Shown here: positions 1-64,000 of the stretch, piece after piece | Layout of the letters: each line of letters starts with the position of its first letter | Position numbering within the stretch: position 1 is the first letter of the stretch | NCBI RefSeq assembly: GCF_019973775.1 | Contig: NZ_AP025032.1 | Coordinates: forward strand, 4,244,001-4,308,000 | DNA from: Aureimonas sp. SA4125 | GTDB lineage: Bacteria > Pseudomonadota > Alphaproteobacteria > Rhizobiales > Rhizobiaceae | Reading direction: 5' to 3' | Length of the DNA stretch: 64,000 bases | The notes under the pieces: model-generated | The model's input: the letters and a program-made list of their open reading frames with translations, nothing else | The model's database searches: none | What the model was told of the DNA's origin: nothing | Made by a program: the position numbers and the translations under genes

Positions 1-1077
1 GACATTGCCGGCGACAACCTCGCGCGCGACCTCCCCGAACTGATCGGGGAAGGACATCGGTCGATCAAGATCTTCACGACCTATGACAAGGTGCGCCTTG
101 CCGACGAGGCCATCCTCGACGTCCTGTGGACGGCGAAGGAAAGCGGCGCCCTCGTCTGCTTCCATGCGGAAAACGACGGCCTGATCCGCTGGATGACCCG
201 CCGGCTTCTGGACAGCGGCAGGACCGAAGCGCGCTTCCACCCGCTGTCGCATCCCCGCGCCGCCGAGATCGAAGCGCTGGCGCGGATGTGCGTCTTTGCC
301 GAGTTTACCGGGCAACCGATCATGCTGTTCCACGTCTCGACCCGCGAGGGCGTCGAGATCGTGCGGGCGGCCCGCGCCCGCGGCGTTCCGGTCGTGGCGG
401 AGACCTGCCCGCATTATCTGTTCATGACCGGCGACCAGTTGAACCTCGCCGGACAGGAAGCCGCCGGCCTGATGTGCAGCCCGCCGCAACGACGGCGCGA
501 TGATCAGGATGCGCTTTGGGCCGGTCTCGAGGGCGGCGCGCTTCAGGTGGTCTCGTCGGACCATGCGCCCTACCGTCTGGACGCGACCGGGAAGTTCGCC
601 CATGGCGCGGCTGCGCCCTTCAACCGCATCGCCAACGGGATGCCGGGCCTCGAACTGCGCCTGCCGCTGATGTTCGACGCGATGGTCAGCGGCGGCCGGC
701 TGGGAGCGCAGAAGTTCGTCGCGCTGACAGCGACGTCCCCGGCAGAGATCTTCGGCCTCACCGGCAAGGGCCGGATCGACGTCGGCGCCGATGCCGACAT
801 CGCCGTTTGGGACCCCGATCGGAAGGTCACCTTCGGCAAGGACGACCTGCACGACGCGACCGGCTACAATCCCTTTGCCGGACGGACGGTGACCGGATGG
901 CCGGAAACCGTCTTGTCGCGCGGCGAGATCGTCGTGTCCGGCGGCAGATGCCTTGCAACACCCGGGCGGGGAAGGCGGATCGTCATGGCGCGATCGCAGG
1001 CCATGCGGCCCAGCACGCGAGCCGAAGCCGACGAACTGGACCATGAAACCAGGGAGCCGGAGCGTGCGACCCCCTGA
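1..1077 (+). CDS. Dihydropyrimidinase/D-hydantoinase-type amidohydrolase (5' end missing)
   Basis: The open frame runs in from base 1, so the N-terminus lies outside the window; about 358 residues are visible. It is a cyclic-amidase-type metallohydrolase of the dihydropyrimidinase/hydantoinase/allantoinase group, which opens cyclic amide rings. Visible metal-site motifs are SIKIFTTY (the Lys that is carboxylated in this family), FHAEN, LFHVST and SSDHAPY (the Asp). The C-terminus ends with the usual composite beta domain (GADADIAVWDPDRK). It is convergent with an ABC operon whose binding proteins are of a type that often carries pyrimidine-like solutes. That fits uptake and opening of a cyclic ureide, but the substrate is not shown by the sequence. 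Dihydroorotase and allantoinase are alternatives. Confidence 0.85.
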   Translation, partial: DIAGDNLARDLPELIGEGHRSIKIFTTYDKVRLADEAILDVLWTAKESGALVCFHAENDGLIRWMTRRLLDSGRTEARFHPLSHPRAAEIEALARMCVFAEFTGQPIMLFHVSTREGVEIVRAARARGVPVVAETCPHYLFMTGDQLNLAGQEAAGLMCSPPQRRRDDQDALWAGLEGGALQVVSSDHAPYRLDATGKFAHGAAAPFNRIANGMPGLELRLPLMFDAMVSGGRLGAQKFVALTATSPAEIFGLTGKGRIDVGADADIAVWDPDRKVTFGKDDLHDATGYNPFAGRTVTGWPETVLSRGEIVVSGGRCLATPGRGRRIVMARSQAMRPSTRAEADELDHETREPERATP

Positions 1078-1314
1078 TTGTCCGTGCGATGGCGGTTTGC
1101 AGCCGCCGCCGGGGCCGCCCGGCCTCGATAGCGCGGAGGCCTTGCAGTGCCGCTTGTTCGGAGCCGGCGGTTTTCCCCTGCATCGCAAGCGGCGCGGCGC
1201 TTTCTGCTGGCGCGGTGCCAAGATGCTGCCGATCCGCTTTACCGGGGCTGGCAAATCCCCTCGCCCCGAATGCTCCAGGCTTTCCGCCGGGGGCGCCAAA
1301 CCTGCCCAAGACGA

Positions 1315-2334
1315 TCAGCGGGCCTTGGACCAGGCTTCCACGAAATCGTTGCTGTAGGCCGCGTCGAGATCGGGCAACGGCTTGGCCAGGTCGCCGGAGG
1401 CGAGCAGGCTGTCGTGCCAGGCTGTCCAGGCAGCCGGGTCGTTTTCTCCCAGGCGCTTGCCGTCCGGCGGAGTCTGCCGGGCAATGATCGCTTCCGTCAG
1501 GGCCCGCGCGAAATCCGGATCCTCGCCCTCCTGCGGATTGCCGGTCGCCGTGTGCCGCAGCACCGTCTCGATGTTGGCCTTGTCCATCGCAAAGGTCGAG
1601 CCGCGCGCCACGGCCCGGCCGAAGCCTTCGATGACATCCGGGTTTTCGGCGATGAAGGGCGCGAGCGCCACGAAGCCGTTGCCGAAGAAGGTGCGGAACC
1701 GATCCGGGGTGATGTTTGCCATCGGCAGACCGCGCTGGTTGAGGATGGCGCCGTCGCTGGTCGCCGCCGCATAGGCGTCGATGTCGCCGCGGCTGAACCC
1801 GGCGACCGCCAGGCCGCCATCGCCGACCACGAGGAATTCGTAGTCCTCGCCTTCCTTCATGCCGGCCGCCGCCATGATCGTGCGCGCGAAAGCCGTCTCG
1901 GCTCCGTCGGCGGTGCCGACGCCGATCACCTTGTCGCGCAGGTCCTGCGGCGAGGCGATGCCCGAATCCGACGGAACGAGCACGCCGAAGGCGCTCTGCG
2001 GATTGAGGTTGTAGAAGAACTGCACGTCGAGCCCGTTGGCACGCGCGCTGATGGTCGGCCCGGCGCCCGGTTGGCCGATCTCGGCCTGGCCTGCGGCCAC
2101 CGCCTGCAGAACGGCAGCCGAACCATTCACCGCCTGGATCGTCACCTTGAGCCCCTCATCAGCGAAATAGCCCTCACCGATGGCGGTCCAGACCGGCGTG
2201 ATGTTGATGGCCGAGGGATTGGCGAGCACCACGGTGATCTCGCGCGGCGCCGGCCTGTCCTGGGCTGCCGCCAGGCCGGTCGCCATCAGGCCGGCCAGCG
2301 CCGCCGTGGCGGTGATCATCCAATTGGGTCGCAT
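1315..2334 (-). CDS. ABC transporter substrate-binding protein, NMT1/TauT type (paralogue 2)
   Basis: A 339-residue periplasmic binding protein with a Sec signal peptide (MRPNWMITATAALAGLMATG, then AAAQ). The fold is the NMT1/THI5/TauA type that feeds nitrate, sulfonate, taurine or pyrimidine ABC importers. Motifs include GEGYFADEGL, AVNGSAAVLQAVAAGQAEIG and IGVGTADGAE. The ATG at 2334 is chosen because the signal peptide begins there and GGGAGGAAA precedes it. It is the last gene of a five-gene operon and is a clear paralogue of the first gene (4811-5839), so one importer seems to be served by two binding proteins. Substrate unknown. Confidence 0.9.
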   Translation of the reverse strand: MRPNWMITATAALAGLMATGLAAAQDRPAPREITVVLANPSAINITPVWTAIGEGYFADEGLKVTIQAVNGSAAVLQAVAAGQAEIGQPGAGPTISARANGLDVQFFYNLNPQSAFGVLVPSDSGIASPQDLRDKVIGVGTADGAETAFARTIMAAAGMKEGEDYEFLVVGDGGLAVAGFSRGDIDAYAAATSDGAILNQRGLPMANITPDRFRTFFGNGFVALAPFIAENPDVIEGFGRAVARGSTFAMDKANIETVLRHTATGNPQEGEDPDFARALTEAIIARQTPPDGKRLGENDPAAWTAWHDSLLASGDLAKPLPDLDAAYSNDFVEAWSKAR

Positions 2335-2362
2335 GTGGTTTCCTCCCGTTGTCTGTGGCTGC

Positions 2363-2385
2363 CGCCGTCCCTCGCGGGGACGGCG
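2363..2385 (-). other. GC-rich RNA stem-loop between GntR gene and binding-protein gene
   Basis: A perfect 9-bp inverted repeat (CGCCGTCCC / GGGACGGCG) with a 5-base loop sits directly after the stop codon of the GntR gene and upstream of the next binding-protein gene. No T-run follows. It is more likely an RNA-stabilising or attenuating structure that gives the binding protein its own level than a full terminator. Confidence 0.55.
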
Positions 2386-2387
2386 TG

Positions 2388-3119
2388 TCAGTCCGTGGCT
2401 GCCGCCTCCGCTTCGCCCGGCACCGGCGCGCTGGTCTGTTCCTCGAGCTGTCTGAGGGTCAGCCTGTAGTGTGCGGTCAGGCGCTCCGTCGCCCGGGCGA
2501 TGTCGCCGTCGATCGTCGCCTCCATGATGGCGCGGTGCTCCTCGCGCGAATCGCGGCGGGGATAGGATCCGGACATCGAGGCGAAGCGGTAGCGCTCGGC
2601 ATGGTCCATCATGTCGTGGCAGAAGCCGGTGATCCACGACGAGCCGCTGTTGCCGATCAGCGCGTTGTGAAAGGCGCGATGACGTTCTTCCCAGGCGGAA
2701 TTGTCGCCCTCCTCGCCGGCGAGACGAACCGGCTCGCGATCCAGCCGGTAGTGGGTGGTGATCAGCTCGTCCTCCCAGGCCTGCGTCCGGTTGAGGATCG
2801 ACTGCTCCAGTGCCAGCGCCTCGATCCAGCACCGCGACTGCACCAGTTCGCGGAACGCTCTGAGGGTCAAAGGCGGCACGAAGAAGCCGCGCTGGTCGCG
2901 GCGGTCGACCAGACGCTCGGCCGATAGCCGGTTCAGCGCCTCCCGGACCGGGTTGATGCCGGAATCGTAGCGCTGCGCCACCTGGTCGATCTGCAGCTTC
3001 TGTCCCGGCTTCATCGTGCCGTTGAGGATGTCGCGCCGCAGTTTGTGATAAACGAGGGTTGCCGACGTCGTCTTGTCGGAGGGCTTCTGCAACGGCGGCT
3101 CGGGGGCCAGTGAGATCAT
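2388..3119 (-). CDS. GntR-family transcriptional regulator (FCD/FadR subfamily)
   Basis: About 243 residues. The N-terminal winged helix-turn-helix is visible at residues ~15-80 (LVYHKLRRDILNGTMKPGQ, then YDSGINPVREALNRLSAERL), followed by an all-helical FCD ligand domain with the metal-site type pattern of Asp/His residues (HRAFHNALIG, EEHRAIMEA). FCD regulators are usually repressors released by an organic acid or related effector. The ATG at 3119 has GAGAAAGG in front; an upstream start at 3167 would overlap the permease gene and was rejected. It lies within the ABC operon, so it probably controls that operon and itself. Confidence 0.9.
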   Translation of the reverse strand: MISLAPEPPLQKPSDKTTSATLVYHKLRRDILNGTMKPGQKLQIDQVAQRYDSGINPVREALNRLSAERLVDRRDQRGFFVPPLTLRAFRELVQSRCWIEALALEQSILNRTQAWEDELITTHYRLDREPVRLAGEEGDNSAWEERHRAFHNALIGNSGSSWITGFCHDMMDHAERYRFASMSGSYPRRDSREEHRAIMEATIDGDIARATERLTAHYRLTLRQLEEQTSAPVPGEAEAAATD

Positions 3120-3144
3120 AGACGCGCGCCTTTCTCGGCGGCCC

Positions 3145-4002
3145 TCAGAGACCGGGACCGCCTGCAACCGACGACTTATGCCAGAAGACGAAGCGCCGCT
3201 CGACCCACACGACGGTCCAGAACAGAGCCAGACCCAAGCCCGACAGGAAGACGATCAGGGAAAAGATGCGCGGCGTGTTGAGCTGCGATGCCGCGACGCG
3301 GATCAATTCGCCAAAACCCTTGCCGCCCCCCAGGAATTCGCCGGTGATGGCGCCGGCCATGACGCCGACCGAGGCGATCTTCAGCCCGGTGAAGATCTGC
3401 GGCAGGCCGGTCGGCAACTTCATGCGGAACAGCGTCTGCCATCGGCTGGCGCCGAGCGTCTTGAACAGCATGCGCGAGTTGTCGCTGGCGACATGCAGTG
3501 CAGCCGCCGTGGCGACGACGATCGGGAAGGTGGCGATGAATGCCGCGAGCGCGACCTTCGAGGAGATGCCGAAACCGAGCCAGGCGACGAACAGCGGCGC
3601 GAAGGCGACCTTCGGCATGGTGTCGATCGCGACGAGATAGGGAAGGACCACCCTCTCGCCAAAGCTGGTTTCGCCGACCAGGAGCCCAAGCGAGAAGCCG
3701 ATCGCCATGGCGATGATGAAGCCGTAGATGACTTCCTTGATGGTGATCCAGAGTGCAGCGAGCATGTAGCCGCCTGACAAGAGATTCGTGCCGACAAAGA
3801 TGATGTCCTCCGCCACTTCGATCGGTGACGGCAGGATGATAGGCGACACCAGTTCAAAAAGGTGGACGAGTTGCCAGAGTCCAATGAACACGGCGAAAAG
3901 CAGCGCCATGGCGACAGGCCGCGGCACGCGGTCGATGACTGAAGCACGTTCCGTCCAGACCGTGTCCGGAGCCGTCACCTCCGTGGCGGAATACTCGCTC
4001 AT
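3145..4002 (-). CDS. ABC transporter permease, SsuC/TauC type
   Basis: A 285-residue inner-membrane permease with about six membrane helices and the cytoplasmic EAA loop (FKTLGASRWQTLFRMKLP) that contacts the ATPase. It belongs to the BPD_transp_1 group of nitrate/sulfonate/taurine importers. Its ATG overlaps the stop of the ATPase gene (ATGA at 3999-4002), which shows tight translational coupling. It forms one importer with the ATPase (3999-4814) and the two flanking binding proteins. Confidence 0.92.
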   Translation of the reverse strand: MSEYSATEVTAPDTVWTERASVIDRVPRPVAMALLFAVFIGLWQLVHLFELVSPIILPSPIEVAEDIIFVGTNLLSGGYMLAALWITIKEVIYGFIIAMAIGFSLGLLVGETSFGERVVLPYLVAIDTMPKVAFAPLFVAWLGFGISSKVALAAFIATFPIVVATAAALHVASDNSRMLFKTLGASRWQTLFRMKLPTGLPQIFTGLKIASVGVMAGAITGEFLGGGKGFGELIRVAASQLNTPRIFSLIVFLSGLGLALFWTVVWVERRFVFWHKSSVAGGPGL

Positions 4003-4814
4003 TGGAGAGCTCCTTCGTCGAGAAGCGACCGGATGCGGCGAACATAGGCGGCAAGCTGCGGATCGGTCAGCATGTCGAGGGTACGGGGCCGTGGCAGGTC
4101 GATCTCGATGATCTCGACAAAGCGGCCTGGCCGCGGCGACATCACATAGACGACGTCAGACAGGATGACCGCCTCGGGGATCGAATGGGTGACGAGAAAG
4201 GCGGTGGCGCCCTTTTCGAGGCAGATGCGTTGCAACTCCATGTTCATGAAGTCGCGCGACAGCTCGTCCAGCGCGCTGAAGGGCTCGTCGAGCAGCAGCA
4301 TGGAAGGGTCTGTCACCAGCATGCGGCAGATCGCGGCACGCTGCGCCATGCCGCCCGACAGCTTGTCGGGATAGACGTTCTCAAAGCCCGAGAGGCCGAC
4401 GAGGTCGAGCAAGGCGCGGGCCGTGTCATGGCCCGCCTTTGCAGCCGCAGAGCCGTCCCGGATCTCGATCGGCAGAACGACATTCTCCAGTGTCGTTCGC
4501 CAGGGAAACAGCGTTGCCTGCTGGAACATCATGCCGATGTCGCGGCGGGGGCCCATGACCGGCGTGCCGTTGAGCACGACCCGGCCACTGGTCGGAGGGA
4601 CAAGACCCGCCATGATCTTCAGCAGCGTGGACTTGCCGCAACCCGATGGCCCGATGATCGCCGAGAAACTGCCACGCTTCAGCGTCAGGTCGACGGTGTC
4701 GATCGCGTGTATCGCACCCCGCCCATAACTCTTCGTGACGCGCGACAGCTCGTAGACGATGGGGCGGCCGGCGTCGGCGACGACGCGATCCATAGCGCCG
4801 GCCGCCGCGCTCAT
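3999..4814 (-). CDS. ABC transporter ATP-binding protein, SsuB/TauB type
   Basis: A 271-residue ATPase. Walker A GPSGCGKST is at ~55-63, the Q-loop is FQQATLFPW, the signature LSGGMAQR is at ~152-159, Walker B is MLLLDEP at ~172-178, and the switch His is in VTHSIPEA. It energises the NMT1-type importer. The start at 4814 overlaps the stop of the upstream binding protein (ATGA), so translation is coupled; longer in-frame starts lie inside that gene and were rejected. Confidence 0.92.
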   Translation of the reverse strand: MSAAAGAMDRVVADAGRPIVYELSRVTKSYGRGAIHAIDTVDLTLKRGSFSAIIGPSGCGKSTLLKIMAGLVPPTSGRVVLNGTPVMGPRRDIGMMFQQATLFPWRTTLENVVLPIEIRDGSAAAKAGHDTARALLDLVGLSGFENVYPDKLSGGMAQRAAICRMLVTDPSMLLLDEPFSALDELSRDFMNMELQRICLEKGATAFLVTHSIPEAVILSDVVYVMSPRPGRFVEIIEIDLPRPRTLDMLTDPQLAAYVRRIRSLLDEGALQ

Positions 4815-5839
4815 TGCGCGTTCCAGCCGTCGATGAACCGGTTGGTGTAGGCGGCCTCGAGATCGGCCAACGGCGCCTTCAGCGCCCCGGTCTCGACCTG
4901 AGCCTTGTGCCACAACTCCCAATGCTCGGGCGGCTGGAAGCCGTAGCCCTTGCCGCGCACCTGCTCCTGCGGATTGATCCGTGTCTGTGCGGCTTCCAGA
5001 AGCAAGGCCGCGAGAGCCGTGTCCTCACCCTCCTGCGGGTTCGCCGCCGCGGCATGGGCCAGTGTCTTTTCGTTGTTGGCGGGGTCCAGACCAAAGCGCG
5101 TTCCCTTGACCAGGGCACGGCCGAAACGCTCGATGACGCTTTCGTTCTTGTCGAGATAGTCCTTTGTGACAGCCCAGCCATTACCGAAATAGCTGAGGAA
5201 GCCGTCCGGCGTGATTTCACGCAAGGGGATGCCGCGCGCCTCGATGATGGCGGCGTCGCTGGCCGCCGCGGCATAGGCGGCCACTTCCTTGCCGAGGATC
5301 GCCGCGGCCGCCGTGCCGCCGTCGCCGATCGACAGGAACTGGTAGCCCTGGTTCTCCATCAACCCGGAAGCCGCCATGATCGCACGGGTGAAGCCCACCT
5401 CGGCGCCGTCCGCCGTTCCCACGCCGATCGTCTGGTCCTTGAGCTCGGCGGGATCCTTCACGGTCGACTCTTCGGGGACGACGAGGCCGAAGATCGAATT
5501 GGGATATTGATTGTAGATGAAAACGATCTCTTCCCCGCGTTCGCGCGCCGCCAGGACGGGTCCAGGGCCGGGATTGCCGATCTGCGCCTGGCCGGAGGCG
5601 AGCGCCTGCAGGACCGAGGCCGAGCCGTTGACCGCTTCCACCGTGACGGTCAGCCCTTCCTCCTCGAAATATCCCTCGCCGACCGCATTGTGCAGCGGAA
5701 AATTGTTTAGCGCCGAGGGGTTGGGAACGACGATGGTGAGGGCGACGGGCTCCTGGGCCAAGCTCGCGCTGCCGGAGAGCACCAGCGCGGCGAAGCCGGC
5801 CAGGATGCCAATGGGGGTCGATGACCTGCGAAATGCCAT
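4811..5839 (-). CDS. ABC transporter substrate-binding protein, NMT1/TauT type (paralogue 1)
   Basis: A 342-residue secreted solute-binding protein with a signal peptide ending near SGSASLAQ. It shares long stretches with the 1315-2334 product: PSALNNFP versus PSAINITP, AVNGSASVLQALASGQAQIG versus AVNGSAAVLQAVAAGQAEIG, and the IGVGTADGAE block. It is the first gene of the minus-strand operon binding protein 1 - ATPase - permease - GntR - binding protein 2. GGAGGAAT precedes the ATG. The substrate is unknown; a nearby dihydropyrimidinase suggests a pyrimidine or hydantoin-like compound. Confidence 0.9.
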   Translation of the reverse strand: MAFRRSSTPIGILAGFAALVLSGSASLAQEPVALTIVVPNPSALNNFPLHNAVGEGYFEEEGLTVTVEAVNGSASVLQALASGQAQIGNPGPGPVLAARERGEEIVFIYNQYPNSIFGLVVPEESTVKDPAELKDQTIGVGTADGAEVGFTRAIMAASGLMENQGYQFLSIGDGGTAAAAILGKEVAAYAAAASDAAIIEARGIPLREITPDGFLSYFGNGWAVTKDYLDKNESVIERFGRALVKGTRFGLDPANNEKTLAHAAAANPQEGEDTALAALLLEAAQTRINPQEQVRGKGYGFQPPEHWELWHKAQVETGALKAPLADLEAAYTNRFIDGWNAQ

Positions 5840-6134
5840 GATGATTCCTCCCTGATGAGCGCACCGTCGCTCTTGTTCGGCGTATGTGCGAAGGGAAGGA
5901 TAGCATCAGAAAAAACGTTTTCGAAAGCCACAACCTGTGTTGCACCTGCGAGCAACAGGGCGAAAGGTCGGCTTTTCCGGATATTTGGCTGCCAATTTTT
6001 CTAGTATCTGTGTCTTTCTATCAGTTTCCACCGCCCCGCAGGCACTCGAATGCGGCGATGCAAAATGTTTTTTTATTGTTCTCGGATGTTTTCATGTGTT
6101 TTCTTCTGGCCATCCAATGATGGGAGGAAGATCC
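5840..6134. promoter_or_regulatory. Divergent AT-rich control region
   Basis: 295 bases between two divergent genes, with base composition far more A/T-rich than the surroundings, especially 5985-6120 (several T-runs). It holds a perfect 10-bp palindrome AAAACGTTTT (5912-5921) that overlaps a TTTCGAAA palindrome (5919-5926). These lie about 70 bases upstream of the ABC operon start. They may be operator elements for the local GntR or another regulator. No clear -35/-10 pair can be assigned to either side. Confidence 0.5.
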
Positions 6135-6824
6135 ATGAGTCAGTACGTTGTCGACGCCCCTGAAACGCCGGCGATCCCGGTGCTGGGATCTGACGCCAAG
6201 TTTCCGGTCCGGCGGATCTATTGCGTCGGCCGCAACTATGTCGCTCACGTCCGCGAGATGGGCGGCCATGAGGAACGCGACGCGCCGCTGTTCTTTCAGA
6301 AGCCGGCCGACTCGCTGGTGCTGGATGGCGGAACCATCCCCTATCCGACGATGACCAAGGACTTCCATTTCGAGGTGGAATTGGTCCTGGCAATGAAGGG
6401 TGGCGGACTGAACATCCCGCAGGAAAGCGCGCTCGAGCAGATCTACGGCTACGCCGTCGGCATCGACATGACGCGCCGTGACATTCAGGGGGGTGGACGC
6501 CCCTGGGAGATCGCCAAGTCCTTCGACCATTCCTTTCCCTGCGGCGCGATCGTGCCGGCGACGGAAGTCGGCCATATCCAGGCCGGCCGCATCGCACTGA
6601 CGGTGAACGGCGAGACCCGCCAGGAATCGGACGTGGACCTCTTGATCTGGAAGATTCCGGAGATCATCGCGAACCTGTCGACCTATTTCGAACTGATGCC
6701 GGGCGACGTCATCATGACGGGCACCCCGCATGGTGTCGGGCCGGTCAATCCGGGCGACAGGATCGAGGCGCGCGTGGACAAGCTTCCCGCGCTTCGCGTC
6801 ACGATCGGTGAGGCACTCGTCTGA
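6135..6824 (+). CDS. Fumarylacetoacetate-hydrolase-family enzyme, fumarylpyruvate-hydrolase-like
   Basis: A 229-residue single-domain FAH-fold enzyme. Motifs are IYCVGRNYVAHVREMG, FFQKPADS, the metal-binding set DFHFEVELVLA (E-x-E) with GYAVGIDMTRRD, and GDVIMTGTPHGVGPV. These are typical of fumarylpyruvate hydrolases of the gentisate pathway, which split a C-C bond in a beta-diketo acid. The ATG at 6135 is preceded by GGGAGGAAG; upstream in-frame starts fall in the AT-rich control region. It is probably co-transcribed with the RraA-like gene. No gentisate dioxygenase or isomerase is visible in the window, so the true substrate may differ. Confidence 0.85.
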   Translation: MSQYVVDAPETPAIPVLGSDAKFPVRRIYCVGRNYVAHVREMGGHEERDAPLFFQKPADSLVLDGGTIPYPTMTKDFHFEVELVLAMKGGGLNIPQESALEQIYGYAVGIDMTRRDIQGGGRPWEIAKSFDHSFPCGAIVPATEVGHIQAGRIALTVNGETRQESDVDLLIWKIPEIIANLSTYFELMPGDVIMTGTPHGVGPVNPGDRIEARVDKLPALRVTIGEALV

Positions 6825-6909
6825 ACGGAGGCGGCCGCGGCGTGCCGGATCATCGCGGCGCCGCGCCGCGGCCGATGACGACGGACATATTGGCATCGGA
6901 GCGACGACG

Positions 6910-7569
6910 ATGGGCTTTACGATCTATCCCCGACGCGGCGACATCAGTCCCGTCTGGATCGAGCGCTTCAGGGCGCTTCCGGTCGCCACCATCAGCGATT
7001 CCATGGAGCGCCTGCACGGCATCGGGGCGCCGCTGCGCGCCATGCATGGGGGCGGCCGGATGGTGGGCAGCGCCTTTACGGTGAAGACACGGCCCGGCGA
7101 CAACCTCATCGTCCACAAGGCGCTGGATCTCGCCGCGCCGGGCGACGTGGTGGTCGTCGACGCGGGTGGCGCGCTGGAGAACGCCATCATCGGCGAGTTG
7201 ATGGCCGCCTATGCCGAAGAGCGCGGTCTGGCCGGCCTTATCATCTACGGGGCGATCCGCGACAGCGCCGAACTGAGGCGCGGGACCTTTCCGGTCTTCG
7301 CCATGGGGATCACCCATCGCGGCCCGTACAAGAACGGTCCGGGCACGATCAACATGCCGATCGCCGTCGCGGGCCTGTCGGTATCGCCCGGCGACCTCGT
7401 CTGCGGCGACACCGACGGACTGCTGGCCATCGCCCCCGCCGAGGTCGAACGGATCCACGATCGCGCCGCCGAGAAACATGCCGCGGAGCAGAAAATGCTG
7501 GAAGCGATCCGCTCTGGTGCCGATGACCGGTCCTGGATCGACCAGGCGTTGAACGATGCCGCATCATGA
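6910..7569 (+). CDS. RraA-like / 4-hydroxy-4-methyl-2-oxoglutarate-aldolase-type protein
   Basis: 219 residues of the RraA / HMG-CHA aldolase family. These class II aldolases or decarboxylases cleave or decarboxylate oxo-acids of the protocatechuate 4,5-cleavage and gallate routes. The family block is clear: GGALENAIIGELMAAYA, then LIIYGAIRDSAELR with the catalytic Arg-Asp, and a C-terminal GDLVCGDTDGLLAI. The ATG at 6910 is supported by CGGAGC upstream. It follows the FAH-like gene by 85 bases and converges with the operon ending at 7723. Sequence alone cannot separate aldolase from oxaloacetate-decarboxylase activity. Confidence 0.85.
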   Translation: MGFTIYPRRGDISPVWIERFRALPVATISDSMERLHGIGAPLRAMHGGGRMVGSAFTVKTRPGDNLIVHKALDLAAPGDVVVVDAGGALENAIIGELMAAYAEERGLAGLIIYGAIRDSAELRRGTFPVFAMGITHRGPYKNGPGTINMPIAVAGLSVSPGDLVCGDTDGLLAIAPAEVERIHDRAAEKHAAEQKMLEAIRSGADDRSWIDQALNDAAS

Positions 7570-7722
7570 AATCGGATGCACGACCTGCTGCTCTGAAGCT
7601 AAAATGCCGCCTCCGGTGACAGCCATCCGGCATCGATCGTTTGGGACGACAGACTTTCCTTCTGATCGCCTGCCGTCATCGGGCTGGTTAGCCGCCGTTC
7701 AGCCGTTCCCTTCTGGCGCCGC

Positions 7723-8571
7723 TCATGCGGTACGCGACTTCAGCGTCTGCTGCTGCTCGCCGAGACCCGAGATCCCCAGCCGCATGACGTCGCCCTCCTT
7801 CATGAAAACCGGCGGCTTGCGGCCGAGGCCGACGCCGGGAGGCGTGCCGGTCGTGATGATATCGCCGGGCTGCAGCGCCATGAAGCGACTGGCATAGGCG
7901 ACGATGTGCGCGCAGGTGAAGATCATGCGGGTCGTCGTGCCGGTCTGTTCGCGATGGCCGTTGAGATCCAGCCACAGATCAAGGTTCTGCGGATCGCCGA
8001 CCTCGTCCGGCGTCACCAGGTAGGGGCCGCAGGGAGCGAAGGTCGGATAGCTCTTGCCCTTGGCCCACTGGCCCTCCCATTCGAGCTGGTATTCGCGCTC
8101 GGAGAGATCGTTGAGGATGGTGTAGCCGGCGACGTAGGAAAGAGCCTCCTCCTCCGAGACGTGCCAGCACGGCCGGCCGATGACGAAGGCGAGTTCGACC
8201 TCCCAGTCGAGCTTCGTCGAACCCGGCGGCAGGATCACATCGTCGAAGGCGCCGCTGAGGGACCCCGTGTGCTTGTTGAAGATGATCGGCTGCGACGGGA
8301 TCGGCGCGTTCGTTTCCTCGGCATGGTCGGTGTAGTTGAGGCCGATGCAGACGAGATTGCCGACATGGGCGACGGGCACGCCGAGCCGGACGTTCTCCTC
8401 GACCAGCGGCAGCGATGAAAGGTCGAGCGCGCGCAACCGGTCGAGCCCTTCGGGCGAGAGCGTTGCGGCGTCGATGTCGCGGACGATGCCGGAGAGGTCA
8501 CGGACGCGCCCCTCGGCATCGAGAATTCCCGGCTTTTCGGCGCCGGCCGGCCCGTGGCGGAGTAGTTTCAT
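7723..8571 (-). CDS. FAH-family hydrolase (2,4-diketo-acid/ureidoglycolate-lyase-like annotation group)
   Basis: 282 residues: an N-terminal cap (MKLLRHGPAGAEKPGILD) and a C-terminal FAH fold with CIGLNYTDHAEE, LDWEVELAFVIGR (metal ligands E-x-E) and DIITTGTPPGVGLG. Relatives hydrolyse 2,4-diketo-3-deoxy sugar acids or other beta-diketo acids; database names such as ureidoglycolate lyase are often used for this group. The ATG at 8571 is preferred over 8577 because GGGAG ends directly before 8577, which gives normal spacing only to 8571. It is the last gene of the LacI operon and is unlike the other FAH protein at 6135. Confidence 0.85.
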   Translation of the reverse strand: MKLLRHGPAGAEKPGILDAEGRVRDLSGIVRDIDAATLSPEGLDRLRALDLSSLPLVEENVRLGVPVAHVGNLVCIGLNYTDHAEETNAPIPSQPIIFNKHTGSLSGAFDDVILPPGSTKLDWEVELAFVIGRPCWHVSEEEALSYVAGYTILNDLSEREYQLEWEGQWAKGKSYPTFAPCGPYLVTPDEVGDPQNLDLWLDLNGHREQTGTTTRMIFTCAHIVAYASRFMALQPGDIITTGTPPGVGLGRKPPVFMKEGDVMRLGISGLGEQQQTLKSRTA

Positions 8572-8602
8572 GTTCATCTCCCAAAGCTGAAGGTGTGATG
8601 GT

Positions 8603-9451
8603 TCAGGCCCGGTCGGACCCGATCTGAAGAAAGTCGATGATCGCGGACGTCTGCGCGGCGACCATCGCGGCGCCCCCGGCATGGCGGCAGCCGAGACGTC
8701 GCGCCGCATCCAGCAGCGGGGTCGTCGGCCGCGTCACGATGTCGACGACGGCAACACCCGCGTGAAGGCTCGCGACATCGACGGGCAGGCCGTCGGAGGG
8801 CGACATTCCGACGGGCGAGGCATTGACGAGAAGGTCGAGGTCGCCGGGCACGAGCGCGGCGACGGCCTGCGCCGTCGTGCCGGCGTCGCCGATCCGCCGG
8901 GCGACATCGCGGGCGCGCGCCGCATCCTGGTCGACGATGGCGAGCGAGCGGATGCCGGCGCCGGCGAGGGCGAAGGCGATCGCGCTGCCGGCGCCCCCCG
9001 CGCCGATCAGGCCGACCCGAAGCCCCGCCGGCTCGATGCCGATGCTGCGCGCCGCGCCGATGAGACCCACGCCATCAAAGATGTCGCCGAACCAGTCGCC
9101 GGTCGGCAGCCGGCGCAGGGCGTTGACTGCGCCGACCGACCGTGCGGCCGCGCTGAAGCCTGCGAGCATCGGCATGATCCGGGTTTTGAAGGGCATCGTC
9201 ACGACGATGCCGCCGAGATTGGCGAGCCGCATGAGGGCCGGCATGTCGGCATCGAAGGACGCCGAAGGGAACTGGAACGGCACCATGACGGCATCGATTC
9301 CGCGCCGCGCGAACTCCGCGTTGAAGCTGACCGGCGATTTCACCTGCCGGATCGGATCGCCGACGATGGCAACGATGCGGGTCTCGCCGGTGATGTCGGG
9401 GCGCGAGGCAGAAGGCTTGGTGATGTCGTGGCTGTCGACGGGCGTGTTCAT
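8603..9451 (-). CDS. Shikimate/quinate-dehydrogenase-like oxidoreductase
   Basis: 282 residues of the AroE fold. The N-terminal substrate domain shows KSPVSFNAEF and the catalytic Lys in TMPFKTRIMP; an Asp is kept in GDIFDGVG where AroE has NTDG. The Rossmann domain has GAGGAGSA and LLVNASPVGM. The change near the substrate Asp and the catabolic neighbours (LacI, FAH hydrolase) argue for a catabolic paralogue that oxidises a cyclic hydroxy acid rather than the biosynthetic enzyme. It lies 11 bases after the LacI gene. The substrate is not known. Confidence 0.85.
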   Translation of the reverse strand: MNTPVDSHDITKPSASRPDITGETRIVAIVGDPIRQVKSPVSFNAEFARRGIDAVMVPFQFPSASFDADMPALMRLANLGGIVVTMPFKTRIMPMLAGFSAAARSVGAVNALRRLPTGDWFGDIFDGVGLIGAARSIGIEPAGLRVGLIGAGGAGSAIAFALAGAGIRSLAIVDQDAARARDVARRIGDAGTTAQAVAALVPGDLDLLVNASPVGMSPSDGLPVDVASLHAGVAVVDIVTRPTTPLLDAARRLGCRHAGGAAMVAAQTSAIIDFLQIGSDRA

Positions 9452-9461
9452 GCGATCGTAT

Positions 9462-10550
9462 TCACTCCTTTGGAGGTGGGCCGGAGGACTCGCGAATGAC
9501 GATCTCCGCCTCGCTCTCCAGAGGATAATCGGGCTCGCGCTGCTCGACCCGGTCGACGATCAGCCGCGCCGCGCGGTAGCCGATCTCCTCGCCGGGAACG
9601 CGGACCGTGGTCACGGATACCGCCAGATGGCTCATGATCTCGATGTCGTCGTAACCGACGATCGACACCTCCTCGGGGACGCGTCGTCCGCTGGCGAGGG
9701 CCTCGAGCATGGCGCCGACGGCGAGCGGGGCATTGCCGCAGATGATGGCGGTCGGCTTTGGATCAGTGTCCATCACCTGCGCAAAGAGACGGCGCCCTTC
9801 CTCGATCGTCCACGTCCCGATCGCCAGGTGCTGGGGGCGGACCGCGAGGCCGCGCAAAGCCAGCGCGTCCCGGATCCCGGCAAGCCGGGCGCCGGCGCGG
9901 TCGTTGTTCTCGGTCTCCTGGGCGATCACCGCAAAGCGGACATGTCCGAGATCGGCCAGATAATCCGTCATCTTGACGAGGGCCTTGTGATTGTCCGGGC
10001 CGACGCAACTGCCGTGGAAGGCAGGTTCGTAGATGAAGGAGCTGATAAAGGGCAGGTTGCGCTGCTTCAGGAAGGGCAGCAGTTCGGGATGGTGGGCGAG
10101 ACCGACGAGGATGACGCCGTCGACCCCGCGTTCGGCGAACTTGCGGACCTGCTGAAACTCCAGTTCCGGGTCATATTCGGAACAGGCCAGGAGCAGCGTG
10201 TAGCCCACGTCGAGAAGCTGGCGCTGGATGGCGTTGGCAGCCCGGGGAAAGTCGCCGAGACCGAGGGTTGGAAACACGGCGCCGATGGTCTGCGAGCGGC
10301 CCGTCGTGAAGGCGCGCGCGCGCCCGTCCGGAATCCAGCCGAGCTCGGCGACGGCCAGGGAAATGCGCTCGCGCAATTCCGGAGAAACCACCTCCGGCCG
10401 GTTGATGGCGCGAGACACCGTCGCGGTCGAGACGCCCACGGCTCGCGCCACGTCACGAAGGCCGACGCCGCCCCTGTGGGGCGATTCCGATGCCTCGATC
10501 GCGCGCCGCGGCACTTCGTGCGCCTCGCCCCCCGCCTTCATCCTTGCCAT
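9462..10550 (-). CDS. LacI-family transcriptional regulator
   Basis: 362 residues. The LacI helix-turn-helix with hinge sits at ~30-75 (LRDVARAVGVSTATVSRAIN, then LAVAELGWIPDGRARAF), followed by a periplasmic-binding-protein-like effector domain ending in SIVGYDDIEIMSHLAVSVTT. The start at 10550 has AGGGGA upstream. It is the second gene of a minus-strand operon starting at 11265. Three near-perfect LacI-type operators (11283, 11403, 13136) lie at promoters around it, so it most likely represses its own operon and the divergent CoA-transferase and ABC operons. Confidence 0.93.
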   Translation of the reverse strand: MARMKAGGEAHEVPRRAIEASESPHRGGVGLRDVARAVGVSTATVSRAINRPEVVSPELRERISLAVAELGWIPDGRARAFTTGRSQTIGAVFPTLGLGDFPRAANAIQRQLLDVGYTLLLACSEYDPELEFQQVRKFAERGVDGVILVGLAHHPELLPFLKQRNLPFISSFIYEPAFHGSCVGPDNHKALVKMTDYLADLGHVRFAVIAQETENNDRAGARLAGIRDALALRGLAVRPQHLAIGTWTIEEGRRLFAQVMDTDPKPTAIICGNAPLAVGAMLEALASGRRVPEEVSIVGYDDIEIMSHLAVSVTTVRVPGEEIGYRAARLIVDRVEQREPDYPLESEAEIVIRESSGPPPKE

Positions 10551-10563
10551 GGCGTTCCCCTGC

Positions 10564-11265
10564 TCACCGTCTGAGGCTCGGGCCCGACAACTGCTCGCGG
10601 CCGAGCGAATACTGCAGACGATAGATCCCGCGATCCTCGGGCGGGCAAGTCGCCTCGACAGTTCCAAGGAGGACGTCGAGCTCGCCGGTGAGAATTGCTT
10701 CGAGAGGCTCGGGATTGGTCGCCTCGGCCAGCAGGATCCAGGCGGCCGTCTGGTCCGGCTCGCCGCGCAACGCCTTTTCTGCGGTTGCCCCGCCGTCGGA
10801 ACCCGCTTCGCCGCGCAGGAGATGAACCCCGACCACCCCCCGCTGGTCCCTCAAGTTCTCGAGGCCGGCGGTCAAACGGCCGAGAAATTCCTCAGGCGCG
10901 GCCCGCGTCGCCATCCTCAACGTCGCCACGAAGGCGCCATCGCCTTCACCGGCGGAGTAGACGAGGCTGCATGCCGTCCGGGAGGTCTGGCGGAAATGAC
11001 GCACGACCCGCTTCGTCCATTCGGAGGGAGCGTTGAGGCGCTCGATATATGCCGGAGAGCTGAGGGCGGCCGGCGTATCGGTCTCGTAGAAGTTGAAGTA
11101 TTTCGGCTCACCGCGCACCGCGACATAACGCCGGCCGCGCAGAAATCCTGGTACGGCCACTCGCTCGGGAATGTGCTCGCGAACGTGCCAGGAGAGGAAG
11201 TCAGCCTCCGCCTCATCGGCGATGCCGTTCCAGATCGCCAATACGCCGCCGCCCGCCAGGCCCAT
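10564..11265 (-). CDS. DUF4286-like / dimeric alpha-beta-barrel protein of unknown function
   Basis: 233 residues, function unknown. The N-terminal half looks like a dimeric alpha-beta barrel of the DUF4286/EthD type (FLSWHVREHIPERVAVPGFL, YFNFYET). The second half (~115-230) is less clear and may be a second copy of the same fold. Proteins of this type occur in catabolic operons, sometimes as isomerases or small-molecule-binding partners. It is the first gene of the operon leading into lacI. A LacI operator lies 18 bases upstream of its ATG. Confidence 0.65.
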   Translation of the reverse strand: MGLAGGGVLAIWNGIADEAEADFLSWHVREHIPERVAVPGFLRGRRYVAVRGEPKYFNFYETDTPAALSSPAYIERLNAPSEWTKRVVRHFRQTSRTACSLVYSAGEGDGAFVATLRMATRAAPEEFLGRLTAGLENLRDQRGVVGVHLLRGEAGSDGGATAEKALRGEPDQTAAWILLAEATNPEPLEAILTGELDVLLGTVEATCPPEDRGIYRLQYSLGREQLSGPSLRR

Positions 11266-11282
11266 CTCGAATCCCCTCCTTG

Positions 11283-11296
11283 TGCAACCGGTTGCC
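11283..11296. promoter_or_regulatory. LacI-type operator O1 (left arm)
   Basis: TGCAACCGGTTGCC matches TGNAANCGNTTNCA at all but the last position and contains the perfect palindrome GCAACCGGTTGC. It sits just upstream of the minus-strand gene at 11265, where a bound repressor would block the DUF4286-lacI operon, so autoregulation is likely. Confidence 0.75.
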
Positions 11297-11376
11297 GTCC
11301 TGCTCTTGAAAAGCAGGCTGTCGGTGAAGCGCCCTCTTCGGGGGCCTTAATCGTCCTTGCCATTTCTTGAGACCGC

Positions 11377-11406
11377 TTGACAAGGTCTGGTCCGGTTCAG
11401 TATGCA
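11377..11406 (+). promoter_or_regulatory. Promoter of the CoA-transferase gene
   Basis: A perfect -35 TTGACA (11377-11382) and a weak -10 TATGCA (11401-11406) are separated by 18 bases. The -10 lies inside LacI operator O2, so repressor binding would exclude RNA polymerase. The coding start follows at 11457. Confidence 0.6.
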
Positions 11407-11416
11407 ATCGGTTACA
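11403..11416. promoter_or_regulatory. LacI-type operator O2 (right arm)
   Basis: TGCAATCGGTTACA matches the LacI-family consensus TGNAANCGNTTNCA at every fixed position. It overlaps the -10 of the promoter that drives the CoA-transferase gene at 11457. With O1 it brackets the divergent intergenic region, spaced 120 bases centre to centre, which could allow looping. Confidence 0.8.
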
Positions 11417-11456
11417 TGACAAATCGGACCGTTGTCAACGGTGGCAGGGAGGCGAA

Positions 11457-13088
11457 ATGAGAGTCATCACGGCGAGTGAGGCGGCAAGCCTCATCGAGCC
11501 CGGCGACAGCGTTCTCGTCAGCGGTTCGGGCGGCGGCCACTGCGTTCCCGAGGCGGTGCTGGCGGCGATCGAGGCGCGTTTCCTCGACGTCGGCGAGCCG
11601 CGCGACCTCACCCTGATCCACGCGGTCGGCATCGGGGATCGCCAGCTGAAGGGTGCGGCACGGTTCCGCCACCCCGGCATGCTGAAGCGGTCGCTGACGA
11701 GCGCCCTGGTTGATTCGCCGCCGCTGATCAAGCTGGCGCTCGACGAGGCGATCGAATCCTACACCATTCCGCAGGGCGTCATCTCGCAGCTTGTCCGCGA
11801 GATCGCCGGTGGTCGGCCCGGGCTCATTACCCGCACGGGTCTTCATACCTTCGTCGATCCGCGCCAGTCGGGAGGACGCCAGAACGAGGCCGCGAAGGAG
11901 GACATTGTCGAACTCCTCACCATCGGCGGCGAGGAATGGCTTCGATTCAAGCCTTTCCCGCTCGACGTCGTGATCCTGCGCGGGACCACCGCGGACGAGG
12001 ACGGCAACGTCTCGATGGAAGAGGAGGCGATTCCGGGCGAGATGCTTTCCTGCGCCCAGGCCGCCCGGCGCCTCGGCGCCGCCGTCGTCGTCCAGGTCAA
12101 GCGGCTGGCACGGCGGGGCACCCTGCCCCAGCGCAGCGTCCGCATTCCCGGCATTCTCGTCGACTATGTCGTGGTCGACCCGGAGCAGCGCCAGACCTAT
12201 GCCAGCGCCTACGAGCCCAGCTATGCCGGCGAGATGCGGGTGACGACGGAGGCCATGCGCCGTCTGCCGTTCACCGAGCGCAAGATCATCGCCCGCCGCG
12301 CGGCAATGGAGATCATTCCCGGTGCCGTCTGCAACCTCGGCGCGGGAATCTCGACCGGCGTGTCGGCCGTTGCGGCCGAGGAGGGCATCCTCGACAGCAT
12401 CACCCTCAGCAACGAGCAGGGCTTCATCGGCGGCGCGCCGATGACCGGGCCCGATTCCGGGGCCGCGCAGAACTTCGACGCCATGGTCGACCAGCCCTAC
12501 CAGTTCGACTTCTACGACGGTGGCGGGCTCGACATCGCCTTCCTGTCCTTTGCCGAGATCGACGCCGCCGGAAACGTCAATGTCAGCCGCTTCGGCGATA
12601 CCATTGTCGGCATCGGCGGCTTCATCAACATCAGCCAGAACGCCCGCAAGGTCGTGTTCAGCGGCACGTTCACGGCCGGCGGCCTGCGCGTCGAGGGCGG
12701 CGGCGGCAAGTTGACGGTTCTGGAAGAGGGGCGGCATTCCAAGTTCGTCGAGGCGGTACGGCAGATCTGCTACAGCGGCGCCTTTGCTCGTGAGGAAGGA
12801 CGCAAGGCCCTGTTCGTCACCGAACGCGCCGTCTTCGATGTCGGGGCGGCGGGACTGGAACTCGTGGAGATCGCCCCGGGTGTCGATCTCGAACGCGATA
12901 TCTTCGCCCACATGGCGTTCCGGCCGAGCGTCTCCCCGAGCCTTCAGCTCATGGATGCACGGCTTTTCAAGCCCGAACCGATGGGATTGGCCGCCGAGTT
13001 CGGCAAGTTCGGCCACAGTGCCCGCTCCCCCCGCCGCAGGCTCGCGGCGGAGGCGGGCCTTGGCGGAAAAGATCGCGCCGCGGCCTGA
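11457..13088 (+). CDS. Acyl-CoA:carboxylate CoA-transferase (family I, fused alpha-beta)
   Basis: 543 residues; both CoA-transferase halves lie in one chain as in propionate/acetate CoA-transferases (YdiF type). The glycine-rich N-terminal motif is VSGSGGGHCVPE and the C-terminal half carries the catalytic Glu in LSNEQGFIGG (about Glu320), which forms the covalent glutamyl-CoA. It would activate an organic acid by moving CoA from acetyl- or succinyl-CoA. CAGGGAGG precedes the ATG. Control by LacI through O2 and position before the ABC/MaoC/enoyl-CoA-hydratase genes suggest it activates the imported acid for beta-oxidation-like steps. Confidence 0.9.
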   Translation: MRVITASEAASLIEPGDSVLVSGSGGGHCVPEAVLAAIEARFLDVGEPRDLTLIHAVGIGDRQLKGAARFRHPGMLKRSLTSALVDSPPLIKLALDEAIESYTIPQGVISQLVREIAGGRPGLITRTGLHTFVDPRQSGGRQNEAAKEDIVELLTIGGEEWLRFKPFPLDVVILRGTTADEDGNVSMEEEAIPGEMLSCAQAARRLGAAVVVQVKRLARRGTLPQRSVRIPGILVDYVVVDPEQRQTYASAYEPSYAGEMRVTTEAMRRLPFTERKIIARRAAMEIIPGAVCNLGAGISTGVSAVAAEEGILDSITLSNEQGFIGGAPMTGPDSGAAQNFDAMVDQPYQFDFYDGGGLDIAFLSFAEIDAAGNVNVSRFGDTIVGIGGFINISQNARKVVFSGTFTAGGLRVEGGGGKLTVLEEGRHSKFVEAVRQICYSGAFAREEGRKALFVTERAVFDVGAAGLELVEIAPGVDLERDIFAHMAFRPSVSPSLQLMDARLFKPEPMGLAAEFGKFGHSARSPRRRLAAEAGLGGKDRAAA

Positions 13089-13135
13089 CGGTCGGCCTGC
13101 GCCACCCCGTCGGGGTGGAACACGGCGTGGGAAAA

Positions 13136-13149
13136 TGCAAGCGGATACA
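13136..13149. promoter_or_regulatory. LacI-type operator O3, upstream of the ABC operon
   Basis: TGCAAGCGGATACA agrees with TGNAANCGNTTNCA at 9 of 10 fixed positions (one T replaced by A). It lies 107 bases upstream of the permease start and after the CoA-transferase stop, placing the downstream operon under the same LacI regulator. No clear -35/-10 pair is visible here, so it could also act as a roadblock to read-through. Confidence 0.65.
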
Positions 13150-13255
13150 TTCCGTCCGCCGGGAGGGCGACCGGGTAGCGCCCGGGTCAGCCGAGGGCAG
13201 AGGGACGGAGCGGCAAGGCTTCCCTAAGGGAGCCACCGAACAGGGAGGAAGGTCG

Positions 13256-14116
13256 ATGGCCATTCAGCAGATGACGCCCGCGCCGGGTCTTTCAGGTCCC
13301 GTGGCGGCAGACACGCAGGAGCCCGCAGCACGCGGCCCCTCGAAGGCGATGCGGCGGGCGCGCGCGCTCGGGTGGAATTCGCTTCCGCCCCTCACATTCC
13401 TGGTGATCATCGCCTTCTGGTCGCTCTCGGTGCGCTTCTTCGAGATCCCGGCCTACCTGCTGCCGGCGCCCGGCGCGGTGTTTTCCCGCGTCATTTCCGA
13501 TGCGCCGATGCTCTGGACGCATTCTCTGGTGACGCTGACGGAGATCGTCCTCGGCTTCGGGCTGACGCTGCTGACCGCCATTCCAATCGGCCTCGTGATC
13601 GCCCTGTCACCGCTCGCCCGGCAGGTCCTCTATCCGCCGATCATGCTTCTCCAGCTCGTCCCGAAGATCGCGGTCGCGCCGCTGTTCCTGGTCTGGCTCG
13701 GCTTCGGCATGGAATCGAAGGTTCTTCTCACCGTCCTCATGACTTTCTTTCCGCTGCTCATCGCCAGCATCAGCGGTTTCCAGATCCTCGACCAGCGGCT
13801 TCTCTATCTGACACGCTCGATGGGCGCCTCGATATGGCAGACGTTCCGCTACCTGCGCGTGCCCTCGGCGCTCCCCGTGATCTTCTCCGGCGTCAAGACG
13901 TCGGCCACCATCGCGGCCACCGCGGCCATCGTCGCCGAATTCGTCGGCGCCAACCAGGGTCTGGGCTACGTGCTTCTGCGCGGCACCAGCACCATGGACA
14001 TCGAACTGACCTTCGCCGTCCTCGTCGTCCTGACGTTCATCGGTATCCTGATCAACTACGTCGTCGAGTTCAGCGAATGGTTGATGACGCCCTGGCAGCG
14101 ATCCGGGGCGGACTAA
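13256..14116 (+). CDS. ABC transporter permease, SsuC/TauC type
   Basis: 286 residues with about six membrane helices and the EAA loop (TRSMGASIWQTFRYLRVPSA). The N-terminus carries a ~35-residue hydrophilic Ala/Pro-rich leader before the first helix. CAGGGAGGAAGG lies before the ATG. It is the first gene of the operon permease - binding protein - MaoC - ATPase - enoyl-CoA hydratase, where the transporter genes are interleaved with enzymes. It partners the products at 14173 and 15741. Confidence 0.92.
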   Translation: MAIQQMTPAPGLSGPVAADTQEPAARGPSKAMRRARALGWNSLPPLTFLVIIAFWSLSVRFFEIPAYLLPAPGAVFSRVISDAPMLWTHSLVTLTEIVLGFGLTLLTAIPIGLVIALSPLARQVLYPPIMLLQLVPKIAVAPLFLVWLGFGMESKVLLTVLMTFFPLLIASISGFQILDQRLLYLTRSMGASIWQTFRYLRVPSALPVIFSGVKTSATIAATAAIVAEFVGANQGLGYVLLRGTSTMDIELTFAVLVVLTFIGILINYVVEFSEWLMTPWQRSGAD

Positions 14117-14172
14117 CCGGCGCCCGCCCGGGAGGGGCGGCCGTCATCATTTCAATCCTGGGAGGAACCAAC

Positions 14173-15171
14173 ATGCTGCATATCCTGAAGACCACCGCCG
14201 CGGCGGGACTGCTCGCGATGACCGCGCTGACGGGCACCGCCGCCGCCCAGACCGCCGTCACCTTCCAGCTCAACTGGACGGCCGGCGGCGCGAATGCGGG
14301 CTTCGCGGCGGCGCTGCAACAAGGCTTCTACAAGGAAGCCGGCCTCGACGTGACCATCGTCCAGGGCAATGGCTCGGGCAACACCGCCCAGCTCGTCGCC
14401 AGCGGCCAGTCGCAGCTCGCCTATGCCGACGCGGTCGCCGTCAGCCAGCTGATCGCCAAGGGCGCGCCGATGCGCGTCGTCTCGACGATCTACCAGTCCA
14501 ACCCGAACGAGCTGATCGCGCTGAAGGCGACCGGCATCAAGTCCTTCGCCGACCTCAAGGGCAAGACCATCGGCGTGCCGTCGGGCTCGTCGCAGACGAC
14601 GATGCTGCCGCTTCTGCTGAAGGCCAACGAACTCCAGGAATCCGACCTGCAGCTCCTCAACATGCCGATGACCTCGATGGTGCCAAGCCTGCTCACGGGC
14701 CAGGTCCAGGCGATCCTCGGCTCGCTCGACGCCTATGCCATCCAGCTTCGGGCCCAGGGCGCCGAGATCGACGAGTTTCCTTTCGCCGACAACGGCGTCC
14801 CGACGGTCTCGACTTCGATCTTCGCTGCCAACGACTTCCTCGAGAAGAACCCTGAAGTCGTGAAGAGCTTCATCGCCGCAAGCCTGAAGGGCTGGAGCTT
14901 TGCCCTCGACAAGCCGGCAGAGGCCGTGGCGGACGTCAAGGAACTCTTCCCCGACTCCGACGAGAAGCTGGTCGCGGCAGAGCTGGCCGCCATCACGCCC
15001 TTGTTCTGCAGCGGCGACGCCAAGTTCATCGGAAGGGCCGAACCGGCCCAGTGGGTCAAGACCCAGGAGCTGCTCTCGCAGGTCGGCCTCCTGCCCAACG
15101 GCCAGGATCCCGTCACTTACTACACCAATGACTACCTGCCGCCCGAGGGCGACCTTCGTCCCTGCCAGTAA
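14173..15171 (+). CDS. ABC transporter substrate-binding protein, NMT1/TauT type
   Basis: 332 residues with a signal peptide (MLHILKTTAAAGLLAMTALT, then GTAAAQ). The fold is NMT1/TauA-like: LNWTAGGANAGFAAALQQGF, VQGNGSGNTAQLVASGQSQL, GVPSGSSQTTMLP. GGGAGGAACC precedes the ATG. Its sequence differs clearly from the two binding proteins at 1315 and 4811, so this is a separate importer. The surrounding CoA enzymes suggest an organic acid, possibly alicyclic or aromatic, but the ligand is unknown. Confidence 0.92.
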   Translation: MLHILKTTAAAGLLAMTALTGTAAAQTAVTFQLNWTAGGANAGFAAALQQGFYKEAGLDVTIVQGNGSGNTAQLVASGQSQLAYADAVAVSQLIAKGAPMRVVSTIYQSNPNELIALKATGIKSFADLKGKTIGVPSGSSQTTMLPLLLKANELQESDLQLLNMPMTSMVPSLLTGQVQAILGSLDAYAIQLRAQGAEIDEFPFADNGVPTVSTSIFAANDFLEKNPEVVKSFIAASLKGWSFALDKPAEAVADVKELFPDSDEKLVAAELAAITPLFCSGDAKFIGRAEPAQWVKTQELLSQVGLLPNGQDPVTYYTNDYLPPEGDLRPCQ

Positions 15172-15184
15172 GGCTGCACCGAAG

Positions 15185-15206
15185 GCCCCCGGCATCGGCC
15201 GGGGGC
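15185..15206 (+). terminator. Strong GC stem-loop after the binding-protein gene
   Basis: A perfect 9-bp stem (GCCCCCGGC / GCCGGGGGC) with loop ATCG begins 13 bases after the binding-protein stop. No T-tract follows. It is probably a partial terminator or 3'-end stabiliser that keeps the binding-protein message above the downstream genes. Confidence 0.55.
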
Positions 15207-15238
15207 TCTCCGCCCGCCATCCAGCCCAGGACAAACCG

Positions 15239-15724
15239 ATGAGCTATCGCTTCGACGACCTCTTTACCGGCATGCGCTTCCGCAGCCCAGGTCGCACCGT
15301 GGGCGAGGCAGACGTCATGGCCTTTGCGGGCCTGACCGGCGATTTCTCGGAACTGCATACCAGCGACGTATACGCGGCCAAAAGCCAGTTCGGTCGCCGC
15401 GTCGCGCACGGCATGCTCGGCCTGTCCTTTGCCCATGGTCTGATGTGGGCGCGGACGGGCGAGTTGCGCGAAACGGCGATCGCCTTTCTGGGGATTTCCG
15501 ACTGGCGGTTCGTCGGCCCGATCTTCCTCGGCGACACGATTTTCGTGAGCTACGTCATTGCCGAAATCCGCGATTCCCGCTCCCGACCGGACCAGGCGAT
15601 CGCGACCTTCGATGTCGAGCTCGTGAACCAGCGCGACGAAGTCGTGCAGAAGGGGCGCAAGGCGCTTCTTCTTTCCAAGACACCCCTTGCCGCCGTTGCG
15701 GCATCCGCCGCTCCCGCGGCCTGA
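15239..15724 (+). CDS. MaoC-like (R)-specific enoyl-CoA hydratase/dehydratase
   Basis: 161 residues, a single hot-dog fold of the MaoC family, which hydrates enoyl-CoAs or dehydrates hydroxyacyl-CoAs. The catalytic Asp and His are in GDFSELHTSD (about Asp35 and His40), followed by RVAHGMLGLSFAHGL. The C-terminal ~15 residues are an Ala-rich tail. It sits between the binding protein and ATPase genes of one operon, which ties the importer to CoA-thioester metabolism. Confidence 0.88.
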   Translation: MSYRFDDLFTGMRFRSPGRTVGEADVMAFAGLTGDFSELHTSDVYAAKSQFGRRVAHGMLGLSFAHGLMWARTGELRETAIAFLGISDWRFVGPIFLGDTIFVSYVIAEIRDSRSRPDQAIATFDVELVNQRDEVVQKGRKALLLSKTPLAAVAASAAPAA

Positions 15725-15740
15725 ACGGCAGGAGGCTACC

Positions 15741-16574
15741 ATGGCGCTTTCCGAGACCCACGCCGAGAAGACCGGCGTTCCCATCTCCATCCGCAACGTC
15801 TCGAAGGTTTTCGGTGAGGGCGGGGACACGCCCTTCCGCGCCATGGGTCCGGTCGACCTCGAGATCCCGGCCGGCCAGTTCATCTCCGTCGTCGGCGCGT
15901 CCGGCTGCGGCAAGAGCACGCTGATGCTGATGGTGGCGGGGCTGATGAAGCACTCGACCGGCGAGATCCTCTGCGACGGCAAGGCCGTCACCCGTCCGAT
16001 CACCAATGTCGGCATCGCCTTCCAGGACCATCTGCTCCTGGATTTTCGCACGGCTTTCGACAATGTCATGCTGCACGCCGACATCCGCGGGCTCGACCGC
16101 AAGATGATCGCCGACCGCGCCCGGGACCTCTTCGCTCAGCTCCGGCTCGAGCACGCCATGGACAAATACCCGCGCCAGCTTTCCGGCGGCATGCGCCAAC
16201 GCGTCTCGCTGATCCGGACCCTCGTCCACGAGCCGGACGTGCTCCTGATGGACGAGCCCTTCGGCGCGCTCGATGCCCTCACCCGGTTGCAGGTGCGCAC
16301 CGATCTCGAGCAGCTCTGGCTTCGCCGCCGCCCCACCGTGATCTTCATCACCCACAGCGTCGAAGAGGCCGTCGGCCTCTCCGACCGCATCATCGTCATG
16401 AGCCCGAGCCCGGGCGTGGTGGTCGACGACATCACGGTCAGCCTCCCGCGCCCGCGCCCGATCGTCCTTGGCGACGCTCCCGATTTTGCCTCCTACGTCG
16501 ATCGCATCCACCAGCATTTCGAGCGCATGGGCGTGCTGCACGGCGTCACGCCGCAGACCAAGATCGCGAGCTGA
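15741..16574 (+). CDS. ABC transporter ATP-binding protein, SsuB/TauB type
   Basis: 277 residues. Walker A GASGCGKST is at ~52-60, the Q-loop is FQDHLLL, the signature LSGGMRQR is at ~147-154, Walker B VLLMDEP is at ~167-173, and the switch His is in ITHSVEEA. GGCAGGAGG precedes the ATG. It energises the importer formed with the permease at 13256 and the binding protein at 14173. Confidence 0.93.
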   Translation: MALSETHAEKTGVPISIRNVSKVFGEGGDTPFRAMGPVDLEIPAGQFISVVGASGCGKSTLMLMVAGLMKHSTGEILCDGKAVTRPITNVGIAFQDHLLLDFRTAFDNVMLHADIRGLDRKMIADRARDLFAQLRLEHAMDKYPRQLSGGMRQRVSLIRTLVHEPDVLLMDEPFGALDALTRLQVRTDLEQLWLRRRPTVIFITHSVEEAVGLSDRIIVMSPSPGVVVDDITVSLPRPRPIVLGDAPDFASYVDRIHQHFERMGVLHGVTPQTKIAS

Positions 16575-16578
16575 CCCG

Positions 16579-17376
16579 GTGACGGACCGCACTGGCGCCA
16601 CGGCCGGCATGGTCAGCCTTCGCATTGACGGTGCGGTGGCCGAGCTCGGCCTGGATGCGGGCCGGCTCAACCTGGTCACGCGCGCGCTCCTGCGCGACCT
16701 CGACGCCGCGATCGCCGCCCTGACCGGCAATCCTTCCATCCGCTGCGTGATCCTGCATGGCGGACCGGCGGTTTTCTGCGCCGGCAGCGATATCCGCGAA
16801 TTCTCCTCGCTCGGCGCGAACGCCAGCGAGGATAAGATCCTCTACGAGGACCATGTCCTGCGCAAACTGGCGGCGCTCCCGTGCCCGACGATTGCGGCGA
16901 TCGACGGACCGGCGCTCGGAGGGGGATTCGAACTGGCGCTGGCCTGCGATCTGCGGGTGCTGGCACAAAGCGGAAGTGTCGGCCTTCCCGAGAGCCGGCT
17001 GGGGGGCCTGGCGGCCAGCGGCGCCGTGCGTCTTGCCCGGCTTGTCGGTCCGGCGCGCGCAAAGGAGATGCTGTTCACAGGCATGATCCTCGACAGCGAG
17101 CGCGCCTTGGCCTGGGGCCTCGTGAACCGGGTTACGGCCGGCGGCGCGCTGGAGGAGGCGCGCGGCCTGGCGGTCGAAATCGCCCAGCGGGGGCCCCTGT
17201 CCAACCGCCTGGCCAAGACGCTCGTCGACATGGCGCTCGACCTCCCCGTCGACGCGGCCCTGTCGCGTGGCAACGCCGCGCAACAGATGATCTTCGACGG
17301 CAAGGACCTCAAGGAGGGAGCCGCGGCCTTCTTCGCCAAGCGCGAGCCGGTATTCGGGCCAGGCACTGCAGACTGA
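16579..17376 (+). CDS. Enoyl-CoA hydratase/isomerase (crotonase) family protein
   Basis: About 265 residues from a GTG start; an ATG at 16609 is a possible alternative and neither has a strong ribosome-binding site. The crotonase fold shows the oxyanion-hole segment FCAGSDIREF and GPALGGGFELALACD; the two catalytic glutamates of true hydratases are present (FELALACD and LPESRLGG). It is the last gene of the LacI-controlled ABC operon, four bases after the ATPase stop. Together with MaoC and the CoA-transferase it fits beta-oxidation-like breakdown of the imported acid. Confidence 0.88.
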   Translation: MTDRTGATAGMVSLRIDGAVAELGLDAGRLNLVTRALLRDLDAAIAALTGNPSIRCVILHGGPAVFCAGSDIREFSSLGANASEDKILYEDHVLRKLAALPCPTIAAIDGPALGGGFELALACDLRVLAQSGSVGLPESRLGGLAASGAVRLARLVGPARAKEMLFTGMILDSERALAWGLVNRVTAGGALEEARGLAVEIAQRGPLSNRLAKTLVDMALDLPVDAALSRGNAAQQMIFDGKDLKEGAAAFFAKREPVFGPGTAD

Positions 17377-17655
17377 ACGACCAGCGGCTTCGAGCGATTC
17401 GGGGACATCGCCTGTGCGGCCCGCACACCTCCTGGCAAAGATCCCTCCAAGTGCGCGATCACGGACTGCCGGGCCTGATCGGATGCGATACCGACGCCGA
17501 TCTTCAGTACGGCGGGCTCCAGCCGACGCTTCCTTCCCGGCCTATTCCTGCCACGCAGCAGCTGCCTGCTGAGATGCTGGATGAACGGCGACTCAGTCCA
17601 TCCGCCGATGTGAGGCGAAACTGTCGGTCAGCTTTTCGGTCCCTGGCGGCCAGGG

Positions 17656-18516
17656 CTAGGATCGGCCGGTATCGGTGGCGCCGACGATCAGCAGCTCGAA
17701 CGTCACGCCGACCGGATTTTCGCCAAGCTGCAGGCGACCCCGCGTAATGGCCCCGGCGACGTCGACGACCGCAACATCCAGTTCGGCCACCAGACCGCCC
17801 GCAAGGTCGGTCACCTCGCCCCGTTCGATCAGGATTTCGGTCGCCGGGCATGGCACGTGTCGCCCGTCATCGAAGGCAGGCTCGTGGATGCTGCCGATGC
17901 CGAGGATCTGCCCCGCGCCGATCCCCTGACGTTCGCAGGCCGCGGCGACGGCCGCACCGATATCCTCGTTGGGCCGCACCCGCAGGAAAAGATTGCGAGC
18001 CCCTTCCGACCCCGAGGCGCCCTTCGGCGAGAACAGCGTGAAATTCGTTTCGGCATCCGGCGCCCCCTCGAACCAGGCCGTGGCACTTCCATAGCCGCTC
18101 ACGCGGATCGGCACGGAGACGACACTGTCGAAAGGCAGCATGTGGCCCATGCGCGGCGCCTCTGCGCCGACGGCCCAGAGACCGTGGCAGTGCAGGAAGG
18201 GCCCGCCGTCGCGGCGGCCGACCATGGCGGTGGCCTGCAGGATCGTCGCGCCGTGCTCCGGCGCCAGCGTGTCGCTGTACCAGGCGGCATGCCGGGGATC
18301 GGAGGACAGCGCCGGCAGCACGTAGCGGAAGGGGTCGCAAGCGCCGCCCTCGAGCTGCAGCACGCCGCCCCGGCAGCCGGCGGCGGCGAATGTTCGCGCG
18401 ACCCCTGCCATCACCGTCTCGCCAGGCAGAAGGTAGCCGTCGAGCGGCACGAGCGCGGTGGCGACGGCCTCAACGCGCGGTTGCGCGGGAGGGCCGGGAT
18501 GGACGATCGGGCGCAT
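17656..18516 (-). CDS. PPC/DUF296-domain protein, two-domain
   Basis: 286 residues. The PPC (DUF296) fold is recognisable in the middle: HGATILQATAMVGRRD, LHCHGLWA with paired His residues, and GHMLPFDSVV. A second, weaker copy appears in the C-terminal third (ILGIGSIHEPAFDDGRHV, ILIERGEV). Bacterial PPC proteins often form trimers and bind metal through His residues; enzymatic roles are unproven. The ATG overlaps the ligase stop (TGATG), so it is the last gene of the TRAP-thiolase-ligase operon and presumably acts in that pathway. Confidence 0.75.
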   Translation of the reverse strand: MRPIVHPGPPAQPRVEAVATALVPLDGYLLPGETVMAGVARTFAAAGCRGGVLQLEGGACDPFRYVLPALSSDPRHAAWYSDTLAPEHGATILQATAMVGRRDGGPFLHCHGLWAVGAEAPRMGHMLPFDSVVSVPIRVSGYGSATAWFEGAPDAETNFTLFSPKGASGSEGARNLFLRVRPNEDIGAAVAAACERQGIGAGQILGIGSIHEPAFDDGRHVPCPATEILIERGEVTDLAGGLVAELDVAVVDVAGAITRGRLQLGENPVGVTFELLIVGATDTGRS

Positions 18517-20174
18517 CAGGCGGTCTGCCGGGCGCCGGAGCCGCCATCGAATGCGGCATCCTCCGCTTCCGTGGCGGGTTCCCCGCGGCGCTCCAGTTCT
18601 TCGCGAATGAGCTTCTTGGTGATCTTGCCATAGGCCGATTTCGGCAGGGCTTCCCAGAAGAGGTAGCGCTTCGGCAGCTTGTAGCGCGCCATCTTCCCAT
18701 CGAGATGCGCGGCGATCTCGGCCCCGGTGACGACGGCACCGGCGCGCGCGACGCAGACGGCGATGCCGACCTCGCCCCATAGCGGATCGGGCATGCCGAG
18801 CACCGCCACCTCGCTGACCGCCGGATGCGTCAGGATCTTCTCCTCGATCTCGCGCGGATAGACGTTCGAGCCGCCGGATATGTACATGTCCGAGGCACGG
18901 CCGGTGATGTAGAGAAAACCCTGATCGTCGACATGACCGAGATCGCCGGTACGGAACCAGCCGTCGCGAAACGCCTTCGCATTGGCTTCCGGGTTGTCGT
19001 AGTAGCCGGCGAAGACGGCGGGCCCCGTGCAGCAGATCTCGCCGGTCTCGAACGGCGCGACTTCCCTGCCCGTCTCGTCCTGGATCGATACCTGCATGCC
19101 CGTGCGTTCGGCGCCGCAGGTGCCGAGGCGCACACCGTCGCCGTCCTCTTCCGCGTGCAGCGCCGGGGGCAGCACGGTGATGGCGCCCGTGACCTCGCCG
19201 AGGCCGAAATACTGCACCAGCACGGGACCCAGCGTCTTCAGCGCGCGCTTCTGGTCCTCGCGGTACATCGGCGCGCCGGCATAGATGACGTAGCGCAGCG
19301 AGGAATGGTCGTAGCGCCGGACGGCCTCGTGCTCGACCAGGAGCTTCAGGATCGTCGGCACGGTGAAGAGGGTGGAGACACGCCAGCGCTCGATCAGCTG
19401 CCAGGCCATGTCGATGTCGAAACGCTCGGTCGGCAAAAGGATCGTCTTCACGCCGCGCGCCACCTGCGTCAGCTGGTGGACGCCCGCCCCATGCGACAGC
19501 GGCGCGACGACGAGCGCGGCATCGTCCGCGGTGAGGCCCGGCATCAGGTCGCAGAGATGGTTGTTGATGACGAAAGCCATCTGGCCATGCGTCAGCACCG
19601 CCGCCTTCGGCCGGCCGGTGGTGCCGGAGGTGAAGAAGAACCAGCAGGGATCGTCGCGATCGACGCGGGCTTCCTCGACTTTCCGCCCGAGAAACGCCTC
19701 GACCAGCCCGTCATAGGAAGGGCCGAAATCCGCGTCGCCGATCGCGATGACGAAGCCGATCTCGGGACAGTCGCGCCGGCTGGCGGCGACATGATCAGGA
19801 AAGGCCGCATTGCAGATCATGCCGGTGGCGCCGCTCGCCTTGGCAAGAAAGGCGACCTCGTCCGGTGTCTGGCGGAAGTTCGTCGGCACCCAGACGGCGC
19901 CGAGGCGGAAGCAGGCGAACATCGATTCGAACATCTGGTTGCAGTTCTGCGACTGCACCAGGATCCGGTCGCCCTTGGCGACGCCGAAGCGCTTCGCCAG
20001 TGCCGTCGCCATCGCATCGATGCGGGCGTCGAAGGCGGTCCAGCTCCACGTCGCCGCGCCCCAGACCAGCGCCACGCCCTCCGGCTCGCGGCGGGCGGCC
20101 TGGGTGACGAAGCGGGCGAGATTCATCACCCGCACCGACTGCGGCGCCACCCCGCCCTTCGGATCGCCCGTCAT
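18516..20174 (-). CDS. Acyl-CoA synthetase (AMP-forming, class I adenylate-forming)
   Basis: 552 residues. The P-loop-like motif FFFTSGTTGRPKAAVLTHG, the A5 motif QYFGLGEVTG, TGDLGHVDDQG, the hinge/A8 GRASDMYISGGSNVYPREIE and the A10 Lys in SAYGKITKK are all present. It activates a carboxylic acid to its CoA thioester with ATP. The ATGA overlap with the thiolase stop shows coupling. Likely substrate: the acid imported by the TRAP system of the same operon. An acidic low-complexity C-terminal tail follows A10. Confidence 0.92.
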   Translation of the reverse strand: MTGDPKGGVAPQSVRVMNLARFVTQAARREPEGVALVWGAATWSWTAFDARIDAMATALAKRFGVAKGDRILVQSQNCNQMFESMFACFRLGAVWVPTNFRQTPDEVAFLAKASGATGMICNAAFPDHVAASRRDCPEIGFVIAIGDADFGPSYDGLVEAFLGRKVEEARVDRDDPCWFFFTSGTTGRPKAAVLTHGQMAFVINNHLCDLMPGLTADDAALVVAPLSHGAGVHQLTQVARGVKTILLPTERFDIDMAWQLIERWRVSTLFTVPTILKLLVEHEAVRRYDHSSLRYVIYAGAPMYREDQKRALKTLGPVLVQYFGLGEVTGAITVLPPALHAEEDGDGVRLGTCGAERTGMQVSIQDETGREVAPFETGEICCTGPAVFAGYYDNPEANAKAFRDGWFRTGDLGHVDDQGFLYITGRASDMYISGGSNVYPREIEEKILTHPAVSEVAVLGMPDPLWGEVGIAVCVARAGAVVTGAEIAAHLDGKMARYKLPKRYLFWEALPKSAYGKITKKLIREELERRGEPATEAEDAAFDGGSGARQTA

Positions 20175-21340
20175 TTCGTGCGCTCCAGGATCGACACGTA
20201 GTTGGCGACGGCGGCGCCGCCCATGTTGAAGACGCCGGCCAGCGAAGCGCCCTCCAATTGCATCGTGCCGGCTTCGCCGCAGAGCTGCATCGCCGCCATC
20301 ACATGCATCGAGACGCCGGTGGCACCGATCGGATGGCCCTTCGATTTCAGACCGCCCGAGAGGTTGACCGGCAGCCGCCCGCCCCGCTGCGTCACGCCTT
20401 CGCGGATGACGCGATGCCCTTCGCCGGGCTTTGCCAGCCCCATCGCCTCGTATTCGATCAGCTCGGCAATGGTGAAGCAGTCGTGCGTCTCGACGAGGTC
20501 GAGATCGTCGAGACCGACGCCGGCACTCTCCAGTGCCGCGCTCCAGGCGCGCCGCGCCCCTTCGAAGGCAATCGGATCGCGCCGCGACAGCGCCAGGATG
20601 TCGTTGACATGCGCTCTTGCCCGGAACGCCACCGCGCGCTGCATCGTCGCCGCGACCTCCGCATCGGCAAGGACGAGGCAGGCCGCGCCGTCCGAGACCA
20701 GCGAGCAGTCGGTGCGCCGCAGGGGCGTGGCGACATAGGGGTTCCTGTCGGAGACCGTGTTGCAGAACTCGACGGAGAAATCCTTCTGCATGTGGGCATA
20801 GGGATTGGCGAGCCCGTTGTGGTGGTTCTTGGCGGCGATCATCGCCAGTTCCTCGGAACGGTCGCCATGGCGCTGGAAATAGGCGCCCGCGATGCGGCCG
20901 AAGAGGCCGGCAAAGCCGCCCTCGACATCGGCTTCCTCCTGCCGGAAGGAGGCGCTGAGGAGGATGTCCCCGGTCTCGCGCGTCGGCAGGGCCGTCATCT
21001 TTTCCGCGCCGACGACGAGCGCGATCCGCCCGCGCCCGGCGGCGATGAAGTCCATGGCCGAAAAGAGTGCCGCCGAGCCGGTCGCACAGGCATTCTCCAG
21101 CCGCACCGCCGGCACGTGGTCGAAGCCATCGGACGCCATCGCGACAAGCGCACCCTGGAAATCCTGCTTGGAGAAGCCGTTGTTGTAGACGCCGACGAAA
21201 ATGCCGTCGACGTCGCCGGCCGCGATGCCGGCATGCGCCAGCGCCGGACCGATCACCTCGGCCATCAGTTCGCGCGTCGAAGGCGCCTCGGACTTGCCGA
21301 ATTTCGAATGGGCCCAGCCGACGATCTGCGCTTCTGCCAT
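20171..21340 (-). CDS. Thiolase (SCP2-like acetyl-CoA acetyltransferase)
   Basis: 389 residues of the thiolase superfamily, closer to the SCP-2/SCP-x type than to FadA. Catalytic Cys is in ENACATGSAA (about 90), and His residues are in ETHDCFTIAE and KSKGHPIGATG. It would cleave a 3-oxoacyl-CoA. GAAGGAG lies before the ATG. No FadB-like dehydrogenase is in this operon; the SDR at 25564 or genes elsewhere might provide that step. Confidence 0.92.
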   Translation of the reverse strand: MAEAQIVGWAHSKFGKSEAPSTRELMAEVIGPALAHAGIAAGDVDGIFVGVYNNGFSKQDFQGALVAMASDGFDHVPAVRLENACATGSAALFSAMDFIAAGRGRIALVVGAEKMTALPTRETGDILLSASFRQEEADVEGGFAGLFGRIAGAYFQRHGDRSEELAMIAAKNHHNGLANPYAHMQKDFSVEFCNTVSDRNPYVATPLRRTDCSLVSDGAACLVLADAEVAATMQRAVAFRARAHVNDILALSRRDPIAFEGARRAWSAALESAGVGLDDLDLVETHDCFTIAELIEYEAMGLAKPGEGHRVIREGVTQRGGRLPVNLSGGLKSKGHPIGATGVSMHVMAAMQLCGEAGTMQLEGASLAGVFNMGGAAVANYVSILERTK

Positions 21341-21367
21341 GGGTATTCTCCTTCAGATCCGATCGCC

Positions 21368-22258
21368 TCAGGCGGCGGAATGGGATTTCGTGTCGGGGAG
21401 AGTGATCCTCGGTGCCCGGGGAGCGGGCCGCCCGTCGCGGAACAGCCGCGCCAGCTTGGCTTCCATGCGGCGAACTTCCTCGCCGAGCAGCGCCGCCAGC
21501 TCGGGCTGCCGATCGCGCGTCATCCGGCTGTCGATGGCGGCGATGGACAGCGCCCCGGCCACACGGCCGTCGGGAAACCGCAGCGCCATGCCGATCCCCC
21601 AGGAGCTGGCCAGTACCCGTCCCGGATTGAGCGCAAATCCCGTCTCGCGCGTGCGGGCGATGTCGGCGCGGATGATCGCCTGGGAGTAGCCGGGATAGCG
21701 CGTGGCCATCGGCTCGACGATCCGCTCGATGATCGCCTCGACTTCGCCGTCGGGCAGCGCCGACAGCATCGCCAGCGAGCCGGCGCCGACGCCAAGCGGG
21801 TTCTGGTCGCCCTGTAGCAGCGCATGCGTTCGAACGGGATGCGTGCCCTCCTCGCGGTGCAGGCAGACCGCATAGTCGTCGCGCCGCATCGACAGGAAGC
21901 TGGTATCGGTGGTGACGGCCGACAGCCGCCTGAGACTTTCGCCGGCGATCTCGAGAAGTCCGTGACGGCGGGCCGCGAGGAGACCGAGGACATAGAGCTC
22001 GCCCCCGAGAAAATAGCGCCGGCTGACCTCGTCCTGATCGACCATGCGCGCCCGGATCAACGCCATCAGGAGACGCCGGGCGGTCGGCTTGTTGAGACGG
22101 CTCTCCGACACCGCCTCGCTCAGCGTGACGCCGCGTTCGGCGCCGCGGCCGACGGCGGAGAGCAGGCTGAGGGCCCGCTCCACCGCCTGAGCGCCGGAAC
22201 CGGCGATGGCGCCCGCAGCTAGGTCCCCGTCAGGAACACCGACCGCAGCGTCGTTCAT
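21368..22258 (-). CDS. IclR-family transcriptional regulator
   Basis: About 296 residues from ATG 22258; a GTG at 22270 is the alternative start. The N-terminal winged helix is at ~25-85 (AVERALSLLSAV, VSESRLNKPTARRLLMALIR), followed by the IclR GAF-like effector domain (GESLRRLSAVTTDTSFL, GVGAGSLAML, AGALSIAAID). It lies inside the TRAP-thiolase-ligase operon, 28 bases after the TRAP binding-protein gene, and probably controls it in response to the substrate or a CoA intermediate. Confidence 0.92.
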   Translation of the reverse strand: MNDAAVGVPDGDLAAGAIAGSGAQAVERALSLLSAVGRGAERGVTLSEAVSESRLNKPTARRLLMALIRARMVDQDEVSRRYFLGGELYVLGLLAARRHGLLEIAGESLRRLSAVTTDTSFLSMRRDDYAVCLHREEGTHPVRTHALLQGDQNPLGVGAGSLAMLSALPDGEVEAIIERIVEPMATRYPGYSQAIIRADIARTRETGFALNPGRVLASSWGIGMALRFPDGRVAGALSIAAIDSRMTRDRQPELAALLGEEVRRMEAKLARLFRDGRPAPRAPRITLPDTKSHSAA

Positions 22259-22286
22259 CGCTTTGCCCACCGCCGCCTGCCCTCGA

Positions 22287-23306
22287 TCAGCCGAGCGGGC
22301 GCCCGACAGCCTTTTCGAGGATGGCCCAGGCCTCGTCGCCGTACTTGCTCTTCCAGTCGCTGTAGAAACCGGCCGCCTTGAGTTTTTCCTGGAAGGCCGC
22401 GGGATCGGGATCGTTGAAGGCCATGCCCTTGGACTCCAGCTCGCCCCGCAGCGAGGCGTTGAGATCCATGACGTCCTTGCGCTGCATGTCGGCGGAGGCG
22501 TTGAAGTTCTTCGACACGATCTCCTTGAGATCGTCCGGCAGTCCTTCCCAGGCGCGACGGTTGGCCAGAATCCAGAAGCCGTCCCACATGTGGTTGGTCA
22601 TCGAGCAGAACTTCTGCACCTCGTAGAGCTTGAAGGTGGAGAGGATCGCCAGCGGGTTCTCCTGGCCGTCGACGACGCCGGTCTGCAGCGCGGTGTAGAC
22701 CTCGGCGAAGTTGAGGCTGGCCGGTGCCGAGCCGAAGGCGGTGAACATCGAGGTCCAGAGCGGGCTCACCGGAACGCGGATCTTGAAGTTCTCGAGGTCG
22801 GCAGGCGTCGCGATCGGCGCCTTCGACGAGGTGATCTGGCGGAAACCGTTGTCCCAGATCTTGTCGAACGTCACGAGGCCCTTCTTGGCGATCTCGGCGC
22901 GGACATAGGCGCCGAGGTCGCCATCCATGGCCGGCCAGACGGAATCGTAGTCCGGGAAGGCGAAGCCGATGCCGCTCAGCGAGGCATTCGGCACCAGGGT
23001 CGAGAGGATCAGCGGCGACAGGCTGAACAGTTCGACGCCGCCGGAGCGCACCTGGCTCAGCATGTCGGTGTCGGCGCCCAACTGGCTCGAGGGGAAGATC
23101 TGGATCTCCATCCGGCCCGAGCTCTCCTCGGCGATCTTGTCCGCGGCCTCCTTGGCGCGGATGTTCAAGGGATGCGTCACCGCCTGGTTGTTGGCGAACT
23201 TGAAGGTGAACTCGGCGGCGCGTGCCGGGGTCGTGCGAATCGAAAAATGCGTCGCGACGCCGGCGGCGACGGAGCCGAGCAGGATCTTTCTGCGGGTGAT
23301 GGTCAT
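22287..23306 (-). CDS. TRAP transporter substrate-binding protein (DctP family), Tat-like signal
   Basis: 339 residues. The N-terminus TRRKILLGSVAAGVATHF carries a twin-arginine motif, so export may be by the Tat route. The DctP fold is clear: FKFANNQAVTHPLNIRAKEA, GRMEIQIFPSSQLGADTDML, and the Arg in ENFKIRVPVSP that normally clamps the ligand carboxylate. It supplies the fused DctQM permease encoded immediately upstream. The ligand is probably a carboxylate. Confidence 0.93.
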   Translation of the reverse strand: MTITRRKILLGSVAAGVATHFSIRTTPARAAEFTFKFANNQAVTHPLNIRAKEAADKIAEESSGRMEIQIFPSSQLGADTDMLSQVRSGGVELFSLSPLILSTLVPNASLSGIGFAFPDYDSVWPAMDGDLGAYVRAEIAKKGLVTFDKIWDNGFRQITSSKAPIATPADLENFKIRVPVSPLWTSMFTAFGSAPASLNFAEVYTALQTGVVDGQENPLAILSTFKLYEVQKFCSMTNHMWDGFWILANRRAWEGLPDDLKEIVSKNFNASADMQRKDVMDLNASLRGELESKGMAFNDPDPAAFQEKLKAAGFYSDWKSKYGDEAWAILEKAVGRPLG

Positions 23307-23363
23307 GTCGTTTCCTCCTTTTGAAATGCAGTCTTTTGTTGTTGGCAGTGCTTCAGGCAGACC

Positions 23364-25238
23364 TCACAGCAAGGCCGTGGACAGGAAGGGGAAGGCGGCG
23401 ATCAAGAGCAGCCCGATGAACAGGGCGCCGATATAGGGCCAGATCGCCCGCATCACCTGATCAGGCGGCGTATCCCCGATCTTGCAGGCGATGTAGAAGC
23501 CGATGCCGATCGGCGGCGCCATCAGACCGATGTTCATCGCGGTGACGACGACCATGGAATAGTGCACGTCGTTGATCTCGAGGCTCCTGGCGACGGGGAA
23601 CATGATCGGCGCCATCAGGACGATCGCCGGCAGGCCTTCCAGCACGCAGCCGAGCACCATGAAGATGACGATCGACACCCCCATGAAGCTGATCCAGCCG
23701 CCGGGCATGACCTGGACGAGGCCGACCAGCTTGCCGGCAAACCCCGTCTGCGTCAGCGCCCAGGCCATGGCCGACGCCGTGCCGAGGATGAGGAGGATGG
23801 CGCCCGACAGGGCGGCCGTCTCGGTCATCATGGTGTAGATCCGGGACCAGCGGATGCCGCCATAGACCACCGCGCCGACCGCCATCGCGTAGATGACGGC
23901 GATGGTCGACACTTCGGTCGCCGTAGCGACGCCGCCGCCGACGGCCGAGCGGATCAGAAAGGGCAGAACCAGAGCGGGGATCGCGATCAGAAGCGTCTTG
24001 CCGACCGTCTTCATCGGCGCGCGCCTGATCCCCTCCATCAGCTCGGCCCTGGCCTTCCAGCGTGCCAGCAGCGCCAGGACGACGAGCAAGACCATCGCGA
24101 TGACGAAGCCGGAGGTGAAGAGACCGGCGATCGAGACACCGGCCGTCGAGCCGAGCACGATGAGAACGATCGACGGCGGAACCGTGTCGGCCATCGCCGC
24201 GCCGGTCGCCAAAAGCGCCGTCATCTCCTTCGGCTTGTGGCCGCGCCGCTTCATCTCGGGAAACAGCGCCGGCGCCACCGTCGCCATGTCCGAGACCTTC
24301 GAGCCGGAAATGCCGGAAACGAGGAAAAGCGAGCCGAGGAGGACATAGGACATGCCGGCGCGGACATGGCCGAGGAGGGAAGCCAGGAACTCGACGATCG
24401 CCTTTCCCATGCCGGTCGCGTCGAGCACGCAGCCGAGAAGGACGAAGATCGGCACCGAGAGGAGGATCATGCTCGACATGCCCTCATCCATCCGCCCGAT
24501 CATCACCATCACCGGCACCGAGGTGGTGGTGGCGAGGAAGGCGAGCGTGCCAAGGCCGAAGCAAAAGGCGATCGGCACGCCCATGACGAGGAACAGGCCG
24601 ACGAAGCCGACGAGGAAGATGGGGATGTTCCAGTTGCCGAGCGTGCGCAGGCTTGGGCCCACCTGCCACAGCACGGCGGCGACGATGGCGATCAACGCCG
24701 CCGAGAGGATGAGATGGACAAGCCTCACGCCCCGGAACGCGTTGACGAGAGCGAGCAGCAGCATCAGCGCGATGCCGGCCGGCAGGGCCGAGGCCCGCCA
24801 GCTCATCGGAATGTTCAGAGCGGCCGAGGTCACGTAGGATTCCTCGGCGGCGTAGTCGATCGCTGGCCGCAGCATAACGGCCAGGAACAGCGCCATCAGG
24901 ACCAGGCCCAGCGTGGCGACGAACTGCCGCCGCTCCGGGGCCAGCAGGTTGAGGAAGATGGTCAGGCGCAGATGCTCGCTGCGATCGACCGCCATCCCGG
25001 CGCCCAGCATCGCCAGCCACAGGAAGGAGATCGAGGCGACCTCGTCGATCCAGATCACCGGGACGGAAAACACGTAACGCGATACGACGCCGGTCAAAAG
25101 CAGGCCGATGATGCCGACGAGCAGCAGGGCCGCGATCGCTTCCACGGGTCGCATCCAGCGCGATCCGGACTGAACCGACGCGCCTTCGAGTCCGGCGAGG
25201 AGCGCGGCGTCGCCGGCTGGCTCGTTGACTAAGCTCAC
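23364..25238 (-). CDS. TRAP transporter fused permease (DctQ-DctM)
   Basis: 624 residues: an N-terminal four-helix DctQ part (~25-185) fused to a 12-helix DctM part (~200-620; GVPIAFCFGLGTLAFLA, SGISGSKVSDMATVAPALFP, MAPPIGIGFY). It uses an ion gradient to take up the ligand bound by the 22287 product. GTG at 25238 is chosen because GGGGAGGA stands 7 bases before it; the longer TTG start at 25280 lacks this. It is the first gene of the minus-strand operon ending at 17656. Confidence 0.92.
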   Translation of the reverse strand: MSLVNEPAGDAALLAGLEGASVQSGSRWMRPVEAIAALLLVGIIGLLLTGVVSRYVFSVPVIWIDEVASISFLWLAMLGAGMAVDRSEHLRLTIFLNLLAPERRQFVATLGLVLMALFLAVMLRPAIDYAAEESYVTSAALNIPMSWRASALPAGIALMLLLALVNAFRGVRLVHLILSAALIAIVAAVLWQVGPSLRTLGNWNIPIFLVGFVGLFLVMGVPIAFCFGLGTLAFLATTTSVPVMVMIGRMDEGMSSMILLSVPIFVLLGCVLDATGMGKAIVEFLASLLGHVRAGMSYVLLGSLFLVSGISGSKVSDMATVAPALFPEMKRRGHKPKEMTALLATGAAMADTVPPSIVLIVLGSTAGVSIAGLFTSGFVIAMVLLVVLALLARWKARAELMEGIRRAPMKTVGKTLLIAIPALVLPFLIRSAVGGGVATATEVSTIAVIYAMAVGAVVYGGIRWSRIYTMMTETAALSGAILLILGTASAMAWALTQTGFAGKLVGLVQVMPGGWISFMGVSIVIFMVLGCVLEGLPAIVLMAPIMFPVARSLEINDVHYSMVVVTAMNIGLMAPPIGIGFYIACKIGDTPPDQVMRAIWPYIGALFIGLLLIAAFPFLSTALL

Positions 25239-25563
25239 GCTTGCATCCTCCCCTCGGCACCATGCCGCATCGATCGGCAACCGTTGTCACCGGGAGGTCT
25301 GCAGCGGGGTTTGCACCTTGCGATCGGACTGGCGCCCGAACGCGGATGTGCCGCTCCCCTCCTCCCCGACAGCCGCCTTTGCCGCCCGGGCATCAGGTCC
25401 ACTGGGTGGATCTTGTTCTGATGCCTTGCCCATCGTCATGGGCGAAACGCCTCAAACTGGCAAGAGACAAAGCCCAGCCACGCCGAAAAGGCGAAATCTC
25501 ACTCCACAATATGGAACAGAGGGGCGACGCCCTCGCGCCGTTCGCCTCTTCTGGTCTCCCCGC
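25239..25563. other. Gene-free spacer, probable promoter of the TRAP operon
   Basis: 325 bases between the SDR stop and the TRAP permease start, all on the minus side. An imperfect inverted repeat TTCCA-N5-TGGAG lies at about 25507-25521 and could be an IclR-type site, but this is weak. No coding region or convincing terminator is visible. Confidence 0.35.
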
Positions 25564-26370
25564 TCAGGTCGGCAGGCTGCCGGACACGGTGACATGCAGC
25601 CCGCCATCGACCGGAAGTTCGATCCCCGTGATGTATTTCGCCTCGTCGGAGGCAAGAAAAACCGAGGCCCAGGCGATGTCCCAGCCATCGCCCTGCCGCC
25701 GCATCGGCGCGATGGCGTCTCGCTTGCGCCGCATCTCGTCCGCCGACTCGTAGTAGCCGCTGATCTGCTTCTGGATGTGCGGCGTATCCATCACGCCGGG
25801 CAGGATGGCGTTCGCACGAACGCCCTTGCCAGCGTACTCGACCGCGACGGCGCGGGTGAAATGATTGAGGGCCGCCTTCGAGGCGTAGTAGGAAATGTAG
25901 GGATAGCCGGTCCAGCGGATCGAGGCGAGCGAGGAGATGTTGACGATCGCGCCCTTTCCTTGCCGCTCCATGATCGGCAGGACGGCCTTGCAGGCCAGGA
26001 ACACGCTGGTGAGATTGACGTCCATCACCAGCCGCCAGCTCTCCTCGGTCGCATCCGCCGCACCGCCCGGCAGGTTGATGCCGACATTGTTGTGCAGCAC
26101 GTCGATGCGTCCGTAGCGCACCATCACCGCGTCCACCACAGCCGCGATATCGGCCGCCTTGGTGACGTCGGCGCAGAGGGCCAGGCCCTCGCCGCCCTCG
26201 CTCTCGATGACGCCGAGGGTGTTCAGCGCGGCATCGAGATGGATGTCGACGCAGGCCACCTTCGCGCCCTCGCGGGCATAGGCGACGGCCGCCGCCTTGC
26301 CGTTGCCCCAGCCCTCCCCCACCGAGCCGGCCCCCAGCACGAGCACGATCTTGTCTTTCATTCGATCCAT
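25564..26370 (-). CDS. Short-chain dehydrogenase/reductase (SDR)
   Basis: 268 residues of the classical SDR length. The Ser-Tyr-Lys triad is in NISSLASI and SYYASKAALN; NNVGINLPGG matches the NNAG motif. The nucleotide motif is unusual, GAGSVGEGWGNGKA in place of TGxxxGIG, a variant of a recognisable SDR subgroup. It ends in IELPVDGG. Its ATG is at 26370 (an internal ATG at 26361 is possible). It may supply the hydroxyacyl or alcohol oxidation step missing from the operon downstream. Confidence 0.9.
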   Translation of the reverse strand: MDRMKDKIVLVLGAGSVGEGWGNGKAAAVAYAREGAKVACVDIHLDAALNTLGVIESEGGEGLALCADVTKAADIAAVVDAVMVRYGRIDVLHNNVGINLPGGAADATEESWRLVMDVNLTSVFLACKAVLPIMERQGKGAIVNISSLASIRWTGYPYISYYASKAALNHFTRAVAVEYAGKGVRANAILPGVMDTPHIQKQISGYYESADEMRRKRDAIAPMRRQGDGWDIAWASVFLASDEAKYITGIELPVDGGLHVTVSGSLPT

Positions 26371-26654
26371 GGGCGTCCTTGGCTGTCTGGTGGGAATTCG
26401 GCACGAGGCGCGATGGCTGGGCGATCCGGCGCGGACCGGTGTCGTCTAGCCGGCTCGCGGCGCCAAACCGCGGACCCGCGCCCCGACCCGCGAGGGCGAG
26501 GCCGGTACTGACGAGCCTTGCCACAGGCCGCTGCCGCCTGCCGTCGTCCCGGCCGCATTTTGCTGCTCCCGAATGGCCTGACATCGCCCCATCGTCAATA
26601 TCCGTCGCGGATATCACGGGACGTGGCGGCCACCGGCCCCAGGTCCCGCCATCC

Positions 26655-27881
26655 TTACTTCGGCTTCGCCGAGGCGACGTTCTCCGGCCAGATCAGCTGG
26701 TTCTTGCCTTCCTGGATCTGCGCTACCGGGATCGGCACGAAGTCGGCGCCGGCCTTGATCGCGTGGTCTTCGGCGAACTGGATGCGGCCGAGCAGGCAGT
26801 CATAGTCGGTGGCGCCGATCTCCTTCGCGAGCGCCTCCGGCTCGGTACCCGCCTTGTCGATGGCACGGAGCGCGATCTCCATGGTGCAGAAGGCGTGAGC
26901 ATGGCTGTAGTTGGCCGGCGCGCCGAACTCGGCTTCGATGCGATCGGAAAAGGCCTTCTGATCCGCGTCGAGTTCAGGGGCATACTGCAGCGCCGCCCAG
27001 TACATGCCCTCGGCGATGTCGGCGGCTTGCGCCATGAATTCCGGCTTCGTCGGATAGTAGATCGCCAGGTGCGAGGTCTCCAGCGCCTGTTCCTGCAATT
27101 GGCGGACAAAGGCGACACCCGAATTGACCACGGTGAACACCGAGACCAGCACATCCGGATCGGCGTCGCGGAGCTTGGAGAGCTGCGGGTAGAAGTCCGT
27201 CGTCACCGTCGGCACGGTCTCGGTGGCAACGACCGACCAGCCGTCCTTCTCGAACAGTTCGCCGATCTTCTTGGCATTGGCGATCCCGTAATCGGTGTCC
27301 TCGACCACGAAAGCGATCTTCTTGTCGCCGGGGGCAAGGGTGCCCTTCTCGAAGGCCCAGGCATAGAAATCGTGCACCGCGATACCGTAGCCGTCGCTGT
27401 TGTAGCCGCCCTTCCAGAACAGCTTGAAGCGGTCCGGGTCTGCCATCACCTTGTCGGCGATCGCCGAGGCGACCGGCTCGGCGCTGAGGATCGGGATGTT
27501 GTACTGCGGTGCCATCTCCATCAGCGCCAGCGTCACGTGGCTGTGCAGCGTGTCGCCGATGATCAGCTTGACCTGATCGCGGGTGATCAGGCGCTGGGCC
27601 GCGCTGATGCCGACTTCGGGCTTGGAGTTGGAATCCTCCATCACCAGCTTGATCTTCGGCGGGTTCTGGGAGACGTAGTCGCCCTTCCCCTCGTTCCATT
27701 CCTTGACGGCAAGTTCCAACCCCTCCTTGTGGGCCTTGCCGGTATTGGCGGCAGGCCCGGTGAGCGGCCCGATCGCCCCGATCGTGACATCCTGTGCGAC
27801 GGCGGCGGGCGTTGCAGCGGCCATCAGGGCTGCCGACAGAAGGCCTGCCGACAGGAGGCCCGGGATCTTCAATCTTGGCAT
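26655..27881 (-). CDS. ABC transporter substrate-binding protein, branched-chain amino-acid type
   Basis: 408 residues with a signal peptide (GLLSAALMAAATPAAVAQD). The type I periplasmic-binding fold of LivK/AmiC relatives is seen in VTIGAIGPLTGPAANTG, LITRDQVKLIIGD and IAFVVEDTDYGIANAKK. Despite the family name, many members bind aromatic acids, amides or urea derivatives. It is the last gene of the operon LivG-like, LivF-like, LivH-like, LivM-like, binding protein. Confidence 0.92.
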   Translation of the reverse strand: MPRLKIPGLLSAGLLSAALMAAATPAAVAQDVTIGAIGPLTGPAANTGKAHKEGLELAVKEWNEGKGDYVSQNPPKIKLVMEDSNSKPEVGISAAQRLITRDQVKLIIGDTLHSHVTLALMEMAPQYNIPILSAEPVASAIADKVMADPDRFKLFWKGGYNSDGYGIAVHDFYAWAFEKGTLAPGDKKIAFVVEDTDYGIANAKKIGELFEKDGWSVVATETVPTVTTDFYPQLSKLRDADPDVLVSVFTVVNSGVAFVRQLQEQALETSHLAIYYPTKPEFMAQAADIAEGMYWAALQYAPELDADQKAFSDRIEAEFGAPANYSHAHAFCTMEIALRAIDKAGTEPEALAKEIGATDYDCLLGRIQFAEDHAIKAGADFVPIPVAQIQEGKNQLIWPENVASAKPK

Positions 27882-27940
27882 CGGCTTCGTCTCCTTTGGG
27901 GTTTCACGAACTGGCGGTTACGGGTCCAGCGCCTGCGGGC

Positions 27941-28936
27941 TCAGGTCGCGCGGGCGGCGTCGGTGGCGGAGCGTCCGCGCCACGGGCGCGTCAACCCGGC
28001 AATGCCCTGCGGCGCGACGAAGACGAACACGACGATGAGCGCGCCGTAGAACAGCATGCGGTAGTCGCCGACCTCGCGCAGCGCTTCCGACATCACCGTC
28101 AGCAGAAGCGCGCCGTAAATCGGTCCAAAGAAGCGTCCGACGCCGCCGACGATGATCATCGCCAGGAGCGTGATCAGCATTTCCGGCCCGGCCACCGAAC
28201 TTGGCGTCAGGATCAGGACGTAGTGGGCATAGATCGCGCCGCTCAGCCCGACGACGGCAGCGCTGACGGCGAAGGCCAGCAGCTTCCACGTCGACAGATG
28301 GATGCCGAGACTTTCGGCGGCGGTCTCGGAATCCTTGATGGCGAGAAAGGTCAGCCCGGGGCGCGACGTCAGGAGCGTGAGGAGAGCAAGGTTCACCGCC
28401 AGAAAGAACACCGCCGCCAGGACATAGGAGCCGATCGCATTGCCGATGCCGAAGCGCAGGGTGAGGTCGCCGATCTGAATCGGATCGAAGGGCGGAATTC
28501 CCCAGAAGCCGAGTTCCCCGCGGGTGATCTCCTTGAGATTGGAGAACACCAGCCGGACGATTTCGGCGAAGGCGAGCGTGACGATCGCCACGTGCGGCAT
28601 GGAGCGGATGCGCAGGATCGGCAGGCCGATGAGGAGGCCGGAGACAGCGGCCGCCAGGGCGCCGATCCAGATCGTGATCCACGGGCTGACCCCGCCGTAG
28701 AAGGCCACCAGCGCGGAGACATAGGCCCCCATGGCAAAGAAGGCGTGGTGGCCGAGGGTCTTCAGCCCGAGAATGCCGAGCGTCAGGTTCCAGCCGGTGG
28801 CGAAGACGGCGAAGATCAGAAACAGCGTCAGAATATGCAGGATGTAGTCGTCGACGGGCAGGAAGGGCACGGCCAGCAGCAGCGCCGCATACAGAAGGAG
28901 GAGGAGAAAGGGTCGCTTGCCGAAGACTTCGAGCAT
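27941..28936 (-). CDS. Branched-chain-type ABC transporter permease (LivM-like)
   Basis: 331 residues, about nine or ten membrane helices, with the LivM hallmark GWNLTLGILGLKTLGHHAFF and a conserved loop SRPGLTFLAIKDSETAAESLG. ATG 28936 is chosen; longer in-frame starts lie inside livH. It pairs with the LivH-like permease encoded 8 bases upstream. Confidence 0.92.
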   Translation of the reverse strand: MLEVFGKRPFLLLLLYAALLLAVPFLPVDDYILHILTLFLIFAVFATGWNLTLGILGLKTLGHHAFFAMGAYVSALVAFYGGVSPWITIWIGALAAAVSGLLIGLPILRIRSMPHVAIVTLAFAEIVRLVFSNLKEITRGELGFWGIPPFDPIQIGDLTLRFGIGNAIGSYVLAAVFFLAVNLALLTLLTSRPGLTFLAIKDSETAAESLGIHLSTWKLLAFAVSAAVVGLSGAIYAHYVLILTPSSVAGPEMLITLLAMIIVGGVGRFFGPIYGALLLTVMSEALREVGDYRMLFYGALIVVFVFVAPQGIAGLTRPWRGRSATDAARAT

Positions 28937-28944
28937 GATCTTCC

Positions 28945-29820
28945 TCAGGCCTCGCGGCCGCTGAAAAGGCCGTTCGGGCGGACCCAGATGACGGCGATGA
29001 GGAATGTGAAGGCGATCACGTCCCGCCACTCACTCGGTGCAAAGGCGACGGAGAAGGACTCGATCAGCCCGAGCAGGAAGCCCGCCGCGACCGCCCCGCC
29101 AAAAGAGCCGAGACCGCCGAGGATGACGACAGCAAATCCCTTCAGGAGGTAGGAGGTCCCCATCCACGGGTTCACCGAGATCAGCGGTGACAGCAGGATG
29201 GCCGCGACGCCGGCAAGCGCTGCCGAGATCGAGAACACCGCCGTGTGGACGAGGCCGGCCGGGATGCCGACCGCCAGCGCCGCTTCCGAATCCTGCGCCG
29301 TCGCGCGGATGATGCGGCCGAGCTTGGTGCGATAGAGCACGAGCGCGCAGGCCGCCATCACCGCCACCGCGATGAGGCAGATCGCGATCCGCTGCCAGGG
29401 CATGCGCAACTCGCCGATGACGACGATGCCCGGGAAGAAATAGGGCACTGCCTGGAATTGCTCGCCCCAGATCAATTGGGCGCCGCTCTGCAGGAAGATC
29501 GACAGGCCGATCGTCGCCGCGACGACCTGGAACGCCCAGTCGTCGCGGCGCAGCAGCGGCGCGATGGTCAGACGCTGGATCCCGGCGCCGAGGATGACGA
29601 TGATGGCCAGCGTGATCACCGAGGCGACGAGAAGCGGCCAGCCGAGCGTCACGGCAAACAGCAGGATGAGATAGCCCGCCAGCATCAGGAGTTCGCCATG
29701 GGCGAAGTTGAGGACGCGCGTCGTGCCGTAGACGAGCGCGATGCCGGAACCGACCAGCGCATAGATCGACCCGGTGATCAGACCATTGATCAGGAGTTCC
29801 AGGAAGTTCGCGGTGCTCAC
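28945..29820 (-). CDS. Branched-chain-type ABC transporter permease (LivH-like)
   Basis: 291 residues with eight or so membrane helices; motifs ALVYGTTRVLNFAHGELLML, RATAQDSEAALAVGI and VILGGLGSFGG are typical of LivH. The start is GTG at 29820, overlapping the LivF-like stop (GTGA), so translation is coupled. It is part of the same five-gene importer. Confidence 0.92.
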   Translation of the reverse strand: MSTANFLELLINGLITGSIYALVGSGIALVYGTTRVLNFAHGELLMLAGYLILLFAVTLGWPLLVASVITLAIIVILGAGIQRLTIAPLLRRDDWAFQVVAATIGLSIFLQSGAQLIWGEQFQAVPYFFPGIVVIGELRMPWQRIAICLIAVAVMAACALVLYRTKLGRIIRATAQDSEAALAVGIPAGLVHTAVFSISAALAGVAAILLSPLISVNPWMGTSYLLKGFAVVILGGLGSFGGAVAAGFLLGLIESFSVAFAPSEWRDVIAFTFLIAVIWVRPNGLFSGREA

Positions 29821-30539
29821 GACGCCTCCTCGCGCAGGCCAAGATAGACGCGCTTCACCTCGGGATGCTCCAGCATCTGTTCGCCCGAGCCGCTGAGGGC
29901 GACCCGCCCGCCCTCCAGAAGATAGCCGCGATGGCTCATGGCGAAAGACATTTTGGCGTTCTGCTCGTTGAAGAGGATGGCGACGCCGCGCGCATTGATC
30001 ATCTGCATGATGGCGTAGACGTTCTTCACCATCGCCGGCGACAGCCCGAGGAAGGGCTCGTCCATCAGCAGAATCCGGGGATCGGCCATGAGCCCGCGTG
30101 CGATCGCCACCATCTGCTGCTGACCGCCGCTCAGCTTGCCGGCCGTGGCATTCAAATGGCTGGTGATCTCGGGAAGGATGTCCAGAACCCAGTCGAAGGA
30201 GCGGCGCGCCTCCGCGCCGGTGCGCGTGTAGGCGCCGAGCATGATGTTCTCGCGCACGCTCATCCGGGGAAACAGCCGACGGCGCTCGAGCACGATGCTC
30301 ATCCGCCGCTGCGGGCGGACCGTCGCCGACTTGCCGCGCAAATCCTCGCCGTCGAGCATGACCCTGCCGGCAGAGGCCTTTTTCAGCCCCATGGCCGCCT
30401 TCAGGATGGTGCTCTTGCCCGAGCCGTTCGGCCCCATCACCGCAACCATCTCGCCCGCGCCGACGGAGATCGACACGTCCCAGAGGACCTGCGTGGCGCC
30501 GTAATGGACGTCGATGTTCTCAAGCTCAAGCATCGCCAT
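29817..30539 (-). CDS. Branched-chain-type ABC transporter ATPase (LivF-like)
   Basis: 240 residues. Walker A GPNGSGKST, signature LSGGQQQM, Walker B RILLMDEP, and the LivF ending FNEQNAKMSFAMSHRGYLLE are present. The start at 30539 (or 30533) overlaps the end of the LivG-like gene. It forms the ATPase pair of the importer. Confidence 0.92.
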   Translation of the reverse strand: MAMLELENIDVHYGATQVLWDVSISVGAGEMVAVMGPNGSGKSTILKAAMGLKKASAGRVMLDGEDLRGKSATVRPQRRMSIVLERRRLFPRMSVRENIMLGAYTRTGAEARRSFDWVLDILPEITSHLNATAGKLSGGQQQMVAIARGLMADPRILLMDEPFLGLSPAMVKNVYAIMQMINARGVAILFNEQNAKMSFAMSHRGYLLEGGRVALSGSGEQMLEHPEVKRVYLGLREEAS

Positions 30540-31254
30540 CGCCCAGATAAATGCGCCGGACGCTCTCGTGCTCGGCGACCTCGGCCATCGAGCCCGAAAC
30601 GATCACCTCGCCGCGATTGAGGAAGATCGCATCGTCGGCCAGACCAAAGAGCACTTCCATATTGTGCTCGATCACCACGATGGTGATGCCGCGCTCTTCG
30701 CGCATCCGGCGTATCAGATCGAGGATCTGCGGTATGCTCGGGCGATCGACGCCGCCGGTGACCTCGTCGAGCAGCAGGAGGCGCGGCTTGGTCGCCAGCG
30801 CCCGTGCCAGTTCCAGGCGCTTGCGCTGACCGGTACTCAGCACCCGCGCCGGATCGTCCACCTTGGCCGACAGGCCGACGAAATCGACATAGCTCGCCGC
30901 TTCCGCACGCGCCTGCTTCATGGGCGTGGATTTCGCCGCCAGCGCGACCATCACATTCTCGAGGACGGTCAGCCCGCCGAAGGGCTGGGTGATCTGGAAG
31001 GTTCGGGCGATCCCGAAATGACACCTCTTGCTGGGGGATTGGTTGGTGACGTCTTCGCCCTGAAACACCACCGTTCCGGATGTCGGATTGACCGCCCCCG
31101 CAATGACGTTGAACAGTGTGGTCTTACCGGCCCCGTTGGGCCCAAGAATTGCAGTGGTCTTCCCATCTCGAACAGAAAGATGCACGTCCTTCAATGCGAC
31201 GATGCCACCGAAAGCGACGGTTACTATCTCGATGCTCAGAAGATCTGCCAGCAT
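30526..31254 (-). CDS. Branched-chain-type ABC transporter ATPase (LivG-like)
   Basis: 242 residues. Walker A GPNGAGKTTLF, the LivG-specific ARTFQITQPFGGLTVLENV, a divergent signature LSTGQRKRLELAR and Walker B LLLLDEVTGGVD are visible; the switch His is in VIEHNMEV. It is the first gene of the minus-strand importer operon and is divergent from the M20 deacylase gene. Confidence 0.92.
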   Translation of the reverse strand: MLADLLSIEIVTVAFGGIVALKDVHLSVRDGKTTAILGPNGAGKTTLFNVIAGAVNPTSGTVVFQGEDVTNQSPSKRCHFGIARTFQITQPFGGLTVLENVMVALAAKSTPMKQARAEAASYVDFVGLSAKVDDPARVLSTGQRKRLELARALATKPRLLLLDEVTGGVDRPSIPQILDLIRRMREERGITIVVIEHNMEVLFGLADDAIFLNRGEVIVSGSMAEVAEHESVRRIYLGDGDA

Positions 31255-31464
31255 TCAACAACCTTTTCTGCGAAGGCAGGCTAGCCGTGCAATTCTGATA
31301 TGGCAATATGTCCGCGAATTAACTCGCCCAGAATCTGACCACCCGCCTATCCATGTATATTTTGTGTGCTTTCATCTCTTCCGACGGGTTGACGCCCCGC
31401 CGCCACCCACCCTATCCAAGGGCGACGCGGCTCGATCGATTGCTCGTTTTTGGAAGAGTTGGCC

Positions 31465-32751
31465 ATGCCCCTCGACCCCGTTGTCCGGCAGGAAATTCTG
31501 GAATCGGTTGCGACCGGCTTCGAAGAGCAAGTGGCTTTCACCCGTCAACTCGTGTCGTTTCCTTCCACCCGGGGCGCCGAACACGCGGTCCAGGACTTTG
31601 TCTTCCGGGCGATGAAGTCTCGCGGCTACCGTGTCGATCGTTTCGCGATGGACGACGCGGCGCTGGCCGGTCATCCCGGCGGCGCGCCCTTAACGCCAGA
31701 ACATTCCGACGCGCCGATCGTCGTCGGGATCCATCATCCGCGCGAGGAGACTGGCCGTTCGCTCATCCTGCAGTCGCATGTCGACGTCGTGCCGCCCGGC
31801 CCCGCCGCCATGTGGACGGCCGGCGCGTTCGAGCCGAGGATCGCCGGCGACTGGCTGTTCGGGCGCGGCGCGGCGGACATGAAGGCGGGGGCCGCGGCCA
31901 ATCTCCATGCACTGGACGCGCTCCGGCGCATTGGCCTGCAGCCGGCGGCGACGGTCTACATCCAGTCGGTCGTCGAGGAAGAGTCGACCGGCAACGGAGC
32001 GCTGATGACGCATCTGCGGGGCTATGCCGCCGACGCCGCGCTCATTCCGGAACCCGAAGACGAGATGCTGGTGCGCGCCAATACCGGCGTTCTGTGGTTC
32101 CAGGTCGAGGTCAACGGCCTTCCGGCGCATGTCCGCGAAATGGCCACCGGCACGAACGCGATCGACGCGACCTACCGCATCATCGGATCGCTGCGAGAGC
32201 TCGAGGCGACCTGGAACGCGCGCAAGGACGATCACGCCTATTTCGACGAGACTCCGCATCCGATCAATCTGAACATCGGCAAGATCGAAGGCGGCGACTG
32301 GGCCTCGTCGGTGCCCTGCTGGTGCCGGATCGATTGCCGCATCGCCATCTATCCCGGGACCGACGCCTCCCTTGCCGCCGAGGAAATCAGCGACCACATC
32401 GCCGCTTTCGCCCGGCACGATCCCTACCTCTCGAACAACCCGCCGCGGGTGGCCTTCAACGGCTTCCGCGCCGAAGGCTATGTGCTTGCTCCGGGCTCGG
32501 CAGCGGAAGAGGTTTTGGGGCGGGCGCACGAGAGTGCGGTCGGCGCACCGCTGAAGAGCTTCACCACGCCGGGCTATCTCGATACCCGCGTCTACGCGCT
32601 CTACGACCGCGTGCCGGCGCTGTGCTACGGTCCGATCTCCCGCAACATTCACGGCTTCGACGAATGCGTCAGCCTGTCCTCAGTCCAGCGCATTACCGGG
32701 GCCATGGCGCTGTTCATTGCCGAATGGTGCGGGACCGAGACGCTGTCGTGA
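31465..32751 (+). CDS. M20-family metallohydrolase (ArgE/DapE/ACY1-type deacylase)
   Basis: 428 residues. The two-zinc site is complete: SHVDVV (about His105, Asp107), GRGAADMKAG (Asp138), VEEESTG (catalytic Glu171 and Glu172), IPEPED, and NIHGFDE near the C-terminus. Such enzymes hydrolyse N-acyl amino acids or related amides. The ATG at 31465 has GGAAGAG in front. It is divergent from the Liv-type importer, so it may process the imported N-acyl or amide compound. Confidence 0.9.
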   Translation: MPLDPVVRQEILESVATGFEEQVAFTRQLVSFPSTRGAEHAVQDFVFRAMKSRGYRVDRFAMDDAALAGHPGGAPLTPEHSDAPIVVGIHHPREETGRSLILQSHVDVVPPGPAAMWTAGAFEPRIAGDWLFGRGAADMKAGAAANLHALDALRRIGLQPAATVYIQSVVEEESTGNGALMTHLRGYAADAALIPEPEDEMLVRANTGVLWFQVEVNGLPAHVREMATGTNAIDATYRIIGSLRELEATWNARKDDHAYFDETPHPINLNIGKIEGGDWASSVPCWCRIDCRIAIYPGTDASLAAEEISDHIAAFARHDPYLSNNPPRVAFNGFRAEGYVLAPGSAAEEVLGRAHESAVGAPLKSFTTPGYLDTRVYALYDRVPALCYGPISRNIHGFDECVSLSSVQRITGAMALFIAEWCGTETLS

Positions 32752-32902
32752 GGGGCAAGGCTTTTGCGCCCGCAGGGCATGAGGCGGCCGGGCGGCTCGG
32801 TGCCTTGGCCGGCAGCAGGCGCAGGCCGTAATCTGCAGGGATGGCAGCCGGCAGTCGGGCAGGGCCCGGCCAGGTGGAACTGCCGGGCGAGGAGTTACAG
32901 AG

Positions 32903-33517
32903 ATGAGCACGATCAGGACGGTCGAGGAATTGCGGACGGTCTACAAGGCACCGCTGGAGCGGGCGGTCCTGAAGGAGATGACTGGGCTCGACAAGCATGC
33001 CCGCGCGTTTTTGCAGCGCTGTCCCTTCGTGCTGATCGGCTCCTGCGCCAAGGGCGGCCGCGCCGATGTCAGCCCCAAGGGTGATCAGCCCGGCTTCGTG
33101 CACGCGCTCGACGATCGGACGATTGCCATTCCCGACCGGCCGGGAAACAACCGGCTCGATACGTTCGAGAACATCCTCAGCAATCCCGAGGTCGGGCTGA
33201 TCTTTCTCATCCCGGGAATGAACGAGACCCTGCGGATCAACGGCAAGGCCGAGATCAGCACCGATGCGGCTCTGTTGGCGAGGTTCGAGTACCAGCGCAA
33301 GTTGCCGATCAGCGTCATGGTGGTGCGCACGGAGGAGGTCTATCTCCATTGCGCAAAGGCCTTTCTGCGATCGGGCCTGTGGGACCCGTCCACCTTCATC
33401 GAACGCGGCAGTTTTCCCTCTTTCGGCGCAATGATGAAGGATCAGATTGCGCTTGAGGAGACCGCCGAGGAGCTCGACCGTCATCTCGCGGAACGCTACA
33501 AGGCCACGCTTTACTGA
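32903..33517 (+). CDS. PPOX-class flavoprotein (pyridoxamine-5'-phosphate-oxidase-like, FMN-dependent)
   Basis: 204 residues of the split-barrel FMN-binding fold, of the type named MSMEG_1061/DR2398-like. Motifs: FVLIGSCAKGGRADVSPKG, IAIPDRPGNNRLDTFENIL, VGLIFLIPGMNETLRINGKA. These proteins bind FMN or F420 and act as oxidoreductases of unknown substrate. GAGGAG lies upstream of the ATG. A gap of 151 bases separates it from the deacylase gene, so co-transcription is possible but unproven. Confidence 0.85.
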   Translation: MSTIRTVEELRTVYKAPLERAVLKEMTGLDKHARAFLQRCPFVLIGSCAKGGRADVSPKGDQPGFVHALDDRTIAIPDRPGNNRLDTFENILSNPEVGLIFLIPGMNETLRINGKAEISTDAALLARFEYQRKLPISVMVVRTEEVYLHCAKAFLRSGLWDPSTFIERGSFPSFGAMMKDQIALEETAEELDRHLAERYKATLY

Positions 33518-33554
33518 CGGCACTGTCAAACGGGCAAGCCAGCCGGATGTCGCC

Positions 33555-33845
33555 CCATCCGGCACGCTCCGCGTACCATTTCGGTCTCGGGTTCGATGAG
33601 GCCAGCGCCTTCGTACAGGCCTCGCGCGGGTTGGCAAGGAGCGCGGCGGTTTCGCCTTTCTCCACCACACGGTCCGTGCGCATCACCAAGATCCTGTCGG
33701 CGAAATTGCGGATCACGGGCAGGTCGGCCAGGAGGGCGATGACCTGTGCCCGGACCGAAACGTCGAGGGCCGGGACGGCTTCGTCGCGGGCGATCAGGCC
33801 GGGATCGCTGGCCGACGCCGCAGACCGCCTTGATGTGCCGGAAGG
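33555..33845 (-). pseudogene. Decayed C-terminal piece of a dipeptide/oligopeptide ABC ATPase (DppD/OppF type)
   Basis: Minus-strand translation gives a recognisable but damaged ATPase end: LPAHQRRS where LSGGQRQR is expected, SDPGLIARDEAVPALDVSV for the Walker B/D-loop, then AQVIALLADLP joined directly to VIRNFADRILVMRTDRVVEK. The stretch that normally carries the switch His (…SHDL…) is deleted. The Walker A half is absent. The end, PREACTKALASSNPRPK, corresponds to the usual HPYTRALL segment. No other peptide-transporter genes are nearby. Confidence 0.7.
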
Positions 33846-34004
33846 CGCCGCCCTGTCGTCATATGACCGCGCAAAGCCTCGGTTCTGGCGTGGGGACGGT
33901 CCGACTGACCGCTCCGGGTTTCACCCGGACGGCAGGAGACGGGCGGCACACGCGGAGGGCGCGGCATCGGCGGTGGCGACCTGGAGGCTCAATATCCAGC
34001 AGGA

Positions 34005-34724
34005 CTAGCCAATCCCGAGCTGCGCGTTGAGGTCCCCGAACCGCTCGCCCTGGACGATAATATGCAAGCGGAGCGCATGTTCCGCCGCCGGACCGTCGCC
34101 GGCCGCGATGGCGGCGACGATCGTCTCGTGCTCGAGCAGGGACTGACGCATGCGGTGAGCAACGCGCAGCTGCAGCCGGCGAAACGGCTTCAGCCGCTGA
34201 TGCAGGCGGCCGGCCTCGCCCTGCAGAAAAGTGTTGGCGCTGGCGGCATAGATGGCGGCGTGGAAGCGCTCGTTCTCGTAGTAATAGGCGTCCGGATCGT
34301 TGCGGGCCGCTGCCTGCCGACAGTCCTCCAGCCGCAGCTGCAGCTTTGCCAGCGCCGCGCCGTCGATGCGCCGGGCCGCGAGGCGCCCGGCCAGCCCCTC
34401 CAGCTCCGCCATGACCTCGAACATCTCGACCATCTCCCCGATACCGACGCGGCGAACGAAAGCGCCGCGGTGACGGATCTGCTCGACCATGCCGATCGAG
34501 GCGAGCTGGTTGATCGCCTCACGCACCGGCGTTCGGGACACGCCGAAACGGTTGGCGATCTCGCTTTCGTCGAGCCGCTCACCGGCGGCTCGCTGCCCCA
34601 TCGCAATCTCCTGCTCGAGATAGTCGCGTATGTCGGCCGCCTTCGGCTGTGCGCTCGCCCCGTTGCGCCGTGCCGGGATGAAGTCGGTGACTGGTTCTGG
34701 GGCGGATGGTGACCTGGTTATCAT
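34005..34724 (-). CDS. matR: MatR-like GntR-family regulator of malonate catabolism
   Basis: About 239 residues from ATG 34724; upstream starts extend into the operator. The winged helix is at ~25-85 (RLDESEIANRFGVSRTPVRE, INQLASIGMVEQIRHRGAFV) and is followed by an FCD domain (ERFHAAIYAASANTF, LEHETIVAAIAAGD). It is divergent from a malonate transport and breakdown operon, where rhizobial MatR regulators are found. A GTATAC-centred palindrome lies 8 bases upstream of its start. Confidence 0.85.
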   Translation of the reverse strand: MITRSPSAPEPVTDFIPARRNGASAQPKAADIRDYLEQEIAMGQRAAGERLDESEIANRFGVSRTPVREAINQLASIGMVEQIRHRGAFVRRVGIGEMVEMFEVMAELEGLAGRLAARRIDGAALAKLQLRLEDCRQAAARNDPDAYYYENERFHAAIYAASANTFLQGEAGRLHQRLKPFRRLQLRVAHRMRQSLLEHETIVAAIAAGDGPAAEHALRLHIIVQGERFGDLNAQLGIG

Positions 34725-34727
34725 GGA

Positions 34728-34753
34728 AATCGTATACAACATCGTTGACAACG
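34728..34753. promoter_or_regulatory. Probable MatR operator region
   Basis: The divergent region contains TCGTATACAAC (34730-34740, palindromic core GTATAC) and, a few bases on, CGTTGACAACG (34743-34753), an inverted repeat around one central base that also supplies a TTGACA -35 element for the plus strand. The core GTATACAA resembles the site reported for rhizobial MatR. Binding here would control both matR and the mat operon. The plus-strand -10 is poor. Confidence 0.6.
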
Positions 34754-34815
34754 CATGCAATGAGTCGTTTTCTGACGAACAATGCGCCAATGAGCGCCTA
34801 TCCTGGGAGGGAACC

Positions 34816-35805
34816 ATGAAGACCGTTGTGACCGCGCTGGCCTGTGGGCTGGCCCTGACGACCTCATCCTTTGCCGCCGACGTGGTGCTGCGCGCTTCCC
34901 ATCAATGGCCGGGCGGCAAGGGCGACGTGCGCGACGAGATGGTCCAGATGATCGGCAAGGACGTCGCCGCGGCCAATGTCGGGCTGTCGATGCAGGTCTT
35001 CCCCGGCGAGTCGCTGTTCAAGGCGAAGGACCAGTGGGGCGCCGTCACCAAGGGCCAGGTCGACATCACGGCCTTTCCGCTGGACTACGCCTCCGGCCGC
35101 CACCCGGAATTTTCCGCCACGCTGATGCCGGGCCTCGTCGGCAACCACGAGCGCGCCGCGCGGCTGAACGATTCGCCCTTCATGGACGACATCAAGGCCT
35201 CGATCGACAAGGCCGGCGCGATCGTCCTGTCGGATGCCTGGCTGGCCGGCGGCTTCGTCTCGTCGAAGGGCTGCATCACCTCGCCGGAAAGCGCCAAGGG
35301 CCAGACGCTGCGCGCCGCCGGTCCCGCCTTCGAGCAGATGCTGGTCGGCGCCGGCGCCTCGATCTCGTCCATGCCGTCCTCGGAAATCTACACCGGCATG
35401 CAGCAGAACGTGCTGGACGGTGCCAACACCTCGTCGGGTTCCCTTGTTTCCTATCGCGTCTTCGAGGTCTCGAAGTGCCTCACCGCTCCCGGCGAGAACG
35501 CGCTCTGGTTCATGTACGAGCCGATCCTGATGTCGAAGCGCTCCTTCGACCGGTTGTCCAAGGAGCAGCAGGACGCCCTCGTCGCCGCCGGCGAGAAGGC
35601 AGAGGCCTATTTCGCCACCGAGGCCAAGAAGCTCGATGCCGAGATGATCGAGGTGTTCAAGAAGAGCGGCGTGGAAGTCGCCGAGATGTCGAAGGCCGAC
35701 TACGACGCCTGGCTGACGATCGCCAAGGAGACGTCGTACAAGGAGTTCGCCGCCAAAGTGCCGAACGGCCAGAAGCTGATCGACGACGCCCTCGCGGTCG
35801 AGTAG
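34816..35805 (+). CDS. matP: TRAP transporter substrate-binding protein, probable malonate binding (MatP-like)
   Basis: 329 residues with a signal peptide (MKTVVTALACGLALTTSSFA). DctP-family fold: LRASHQWPGGKGDVRDEM, QVFPGESLFKAKDQWGAV, and the Arg in KGQTLRAAGPAF that usually contacts a carboxylate. GGGAGGGAA precedes the ATG. It is the first gene of the operon with matQ, matM, matA and matB, the same order as the matPQMAB operon described in Sinorhizobium meliloti, so malonate is the expected ligand. Confidence 0.88.
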   Translation: MKTVVTALACGLALTTSSFAADVVLRASHQWPGGKGDVRDEMVQMIGKDVAAANVGLSMQVFPGESLFKAKDQWGAVTKGQVDITAFPLDYASGRHPEFSATLMPGLVGNHERAARLNDSPFMDDIKASIDKAGAIVLSDAWLAGGFVSSKGCITSPESAKGQTLRAAGPAFEQMLVGAGASISSMPSSEIYTGMQQNVLDGANTSSGSLVSYRVFEVSKCLTAPGENALWFMYEPILMSKRSFDRLSKEQQDALVAAGEKAEAYFATEAKKLDAEMIEVFKKSGVEVAEMSKADYDAWLTIAKETSYKEFAAKVPNGQKLIDDALAVE

Positions 35806-35819
35806 GCGCGCGGCCTGAC

Positions 35820-35840
35820 GGGCGGCGGCCGGCGCCGCCC
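35820..35840 (+). terminator. GC stem-loop after matP
   Basis: A perfect 8-bp stem (GGGCGGCG / CGCCGCCC) with a 5-base loop lies 15 bases after the matP stop, with no T-tract. As after the binding-protein genes at 14173 and 58218, it probably protects or partly terminates the message so that the binding protein is made in excess. Confidence 0.5.
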
Positions 35841-35972
35841 CCGCCCGTCTCCGGCACCGCAGCGTGATGACCTGTCGCGAGATCGGCATCCCGGTGCGGT
35901 TCGTTTGTTTTCGCACGGTTCCTTCGGCCGCATTCATGGCGGCCGACGACCGTGCACCAGCAGGGGACGCGC

Positions 35973-36515
35973 ATGCGGCTCTATATCGCCATCGTATCCG
36001 CCCTGTCCCGCCTCCTCGCCGTGGTCGCCATGTTCGCGCTGCTGGCCGCGGTCCTGGTGGTCAGCGACATGGTCTTCGAGCGCTATGTTCTCGGACGCTC
36101 GACCGCCTGGCAGACCGAATTTACCGCCTATGCCATTGTCGCCGCGACCTTTCTCGGCGCCCCCTGGACGCTGATCGAGCGCGGGCACGTCAATGTCGAC
36201 CTCCTGCAGATCTCGGTTCGGCCGCGCCTGCGCGTCGTGCTGGAGACTTCTGCAGGGCTCGCCTCGCTCCTCTTCGTCGCGCTTCTCGCCTATGCCGGCT
36301 GGCTGCATTTTCACGAAGCCCTGTCGAGCGGCTGGACCAGCGACACGGTGACGGCGACGCCCTTGTGGATCCCGCTTCTGCCCATGCCCGTCGGCACCGG
36401 CGTCCTCGCTCTGCAATACATCGCCGAACTGATGCGTCTGTTCAGCGAGACACCGAGCGAACGGGCGACGCGCCACGCGCCCTTTACCGACACCACGAAG
36501 GCGGCCCGGCCATGA
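35973..36515 (+). CDS. matQ: TRAP transporter small permease (DctQ/MatQ-like)
   Basis: 180 residues with four membrane helices (SRLLAVVAMFALLAAVLVVS, FTAYAIVAATFLGAPWTL and two more) and the DctQ pattern VFERYVLGRSTAWQTEF. AGGGGA is 6 bases before the ATG; a GTG at 35952 has no such signal. The stop overlaps the matM start (ATGA). Confidence 0.88.
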   Translation: MRLYIAIVSALSRLLAVVAMFALLAAVLVVSDMVFERYVLGRSTAWQTEFTAYAIVAATFLGAPWTLIERGHVNVDLLQISVRPRLRVVLETSAGLASLLFVALLAYAGWLHFHEALSSGWTSDTVTATPLWIPLLPMPVGTGVLALQYIAELMRLFSETPSERATRHAPFTDTTKAARP

Positions 36516-37840
36516 GCCCCATGATCAGCGGTCTTTCCATGCTGGCGGCCCTTCTCGGACTGCTGGCCATCGGCACGCCGATCGCCTTCTCGCTCGGCCT
36601 CGTCGCCATGGGTGCGCTGTTCTCGGTCTACGGCGCCTTCTTCCTCGAGACGCTGGGCGAACAGTTCTTCACCGCCCTCTCCTCCTTCAGCCTCGTCTCG
36701 ATCCCGATGTTCATCCTGATGGGCGCGGCCGTGGCCTCCTCTCCGGCCGGCAAGGATCTCTACGAGGCACTGGACCGCTGGCTGAACCGCGTTCCGGGCG
36801 GCCTCGTCCTCTCCAATCTCGGCGCCTGCTCGATCTTCGCCGCCCTGTCCGGCTCCTCGCCCGCCACCTGCGCGGCGATCGGCAAGATGGGCATTCCCGA
36901 GATGCGCCAGCGCGGCTATCCCGCCGAGATCGCCGCCGGCTCGATTGCGGCGGGCGGCACGCTCGGCATTCTGATCCCGCCCTCGGTGACGATGATCGTC
37001 TACGGCATCGCCACGGAAACCTCGATCGGCCGGCTGTTCCTGGCCGGCGTGCTCCCCGGCCTGATGCTGACCGTGCTGTTCATGGCCTGGACGATCATCG
37101 CCTGCAAACGCCGGGGTCTCGGCCTGTCGGAGCTCAGCCAGCGTTTCACCATGTCCGAGCGCTTCCAGGCCCTGCCGCGGGTGCTGCCCTTCCTCGCCGT
37201 CATCGTCGCGGTGCTCTTCGTCCTCTATGGCGGCGTCGCCACGCCCTCGGAGGCGGCTGGCGTCGGCGCGCTGTTCTGCCTCGTCCTCGTCGCGGTGATC
37301 TACGGCATCTTCTCCAAGACCTGGAAGTTCTCCCAGATGCGGACGATCTTCCGCGACACGCTGAGGGAGAGCGTGATGATCATGCTGATCATCGGCGCCT
37401 CCGAGCTCTTCGCTTTCGCCCTGTCCTCGCTCTACATCACCCAGTCGATCGCTCAATATATCGGCGATCTCGACATCAATCGCTGGGCGCTGATGGGCGT
37501 CATCAACCTCTTTCTGCTCTTTGCCGGCTTCTTCCTGCCGCCGGTCGGCGTCATCCTGATGACCGCGCCGATCCTGCTGCCGATCATCATCGGCGCCGGC
37601 TTCGACCCCTACTGGTTCGCGGTGATCCTGACGATCAACATGGAGATCGGGCTGATCACCCCGCCGGTTGGCCTCAACCTCTACGTCATCAACGGCATCG
37701 CCCCCGACATCTCGCTCGCCCAGATCCTCAGGGGCTCCCTGCCCTATGTCATGTGCATGGTGCTCGGCATCGTGCTCCTGTGCATCTTCCCGCAGATCGC
37801 CCTGTTCCTTCCCGATCTCGTCATGGGCCCCTCGCTATGA
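36512..37840 (+). CDS. matM: TRAP transporter large permease (DctM/MatM-like)
   Basis: 442 residues with about twelve membrane helices and DctM blocks IGTPIAFSLGLVAMGALFSV, ALSGSSPATCAAIGKMGIPE, GILIPPSVTMIVYG and ITPPVGLNLYVINGIA. Translationally coupled to matQ upstream and to matA downstream (ATGA overlaps at both ends). Together with MatP and MatQ it would import malonate with sodium or proton. Confidence 0.92.
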   Translation: MSPMISGLSMLAALLGLLAIGTPIAFSLGLVAMGALFSVYGAFFLETLGEQFFTALSSFSLVSIPMFILMGAAVASSPAGKDLYEALDRWLNRVPGGLVLSNLGACSIFAALSGSSPATCAAIGKMGIPEMRQRGYPAEIAAGSIAAGGTLGILIPPSVTMIVYGIATETSIGRLFLAGVLPGLMLTVLFMAWTIIACKRRGLGLSELSQRFTMSERFQALPRVLPFLAVIVAVLFVLYGGVATPSEAAGVGALFCLVLVAVIYGIFSKTWKFSQMRTIFRDTLRESVMIMLIIGASELFAFALSSLYITQSIAQYIGDLDINRWALMGVINLFLLFAGFFLPPVGVILMTAPILLPIIIGAGFDPYWFAVILTINMEIGLITPPVGLNLYVINGIAPDISLAQILRGSLPYVMCMVLGIVLLCIFPQIALFLPDLVMGPSL

Positions 37841-39195
37841 GCCGGACCTCCTTGCTCCAGGACCTCCTATCGTCGATCGCCACGCGCACCGGATTTCTGT
37901 CCGACCCGCGCAGCAGACGCCTGACGCTCGCCGAGACGGCAAGGCTCTGTCACGATCTCGTCTCAGCCCGTGGAGAGCCTTCGGGCGTCAGGATCGCCAC
38001 GCAGATCCTCCAGACTTTCCGGCAGATGGACGCGGCCGAGGCCGACGGTTTCTTCGCCATCCTGGCGGACGAATTCGGCCCGCCCGCCGAGCCTTTGCGC
38101 AAGGCGGCCGAGGCCTATGCCGCGACCCCGACGCCAAAGACCCTCTCCGCCCTACAGCATGCCGCCGAACCCCCGCGACAGGAGCTCTTCCGCCGCCTCA
38201 ATCTGGCCGCCGGCGGGACAGCGGAACTGGTGCGCCTGCGCGAGCGCCTGCTGCCGCGCCTGAAACAGGACCCGTCCCGCCTCGAGGCCGTGGACGAGGA
38301 CCTGCGCCACCTCTTCCAGTCCTGGTTCAACCGCGGCTTTCTTGTCTTGAAACGTATCGACTGGGATACGCCGGCCAGTGTGCTCGAGAAGATCATCCGC
38401 TACGAGGCGGTCCACACCATCGGCAACTGGGACGAGTTGCGACAGCGGCTCGCCCCCGGCGACCGGCGCTGCTTCGCTTTCTTCCATCCCTCGATCCCCG
38501 ACGATCCGCTGATCTTCGTCGAGGTCGCGCTGACCGGAGAAACGCCCGCTTCGATCACCGAGGTGCTCGACTCCAACCGACTGGTCCGTCCGGCGGCGGG
38601 CATAAACACGGCGGTGTTCTATTCCATCTCCAACTGCCACCGCGGCCTTGCCGGCATTTCGTTCGGATCCTTCCTGATCAAGCAGGTCGCCGAGGATCTC
38701 CGGGCCGACCTGCCGGGCTTGAAGACCTTCGTCACCCTCTCGCCCGTCCCTGGCTTCCAGCCCTGGCTGCAAAGCCTCGACGCCACGGCAAACCCGCCCC
38801 TCGACGCGGGGGAAGGCAGGGCGCTGGCCATCATCGCCGAAACCGGCTGGGCCGCCGACCCGGCCAAGGTCGAGGCGGCACGGCCCGGACTGCTGGCGCT
38901 GGGCGCAAGGTTCCTCGTCAAGGTCAAGCGCCCCGACGGCCAGCCGCGCGATCCCGTGGCGCGCTTCCATCTGGGCAACGGCGCCATGCTGAACCGGATC
39001 ATGCATCTTGCCGACCCCTCGCCCCGGGGCCTGGCGCAATCGGCCGGGCTGATGGTGAACTACCTCTACGACCTTCCGAAACTGGAGCAGTACCACGAGG
39101 CCTATGCGGCCGAGCGGCAGGTGGCCGCGAGCCGCGCCGTCACGTCGCTCCTCTCCAGCCGCTTCAACGATAATCCCAACAGGGAACCGGCATGA
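37837..39195 (+). CDS. matA: Malonyl-CoA decarboxylase
   Basis: 452 residues: an N-terminal helical domain (~1-150) and a C-terminal acetyltransferase-like catalytic domain. Family blocks are IRYEAVHTIGNWDELRQRL, RRCFAFFHPSIPDDPLIFVE, and SISNCHRGLAGISFGSFLIK with the catalytic Ser; the catalytic His is in ARFHLGNGA. It converts malonyl-CoA to acetyl-CoA and CO2. Overlaps with matM (ATGA) and matB show coupling. With MatB this completes malonate use. Confidence 0.95.
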   Translation: MSRTSLLQDLLSSIATRTGFLSDPRSRRLTLAETARLCHDLVSARGEPSGVRIATQILQTFRQMDAAEADGFFAILADEFGPPAEPLRKAAEAYAATPTPKTLSALQHAAEPPRQELFRRLNLAAGGTAELVRLRERLLPRLKQDPSRLEAVDEDLRHLFQSWFNRGFLVLKRIDWDTPASVLEKIIRYEAVHTIGNWDELRQRLAPGDRRCFAFFHPSIPDDPLIFVEVALTGETPASITEVLDSNRLVRPAAGINTAVFYSISNCHRGLAGISFGSFLIKQVAEDLRADLPGLKTFVTLSPVPGFQPWLQSLDATANPPLDAGEGRALAIIAETGWAADPAKVEAARPGLLALGARFLVKVKRPDGQPRDPVARFHLGNGAMLNRIMHLADPSPRGLAQSAGLMVNYLYDLPKLEQYHEAYAAERQVAASRAVTSLLSSRFNDNPNREPA

Positions 39196-40715
39196 CCAAC
39201 CATCTCTATGACGGCCTCCTCGCGGTCGGCGCGGCGACCCCCGACAAGACCTTCGCCCTCCTCCCGGATGGGCGGCGCTTCACCTATGGTGATGTCGGCA
39301 CCGTTTCGGCACGGCTGGCCCATGCGCTTGTCGCAGCCGGTCTCACACCGGGCGACCGGGTCGCGGTGCAGGTCGAGAAGAGCCTCGAGGCGCTGATGCT
39401 GTATTTCGCGACCGTGCGGGCCGGCGGCGTCTTCCTGCCGCTCAACACCGCCTACACCGCCACCGAGATCGACTACTTCCTCTCCGACGCCCGGCCGCGG
39501 ATCTTCGTCTGCGATCCCGGCAAGGTCGGCGAACTCACCCCCGTGGCAGAAAAGGTCGGCGCCCGTGTCGAGACACTGGATGCCGACGGGTCCGGCTCCC
39601 TTGCCGGCGCGGCCGAGACCCAGCCGTCGAGCTTCACCAATGTCGCCCGATCCGCCGGCGACCTCGCCTCCATCCTCTACACCTCGGGCACGACCGGTCG
39701 CTCCAAAGGCGCCATGCTGACCCACGCCAACCTTTTGTCCAATGCCGAGGTGCTGCGCGATACCTGGCGGTTCACGGCGGACGATGTGCTGCTGCACGCT
39801 CTGCCGATCTTCCACACCCATGGCCTGTTAGTCGCTTCCAACACCGTGACCATCGCTGGCGGCTCCATGATCTTCCTGCCGAAGTTCGCTCCGGACGCCG
39901 TCTTCGCCCACCTGCCGCAGGCCACCACGATGATGGGCGTGCCGACCTTCTACACCCGCCTTCTCGCCGATCCCCGGCTGACGCCGGCCGCGACCGGTCA
40001 CATCCGGCTGTTCACCTCGGGCTCGGCGCCGCTTCTGGCCGAGACCCACCGGGCCTTCGAGGCGCGGACCGAAAAGCGCATTCTCGAGCGCTACGGCATG
40101 ACCGAGACCAACATGAACACCTCCAACCCCTATGAGGGCGAGCGCCGGCCGGGAACGGTCGGCATGCCGCTGCCGGGCGTCGACCTGCAGATCGCCGATC
40201 CGGACACCGGCGCGCCGCTGCCGCAGGGCGAGATCGGGGTGATCGAGGTGAAGGGGCCGAACGTCTTTGCCGGCTACTGGGAGATGCCGGAAAAGACGGC
40301 ATCGGAATTTCGCGACGGCTGGTTCATCACCGGCGATCTCGGCCAGATCGATGCGGACGGCTACGTCGCCATCGTCGGCCGCGGCAAGGACCTGATCATT
40401 TCCGGCGGCTTCAACATCTATCCCAAGGAGATCGAACTGGCGATCGACGAACTGCCGGGCGTCCTGGAGAGCGCCGTCATCGGCGTGCCGCATCAGGATT
40501 TTGGCGAGGGCGTCGTCGGCGTGGTGGTGAAGGACGGCGAGACCAGCGAGACGGAGATCATCACCGCCCTCGGGAACCGCCTCGCCCGCTTCAAGCAGCC
40601 CAAAAGCATCGTCTTCGTCGACGAGTTGCCGCGCAACACCATGGGCAAGGTGCAGAAGAATCTCCTGCGCGACCGTTTTTCCGATCTCCTCGGCGACAGC
40701 CGGAAGGCCGGCTGA
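39192..40715 (+). CDS. matB: Malonyl-CoA synthetase
   Basis: 507 residues of the AMP-forming ligase family, with the MatB-specific segment YGMTETNMNTSNPYEGER. Other motifs: ILYTSGTTGRSKGAMLTHAN, FITGDLGQIDADGYVAIVGR, GKDLIISGGFNIYPKEIE and the C-terminal Lys in RNTMGKVQKN, the position regulated by acetylation in known MatB. It makes malonyl-CoA from malonate, CoA and ATP, feeding MatA. The start overlaps the matA stop (ATGA). Confidence 0.95.
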   Translation: MTNHLYDGLLAVGAATPDKTFALLPDGRRFTYGDVGTVSARLAHALVAAGLTPGDRVAVQVEKSLEALMLYFATVRAGGVFLPLNTAYTATEIDYFLSDARPRIFVCDPGKVGELTPVAEKVGARVETLDADGSGSLAGAAETQPSSFTNVARSAGDLASILYTSGTTGRSKGAMLTHANLLSNAEVLRDTWRFTADDVLLHALPIFHTHGLLVASNTVTIAGGSMIFLPKFAPDAVFAHLPQATTMMGVPTFYTRLLADPRLTPAATGHIRLFTSGSAPLLAETHRAFEARTEKRILERYGMTETNMNTSNPYEGERRPGTVGMPLPGVDLQIADPDTGAPLPQGEIGVIEVKGPNVFAGYWEMPEKTASEFRDGWFITGDLGQIDADGYVAIVGRGKDLIISGGFNIYPKEIELAIDELPGVLESAVIGVPHQDFGEGVVGVVVKDGETSETEIITALGNRLARFKQPKSIVFVDELPRNTMGKVQKNLLRDRFSDLLGDSRKAG

Positions 40716-41121
40716 AACCTGCCGAAAATCACAGGGTGCATTTTGCGTTGGGCATGCGCCGAAAGGGGCTCGATGCGCAACAGGGGGATCACGGCAAACC
40801 TCGACGAAGGTATGAACCAAGCCCAATTTCGCAGAAATGGTCGAAGAACGCAGAGGGCGACCCGTTGCGGACTCGGAGAAATAAGCTGCAGCAGTAACGG
40901 GTGCCTGCGGCGCACCACGCAGCGGCACGTCGAACGAGGTCTTCCGTGCCTTTGGCTCTGCGCCGCAGTTCCTGCGTCGGGCAGTAGATCGGCTCCAGCC
41001 GATCGCTCTCGCAGGCTGGACGCCCCTCCGCCGTCATCCGGAGGTCGTCATCAGTCCGGCATTCCGGACACAGGGACGGCACGGCCAGAGGCCCTTCATG
41101 TCTCCGCAACGCCAGATCGGG
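40716..41121. other. Gene-free spacer between convergent matB and cyclase genes
   Basis: 406 bases. The minus strand contains an open frame with several Cys residues (CPEC near 41055, more toward 40870), but it begins with TTG, lacks a ribosome-binding site and resembles nothing I recognise. No convincing terminator hairpin with T-run is seen. I treat it as non-coding with a small chance of a remnant gene. Confidence 0.4.
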
Positions 41122-42738
41122 TCAGGACCGCCGCCATCCATAGAGATGGACCCCAGTTGTTCGCCCGCGCAGTGGCTGGAGGCCGAAGTCTTCCGCATCG
41201 ATGGCGACGTCGAGACCATCCTCGCGCTCGAGCGCCTGCATCACCTCAGCTGTCAGCAGGATGTTGGTGTCCAGCGATCGATTCTTGCCCTCAACCCTGC
41301 TGGCAATGTTGACGACATCACCGAGAACGGCAAATTCCAGCCGTTTGGCGCTGCCGATGTCCCCAAGGATCACGTGACCCGTGTGGATGCCGATCGCGAC
41401 GCGGATAGCATCTTCTCCCCGCCGCCCCTTGCCAACGTTCCAGTCGTCGACAGCCGCCTGCATGGCGCGGGCGCAACATATTGCATTCGTCGCGTCCCGC
41501 CGCCCCGGTTTTGGCGAGCCGAAGACCGCCATCATGCCGTCGCCCATGAACTTGTCGATGGTGCCGTCATGGGCGAACACCTGCTCGCTGAGGAGTGCCA
41601 GCAGCTCTCTCAGCATGTCGATCACCGTTCGAGGATAATTGTCCGCGCAAAACGATGTGAACCCGATCATATCGGCGAACAGGACCGTTGCCGGCTGGTA
41701 ATGGTCGACCGAAAGCGGCTTCTCGATCGAGATCATGTGCTCGACAAGCTGCGGCGAGAAGAAGCGGGCAAGGTTGGCGCGATCACGCTCCGCCCGCCGC
41801 ATGCCCTCCTCTGCCGCTTGGCGTTCGGTCAGGTCACGGATGAACAGCGCATAGATGAATTCTTCGCCTCGCGCGATCTGGACAAACGAGGCTTCCGCGA
41901 GAAACTCGGTCCCATCCCTTTGCATCGCTATCATCTCGCGACGTTGGGCGGGCACCCCGCGCTTGCGCTCGCGCACGGCTTCCCGGAAGCGCTGCATGTG
42001 GCTGGCGCGCAGCCTTTCGGGAACCAGGTGATCGGCGATCCGCTCGCCGATCAGCTCCTCGCGCGAGCGTCCAAACATCGTCTGTGCAGCCGGATTACAT
42101 TCGAAGGCCACTCCTTCGTCGTCGACAAGGATGATGCCGTCGAGCGCGACGTCCAGCATCGCCGCTCGCATCTTCTCGTTGTCACGCAGCCTGCGGGAGA
42201 CTCCCTCCCGCGCGACGGAGGCACCGATCAGCGCGGCTGTCGTCTTCAAGAGATGCTCTTCGTCTCGCGACCACTCCCGTTCGTTGATGCAGTCGTCAAA
42301 GCCGAGATGGCCCCACCATTCGCCCTCGACATGGATTGGTACCGACATGAAGGACTGGATCTTCTGGTAGTCGAAGTCCTCCCTGAGGGGGCCGCTCAGT
42401 TCCCGCGTGTGACCCTTGATCAGTTCGCCGCGGCGTCGCCTCTCGATCCAGCAATCAAACGTTGGACCGAACTGCTCGACAATCTCGCGGGCATAGCGAG
42501 CATGGCCGGCAAGTCGCTCGAGCCCCGGCGCGGCCCAGTCGTGAAAGCAGCCCTGGGTGAGGTGTCCGGTTTCAGTACGTCCGATCTCGAAGAGGTAGAC
42601 CCGGCTGACCTCTGCCGCTTGTCCGAGGCGTGCGAGGAGGACATCGATACCGTCGCGCCAGTTCACCGCCTGCGCCATTGCAGTCGCAGCCAGGGCGATT
42701 TCTTCCAAAAGGACGCTGTGTGCAACCTGCTCGCTCAT
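41122..42738 (-). CDS. Class III adenylate/guanylate cyclase with GAF and PAS domains
   Basis: 538 residues. A GAF domain spans ~10-165 (VSRVYLFEIGRTETGHL, SFMSVPIHVEGEWWGHLGFD), a PAS domain ~185-310 (ALDGIILVDDEGVAFECNPA) and a class III cyclase catalytic domain ~345-535. Metal Asp residues are in VLFADMIGFTSF and KFMGDGMMAVFG; AVLGDVVNIASRVE carries the Asp, Asn and Arg typical of adenylate cyclases. It should make cAMP in response to a small ligand or redox signal. No membrane segments are visible. It lies 61 bases after the HWE kinase gene. Confidence 0.9.
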   Translation of the reverse strand: MSEQVAHSVLLEEIALAATAMAQAVNWRDGIDVLLARLGQAAEVSRVYLFEIGRTETGHLTQGCFHDWAAPGLERLAGHARYAREIVEQFGPTFDCWIERRRRGELIKGHTRELSGPLREDFDYQKIQSFMSVPIHVEGEWWGHLGFDDCINEREWSRDEEHLLKTTAALIGASVAREGVSRRLRDNEKMRAAMLDVALDGIILVDDEGVAFECNPAAQTMFGRSREELIGERIADHLVPERLRASHMQRFREAVRERKRGVPAQRREMIAMQRDGTEFLAEASFVQIARGEEFIYALFIRDLTERQAAEEGMRRAERDRANLARFFSPQLVEHMISIEKPLSVDHYQPATVLFADMIGFTSFCADNYPRTVIDMLRELLALLSEQVFAHDGTIDKFMGDGMMAVFGSPKPGRRDATNAICCARAMQAAVDDWNVGKGRRGEDAIRVAIGIHTGHVILGDIGSAKRLEFAVLGDVVNIASRVEGKNRSLDTNILLTAEVMQALEREDGLDVAIDAEDFGLQPLRGRTTGVHLYGWRRS

Positions 42739-42799
42739 GGGCCGAAATTGCCCGGAGCAATGCTCGATGTCTACTTGGGTTCTGGCACGGAGACGCAGT

Positions 42800-44677
42800 T
42801 CATCCTCGATCTGGTCGATCGTTGTCTGACGTCAACTTTCCACCGAGCACGTAACGGACTCCGCCTGACAGGTACTCTGTCCCGCCGGTTCCATCGAAAT
42901 ATGCCGGGACGACGCGTTCGGTGAGACGAGAGCCGAACCCGTGACGTGTCGGCACCTTCACCGCGGGCCCGCCGCGTTCACTCCAGCTGAAGCCAAACTC
43001 TCCCGACGGGCCGTGCGTCCAGGAGATGGACACTCGTCCCTCATCGACGGAAAGTGCGCCGTATTTCGTGGCATTGGTCGCAAGCTCGTGAACCGCCAGC
43101 GACAGTCCGAGACTCTGCTGCGCGGAGATGGATACGGACGGCCCGTCGAACGAAAAGCGCTCCGGGCCGTCGGCATGGGCGGCCGTGGCAGCTTCGACCA
43201 CATCCCGGATCTGGGAAACCTCCCAGTCGCTTTTCGTCAGCATGTCCTGTGCCCGAGACAGGGCCTGGATGCGCTCCGAGGCCAGCCGACCGGCCTCCTG
43301 GATGGAGGATGCATGGCGCAGGCTCTGCGTCACGACGGCCTGAACCATGGCCATCGAGTTTTTCATGCGATGCGCCATCTCCTGCGATACCGCCGTACGT
43401 TCTTCCTCGGCGCGCTTCATGAAGCTGATGTCGCGGGACACGGCGAGAATGCGGTTCGGACTGCCAGAGGCATCGACGATCGGCGTCACCTGCACATCCC
43501 AGAAGCGCCGGTTGCCGCCCATCGTATCGGCAAAGCCTTGAAAGCTGCTGGCCCTGCCTTCCTTCGCCGCCTTGATGGCCGCCGTGGCGTCCGCATTGCC
43601 TGCCCCGGCCCAGAAATCGGGCCATGGGCAACCCGCGATGGCGTTGAAGTCCGAGACCTCCATGATGGCCTTACCGCCCTCGTTCATGAAGACGAGCTCG
43701 GCATCGAGGTCGAGCACCTTGATGCAGTCGTTCGACGACGCGAGGACACTCTGGAGGAACTGCTCACGCTCGCGCAGTTCCGCCTGGGCATTCGTTCTGT
43801 CGGTGACGTCCGACCCTTCGACAAAGATGCCGGCGACATTGCCCGCTTCGTCCCTGATCGGCTGATAGACGAGATCGACGTAGCGTTCGGCGAACGAGCC
43901 GCCCGGCACCGCCTGGACGTCGAATCTGGCCCCTGTCAGCGTGAAGACTTCGCCGGTCCGGAAGACATTGTCGAGGAGGCCGACGAAACCCTGCTCGACG
44001 GCTTCCGGGAGGGCTTCGGCAACGGTGCGCCCGATGACATCGCGATGTCCGATCAGACGCATGTAGGCAGGGTTGACGACTTCGAAGACGTGTTCCGGTC
44101 CGCGAAGGAGCGCGATAAAGCTCGGCGCCTGGTCGAACATCTGCTCGAGACGCTCGCGCTCGGCGGCGGAATGTCGTACCGACCTGACCCTTGCCGTGGT
44201 CTCCTCCAGCACGCAGAGAACTCCCCGCACCTCGCCGGATCCGTCCCGCAGCGGCATGTAGGAGAACGACCACCAGGTATCCTCGGGGCGTCCGTTCCGC
44301 GTCATGACGAGCGGCATGTCCTCGAAACGCGAGCCCTCACCGGCGAGCGCCTTCCCGACGATCGGCTCGATCTCCGTCCAGATGTCCGACCACAGATCCG
44401 CGAACGGCCTGCCGAGCGCACCCTCGGCCTTGGCTCCGAGAAGCGGCCGATAAGCGTCGTTGAAGAAGGAAATCAAGGCGGGGCCCCAGGCCATGAACAT
44501 CGGGTGCGGCGATGAAAGCATCGTCGCGACCATGGCCTTCAGGGTCTCGGGCCACTGTTCCGGCACTCCCAACGGAGTCAACCTCCAGTCGATCGACCGC
44601 AGGATGCGGCCCGCTTCGTTTCCACCGGAGAGAAACCTGCGGGTCGACCTTTCATCGCGGGGAATATCATTCGCCAA
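42800..44677 (-). CDS. PAS-domain sensor histidine kinase, HWE family
   Basis: 625 residues with three PAS-type domains (~40-165, ~175-300, ~310-425; e.g. MLSSPHPMFMAWGPALISFF, PEHVFEVVNPAYMRLIGHRD, SSNDCIKVLDLDAELVFMNE) and a C-terminal HWE kinase (~440-615). Phospho-acceptor His is in EMAHRMKNSMAMVQ; the HWE signature is seen in LAVHELATNATKYGAL and WSERGGPAV. It is cytoplasmic. HWE kinases in alphaproteobacteria often feed general stress or light responses; no cognate response regulator adjoins it directly. Confidence 0.92.
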   Translation of the reverse strand: MANDIPRDERSTRRFLSGGNEAGRILRSIDWRLTPLGVPEQWPETLKAMVATMLSSPHPMFMAWGPALISFFNDAYRPLLGAKAEGALGRPFADLWSDIWTEIEPIVGKALAGEGSRFEDMPLVMTRNGRPEDTWWSFSYMPLRDGSGEVRGVLCVLEETTARVRSVRHSAAERERLEQMFDQAPSFIALLRGPEHVFEVVNPAYMRLIGHRDVIGRTVAEALPEAVEQGFVGLLDNVFRTGEVFTLTGARFDVQAVPGGSFAERYVDLVYQPIRDEAGNVAGIFVEGSDVTDRTNAQAELREREQFLQSVLASSNDCIKVLDLDAELVFMNEGGKAIMEVSDFNAIAGCPWPDFWAGAGNADATAAIKAAKEGRASSFQGFADTMGGNRRFWDVQVTPIVDASGSPNRILAVSRDISFMKRAEEERTAVSQEMAHRMKNSMAMVQAVVTQSLRHASSIQEAGRLASERIQALSRAQDMLTKSDWEVSQIRDVVEAATAAHADGPERFSFDGPSVSISAQQSLGLSLAVHELATNATKYGALSVDEGRVSISWTHGPSGEFGFSWSERGGPAVKVPTRHGFGSRLTERVVPAYFDGTGGTEYLSGGVRYVLGGKLTSDNDRPDRG

Positions 44678-45031
44678 TGTGAATTCTGCTCCGGACCTTG
44701 GGGGCTTCGCGAGCGTGGCAACAATTCGAGTGCAAAATCAAGGAAATCGATGTCCGAACGTCGCTGACGGCAGCATGAACCCGTTGCGAGGACCTGGCGG
44801 ACCCTCGCTCACGCCTATCCTGGCCTCGGACTTCTTCCATCGACCCAAACCGTTTGCGCGTTGAAAGCGGATGGTCGAGCTGGGCTTCGAAAATGCCACT
44901 TGCCGCGAGCCGTTCCATGACATTTGGGGTGCCAATCCCGGCCGAATTCCCAGGGGCGGACCGGATGCCATCGTGAGCTCCGGGTGACCTCCGGCCTTTT
45001 CGCCCCGCCGCCCGGCGTCAAGGCTGCTGCG
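44678..45031. other. Gene-free region upstream of the HWE kinase, cut by an IS element
   Basis: About 354 bases between the kinase start and the IS256-type insertion. No coding region is recognisable on either strand. It presumably contained the kinase promoter and, before insertion, was continuous with 46423 and the CheB gene. Confidence 0.5.
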
Positions 45032-45039
45032 CCATTCCG
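45032..45039. repeat. Target-site duplication, left copy
   Basis: CCATTCCG here is repeated exactly at 46415-46422 on the other side of the element, the 8-bp duplication typical of IS256-family insertion. Confidence 0.85.
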
Positions 45040-45067
45040 GGTCGTGTCCGTCAACGTGGTGGAAATT
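45040..45067 (+). repeat. Left terminal inverted repeat of the IS256-family element
   Basis: 28 bases beginning GGTCGTGTCCG and ending GTGGTGGAAATT. It matches the inverted right end (46387-46414) at 23 of 28 positions; the mismatches are one at position 4 and a block at 12-15. Confidence 0.85.
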
Positions 45068-45091
45068 GAGTGTAGCTGAAGCGGCTCCGTT

Positions 45092-46300
45092 TCAGGCGAC
45101 TTCGGTGGAAATCTGTTCGGGTTTTGCAGTGTTGCCCATGGCCATGAGGTCGGCCATGGGTTCGGTCTGCATGTAGCGGTTCTGGATCTGCCATTCGTCG
45201 TTGGCCTCGAGAAGGACGGCGCCGATGAGCCGGATGATGGATCCCTCGTTCGGGAAGATTCCGACGACGTCGGCACGCCGCTTCACCTCCTTGTTCAGGC
45301 GCTCCAGGGAATTCGTCGAATGGATCCGGGTCCGGTGCTGACTGGGAAAATCCATGTGCGCCAGCACGTCGGTCTCGCTGTTGTCGATGAAGGCCCCGAG
45401 CTTTGGACACTTTCCCCGAAGCTGGTCGGCGACGTGGCGCAGCGCCTGGCTGGCGCTAGCACGATCGGGCTGGGCGAAGGCTTGGCGCAGCGCGGCCGCC
45501 GCCATGCTCTGCTGCGCCTTCGGGACATACGACAGGGCGTTGCGCATCCAATGCACCCGGCAGCGCTGCCAGGAGGCGCTGAACACCCGGCGAATGGCGG
45601 CTTTCAGCCCTTCGTGAGCATCCGAGATCACGAGCTTCACGCCGGACAGGCCGCGGCGCACGAGGCTCTTGAGGAAGCTCGACCAAAACGTCTCCGCTTC
45701 CGAGGGGCCGATGTGAAGGCCGACGATCTCGCGCTTGCCGTCCGTGTTCACGGCCACGGCGATTATGGCGGCGACCGAAACGATGCGTCCACCCTCGCGC
45801 TGCTTCAGGTAGGTCGCATCCAGCCAGAGGTAGGGCCAGTCGCCAGTGAGAGGACGGTCGAGGAAGCCGCCGACGCGTTCGTCGATGTCTTTGCACAGCT
45901 TCGATACGGTGCTCTTGCCGATCCCCGACAGCCCCATGGCCTGTACCAGATCGTCGACCCGCCGGGTGGAAACGCCGCTGATCCAAGCTTCCTGAATGAC
46001 GGCAACCAAGGCCTTCTCCGAGAGCTTTCTCGGCTCCAGGAACGGCGGGAAGTAGCTGCCCTGCCGAAGCTTGGGTATCCGAAGCTGCAACGAGCCGAGC
46101 CGCGTGTCGAGCGAGCGGTCGCGGTAGCCATTGCGATAAGTCGCCCGTTCCTGCGTCCGTTCGTGGCGCCCGGCGCCGATCATGCCTTCAACGTCGACCT
46201 CCATAAGGAGCTGCATCACGCTCTCGGCTATCGTTCTCAGGAAATCGCCGTCCCCGGCTTTCGCAAAAAGCTCGGCAAGCGGTAGTCTGTCCTCGGTCAT
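45092..46300 (-). CDS. IS256-family transposase (Mutator-like DDE)
   Basis: 402 residues, the normal IS256 length. The DDE acidic residues are recognisable in WLDATYLKQREGG, KLVISDAHEGLKAAI and HSTNSLERLNKEVKRR; RCRVHWMRNAL is the family's conserved region between the second D and E. It cuts and joins the terminal repeats of its own element. The frame is uninterrupted. The ATG is 86 bases inside the right inverted repeat. Confidence 0.95.
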   Translation of the reverse strand: MTEDRLPLAELFAKAGDGDFLRTIAESVMQLLMEVDVEGMIGAGRHERTQERATYRNGYRDRSLDTRLGSLQLRIPKLRQGSYFPPFLEPRKLSEKALVAVIQEAWISGVSTRRVDDLVQAMGLSGIGKSTVSKLCKDIDERVGGFLDRPLTGDWPYLWLDATYLKQREGGRIVSVAAIIAVAVNTDGKREIVGLHIGPSEAETFWSSFLKSLVRRGLSGVKLVISDAHEGLKAAIRRVFSASWQRCRVHWMRNALSYVPKAQQSMAAAALRQAFAQPDRASASQALRHVADQLRGKCPKLGAFIDNSETDVLAHMDFPSQHRTRIHSTNSLERLNKEVKRRADVVGIFPNEGSIIRLIGAVLLEANDEWQIQNRYMQTEPMADLMAMGNTAKPEQISTEVA

Positions 46301-46386
46301 CGGGTTCTCCGGTCAGGTTGAAGTCTCGCAACTCCACCTTAGCCGCCCTATCCGGTGACCGCCTCAGCCACACCTTTCAATGTCGG

Positions 46387-46414
46387 AATTTCCACCACGA
46401 GCGCGGACACTACC
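46387..46414 (-). repeat. Right terminal inverted repeat of the IS256-family element
   Basis: Reads GGTAGTGTCCG… on the minus strand and ends in GTGGTGGAAATT; partner of 45040-45067. Confidence 0.85.
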
Positions 46415-46422
46415 CCATTCCG
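46415..46422. repeat. Target-site duplication, right copy
   Basis: CCATTCCG, identical to 45032-45039. Confidence 0.85.
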
Positions 46423-46515
46423 CGGCAGACAACGGTCCCTCACCGCCGAACCTTCCTTGTCCTGAAGCGTTGACCTTCGATTCTCCCAAGGTCAGATCCC
46501 AGCCGGCAGGTAGTA

Positions 46516-47547
46516 ATGGCTCGTTCCCAGATCATTGCCATTGGTGCTTCAGCTGGAGGTGTAACGGCGCTGCGGGCGATCGTCGCGGCACTGCCGGGAA
46601 ATTTTCCAGCCCCGATTCTCATTGTTCTTCATGTCGGCGCTTACCGAAGCGAACTCCCCGGTCTGTTGAACACCGCTGGATCCCTCCCCGCAAAACATGC
46701 GGAGGACGGCGAAGCAGTACTCCCTGGCCATATCTACATCGCGCCACCGGATAGGCACATGGTCGTCGCCGACGGTCTCCTGCGCCTGTCGCGCGGACCT
46801 AAGGAAAACTGCGCGCGACCTGCGATTGACCCTCTGTTTCGGAGCGTGGCCGAACATTACGGCCCGGACGCGGTGGGCGTGATCCTGACGGGCAATCTCA
46901 ACGACGGCGCACTGGGTCTGTTCGCGATCAAGGAACGCGGCGGCGTCGCCATTGGCCAGGACCCGTCTGATGCTGCCTATCCCGAAATGCCACGCAGCGC
47001 CGCTGAGCATGTCGCGCTCGATTATTGTGTCGCGCTTGCAGAATTGCCGGAACGGCTGACTAAGCTTGTTGATCAAATAGAGGAAAGGGACGGGGCCATG
47101 TCGGAAGCCTCCCCGCAGCGAGAGGGGCAAGAGTCCAAAATCGGCTATGTCGAAACGTTCGCTCGCCCGTTAACCGTGACCTGCCCAGACTGTGGCGGTG
47201 CGCTGAAGAAGTTTCACGTCGGTTCGATCGTCAAATTCGGCTGCCACATCGGGCACAACTACACGGCAGAGGCTATGGCCACGGCGCAGTTCCAGGAGAT
47301 GGAAAAGGTCATGCGGGCCGCCGTGCGGTTTCTGAACGAACGGGCCGAGTTCTGTCTCCAAATGGCTGAGCATGGCGGGAGCGCCGAGAACGGTGCGTCC
47401 AGCGAGTGGCACGCCGCCAGCAGACAGGCGCTCGATCGGGCATACAAGCTGCGCGACCTCGTGCAGCAGGACTGGCTGACGCCCGAGACGACGCGCCGAT
47501 ACGCCGTGGACCCTGACGGCCGCGATCAGGCGCGGTTTCTGGGGTAG
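46516..47547 (+). CDS. CheB-type protein-glutamate methylesterase without receiver domain
   Basis: 343 residues. The methylesterase domain occupies ~5-190 with the Ser in IGASAGGV, His in VLHVGAYRSELPG and Asp in LTGNLNDGALG. There is no N-terminal receiver domain, so it is not a classical chemotaxis CheB. The C-terminus carries a putative zinc ribbon (CPDCGGALKK … FGCHIGHNY) and a helical tail. Stand-alone CheB proteins of this type occur beside sensor kinases in rhizobia and may act in signalling rather than chemotaxis. The IS element sits about 100 bases upstream. Confidence 0.85.
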   Translation: MARSQIIAIGASAGGVTALRAIVAALPGNFPAPILIVLHVGAYRSELPGLLNTAGSLPAKHAEDGEAVLPGHIYIAPPDRHMVVADGLLRLSRGPKENCARPAIDPLFRSVAEHYGPDAVGVILTGNLNDGALGLFAIKERGGVAIGQDPSDAAYPEMPRSAAEHVALDYCVALAELPERLTKLVDQIEERDGAMSEASPQREGQESKIGYVETFARPLTVTCPDCGGALKKFHVGSIVKFGCHIGHNYTAEAMATAQFQEMEKVMRAAVRFLNERAEFCLQMAEHGGSAENGASSEWHAASRQALDRAYKLRDLVQQDWLTPETTRRYAVDPDGRDQARFLG

Positions 47548-47580
47548 GCGGCGGCGTGGTCAGCGTTGGACGCGGGCTCG

Positions 47581-47934
47581 TTACGCAGCAAAACTCTGCG
47601 CGATCGCCCGCTCCAGATCGTCCTGCGCATAGGGCTTTCGCAAAGTCGTACATTGGCGATAGCCATCCATCAGGCCCTCGGCCCCATAACCCGTTGCGAA
47701 GGCAAACGGGATGCCGCGCGTCCTCAGGATATCGGCGACGGGAAAGGATTTGATCCCGGCCACGTTGATGTCGAGAACCGCGAAGTCGAAATCGCCGTCG
47801 CGGGCGAACACTATGGCCCCGTCGACGCGCGTGGCGTGGGCAAATACCTCATGCCCGAGATCGATTAGAAGATCTTCCAGGTGCATGGCGAGCAAGACTT
47901 CATCCTCGACGATCAACACCCGTTTCACTGCCAT
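47581..47934 (-). CDS. Single-domain response regulator (receiver only)
   Basis: About 117 residues from ATG 47934; a TTG at 47943 overlapping the kinase stop is possible. Receiver hallmarks: acidic pair in VLIVEDEVLL, phospho-acceptor Asp in FAVLDINVAG, Thr/Ala at FAFATGYG and Lys in LRKPYAQ. There is no output domain. It follows the CheB-CheR-kinase fusion directly and is its likely phosphorylation partner. Confidence 0.88.
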   Translation of the reverse strand: MAVKRVLIVEDEVLLAMHLEDLLIDLGHEVFAHATRVDGAIVFARDGDFDFAVLDINVAGIKSFPVADILRTRGIPFAFATGYGAEGLMDGYRQCTTLRKPYAQDDLERAIAQSFAA

Positions 47935-47939
47935 TCCGG

Positions 47940-50900
47940 TCAACCCGCCTCGCTCCTCTGTTGACCATCGGGCATGGGTGCGTCGATCGTGCAGACAACC
48001 CCGAGTTTCGAATACGCCATGTCCACCTTGCCGCCGAGTTCAGCTGCCAGCACCCTCTGGACCATGAGGGAGCCAAATCCCTTCCGCGTCGGTTCGACCA
48101 CCGCAGGCCCGCCGCTCTCGGACCACTGAAGCGAGAGCCTTCGATCCCGGCCATCGCCCCTGAGCTGCCAGACAATGTGAACCTCGCCCTTGTCGCTCCT
48201 CAGTGCCCCGTATTTCGCCGCGTTCGTGGCAAGCTCGTGCAAGGCCATCGCAATCGACAGCGCGACGCTCGGGGAAAGAAAGAGGTGCGGTCCGTCGATG
48301 CGGAAGCGGTTTCGCCCTCCCGAATGCGGCTCGACAGTGTCCGAAACGATGTCACGCAATTCGGCGCCGGCCCAGTTTTCACGGGTGAGCAGGTCGTGCG
48401 ACTTGCCGAGCGCGATGAGACGCGAGCCAAACACCGAACGGGCCTCCTCCATCGAGGTAGCGCTGCCGAGCGTCTGCGACGCAATGGCCTGTATCGTCGC
48501 CATGACGTTCTTGATGCGGTGATTGAGTTCGCCGACGAGGATCTCCCGGTGCTCCTCGAAGCGCTTGCGCTCGGTGATGTCCTCGATGGCGATCAGGATC
48601 AGCTCTTCCCGGTTCCCTCCCTGCGAGAGCTTCGATGCGGTGAGCAGCATCGATCGCCGTCCCGTCGTATGGAAATCCTGCTCGAATTCGAAATTGTGAA
48701 GTTCCTTGCCCAGCGAAAGAACTGTGTCGAGGAGTGCCCGCAAAGGCGGGTTGTTCCACTCTCCCGTCCCGAGATCGAAGATCAGCTGGCCCTCAAGATC
48801 CTCGTCAAAGACCGCGAAAAGTTTGCGAAAGGCCTTGTTGGCGGTCTGAACGTGCAAAGAGCCGTTGAGCACCAACAAGGGATGCTGGACCGTCTGAACA
48901 ATGGTTTCGGAGTAGACTCGCGCATCGTTAACCGCATCGGCCGCACGTTTGCGATCGGTGATGTCGCTGAAGGTGATGACGACGCCGGCGATGCGGTTGT
49001 CCTGTGTGCGATAGGGAAGAATGCGGCGCACATACCAGCGGCTTGCATCGCTCAGCACCTCTGCATCGATGGTCGACAACTTCTCGAGCACCGTCTCCAC
49101 GTCCTGCAGCAGGTGCTCGTCGTAAAACTTCCGCGCCAGATGCGAGATCGGCCTGCCGATGTCCGACGCGACGAAATCGAAGAGGTCCCTCGTCGCAGGG
49201 GCGAACCATCGAATGCAGAGTTTTTCGTCGAGGAACAACGTCGGCGTCTCGGAGCCGGTCAACAAGTTGTTGAGGTCATTGGTCGCTGTTTCCAGCTCGC
49301 TAATCTTGTGCTGAAGCTGGCCGTTGACGGTGTTCAATTCCTCGTTGAAGGATTGCAGCTCCTCTTTCGAGGTCTCCAACTCCTCATTGGTCGACTGAAG
49401 CTCCTCGTTCATCGAGGTGGCTTCCTCGTTCGCCGCCTTCAGCTCCTCGTTCGTGGTTTCCTGATATTCTATGGTGCTCTGCAATTCAGCGCGGATTGCA
49501 CTCAGTTCCTCCTGAAGAGCCAGCTCGCCAGCCGAGGCGGCGCCCCCCTCCCGGCGCACGAGAGACGGGGACGTCTCGGTCTCCAGCACCACGGGCGCAA
49601 AGCTCACCAGTAGAAAGCTGCCCTGCGGCGACACCGGCATGGGCATGGCCGTGATCGCCACGGCCCGGCCGGGCCTGCTTTCCCGGGTGCGGGCGTTGAC
49701 CGTCACACTCCGGTTGTCTTTCCATGCTTCCCGGATGGCCCCGCGCAACTTGGCGGCCAGCCCATCGCGGGCCATGGTCAGCAGGTCCCTCGTGGGCTCC
49801 CCCGGCGGATTTTCCAGATAATCCCGGGTGGTGCCATGGAAATAGAGAACGCGGCCCTTCCGGTCGATCAGCACCGATGCGGGGGCATAGCGCTCCAGCA
49901 AGGCGCGACGCGCCATGTCCGCAGCCGAAACGATCGGCTCGGAATCGAGGGGGGGGAGGCGTTCCATGGTGCGCGGCTCCGATCGGCCGCGCGGCGGCGG
50001 ATATTCCAAGAGGTCGTGCCGGGTCGATCCCAGACGCCGGTATATGCGCCATTTCTTCGACACCGTCTCGAACAGTTCTTCGTGCCGCCCGATGGTTTCG
50101 GCATTGCCAAGAAACAAATGGCCTCCCTGCCGCAGCGCGAAATGACACAGCGCAATGATCTTCTGCTGGGCGTCGGGCTCCAGGTAGATGAGAAAATTGC
50201 GACACGACAGGAGGTCCAGTCGCGAGAACGGTGGATCGCGCAACAGGTTCTGCGGCGCGAACACGACCATGTCGCGCAATTCCTTGCTCACCTGATACGA
50301 GCCGTCGAGCTTCTCGAAGAAACGGGCCAGTCGCCCGGCCGGAAAGTCGGCCAGGGCGGCCGCGGGATAGATGCCCGCGCGCGCCCTGCGCAGATTGATC
50401 TCTTGCGCGTCGGTCGCGAAGACCTTCAGATCGAAGCGCTTTCCCGCCGCCTCGGCAAGCTCGGTCACCAGCATTGCGAGGGAGTAGGCCTCCTCGCCCG
50501 TTGAGCAGGCCGGCGCCCAGATCCGGAAAGATGCGCCCGTCTCGCGCTCGGCGACCATGGGCGTGATCACTAAGTCGGCGAGAGCCTCCCAGGCATCGGC
50601 ATCGCGGAAGAATCCAGTGACGCTGATCATCAGGTCGCCGACAAGCGTGGTGACCTCGTCGGCGTTGGTGCGCAGCTCTTCGATGTAGTCGGCAAGCGTC
50701 TCGATGTTCCGCAGACCCAGACGACGGTGAATGCGCCGCTTCAGCGTCGATGGCTTGTAGCCGCTGAAATCGTGTCGGCCGTGGGCGCGCAGGAATTCGA
50801 GGAGACGGCCGATCGTCGCTTGGCCGCCCGGCAAACCGGTCTCGATCTCCGCGGTTGCGGCGACATAGCCGTGCCGCATGAAGGCCAGAAGCGTCTCGGG

Positions 50901-51584
50901 CATCTTTTCGGGCGCCAGCACGTGATCGGCCAGATCAGCCGCAATCGCGCTTCTCGGCATGCCATCGAATTTCGCGGTTTCGGGCGACTGGACGAGAGCC
51001 ATACCGCCCTCCGCCCTGATATCTCTAAGGCCAGCGGTCCCGTTGCTGCCGGTTCCGGAAAGTACAATGGCGATCGCCCGCTGTTGCTGGTCCGCGGCGA
51101 TCGAGGAAAACAGGACGTCAACGGGATGGCGATGGCCGCGCGGCTCCTCGGGCGGCGAGACGTGCAGCCCGCCAGCGCGGACCCTCAGATCGGAATCCGG
51201 CGCGATCACATAGACATGGTTCGCCTCGATCCGCATGCCGTCCTCGACCTGGACGACCGGCATCGCCGTGTGGGCGCTGAGGATATGGGCCAGTTCGCTT
51301 TCACGCTTCGGGTCGAGATGAAGCACGACCACGAGAGCACAGCCGCTGTCGCTCGGCATCGCGTCGAAGAAGCCAATCAGGGCCTCGATTCCGCCCGCCG
51401 AGGCGCCGATGCCGACAATCGGCACTGCCGATTTCACGCCGGGATCGGCATCGCCGGCGGCAGAAGGCTCGTCCACCTCTGGCTGGAGGGCAACCTCGCT
51501 GCCTCCCTCATCCGCATAGCGGATCGGCGTCACCCTTGGCTTGGGCGCGGGGCGATTGCTCCCTCCTTGAGATTCGTCGGGCAT
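47940..51584 (-). CDS. CheB-CheR-PAS-HWE histidine kinase fusion
   Basis: 1214 residues. Order: CheB methylesterase (~55-235; GIGASAGGIEAL, VVLHLDP), CheR methyltransferase (~245-500; IWAPACSTGEEAYSLAML, VFATDAQEINLRRARAGIYP, LLSCRNFLIYL), PAS (~545-640), a long Glu-rich coiled coil (~665-760), two PAS domains (~765-1010) and an HWE kinase (~1015-1205; ELNHRIKNVMATIQA, ALHELATNAAKYGAL, WSESGGPAV). In the CheB part the usual catalytic Asp (GSDG) is Asn (TGSNGTAG, codon AAC), so esterase activity is doubtful. The ATG at 51584 follows a weak GGGAT; a TTG at 51599 is the alternative. Confidence 0.92.
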   Translation of the reverse strand: MPDESQGGSNRPAPKPRVTPIRYADEGGSEVALQPEVDEPSAAGDADPGVKSAVPIVGIGASAGGIEALIGFFDAMPSDSGCALVVVLHLDPKRESELAHILSAHTAMPVVQVEDGMRIEANHVYVIAPDSDLRVRAGGLHVSPPEEPRGHRHPVDVLFSSIAADQQQRAIAIVLSGTGSNGTAGLRDIRAEGGMALVQSPETAKFDGMPRSAIAADLADHVLAPEKMPETLLAFMRHGYVAATAEIETGLPGGQATIGRLLEFLRAHGRHDFSGYKPSTLKRRIHRRLGLRNIETLADYIEELRTNADEVTTLVGDLMISVTGFFRDADAWEALADLVITPMVAERETGASFRIWAPACSTGEEAYSLAMLVTELAEAAGKRFDLKVFATDAQEINLRRARAGIYPAAALADFPAGRLARFFEKLDGSYQVSKELRDMVVFAPQNLLRDPPFSRLDLLSCRNFLIYLEPDAQQKIIALCHFALRQGGHLFLGNAETIGRHEELFETVSKKWRIYRRLGSTRHDLLEYPPPRGRSEPRTMERLPPLDSEPIVSAADMARRALLERYAPASVLIDRKGRVLYFHGTTRDYLENPPGEPTRDLLTMARDGLAAKLRGAIREAWKDNRSVTVNARTRESRPGRAVAITAMPMPVSPQGSFLLVSFAPVVLETETSPSLVRREGGAASAGELALQEELSAIRAELQSTIEYQETTNEELKAANEEATSMNEELQSTNEELETSKEELQSFNEELNTVNGQLQHKISELETATNDLNNLLTGSETPTLFLDEKLCIRWFAPATRDLFDFVASDIGRPISHLARKFYDEHLLQDVETVLEKLSTIDAEVLSDASRWYVRRILPYRTQDNRIAGVVITFSDITDRKRAADAVNDARVYSETIVQTVQHPLLVLNGSLHVQTANKAFRKLFAVFDEDLEGQLIFDLGTGEWNNPPLRALLDTVLSLGKELHNFEFEQDFHTTGRRSMLLTASKLSQGGNREELILIAIEDITERKRFEEHREILVGELNHRIKNVMATIQAIASQTLGSATSMEEARSVFGSRLIALGKSHDLLTRENWAGAELRDIVSDTVEPHSGGRNRFRIDGPHLFLSPSVALSIAMALHELATNAAKYGALRSDKGEVHIVWQLRGDGRDRRLSLQWSESGGPAVVEPTRKGFGSLMVQRVLAAELGGKVDMAYSKLGVVCTIDAPMPDGQQRSEAG

Positions 51585-51609
51585 GGCCACACATCCCAAA
51601 ACCTACGTT

Positions 51610-51653
51610 TACTCTTATGGATAGGCGGTTCTACTCTTATGGATAGGCGGTTC
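51610..51653. repeat. Perfect 22-bp tandem duplication upstream of the fusion kinase
   Basis: Two exact head-to-tail copies of a 22-base unit containing TCTTATGGATAGGCGG at 51610-51631 and 51632-51653, 26-69 bases before the kinase start codon. The position suggests a duplicated promoter or operator element. Confidence 0.85.
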
Positions 51654-52009
51654 CGCACGGTCGGGCCGCCTGGCCGTTCATTCAGCGAGGCTTCATGGCA
51701 CAGCTTCGCACGTCCCTCCACATGGACCAAGCGCATACTGCCCGCCCGCTCGGAGCGCCCCGGCAGACGCGAGAAGAAAATCTGTTCGAAGCCAGAGTTC
51801 GCTGCCAATGCGGAGATCGCCGGCCAGCGTCAGTACCGGCGACGTCCCCTCCTGTGACGAGAAGGTCACGGGCCCATCGGCAGCATTCCTGCGGCGATTG
51901 CCCGGAAGCTGCCAGTGGGCTGATCCGAGACGATGAAGCAGCGGCGGGACATCCCGCGCTGGACCTTGATGAAGTCGATCGCCTGGGCGAAGGAGGCTGG
52001 GCGCGGCGC
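51654..52009. other. Region between kinase and IS3 remnant, no intact gene
   Basis: A minus-strand stretch around 51880-51995 reads FAQAIDFIKVQRGMSRRCF and onward to a stop, but starts out of frame with the IS3 remnant and is not recognisable. It looks like fragments of broken genes left by transposition. Confidence 0.35.
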
Positions 52010-52223
52010 TTCGCAAGTTCCGCGTCGCGGTCTCGAGCCGTCTCTGCGGCCCCGCCCCCAAACGCTGTCGCCATGTTCTCGATGGCCAAGCGTTCCATTG
52101 GCCGACCGCGTTCGGATGCACCCCGCGCCTCTTGGCCAGCTTCGCCAGCGTCAGCTCGCCCCGGTTCGCATCCAGCGCGACCTTGGCCTTGATTTCCGCG
52201 CTATATCGCGCCCTCTTCGACAT
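52010..52223 (-). pseudogene. IS3-family OrfA remnant, frameshifted and truncated
   Basis: From ATG 52223 the minus strand reads MSKRARYSAEIKAKVALDA, then LAKLAKRRGVHPNAVGQWN, the helix-turn-helix of IS3-family OrfA. After NAVGQW the frame shifts and continues as ERLAIENMATAFGGGAAETA in another frame, a normal OrfA segment. The coding similarity then stops near 52010. No OrfB is present, so it cannot transpose. Confidence 0.85.
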
Positions 52224-52264
52224 TCTTGGATCATCCCTGTCAGCAGGCAATCCACTTTAAACAC

Positions 52265-52285
52265 TGGTCCGATTTTCCGGGACCA
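52265..52285 (-). repeat. Terminal inverted repeat of the IS3 remnant
   Basis: The minus strand begins TGGTCCCGGAAAATCGGACC at 52285, a typical IS3-group end, 42 bases outside the OrfA start. The opposite end is missing. Confidence 0.7.
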
Positions 52286-52364
52286 TCTCTCTCCGGGGGT
52301 GACCGATGCAGCCGTCCCAACCCGCAGTTGGACGACGCTGCAGAGGCCGGACGGCCATGCTCGG

Positions 52365-52392
52365 TTGACAGTGCCAAGGCCGGGCGTATTGT
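52365..52392 (+). promoter_or_regulatory. Promoter of the 6-hydroxynicotinate-reductase-like gene
   Basis: A perfect -35 TTGACA (52365-52370), a 16-base spacer and -10 TATTGT (52387-52392). The MarR-type palindrome at 52391-52404 overlaps the -10, so a bound repressor would block transcription. Confidence 0.7.
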
Positions 52393-52404
52393 TAGCATAC
52401 AAAC
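52391..52404. promoter_or_regulatory. MarR-type operator N1
   Basis: GTTAGCATACAAAC; its reverse complement GTTTGTATGCTAAC fits the palindrome ATTYGTRTRCYAAT that recurs at 57305 and 58134. It overlaps the promoter of the reductase gene. Confidence 0.75.
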
Positions 52405-52435
52405 GTCATGTAAGATGCGGCGGCGGGTGCGATCG

Positions 52436-53926
52436 ATGTCCCAGGAAGAGCAACCCGGCACCCAGCTCGGCGAAGCGAAGGTCCGCTGCGACGCCTGCCC
52501 GGTGATGTGCATTATCAAGCCGGGCATGACCGGCGCCTGCGACCGCTACGCCAACCGGGCGGGCGAACTGATCCGCGTCGATCCGCATATCCTGCTCGAG
52601 CGCACCGTTTTGAAAGACGGGGGCCTCGTGCCCTTCAGCCAGCCGGCGGACTGGGACGGCACCATCCTCCCGCCGCCCGACCGCTTCGTCACCGCCATCG
52701 GCGCCGGCACGACCTATCCCGACTACAAGCCGGCTCCTTTCATCGTTTCCTCCGAGGTCGACGGCGTCGACATGGTCACCGTCGTCACCGAGGGCATCTT
52801 CAGCTATTGCGGCGTGAAGGTGAAGATCGACACCGACCGCTTCGTCGGTCCGGAGACGAACGCGGTGCGCGTCGCGGGCGAGATCGTCGGCCATGTCACT
52901 ACAGGCGAATACGGCTCGCAGATGCTCTCACTTGGCGGCGTGCACCATCTCACCGGCGGGTCGAAGAAGGAGGGTCGCGTCGCCTGCCAGGCGCTGCTCG
53001 ATCTCTGCAATGGCGGGGCCGTCGAGATGCACGTCGACGCAGGCGCGACGCTGGTGGTCCAGGCCGGCCATCCGCCGATCGTCAACGGCACGACCGAGCA
53101 GCGCATGCGCGTCGGCTGCGGCTCGGCGACGATCGGCATTTTTGCCCGACAATGGCTGGGGAAGGTCGACGAGGTGGTGGTGGTCGACGACCACATCACC
53201 GGCGTCCTCTCCGAGCACCAGGCCGGCAAGCTCCTCGACATTCCCCCCACCGGCATCCGGCTGAAGGGACGCCGCTCGACGCCCGGCCGCTATTTCCAGG
53301 TGGCCGAGCCCGGCACGGGCTGGGGCGGGACGAACATTTCCGATCCGCTGGATATCCTCGGCCCCTTCGACCCGAAGACGGCCTTTCCCGGCCTGCGCCT
53401 GCTGATGGTCTCCACCACCGGCGAGCATTCCGGCTATTATGAGCTCGACGAAAGTCTCGTACCGGTGGCGAAAGCCATGCCCACCGACCTCGTCGGACCT
53501 GTCGACAAGATCGCCGAGAACTGCGAGCCGGCCATGTGCACCGTGCTCTTCGTCGGCGGCGCTGGCGGCTCGCTGCGGGCGGGCGTGACCGATAATCCGG
53601 TCCGCCTCACCCGCTCGGTCAAGGAGGCGCTGACGAAGGTCACCTCGGGCGGCGCGCCGGTCTATCTCTGGCCGGGTGGCGGCATTACCTTTATGGTCGA
53701 CGTCACGCGCCTGCCCGCCAACGCCTTTGGCTATGTGCCGACCCCGGCCCTGGTCGCCCCGATCGAGTTCACTCTGCGCCTCGATGACTACGAGGCGCTC
53801 GGCGGCCACATGGACCATGTCCGCCCGCTCACCTCGCTCGGCGACACCGGGCGCCGACAGGTCGCTCCGCATGCGGAAAATCCCTGGCCCTTTGCTCGCG
53901 GCGTCGCGGACAGGCGCCCCAGCTGA
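52436..53926 (+). CDS. hnr: 6-hydroxynicotinate reductase-like Fe-S protein
   Basis: About 496 residues. An N-terminal Cys cluster CDACPVMC with a further Cys in MTGACDRYANR suits a [4Fe-4S] centre. The rest is rich in glycine motifs (GVHHLTGGSKKEGR, GTGWGGTNISDPLDILGPFD, LWPGGGITFM). It resembles proteins named 6-hydroxynicotinate reductase; the Eubacterium barkeri enzyme reduces 6-hydroxynicotinate to 1,4,5,6-tetrahydro-6-oxonicotinate and is an Fe-S flavoprotein. The enamidase-like gene nearby supports this. ATG 52436 is used; 52415 is in frame and possible. GCGSATIG resembles an ApbE flavinylation motif. Confidence 0.8.
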   Translation: MSQEEQPGTQLGEAKVRCDACPVMCIIKPGMTGACDRYANRAGELIRVDPHILLERTVLKDGGLVPFSQPADWDGTILPPPDRFVTAIGAGTTYPDYKPAPFIVSSEVDGVDMVTVVTEGIFSYCGVKVKIDTDRFVGPETNAVRVAGEIVGHVTTGEYGSQMLSLGGVHHLTGGSKKEGRVACQALLDLCNGGAVEMHVDAGATLVVQAGHPPIVNGTTEQRMRVGCGSATIGIFARQWLGKVDEVVVVDDHITGVLSEHQAGKLLDIPPTGIRLKGRRSTPGRYFQVAEPGTGWGGTNISDPLDILGPFDPKTAFPGLRLLMVSTTGEHSGYYELDESLVPVAKAMPTDLVGPVDKIAENCEPAMCTVLFVGGAGGSLRAGVTDNPVRLTRSVKEALTKVTSGGAPVYLWPGGGITFMVDVTRLPANAFGYVPTPALVAPIEFTLRLDDYEALGGHMDHVRPLTSLGDTGRRQVAPHAENPWPFARGVADRRPS

Positions 53927-53940
53927 CGGGAGTGGCAGCC

Positions 53941-54801
53941 ATGCGGCGCGGACCCCAGGTCGCCCTCCTTGCCGACGGCCGCCGGCTGCACCTGCAGGAC
54001 GGGCCGATCGACCTGATCGTCGAGGCCTTCGGTTCACCCGGTGCGGTCACCGCGGCCTACGAGGCAGCCATCCGGCGGCTGGATGGCCTGCTCGAGGCCC
54101 TCTGCCAGGAACTGTCGCTGCTGCGTGCACCGGTCACTCCCGGCAGTGCGCGTCCCCTTGATCCCGTCGGGCTGCGCATGCACGCTGCCGTCGCGCCGTA
54201 TGCCGCGGAAGCCTTTGTCACGCCGATGGCCGCCGTCGCCGGCGCGGTGGCCGACGCGGTCCTTGCCAGCATGGTCGCAGCCGCGCCGCTCGACCGTGCC
54301 TATGTGAACAACGGCGGCGATATCGCAGTGCACCTTGGCCAGGGCCAGCGGCTGGCCGCGGGCCTCGTCGGCCGCAGCGACCGCCCTTTCCTTTTCGGGC
54401 GCTGCGAGATCGCCGAGGGCGATCCCGTCCGCGGCGTCGCCACCAGCGGCCGGGGCGGCCGCAGTTTTTCGCTGGGGATCGCCGACGCCGTCACGATCCT
54501 GGCGCGTACCGCCGCGGAGGCCGATGCCGCGGCGACGATCGTCGCCAACGCCGTCGACCTGCCGGGTCATGCCGCGATCACACGGGTTGCGGCCGCGGAC
54601 TTGCAGCCGGACAGCGATCTCGGACATCGTCTGGTGACGCGTGGCGTCGGCCCACTTGCCCCGGACGAAATCGATCTGGCCCTGCGGCGCGGACTGCACA
54701 GGGCCGAACGGCTCGTCGGCGCCGGCCTGATCGAGGCCGCCGCGCTTCACCTTGCCGGCCAGACGCTCGTCACCGGCCGCCACGCGATCATCGCCGCTTG
54801 A
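53941..54801 (+). CDS. UPF0280 family protein (ApbE/FMN-transferase-like)
   Basis: 286 residues of UPF0280, whose fold is related to ApbE FAD:protein FMN transferases. Typical blocks: ADGRRLHLQDGPIDLIVEAF, AYVNNGGDIAVHLG, GVATSGRGGRSFSLGIADAV. GGGAG stands 8 bases before ATG 53941; a GTG at 53932 lacks a ribosome-binding site. It follows the reductase gene by 14 bases. The best guess is a role in maturing the reductase, for example covalent flavin attachment, but UPF0280 has no proven function that I know. Confidence 0.8.
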   Translation: MRRGPQVALLADGRRLHLQDGPIDLIVEAFGSPGAVTAAYEAAIRRLDGLLEALCQELSLLRAPVTPGSARPLDPVGLRMHAAVAPYAAEAFVTPMAAVAGAVADAVLASMVAAAPLDRAYVNNGGDIAVHLGQGQRLAAGLVGRSDRPFLFGRCEIAEGDPVRGVATSGRGGRSFSLGIADAVTILARTAAEADAAATIVANAVDLPGHAAITRVAAADLQPDSDLGHRLVTRGVGPLAPDEIDLALRRGLHRAERLVGAGLIEAAALHLAGQTLVTGRHAIIAA

Positions 54802-54813
54802 GGGAGAACAGAC

Positions 54814-55398
54814 ATGCCGGACATCCTGATGCGCAAGCGCATCCTCGTCGTCGAGGAGATCTTTCACGAAGGCGGCCCGCCAGCCGACAGGCCGCTGCGT
54901 CGCGGCGCCGTGCTCGCGGTCCTGCATAATCCCTATGCCGGGCGCTATGTCGAAGATCTCATGCCGTTTATGGACGACCTGAAGCCCTTCGGCCTGGAGA
55001 TGGCGAGAACGCTGCTCGCCGCCCTTGGCAACGATCCGGCGGCGATCGAAGGTTATGGCAAGGGCGCCATTGTCGGGGCAGGCGGCGAATTGGAGCACGG
55101 CGCGCTCTGGCATGCGCCGGGCGGCTACGCCATGCGCGAACTCCTCGGCGCGGCCCGCGCCATCGTGCCCTCGGCCAAGAAGGTCGGCGGCCCCAGCACG
55201 CGGCTCGACGTGCCGATCACCCACATCAATGCCTCCTACGTGCGAAGCCATTTCGACTCGATGGAAGTCGGCCTCTGCGACGGGCCGCGCGCCGACGAGA
55301 TGGTCCTCGTCCTTGTCATGACGACGGGCGCGCGCATCCATGCCCGCACCGGCGGGCTGAAGGCATCGGAGATCAAAGGCGAGGACGGACTGCGATGA
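54814..55398 (+). CDS. Amino acid synthesis family protein (PF06684/DUF1185), copy 1
   Basis: 194 residues. Motifs of this family: VVEEIFHEGGPPADRPLRRG, VLHNPYAGRYVEDLMPFMD, YGKGAIVGAGGELEHGALWH, VPSAKKVGGPSTRLDVPITH and the end GGLKASEIKGEDGLR. The family name comes from weak genetic links; its biochemistry is unknown. GAGGGAGAA precedes the ATG. The stop overlaps the start of copy 2 (ATGA), so the two probably form a complex or act in sequence. Confidence 0.8.
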   Translation: MPDILMRKRILVVEEIFHEGGPPADRPLRRGAVLAVLHNPYAGRYVEDLMPFMDDLKPFGLEMARTLLAALGNDPAAIEGYGKGAIVGAGGELEHGALWHAPGGYAMRELLGAARAIVPSAKKVGGPSTRLDVPITHINASYVRSHFDSMEVGLCDGPRADEMVLVLVMTTGARIHARTGGLKASEIKGEDGLR

Positions 55399-55979
55399 AG
55401 GCCACTATCCGCAAGATCGTGACGATCACCGAGGAAGTTGCGACCGAGATGGGCCGGCCCGTCGATCCGCCGACGCGGCGTGCCGCCGCCATAGCGGTCA
55501 TCGCCAACCCCTTTGCATCCACCTATGCCGAGGACCTCACGCCGCTGATCGAGATCGGCGAGGAGCTCGGCGCCCTCCTGACGGCCCGCGCCGTCGCGGC
55601 GCTCGGCATCGACGGCTCGCGCGTCCAGAGCTACGGCAAGGCCGCGGCCGTCGGCGAGAACGGCGAGCTCGAACATGCCGCCGCCATCCTGCATCCGAAG
55701 ATGGGGGCGCCGGTGCGCGCCGCGCTCGGCGGCGGCGCCGCGCTGGTGCCTTCGTCGAAGAAGCGCTGCGGCGTCGGCGGCACGCTCGACGTGCCGCTCG
55801 GCCACAAGGATGCGGCCTATGTGCGCAGCCATTTCGACGGCATGGAGATCAGGATCGCCGATGCGCCGCGCGCGGACGAGATCATGGTCGCCATCGTCGT
55901 CACCGACAGCGGCCGCCCGTTACCGCGCGTCGGCGGGCTGAAGCATGACGAGATCAAGGGCGAGGACGGGTTGCGCTGA
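55395..55979 (+). CDS. Amino acid synthesis family protein (PF06684/DUF1185), copy 2
   Basis: 194 residues, exactly the length of copy 1 and clearly paralogous: VIANPFASTYAEDLTPLIEI, YGKAAAVGENGELEHAAAIL, VPSSKKRCGVGGTLDVPLGH, and an almost identical end (GGLKHDEIKGEDGLR). The two differ mainly in the N-terminal 60 residues. It closes the operon reductase - UPF0280 - copy 1 - copy 2. A pathway role after ring opening or in cofactor handling is inference only. Confidence 0.8.
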   Translation: MKATIRKIVTITEEVATEMGRPVDPPTRRAAAIAVIANPFASTYAEDLTPLIEIGEELGALLTARAVAALGIDGSRVQSYGKAAAVGENGELEHAAAILHPKMGAPVRAALGGGAALVPSSKKRCGVGGTLDVPLGHKDAAYVRSHFDGMEIRIADAPRADEIMVAIVVTDSGRPLPRVGGLKHDEIKGEDGLR

Positions 55980-56007
55980 GGTGTCGGTTGGGTTGGCGAG
56001 AGGCACC

Positions 56008-56029
56008 GGCGCCAAGTTTGATAGGCGCC
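56008..56029. terminator. Possible bidirectional terminator between convergent operons
   Basis: GGCGCC at 56008-56013 and 56024-56029 can pair across a 10-base loop, and a short T-run follows (TCGGTTTTA). It lies between the convergent ends of the PF06684 gene and the enamidase gene. Confidence 0.4.
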
Positions 56030-56036
56030 CTCGGTT

Positions 56037-57236
56037 TTACCCCGCCACGACACTCGGCAGTTTCTCCGCCGGCGGGGTGTTGCGGCTGCGGGAGGAGCGC
56101 ACGATACCGTCGATGACGGTCATGCCGATGCCCGGCAGATCGCCGAGTTCGATCGAATGCAGGAAATCGCGCCCGGCCGAATGCTGCGCCTTGTCCATGA
56201 AGACGAAGTCGGCGGCGCGGCCGACCTCGATCAGCCCGCTGTCGAGGGCGCGGATGCGGGCGGTGTTGCCGGTAGCGAAGCAGAAGGCGGTTTCGGCCTT
56301 GACGTCGCCGAGGGAGGACAGCATCGAGATCATCCGGATGATGCCGAGCGGCTGCACGCCCGAGCCGGCGGGTCCGTCGGTGCCGAGCATCACGCGGTTG
56401 AGCTCGCCCATCTCGCTGGCGATCCGCAGCGTATAGAGCGCGGCGCGTTCGTTGCCGTTGTGGACGAGTTCGAGGCCGCGCTTGCAGCCTTCGCAGATGC
56501 AGCGGATCTCCTTGTCCGGCAGTGCCGTGTGTCCGCCGTTGACGTGGCCAATGACGTCGGGATCGACCTCCAGCACCACGTCGGCATCGATCAGCCCAGA
56601 GCCCGGGATCGACGGACCGCCGGTGTGAATGGTGGAATTGAAACCGTGCTTTCGGGCCCAGGCGACCATCTGGCGGCCGGTCGCCCCGTCCTTGACGCCG
56701 CCAAGCCCGACCTCCCCGAGGAGATGCACGCCGGCATCGGCCATTTCCTTGAAATCGGCCTCGACCATTCCGGGCTCGATCACCGGCGCGCCGGCCAGAA
56801 CCTTGACCCCGCTCGGCCGGTAGCCGGTGAAGATGCGCTGGGCATAGATCGCCATCGCCTTCAGGCCGACGATATCGCGCGGCCGGCCGGGGGTGTGGAC
56901 CTCGCCGGCCGAGATCATCGTCGTCACGCCGCCATGCAGGGACGAGTCGATCCAGTTCAGCTGGCTCTGCCGTGGCGTCCAGTCGCCCGAAACCGGGTGG
57001 ACGTGGCTATCGACCAGTCCGGGCACGACCACCGTGCCATTGGCGTCGATGACACTGTCGGCCTCGCCGAGATCGAGATCGACCGCCTTGCCGATGCCGG
57101 TGATGCGCCCGCCGACCGAAACGATCGTGTCGGCATCGAGGATGGGCTGGCGGATGTCACCTGACAAAAGCAGGCCGATATTGCGGATCACGAGCTTCTC
57201 GTTGGCACCCGCCGCCGGCTGAACGTCATGCGCCAT
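56037..57236 (-). CDS. ena: Enamidase-like amidohydrolase
   Basis: 399 residues of the amidohydrolase superfamily, strongly reminiscent of Eubacterium barkeri enamidase: NIGLLLSGDIRQPILDADTI, the metal motif VDSHVHPVSGDWTPRQ, SSLHGGVTTMISAG, bridging Glu in LLGEVGLGG, HTGGPSIPGSG, GHVNGGHTA, Asp in GTDGPAGSGVQPLG and the ending RSRNTPPAEK. Enamidase hydrolyses 1,4,5,6-tetrahydro-6-oxonicotinate, opening the ring to 2-formylglutarate and ammonia. AGGGAGAGAAG precedes the ATG. It is divergent from marR with an operator between them. Confidence 0.88.
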   Translation of the reverse strand: MAHDVQPAAGANEKLVIRNIGLLLSGDIRQPILDADTIVSVGGRITGIGKAVDLDLGEADSVIDANGTVVVPGLVDSHVHPVSGDWTPRQSQLNWIDSSLHGGVTTMISAGEVHTPGRPRDIVGLKAMAIYAQRIFTGYRPSGVKVLAGAPVIEPGMVEADFKEMADAGVHLLGEVGLGGVKDGATGRQMVAWARKHGFNSTIHTGGPSIPGSGLIDADVVLEVDPDVIGHVNGGHTALPDKEIRCICEGCKRGLELVHNGNERAALYTLRIASEMGELNRVMLGTDGPAGSGVQPLGIIRMISMLSSLGDVKAETAFCFATGNTARIRALDSGLIEVGRAADFVFMDKAQHSAGRDFLHSIELGDLPGIGMTVIDGIVRSSRSRNTPPAEKLPSVVAG

Positions 57237-57304
57237 GGTCTTCTCTCCCTTGCCTCTGCCGTCCGGTCGTTCAGCACGCGCCCGCTTCGCAACGCACTTT
57301 GGTT

Positions 57305-57318
57305 ATTGGTACACAAAT
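57305..57318. promoter_or_regulatory. MarR-type operator N2 in the ena-marR divergent region
   Basis: ATTGGTACACAAAT; reverse complement ATTTGTGTACCAAT, a near-perfect match to ATTYGTRTRCYAAT. It lies 68 bases upstream of the enamidase start and could control both ena and marR. Confidence 0.75.
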
Positions 57319-57555
57319 GACCTGGACAGGCAATCGGGATGATTTTCGCGCAATCTCTCCTTGGACCGGCGAGGGCGCGACCCTGCGCTCCAACCTGCCC
57401 TCATCTGCCCGGATTGCCGCCGGAATCCCACCCCTCCGGCGGACGGCACCGGACGGCGGGCGCGGTCGTCAGATCAGCAGCATCTGGCGCGACGCCGCCG
57501 CAGCGTGGCGCGTCGCCCCCTGTCGCGCACCCTGTCTCTGAGCATAGACTGCCGC

Positions 57556-58011
57556 ATGGAGAATCGATTGGACATCAAACCCGGCCCGGCGAGCGAGAGC
57601 GACGACTACGCCCTCGACACGCAGGTCGGCTTCGTCCTTCGCCAGGTGCAGCAGCGCCATTCCATCCTCTTTGCCGAACTGTTCGGCGGCGACCTCACGC
57701 CGACGCAATGGGCCGTCCTCGCCAAACTCGGAGAGATCGGCGAATGCTCGCAGAACCTGCTCGGGCGCTACACGGCGATGGACGTGGCGACCATCAAGGG
57801 CGTGGTGCAGCGCCTTTTCGAGCGCGGCCTCCTCACCCGCCGTCCCGACCCAGATGATCGGCGGCAACTGCTGATCTCGATGTCGCCGGACGGGAACGCT
57901 CTGTTCCGGCACCACCTTCCGAACGCTTCCCGCGTGTCGGAAGTCACGCTGGCACCCCTCACCGCGCCCGAACGCGCGCGGCTTCTGAGCCTCCTCGCCC
58001 GGCTGCGATAG
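57556..58011 (+). CDS. MarR-family transcriptional regulator
   Basis: 151 residues. The winged helix-turn-helix region is at ~45-115 (LTPTQWAVLAKLGEIGECSQ, MDVATIKGVVQRLFERGLLT, with the wing RRPDPDDRRQLLISMS). MarR repressors act as dimers on short palindromes and are released by aromatic ligands. Such a palindrome is found at three promoters of this island, and the gene lies in its centre. The natural effector may be nicotinate, 6-hydroxynicotinate or a downstream acid. Confidence 0.92.
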   Translation: MENRLDIKPGPASESDDYALDTQVGFVLRQVQQRHSILFAELFGGDLTPTQWAVLAKLGEIGECSQNLLGRYTAMDVATIKGVVQRLFERGLLTRRPDPDDRRQLLISMSPDGNALFRHHLPNASRVSEVTLAPLTAPERARLLSLLARLR

Positions 58012-58113
58012 CGTTGGAACCGTCCCGACGCCGGCTATACGAGTTGCCGCGCTGCGAAATCCGCCCGGTGCCATGCTGCACTGAACAATAAATAGGCGCG
58101 CCGAAAAAGTGGC

Positions 58114-58144
58114 TTGACGGGAGGCACAGCATCATTCGTATACT
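58114..58144 (+). promoter_or_regulatory. Promoter of the importer/dehydrogenase operon
   Basis: -35 TTGACG (58114-58119) and -10 TATACT (58139-58144) with a 19-base spacer, slightly long. Operator N3 covers the -10. Confidence 0.55.
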
Positions 58145-58147
58145 AAT
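58134..58147. promoter_or_regulatory. MarR-type operator N3
   Basis: ATTCGTATACTAAT, the best match to ATTYGTRTRCYAAT of the three sites. It overlaps the -10 TATACT of the operon that begins with the binding protein at 58218. Confidence 0.8.
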
Positions 58148-58217
58148 GGTACTGGCAGCCATCGACCGATCCGAAACGCTCCGACCCGTCGGGCACACCG
58201 CGCAGATGAGGGCACCC

Positions 58218-59447
58218 ATGACGAAGACGTTTTCCCTATCGAAGCTTTTCGCCGGTCTGGCCACGGGCCTCGCCCTCACCGCCGCAACGGTCGCGGCGTC
58301 CGCTCCCGAAGCAGTCTCGGCCGAGATCAAGGTCGGCGAGATCAACAGCTATTCCGCCCTGCCCGCCTTCACCGAGCCCTACCGCATGGGCTGGCAGCTG
58401 GCGGTCGAGGAGATCAACGCGGCGGGCGGCATCAAGGGCGACGACCTCGTCGTCATTTCCAAGGACGATGGCGGCAAGCCGGGCGGTGCGATCAGCGCGG
58501 CGAACGAGCTCGTCTCGCGCGACGGCGTCGTTCTGCTGACCGGCGGCTTCTTCTCCAATCTCGGCCTGGCGATCTCCGACTTCGCCAAGCAGAAGAAGGT
58601 CTTCTATCTCGCCGGCGAGCCGCTGACCGACGCCATCACCTGGAGCCAGGGCAACAAGTACACCTTCCGCCTTCGGCCCTCGAACTACATGCAGGCGGCC
58701 ATGCTCGCCGAAGAGGCGGCCAAGCTCCCGGCCAAGCGCTGGGCGACGATCGCGCCGAACTACGAATACGGCCAGTCGGCGGTCGCCATCTTCAAGCAGC
58801 TGCTGCAGAAGGCCCGGCCGGACGTCGAGTTCGTCACCGAGCAGTGGCCGCCGCAGGGCAAGATCGATGCCGGCGCCGTCTCCCAGGCGATCGCCGCGGC
58901 CAAGCCCGAGGCCATCCTCAACGTCACCTTCGGCGCCGATCTCGTCCAGCTCGTGCGCGAAGGCACGACGCGCGGTCTCTTCAAGGACGTCTCCGTCGTC
59001 AGCTTCCTCACCGGCGAGCCTGAATATCTCGACCCGATGAAGGCCGAGGCGCCGGTCGGCTGGATCGTCACCGGCTATCCCTGGTACGCCATCGAGACGC
59101 CAGCCCACGATGCCTTCGTGAAGGCCTACCAGGCGAAGTTCGACGACTATCCGCGCCTCGGCTCGGTCGTCGGCTATGCCGAGATGATGACCATCGCCGC
59201 TATTCTCAAAAAGGCCGAGACGACCGAAGTCGACGACCTCGTGGCCGCGGCCGAAGGCATCAAGGTGGACACGCCCTTCGGGCCGATCGAGATGCGCGCC
59301 ATCGACCACCAGTCGACGCTCGGCGCCTTCGTCGGCACCACGGCGGTCAAGGACGGCAAGGGCGTGATGGAGAATTTCAGCTATCGCGACGGCGCCGACT
59401 ACCTGCCCTCGGACGAGGAAGTGAAGACGCTTCGGCCGCAGGATTGA
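58218..59447 (+). CDS. ABC transporter substrate-binding protein, branched-chain amino-acid type
   Basis: 409 residues with a signal peptide (FAGLATGLALTAATVAASAP). Type I periplasmic-binding fold: IKVGEINSYSALPAFTEPYR, INAAGGIKGDDLVVISKDDG, WATIAPNYEYGQSAVAIFKQ. ATG 58218 has GAGGG in front. It is the first gene of the importer operon controlled by N3. Given the enzymes around it, nicotinate or a related pyridine carboxylate is the likely ligand. Confidence 0.9.
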   Translation: MTKTFSLSKLFAGLATGLALTAATVAASAPEAVSAEIKVGEINSYSALPAFTEPYRMGWQLAVEEINAAGGIKGDDLVVISKDDGGKPGGAISAANELVSRDGVVLLTGGFFSNLGLAISDFAKQKKVFYLAGEPLTDAITWSQGNKYTFRLRPSNYMQAAMLAEEAAKLPAKRWATIAPNYEYGQSAVAIFKQLLQKARPDVEFVTEQWPPQGKIDAGAVSQAIAAAKPEAILNVTFGADLVQLVREGTTRGLFKDVSVVSFLTGEPEYLDPMKAEAPVGWIVTGYPWYAIETPAHDAFVKAYQAKFDDYPRLGSVVGYAEMMTIAAILKKAETTEVDDLVAAAEGIKVDTPFGPIEMRAIDHQSTLGAFVGTTAVKDGKGVMENFSYRDGADYLPSDEEVKTLRPQD

Positions 59448-59449
59448 CC

Positions 59450-59466
59450 CCGGCGCCGGGCGCCGG
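59450..59466 (+). terminator. GC stem-loop after the binding-protein gene
   Basis: CCGGCG / CGCCGG stem with a 5-base loop directly after the stop, no T-run. Probably an attenuator or RNA-stability element like those after the binding proteins at 14173 and 34816. Confidence 0.45.
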
Positions 59467-59502
59467 CCCGGCTCCCCCCATGCTCGTTCCGGGGATCGCC
59501 TG

Positions 59503-61395
59503 ATGGCCTTCATCGTGGTTCAATTTCTGACGGGCCTGGCCAATGCGGCTTCGCTCTTCCTGGCGGCCTCGGGCCTGTCGCTGATCTTCGGCGTCACCCG
59601 CATCGTCAATTTCGCGCATGGCGCCTTCTACATGCTCGGCGCCTATGTCGCCTACAGCCTGACGACGCGGCTGGACGGCGCCCTCGGCTTCTGGGGCGGC
59701 ATTGTCGTCGCCGCCGGCTTTGTCGCTCTGCTCGGCACGCTGCTCGAAATGACGCTGCTCAGGCGCATCTACAAGGCGCCGGAGCTGTTCCAGCTGCTCG
59801 CCACCTTCGGCGTGACGCTGATGGTGGAGGATCTCGTCATCCTCGTCTGGGGCCCGCAGGATCTCCTCGGCCCGCGCGCGCCGGGCCTTGCCGGCGCCGT
59901 CGAGGTGATGGGCCTGCCGGTGCCGACCTACGACCTTCTCCTGATCGCCCTCGGCCCGCTGGTCCTGGCCGGCCTCTGGCTCCTGATGCACCGGACACGC
60001 TGGGGCGTTCTGGTGCGTGCGGCGACCGAGGATCGCGACATGGTCGCCGCGCTCGGCGTGAACCAGAAATGGCTGTTCACCGCGGTCTTCACCCTCGGCG
60101 TCTTCCTCGCCGCCTTCGGCGGCGGGTTGCAGATCCCGCGAACGGCCGTCACCCATCTGATGGATCTCACCATCATCGTCGAGGTCTTCGTCGTCGTCGT
60201 CATCGGCGGGCTCGGATCGATCACCGGCGCCTTCCTCGCCGCGGTCCTGATTTCCGAACTCAACGCCTTCGGCATCCTCGTCTTCCCCGACATCTCTCTG
60301 GTGCTGATGTTCCTCGTGATGGCCGCCGTCCTGATCGTCCGGCCCTGGGGCTTTCTCGGCCGCCCGACCAAGCCCGACCGCCGACCGGCGGGCGCCGTCA
60401 GCCGGCCCTGGAAACCGCTGTCGCCGGCCCTGCAGGCGGCGGGTCTGGCGCTGCTGGTGGTCGCGGCGCTGATGCCGCTGGTGCTCGGCACCTACGGACT
60501 CGGCGTCGGCGCGCAGATGCTGATCGCCGTCATCTTCGCCGCCAGCCTGCAGTTCATGATGTCGACCGGCGGCCTCGATTCCTTCGGCCATGCCGCCTAT
60601 TTCGGCCTCGGCGCCTATGGCGCGGCGCTCGGCGTGCAATGGCTAGGGCTGCCGATGGAGCTCGCCCTCATTGCCGGCCCGCTGATGGGCCTGGCCGGTG
60701 CCCTCGTCTTCGGCTGGTTCTGCGTGCGCCTGTCCGGCGTCTACTTTGCCATGCTGACGCTCGCCTTCGCCCAGATCGCCTGGTCTGTCGCCTTCCAGTG
60801 GGTCGACGTCACCGGCGGCGACAACGGCATTCTCGGTGTCTGGCCGGCCGACTGGGCGTCCGGACCCGAGGCCTTCTACTGGCTGGCGCTCGTCGCGGCG
60901 ACGGTCTGCGTCGTGGTGCTGCGCCGGCTGACCTTCTCGCCCTTCGGCTACCGCCTGCGCGCTTTGCGGGATTCACCGACCCGCGCCGAAGCCATCGGCA
61001 TCGACCGTCGTGGCACGCAATACGCTGCCTTCGCCATCGCCGGCACGGCGGCGGGACTTGCCGGCGCGCTTTTCGCCTTCCTCAAGGGCAGCGTCTTTCC
61101 CGATGTCCTGTCCATTCCCTTCTCGATCGACGCGCTGGTGATGGTGCTGCTCGGCGGCGTCGCCACCGTTTCCGGAGCGGTCGTCGGGGCGCTGGTCTAC
61201 ACGCTCGCCTCGATCTGGCTGGTCAGCCAGACCGACCTGTCGCGCCTCGTCCTCGGTGGCCTCATCGTCTTCCTCGTGGTCGCCTTCCCGCAGGGGATCG
61301 TCGGCACGATCGCCGGGATGCGGCCTGTCGAGGCCTGGCGCGCCCGGCGGGGTGCCGCGACAAGCGGCCTCGTGGCGGCGGAGCCAAGACCATGA
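59503..61395 (+). CDS. Fused branched-chain-type ABC permease (LivH-LivM)
   Basis: 630 residues that join both permeases in one chain: a LivH-like half (~1-290; GVTRIVNFAHGAFYMLGAYV, RAATEDRDMVAALGV, VIGGLGSITGAFLAAV) and a LivM-like half (~310-610; MMSTGGLDSFGHAAYFGLGA, YRLRALRDSPTRAEAIGI, LLGGVATVSGAVVGAL). The other Liv-type importer in the window has two separate permeases. The stop overlaps the next ATPase start (ATGA). Confidence 0.92.
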   Translation: MAFIVVQFLTGLANAASLFLAASGLSLIFGVTRIVNFAHGAFYMLGAYVAYSLTTRLDGALGFWGGIVVAAGFVALLGTLLEMTLLRRIYKAPELFQLLATFGVTLMVEDLVILVWGPQDLLGPRAPGLAGAVEVMGLPVPTYDLLLIALGPLVLAGLWLLMHRTRWGVLVRAATEDRDMVAALGVNQKWLFTAVFTLGVFLAAFGGGLQIPRTAVTHLMDLTIIVEVFVVVVIGGLGSITGAFLAAVLISELNAFGILVFPDISLVLMFLVMAAVLIVRPWGFLGRPTKPDRRPAGAVSRPWKPLSPALQAAGLALLVVAALMPLVLGTYGLGVGAQMLIAVIFAASLQFMMSTGGLDSFGHAAYFGLGAYGAALGVQWLGLPMELALIAGPLMGLAGALVFGWFCVRLSGVYFAMLTLAFAQIAWSVAFQWVDVTGGDNGILGVWPADWASGPEAFYWLALVAATVCVVVLRRLTFSPFGYRLRALRDSPTRAEAIGIDRRGTQYAAFAIAGTAAGLAGALFAFLKGSVFPDVLSIPFSIDALVMVLLGGVATVSGAVVGALVYTLASIWLVSQTDLSRLVLGGLIVFLVVAFPQGIVGTIAGMRPVEAWRARRGAATSGLVAAEPRP

Positions 61396-62177
61396 CCGGG
61401 GCGCCCCTGCTTGAAGTCGAGCACCTGTCGAAGTCCTATGGCGGTGTGCACGCCGTGATCGATGTCGGTTTTTCGCTCCATGCGGGCGAGATGCTGGCGT
61501 TGATCGGCCCGAACGGCGCCGGCAAGAGCACCTGCTTCAACATGGTGAACGGCCAGATCCCGGCCGACACGGGCCGCATCCGCATCGGCGACCGCGACAC
61601 ACGGGGCCTGTCGCCGCGCCAGGTATTCCGCCTCGGCGTCGGCCGCACCTTCCAGATCGCCGAGGTCTTTCACTCTATGACAGTGCGCGAGAACGTCCAG
61701 GCGGTGCTGATGACGCAGGATACGGGGCTTGGCGGACTCTGGGGTGCCGCCGGCACCCGTCATGTCACCGCCGCGGACTCCGTGCTCGACCTGATTGGCA
61801 TGGCGGACATGGCCGAGCGTCCCTGCGCCGACATGGCCTATGGCGACGTCAAGAAGCTCGAGCTCGGCATCGCGCTTGCCGCCGGCCCAAAACTGCTCCT
61901 GATGGACGAGCCGGCGGCCGGCATGGCCCCGCTGGAGCGCGTCGCGCTGATGGCCCTTACCGCCCGCATAGCCCGGGAGCGCGGAATCGGCGTCCTGTTC
62001 ACCGAGCACGACATGGACGTCGTCTTCGCCCATGCCGACCGAATGATGGTGCTCGACCGCGGCCGGCTCATCGCGGAGGGCAGTCCTGAAAGCGTGCGAC
62101 GCGACCCGAGGGTCCGCGCCGTCTATCTCGGCGACGGCCGCGTCTACGACAGCGGTGAGAAATCGGTGCCCGCATGA
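61392..62177 (+). CDS. Branched-chain-type ABC transporter ATPase (LivG-like)
   Basis: 261 residues. Walker A GPNGAGKSTCF, the LivG segment GVGRTFQIAEVFHSMTVREN, a modified signature MAYGDVKKLELG, Walker B LLLMDEPAAGM and switch His in FTEHDMDVV. Coupled at both ends by 4-base overlaps. One of the two ATPases of the island's importer. Confidence 0.93.
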   Translation: MTGAPLLEVEHLSKSYGGVHAVIDVGFSLHAGEMLALIGPNGAGKSTCFNMVNGQIPADTGRIRIGDRDTRGLSPRQVFRLGVGRTFQIAEVFHSMTVRENVQAVLMTQDTGLGGLWGAAGTRHVTAADSVLDLIGMADMAERPCADMAYGDVKKLELGIALAAGPKLLLMDEPAAGMAPLERVALMALTARIARERGIGVLFTEHDMDVVFAHADRMMVLDRGRLIAEGSPESVRRDPRVRAVYLGDGRVYDSGEKSVPA

Positions 62178-62890
62178 CCGGACAGGCCAGGCTCTCCGTC
62201 ACCGCGCTGAACGCCTTCTACGGCCCGGCGCAAATCCTCTTCGACGTCGCCTTCGAGCTGTTGCCCGGCGAGGTCGTCGCCTTGCTCGGGCGCAACGGCG
62301 CCGGCAAGTCGACGACGTTCCGCGCCGTCATGGGGCTGAGTGTCCGGCGTGAAGGCGAGATCCGGTTCGACGGCTCGCTCATAACGGCACTTCCAACCTA
62401 TGCCATCGCCCGCCGCGGCCTCGGTTACGTGCCGGAGGACCGACGCATCTTCCGCGACTTGACGGTGGAGGAAAACCTGATGGTCGGCACCCAGAAAATG
62501 CGCGAGGGTGCCGCCGCCTGGACGCCGGAACGGCTCTACGCCCTCTTCCCAAACCTTGCCGAGATGCGGCGGCGACGCGGCGGCGAGATGAGCGGCGGGG
62601 AGCAACAGATGCTGACCATCGCCCGGACGCTGATGGGCAATCCCTCGGCCATTCTCCTCGACGAACCCTCCGAGGGCCTCGCGCCGAAAATCATCGAACA
62701 GATGGCTGACGCGATCCTGGCGATGAAGCGGGAGGGCCTCGCGATCCTGCTCTCGGAACAGAATCTGCACTTTGCGCGGTTGATCAGCAACCGTGCCTAT
62801 ATCCTTGAAAAGGGCCGCATTCGTTTTTCCGGCAGCATCGTCGACCTCGATGCCGACGCCGGTCTTCGCGACCAGTATCTGGCGGTGTGA
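62174..62890 (+). CDS. Branched-chain-type ABC transporter ATPase (LivF-like)
   Basis: 238 residues. Walker A GRNGAGKSTTF, GYVPEDRRIFRDLTVEENL, signature MSGGEQQMLTIAR, Walker B AILLDEPSEGLAP and the LivF ending LSEQNLHFARLISNRAYILE. The start overlaps the LivG-like stop (ATGA). Completes the importer; the dehydrogenase genes follow 7 bases later, so transport and first attack on the substrate are co-expressed. Confidence 0.93.
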   Translation: MTGQARLSVTALNAFYGPAQILFDVAFELLPGEVVALLGRNGAGKSTTFRAVMGLSVRREGEIRFDGSLITALPTYAIARRGLGYVPEDRRIFRDLTVEENLMVGTQKMREGAAAWTPERLYALFPNLAEMRRRRGGEMSGGEQQMLTIARTLMGNPSAILLDEPSEGLAPKIIEQMADAILAMKREGLAILLSEQNLHFARLISNRAYILEKGRIRFSGSIVDLDADAGLRDQYLAV

Positions 62891-62897
62891 GGGGGCC

Positions 62898-63392
62898 ATG
62901 TCGTCGAAGGTCGCGCGGCCGATCACGCTCCATGTCAACGGCAGCGACCACGTCGTCACCGTACCGCCCGACACTGCGCTTCTGAATGTGCTGCGCAATG
63001 ATCTCCGGCTGAACGGACCGAAATTCGGCTGTGGCCTTGGCCAATGCGGCGCCTGCACAGTGCTCGTCGACGGGCTGGAAGCGCGCGCCTGCACCATTCC
63101 GGTGCGGATCGCCGAGAACCGTACCGTCGTGACGCTGGAAGGGCTCGCCGTTGCCGGTCGCCCAGGCCTGGTGCAGCAGGCCTTCATCGATCACCAGGCG
63201 GCGCAGTGCGGCTATTGCCTGAACGGCATGATCATGGCCGTCACCGCCCTGCTCCGCCGCAATCCCCATCCCAGCGAAGCGGAGGCGCGCGAGGCGCTGC
63301 GCTACAACCTCTGCCGCTGCGGCACGCATGTCGAGATTCTCGCCGCCGTCGCCGACCTGACCGGCGCCCGCTCGCCAGAGGCCGGGCGCTGA
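62898..63392 (+). CDS. [2Fe-2S] subunit of a molybdenum hydroxylase, nicotinate-dehydrogenase-like
   Basis: 164 residues. Two [2Fe-2S] clusters: plant-ferredoxin type CGLGQCGACTVLVDG … ACTIPV (~48-73) and the C-terminal helical type CGYCLNGMIM … NLCRCGTH (~110-150). This is the small subunit of xanthine-dehydrogenase-family hydroxylases. It passes electrons from the Mo centre of the next gene. Its place after the importer and under operator N3 fits ring hydroxylation of nicotinate to 6-hydroxynicotinate. Confidence 0.92.
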   Translation: MSSKVARPITLHVNGSDHVVTVPPDTALLNVLRNDLRLNGPKFGCGLGQCGACTVLVDGLEARACTIPVRIAENRTVVTLEGLAVAGRPGLVQQAFIDHQAAQCGYCLNGMIMAVTALLRRNPHPSEAEAREALRYNLCRCGTHVEILAAVADLTGARSPEAGR

Positions 63393-64000
63393 TGGATCAG
63401 CGCGCGACGGAAAACAGGGCAGGAGCCGCGACCGACGCCGGCTCGCTCGCGATCGTCTCGCCGACCGTTGGTGCGCATGAGGAGATCTTTCTGTCGATCG
63501 ATGCGGATGGCGTGATCCGCGCCTTCAACGGCCATGTCGACCTCGGCACGGGCATCCGCACCGCCCTCACCCAGATCGTCGCCGAGGAGCTGGACGTCGC
63601 GCCGCAGCGGGTCGCGCTGTTCTTGGGCGATACCGCTCTGACACCCGACCAGGGGCCGACGATCGCCAGCGAAACGATCCAGGTCGCGGCCGTGCCGCTG
63701 CGCCGCGCCGCCGCGCAGGCCCGGCACCATCTGGTGCAGAAGGCCGCCATCCGGCTCGGCGTTGCGCCCGAGGCGCTGCGTCTGGAAGACGGGCTGTTTT
63801 TCGCCGACGAAACCAGCAATGCGCGGATCGGCTTCGGCGAGCTCGTCGGCGGCGAGACCGTCAGGCTGCGGCTCGTGCCCGACGATCGGCACCTGAAACC
63901 GGCCTCGGCCTATCGCCTCGTCGGCCGGTCGCTGCCGCGTCTCGACATTCCGGCCAAGGCCACCGGCGAGTTTACCTATGTCCACGACGTCCGGGTACCC
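63392..64000 (+). CDS. Molybdopterin-binding subunit of a molybdenum hydroxylase (3' end outside window)
   Basis: 203 residues are visible before the window ends. The start overlaps the small-subunit stop (TGATG). Segments FNGHVDLGTGIRTALTQIVA, LFLGDTALTPDQGPTIASE and a later DIPAKATGEFTYVHDV are typical of the IorB/NicB two-subunit type of Mo hydroxylase, which lacks a FAD subunit and often carries C-terminal cytochrome c domains. Whether those haem motifs exist here cannot be seen. Likely reaction: hydroxylation of nicotinate or a similar N-heterocycle. Confidence 0.88.
   Translation, partial: MDQRATENRAGAATDAGSLAIVSPTVGAHEEIFLSIDADGVIRAFNGHVDLGTGIRTALTQIVAEELDVAPQRVALFLGDTALTPDQGPTIASETIQVAAVPLRRAAAQARHHLVQKAAIRLGVAPEALRLEDGLFFADETSNARIGFGELVGGETVRLRLVPDDRHLKPASAYRLVGRSLPRLDIPAKATGEFTYVHDVRVP

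Follow-up and report, generated by a model that had tools for sequence, protein, structure and literature searches.

A predicted reductive nicotinate degradation cluster in Aureimonas and the strict pairing of its 6-hydroxynicotinate reductase-like protein with a UPF0280 protein

A nicotinate fermentation cluster is reportedly known from Eubacterium barkeri (Alhapel 2006). The cluster that we analyzed, located in a window of 64,000 nucleotides from Aureimonas sp. SA4125, has enamidase and 6-hydroxynicotinate reductase (Hnr) in common with that of E. barkeri but differs in its front enzyme, a NicAB with haem c, and in that a partial look at the adjoining genes revealed no fermentation-type lower enzymes. 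Also close are the published clusters of Azorhizobium caulinodans, Bradyrhizobium japonicum, Rhodopseudomonas palustris HaA2 and Bradyrhizobiaceae strain SG-6C, which encode the first three enzymes together with an importer and include an SG-6C Hnr that is 42% identical to E. barkeri Hnr (PMC3511419, 2012). The Afipia and Bradyrhizobium loci in our dataset contain the same genes as these clusters, and our comparison indicates that the hydroxylase of those loci is NicAB-like. The published clusters differ from Aureimonas in gene order and genus. Two genes of family PF06684 stand in tandem in Aureimonas, whereas 33 of 35 Bradyrhizobium-named loci have one. Because the cluster type had already been published (PMC3511419), the initial annotation of this DNA rated its novelty too highly; what is new here is the UPF0280-Hnr pairing and the predicted modularity of ring opening.

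Every part named in the initial annotation was recovered in place or within a few bases (Table 1), and the sequence indicates that the locus very probably comprises inducible operons with which the cell imports nicotinate, or a close pyridine-3-carboxylate, and degrades it reductively. In the predicted scheme, the importer would take up nicotinate, NicAB would hydroxylate C6 and, judging from its family, pass electrons to the respiratory chain via its haem-c tail, and Hnr would by family assignment convert 6-hydroxynicotinate to 1,4,5,6-tetrahydro-6-oxonicotinate, the ring of which would then be opened to 2-formylglutarate and ammonia by an enamidase closely homologous to a solved enzyme. The set had been called complete-looking, a description that holds for uptake, control and these first three steps but not for the lower pathway, no gene of which was seen next to the cluster in our partial look at the neighborhood. 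Of six acyl-CoA dehydrogenase matches, three fell short of the cut-off set by the glutaryl-CoA dehydrogenase model NF045552, which is perhaps the wrong model for an aerobe.

Table 1. Features of the Aureimonas sp. SA4125 cluster (window coordinates)
Feature	Position	Strand	Remark
Sigma-70-like promoter of hnr operon, TTGACA-16-TATTGT	52365..52392	+	10/12 matches
Putative MarR operator TGTTAGCATACAAACG	52390..52405	.	2 mismatches, counted by eye; ~30 nt before hnr start
hnr, 6-hydroxynicotinate reductase-like, 496 aa, 10 Cys	52436..53926	+	assigned from relatives
UPF0280 (NF003322) protein, ApbE-type predicted fold	53932..54801	+	
PF06684 (AA_synth, DUF1185) protein 1	54814..55398	+	E 7.5e-70
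PF06684 protein 2	55395..55979	+	close to solved SPO0826 (2QTP)
ena, enamidase (amidohydrolase)	56037..57236	-	divergent from marR
Putative operator TATTGGTACACAAATG	57304..57319	.	between ena and marR
MarR regulator, BpsR-like	57556..58011	+	
Putative operator CATTCGTATACTAATG	58133..58148	.	exact; before importer
Periplasmic binding protein (Peripla_BP_6)	58218..59447	+	
Fused double permease, 630 aa, two BPD_transp_2 stretches	59503..61395	+	
ABC ATPase 1	61392..62177	+	
ABC ATPase 2	62174..62890	+	
nicA, [2Fe-2S] subunit	62898..63392	+	
nicB, Mo subunit	63392..64000	+	window holds first 203 aa; gene ends at 66961

The importer (58218-62890, plus strand) is of the branched-chain amino acid (BCAA) type, consisting of a binding protein, one fused permease and two ATPases. 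The closest named relative is Aureimonas glaciei, whose Hnr is 96% identical. Conservation was counted in the best 80 of a larger number of named-genome Hnr loci, several of which stop at contig ends, by accepting matches at E<=1e-15 no more than 10 kb away. Of these loci, 78 have UPF0280, 75 match each PF06684 query, 67 have MarR and 45 have enamidase, while the counts for NicA (67) and NicB (64) take in distant matches to another hydroxylase type. Since relatives carry the same genes together, the cluster is not a chance assembly, with the caveat that all cross-genome counts ignore kinship among genomes.

With respect to the individual enzymes, the hydroxylase proved to be NicAB-type with a C-terminal tri-haem domain, as had been proposed. 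Extension rightward beyond the window, where the gene is completed, yields a NicB of 1189 residues with permuted molybdenum domains followed by a tri-haem c domain whose CxxCH motifs lie at residues 807, 953 and 1089, and NicA is a small subunit bearing Fer2 and Fer2_2; the solved nicotinate dehydrogenase 3HRD is only a distant relative of this pair. The suggestion that ena encodes an enamidase is borne out by a match of residues 14-394 to the solved enamidase 2VUN (E 3e-109), which we take to derive from E. barkeri. All six of its metal ligands, presumably HxH, Glu, His, His and Asp, are aligned in the window protein, and across 50 enamidase relatives, 47-50 of which cover each of these columns, no other residue occurs. 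All 14 Hnr genomes that lack enamidase, versus two of the 18 that have it, carry a HyuA clade (62% identity or more), suggesting that ring opening is modular, by enamidase or by HyuA; such a swap would explain ring opening in Hnr bacteria without enamidase. For the PF06684 proteins we can offer only a guess, processing of the enamine or of a formyl acid. A strict tie of two PF06684 genes to enamidase was ruled out by 20 loci that combine a NicAB-type hydroxylase with enamidase yet have a single PF06684 gene, and a third PF06684 copy adjoins a vitamin B6 ring-opening oxygenase gene.

The MarR regulator matches 6PCP and 6PCO (E about 1e-23), structures of the repressor BpsR, and its closest PDB match is another regulator, 2NNN. 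In BpsR/NicR regulation, which also relies on the MarR family, BpsR senses 6-hydroxynicotinate to control nicotinate genes through a pocket of Tyr15, His23, Arg26 and His32 (PMC6837509). Three of these four residues (Tyr, Arg and one His) are kept in the window MarR, and among its relatives they are present in 83/83, 83/83 and 80/83 proteins, respectively; His23 is instead Phe in the window protein and Tyr in four of the 83 relatives. A shared palindrome precedes hnr, ena and the importer-nicAB genes and, together with the BpsR-like pocket, lends support to the proposal of a regulon. This candidate operator was first spotted by eye in the intergenic sequences and then tested using the consensus CRTTnGTRYACnAAYG. 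Exact copies occur at 120 sites in 67 of 100 loci, compared to none in five shuffles, and at up to one mismatch there are 187 sites in the 100 loci versus 0, 2 and 1 in shuffles, a comparison that is optimistic because the consensus was derived from these same loci. None of the 187 sites falls inside a matched gene body and 171 precede hnr, nicA, ena, marR or the binding protein gene by no more than about 370 nt. Within this one genome the signal is weak: 6 of 100 shuffles equaled the result for the window alone, and at up to one mismatch this genome has three forward matches, two of them in the cluster, versus two in a backwards control, with the site before hnr being missed by the scan. An automated search of the three intergenic regions for perfect palindromes with 7-nt arms gave none. 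Sigma-70-like sites number two in the 6.1-kb region versus 0.6 in shuffles, and the -10 element of the predicted hnr promoter overlaps the putative operator. The start of this promoter may account for the coordinate at which the initial annotation began its region. By inference from the conserved operator and pocket, the BpsR-type MarR would repress at the palindrome and be released by 6-hydroxynicotinate.

Hnr relatives of about 60% identity or more form a sharply bounded group found in 32 of 398 genomes and 26 plasmid records. Of 25 such plasmid records listed, 16 annotate the protein as '6-hydroxynicotinate reductase', in line with the role first proposed for it, and the remainder leave it hypothetical or unannotated. 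Hnr matches no Pfam family at the curated cut-off, its mediocre predicted model (pLDDT 75.3) has no PDB match at E<=0.001, and a weak GCV_T_C match (best E 0.0013) is seen in 20 of 21 members. Other genomes carry Hnr alongside a second hydroxylase type and without enamidase, and Hnr alone is therefore no proof of nicotinate as substrate. Because Hnr is found with two hydroxylase types and with two ring-opening modules, it may act on several ring substrates, and with one MarR pocket residue differing from BpsR it is conceivable, if quite improbable, that the Aureimonas cluster acts on a related pyridine, such as a nicotinate bearing a halogen or other substituent, or a different 2-pyridone. Arguing for nicotinate instead are the close 2VUN homologue, the three retained 6-hydroxynicotinate-binding residues, and the fact that the cluster has the parts of the nicotinate clusters published in PMC3511419.

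Hnr is strictly paired with UPF0280. The two proteins occupy an identical set of 32 of 398 genomes, in 99 of 100 loci their genes share a strand, with the sole miss at a contig end, and UPF0280 accompanies Hnr in 25 of 25 listed Hnr plasmid records, a 26th being judged from organism counts. The exception is the Hydrogenophaga BPS33 plasmid, which has UPF0280 without an Hnr match. In a Foldseek search with the UPF0280 model, ranks 1-39 were all DUF375 or ApbE/FmnB/Ftp proteins, 14 of them at E<=0.001, and profile-profile comparison to ApbE gave a probability of 94.5, whereas Pfam ApbE was matched at an E of only 0.15. UPF0280 thus has an ApbE-type predicted fold, with modest TM-scores (0.30-0.49). 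Measured against ApbE flavin transferases as a comparison system (PMC12052999), UPF0280 shares the GGD, ATSG/TSG and ADAAAT/AD..(A)T positions. It differs from ApbE in that the catalytic-His loop (V. cholerae His257) is deleted in the profile alignment and in that the acceptor motif D-x-x-[ST]-G-A-[ST] has no exact occurrence in its presumed target, being present in 0 of 94 Hnr sequences. A motif resembling it, DHITGVx[ST]EH (residues 252-261), is present in 94 of 94. Two other candidate flavin sites in Hnr were discarded: DAGAT, around residue 201, is not conserved, and Thr232 of GCGSAT, a motif kept in 91 of 94 sequences, is Ala in loci L123 and L131.

Strict pairing, the ApbE fold and the covalent flavin that E. 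barkeri Hnr is said to carry lead us to view UPF0280 as an Hnr maturation factor, its likeliest role, in a tentative assignment, being to handle or attach the flavin of Hnr. A narrower proposal, which we hold with somewhat greater reserve, makes UPF0280 a cytosolic ApbE-type flavin transferase that lacks the His and is dedicated to Hnr, possibly acting at D-H-I-T-G-V-x-[S/T]-E-H, with the two forming a portable core. One-to-one pairing and adjacency would also fit if UPF0280 were a structural or flavin-carrying subunit of an Hnr complex. We consider this unlikely, as E. barkeri Hnr was reportedly purified and characterized as a single protein and UPF0280 has relatives, both scoring below the cut-off, in the methanogens M. 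jannaschii and M. acetivorans.

We take UPF0280 to be the family COG2122. If it is, its companionship with DUF39 elsewhere also speaks against a subunit, and PMC5764234 states that COG2122 is required along with DUF39 and a NIL/ferredoxin protein for homocysteine synthesis, cites a persulfide suggestion, and notes, against the flavin reading, that COG2122 homology seems not to reach the flavin-binding region of ApbE. The requirement, the persulfide suggestion, the lack of the ApbE His loop and a Cys cluster near the Hnr N-terminus would suit a sulfur or Fe-S maturation factor using persulfide chemistry rather than a flavin enzyme. That reading is improbable given the ApbE-type fold and positions of UPF0280; moreover, DUF39 (PF01837) occurs in 0 of 398 genomes, which rules out homocysteine synthesis as the role here and means that the partner system would have to differ.

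Returning to the flavin reading, if it is true, Hnr and UPF0280 would constitute a portable ring-reduction core around which hydroxylases and ring openers, either enamidase or an ATP-dependent HyuAB-type hydrolase, can be swapped. The pairing supplies a conserved protein of unknown role with a concrete, testable partner, itself an enzyme for which we found no solved relative or Pfam family, and the conserved palindrome offers a handle for finding the regulon in further genomes. In this one genome, an aerobe is predicted to break down vitamin B3 by a reductive route of the anaerobe type.

Gene calls and profile searches recovered every part of the cluster named by the initial annotation, which had proposed a regulon for reductive catabolism of nicotinate or a related pyridine in this portion of the 5.1-Mb genome (G000:C1:4244001-4308000), and that interpretation is well supported. 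The enamidase aligns over residues 14-394 with the solved enamidase 2VUN (E 3e-109), which we take to be the E. barkeri enzyme, and its presumed metal ligands (HxH, Glu, His, His and Asp) align with those of 2VUN and are invariant in a comparison with 50 relatives, each column being covered by 47-50 of them. Extension to the right completed nicB, which is cut by the window end, and yielded the anticipated haem-c motifs as three CxxCH in the 1189-aa product. This protein contains MoCoBD_2 and MoCoBD_1 domains and matches Ald_Xan_dh_C below threshold. Its cytochrome c tail resembles subunits of that type in membrane dehydrogenases (8GY3_A, E 1.9e-89), and its molybdenum part is a distant match to the solved nicotinate dehydrogenase 3HRD (E 9e-27). 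The 6-hydroxynicotinate reductase-like protein Hnr, which shares 96% identity with its Aureimonas glaciei counterpart, matched no Pfam or NCBIfam family at E<=0.001, no PDB relative by sequence and, as a predicted structure (pLDDT 75.3), no fold with confidence; 16 of the 25 public plasmid records listed for its relatives carry the annotation '6-hydroxynicotinate reductase'.

The window cluster is of an ordinary, known type, and its first three genes were reportedly described in Proteobacteria by Alhapel in 2006. PMC3511419 reports the cluster from Azorhizobium, Bradyrhizobium, Rhodopseudomonas and SG-6C, where it encodes the enzymes of the first three steps as well as an ABC transporter and two unknown proteins. 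Enzymes acting on 2-formylglutarate, which the initial annotation had suggested seeking to the right of the window, were not obvious in the 23 kb beyond nicB, nor were glutarate enzymes, when this region was read as ORFs and ten of these were searched against Pfam. The ten comprised an M20 peptidase-like piece, a metallo-beta-lactamase-fold protein, an HbpS-like protein, transporter binding proteins, a Mutator-type transposase, an SDR, an IclR regulator, a polysaccharide deacetylase and one ORF without a match, and a second BCAA-type importer was recognized by eye in the same 23 kb.

Features of the cluster, its flanks and related loci (window numbering unless a locus is named)
Feature	Location	Strand	Description
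CheB/CheR-like sensor	47940-51599	-	Large, apparent histidine-kinase end, directly upstream of cluster (by eye)
Transposase-like ORF	51693-52250	-	Resembles a transposase piece, upstream of cluster (by eye)
Palindrome sites	52390, 57304, 58133		Putative operators, consensus CRTTnGTRYACnAAYG
nicB end	66961		Beyond the window
Mutator-type transposase	74426-75634	+	Extension, downstream of cluster (Pfam)
Third PF06684 gene and neighbours	G000:C1:2568964-2571639		About 6965-9639 of the extracted region L174
Ferredoxin-NADP reductase	L179 7899-8672		Example from an Hnr neighbourhood
Ferredoxin-NADP reductase	L182 7009-7836		Example from an Hnr neighbourhood

Across 100 Hnr loci (the best 80 of a larger set and 20 more), exact copies of the palindrome occur at 120 sites in 67 loci compared to none in five dinucleotide shuffles. 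With at most one mismatch there are 187 sites in 87 loci (0, 2 and 1 in shuffles), and with at most two, 241 sites in 94 loci (27, 36 and 23 in shuffles). None of the 187 sites falls within a matched gene body, and the nearest start up to about 370 nt downstream is that of hnr for 72, nicA for 55, ena for 34, marR for seven and a binding protein for three, with 16 having none. In the whole genome, a slightly narrower pattern allowing one mismatch gave three forward matches compared to two for a backwards control; two of the three lie in the window cluster, and the hnr site is not among them. The window alone holds two sites, where 0.34 would be expected by chance on average, and two sites also arose in 6 of 100 shuffles. 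The strength of the palindrome thus lies in its conservation across loci rather than in this genome alone. The cluster's MarR regulator has 2NNN as its closest PDB match (E 4.3e-42), followed by the 6-hydroxynicotinate-sensing repressor BpsR (6PCP, E 8.6e-24), whose ligand contacts are given in PMC6837509 as Tyr15, His23, Arg26 and His32. When this pocket was mapped by eye from the PDB alignment onto the window MarR, which has a match in 83 of the 100 loci, the Tyr and Arg were kept in 83/83 relatives and the His32 equivalent in 80/83; in place of His23, 79 relatives have Phe and four have Tyr.

PF06684, for which PMC2954203 gives a chorismate-mutase-like fold and assigns no function, is represented by two genes in the cluster and a third copy elsewhere in the genome. 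This third copy adjoins a full-length match (E 1.1e-227) to 3ALJ, the 2-methyl-3-hydroxypyridine-5-carboxylate oxygenase of vitamin B6 ring opening, and an alpha/beta hydrolase, with an IS66-type transposase nearby. Since the nicotinate and vitamin B6 pathways both pass through aminomethylene or formyl dicarboxylates, one might guess that PF06684 proteins process enamines or formyl acids. The family was undetected in six of the 100 loci, four of which (L010, L055, L070 and L080) stop a short distance past hnr or UPF0280.

Hnr is present in 32 of 398 Pseudomonadota genomes, and in raw counts uncorrected for relatedness the enamidase (E<=1e-60) was found in 20, of which 18 belong to the 32 with Hnr; the other two lack Hnr, and their enamidase matches are at 41-45% identity. 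A HyuA-type hydantoinase/oxoprolinase, first found adjoining hnr, occurs at 62-100% identity in all 14 enamidase-free Hnr genomes, the query's own (G331) included. The same clade appears at 81-82% identity in two of the 18 genomes with both Hnr and enamidase, these two sharing a genus with several of the 14; in the remaining 16, HyuA reaches no more than 46% or has no match at E<=1e-100. HyuA sometimes lies far from hnr, at a different place on the chromosome or on a separate contig. Of 104 loci examined, nine have HyuA/B of at least 60% identity near hnr; no enamidase was found in these nine neighbourhoods, and in two of them the HyuA/B match is partial. Example Hnr loci for this clade are L122, L125, L126, L133, L178 and L182; in L133 (from genome G016), Hnr was matched as two overlapping pieces, as though the gene were split. 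A second hydroxylase type, consisting of an FAD subunit and a fused [2Fe-2S]/Mo protein, was found in 21 of 104 loci when counted by its FAD subunit. The locus L056, titled Mycobacterium sp. KBS0706, holds an Hnr cluster 60-79% identical to that of the window over the main genes and 36-42% over the hydroxylase, and the record may be mistitled. In 40 of the 104 loci, the query's own included, there is a ferredoxin-NADP reductase gene, a plausible electron source; neither the window nor its extension yielded one.

UPF0280 (NF003322; presumably COG2122) scored above its cut-off in precisely the genomes that hold Hnr, and two weak matches below cut-off both fell in genomes without it. It shares its strand with hnr in 99 of 100 loci and lies within 150 nt of hnr in 94; the sole locus without it, L010, stops 455 nt past the hnr match. 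Among plasmid records, Hnr occurs in 26, of which 25 were listed, and UPF0280 in 27, including those 25. From organism counts, we take a Paracoccaceae record to be the 26th with Hnr. The extra plasmid, from Hydrogenophaga sp. BPS33 (NZ_CP044550.1, region L180), has four UPF0280 places and no Hnr match. One of the four, which adjoins an IS1071 transposase together with MarR and Rieske/reductase genes, is perhaps a remnant.

The Hnr of E. barkeri reportedly carries a covalent flavin, according to Alhapel in 2006. In a fold search with the UPF0280 model (pLDDT 94.9), DUF375 (2O34) ranked at the top and every further match down to rank 39 was an ApbE/FmnB/Ftp flavin transferase; 14 rows reached E<=0.001, and the query-normalised TM-scores of the ApbE-type matches were modest (0.30-0.49). 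Profile comparison with 30 ApbE proteins taken from genomes gave a probability of 94.5. In that alignment, on which V. cholerae ApbE residues were placed by spacing and by eye, the GGD, TSG and AD..(A)T motifs are shared, whereas the ApbE His loop has no counterpart aligned in UPF0280. N.GGD and ATSG..GRS are present in 97/97 UPF0280 proteins and DA[AS]A[TS] in 92/97. According to PMC5764234, the resemblance of COG2122 to ApbE seems to stop short of the flavin-binding region. The acceptor motif of ApbE targets, D-x-x-[ST]-G-A-[ST] (PMC12052999), occurs in 0/94 Hnr sequences, and DHITGVx[ST]EH in 94/94. Searches by the UPF0280 name and the accessible part of the same ApbE review, in which '6-hydroxynicotinate' is absent, yielded no statement of an Hnr-UPF0280 link. 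Overall, we regard it as a strong lead that UPF0280 may be an Hnr-specific maturation factor.
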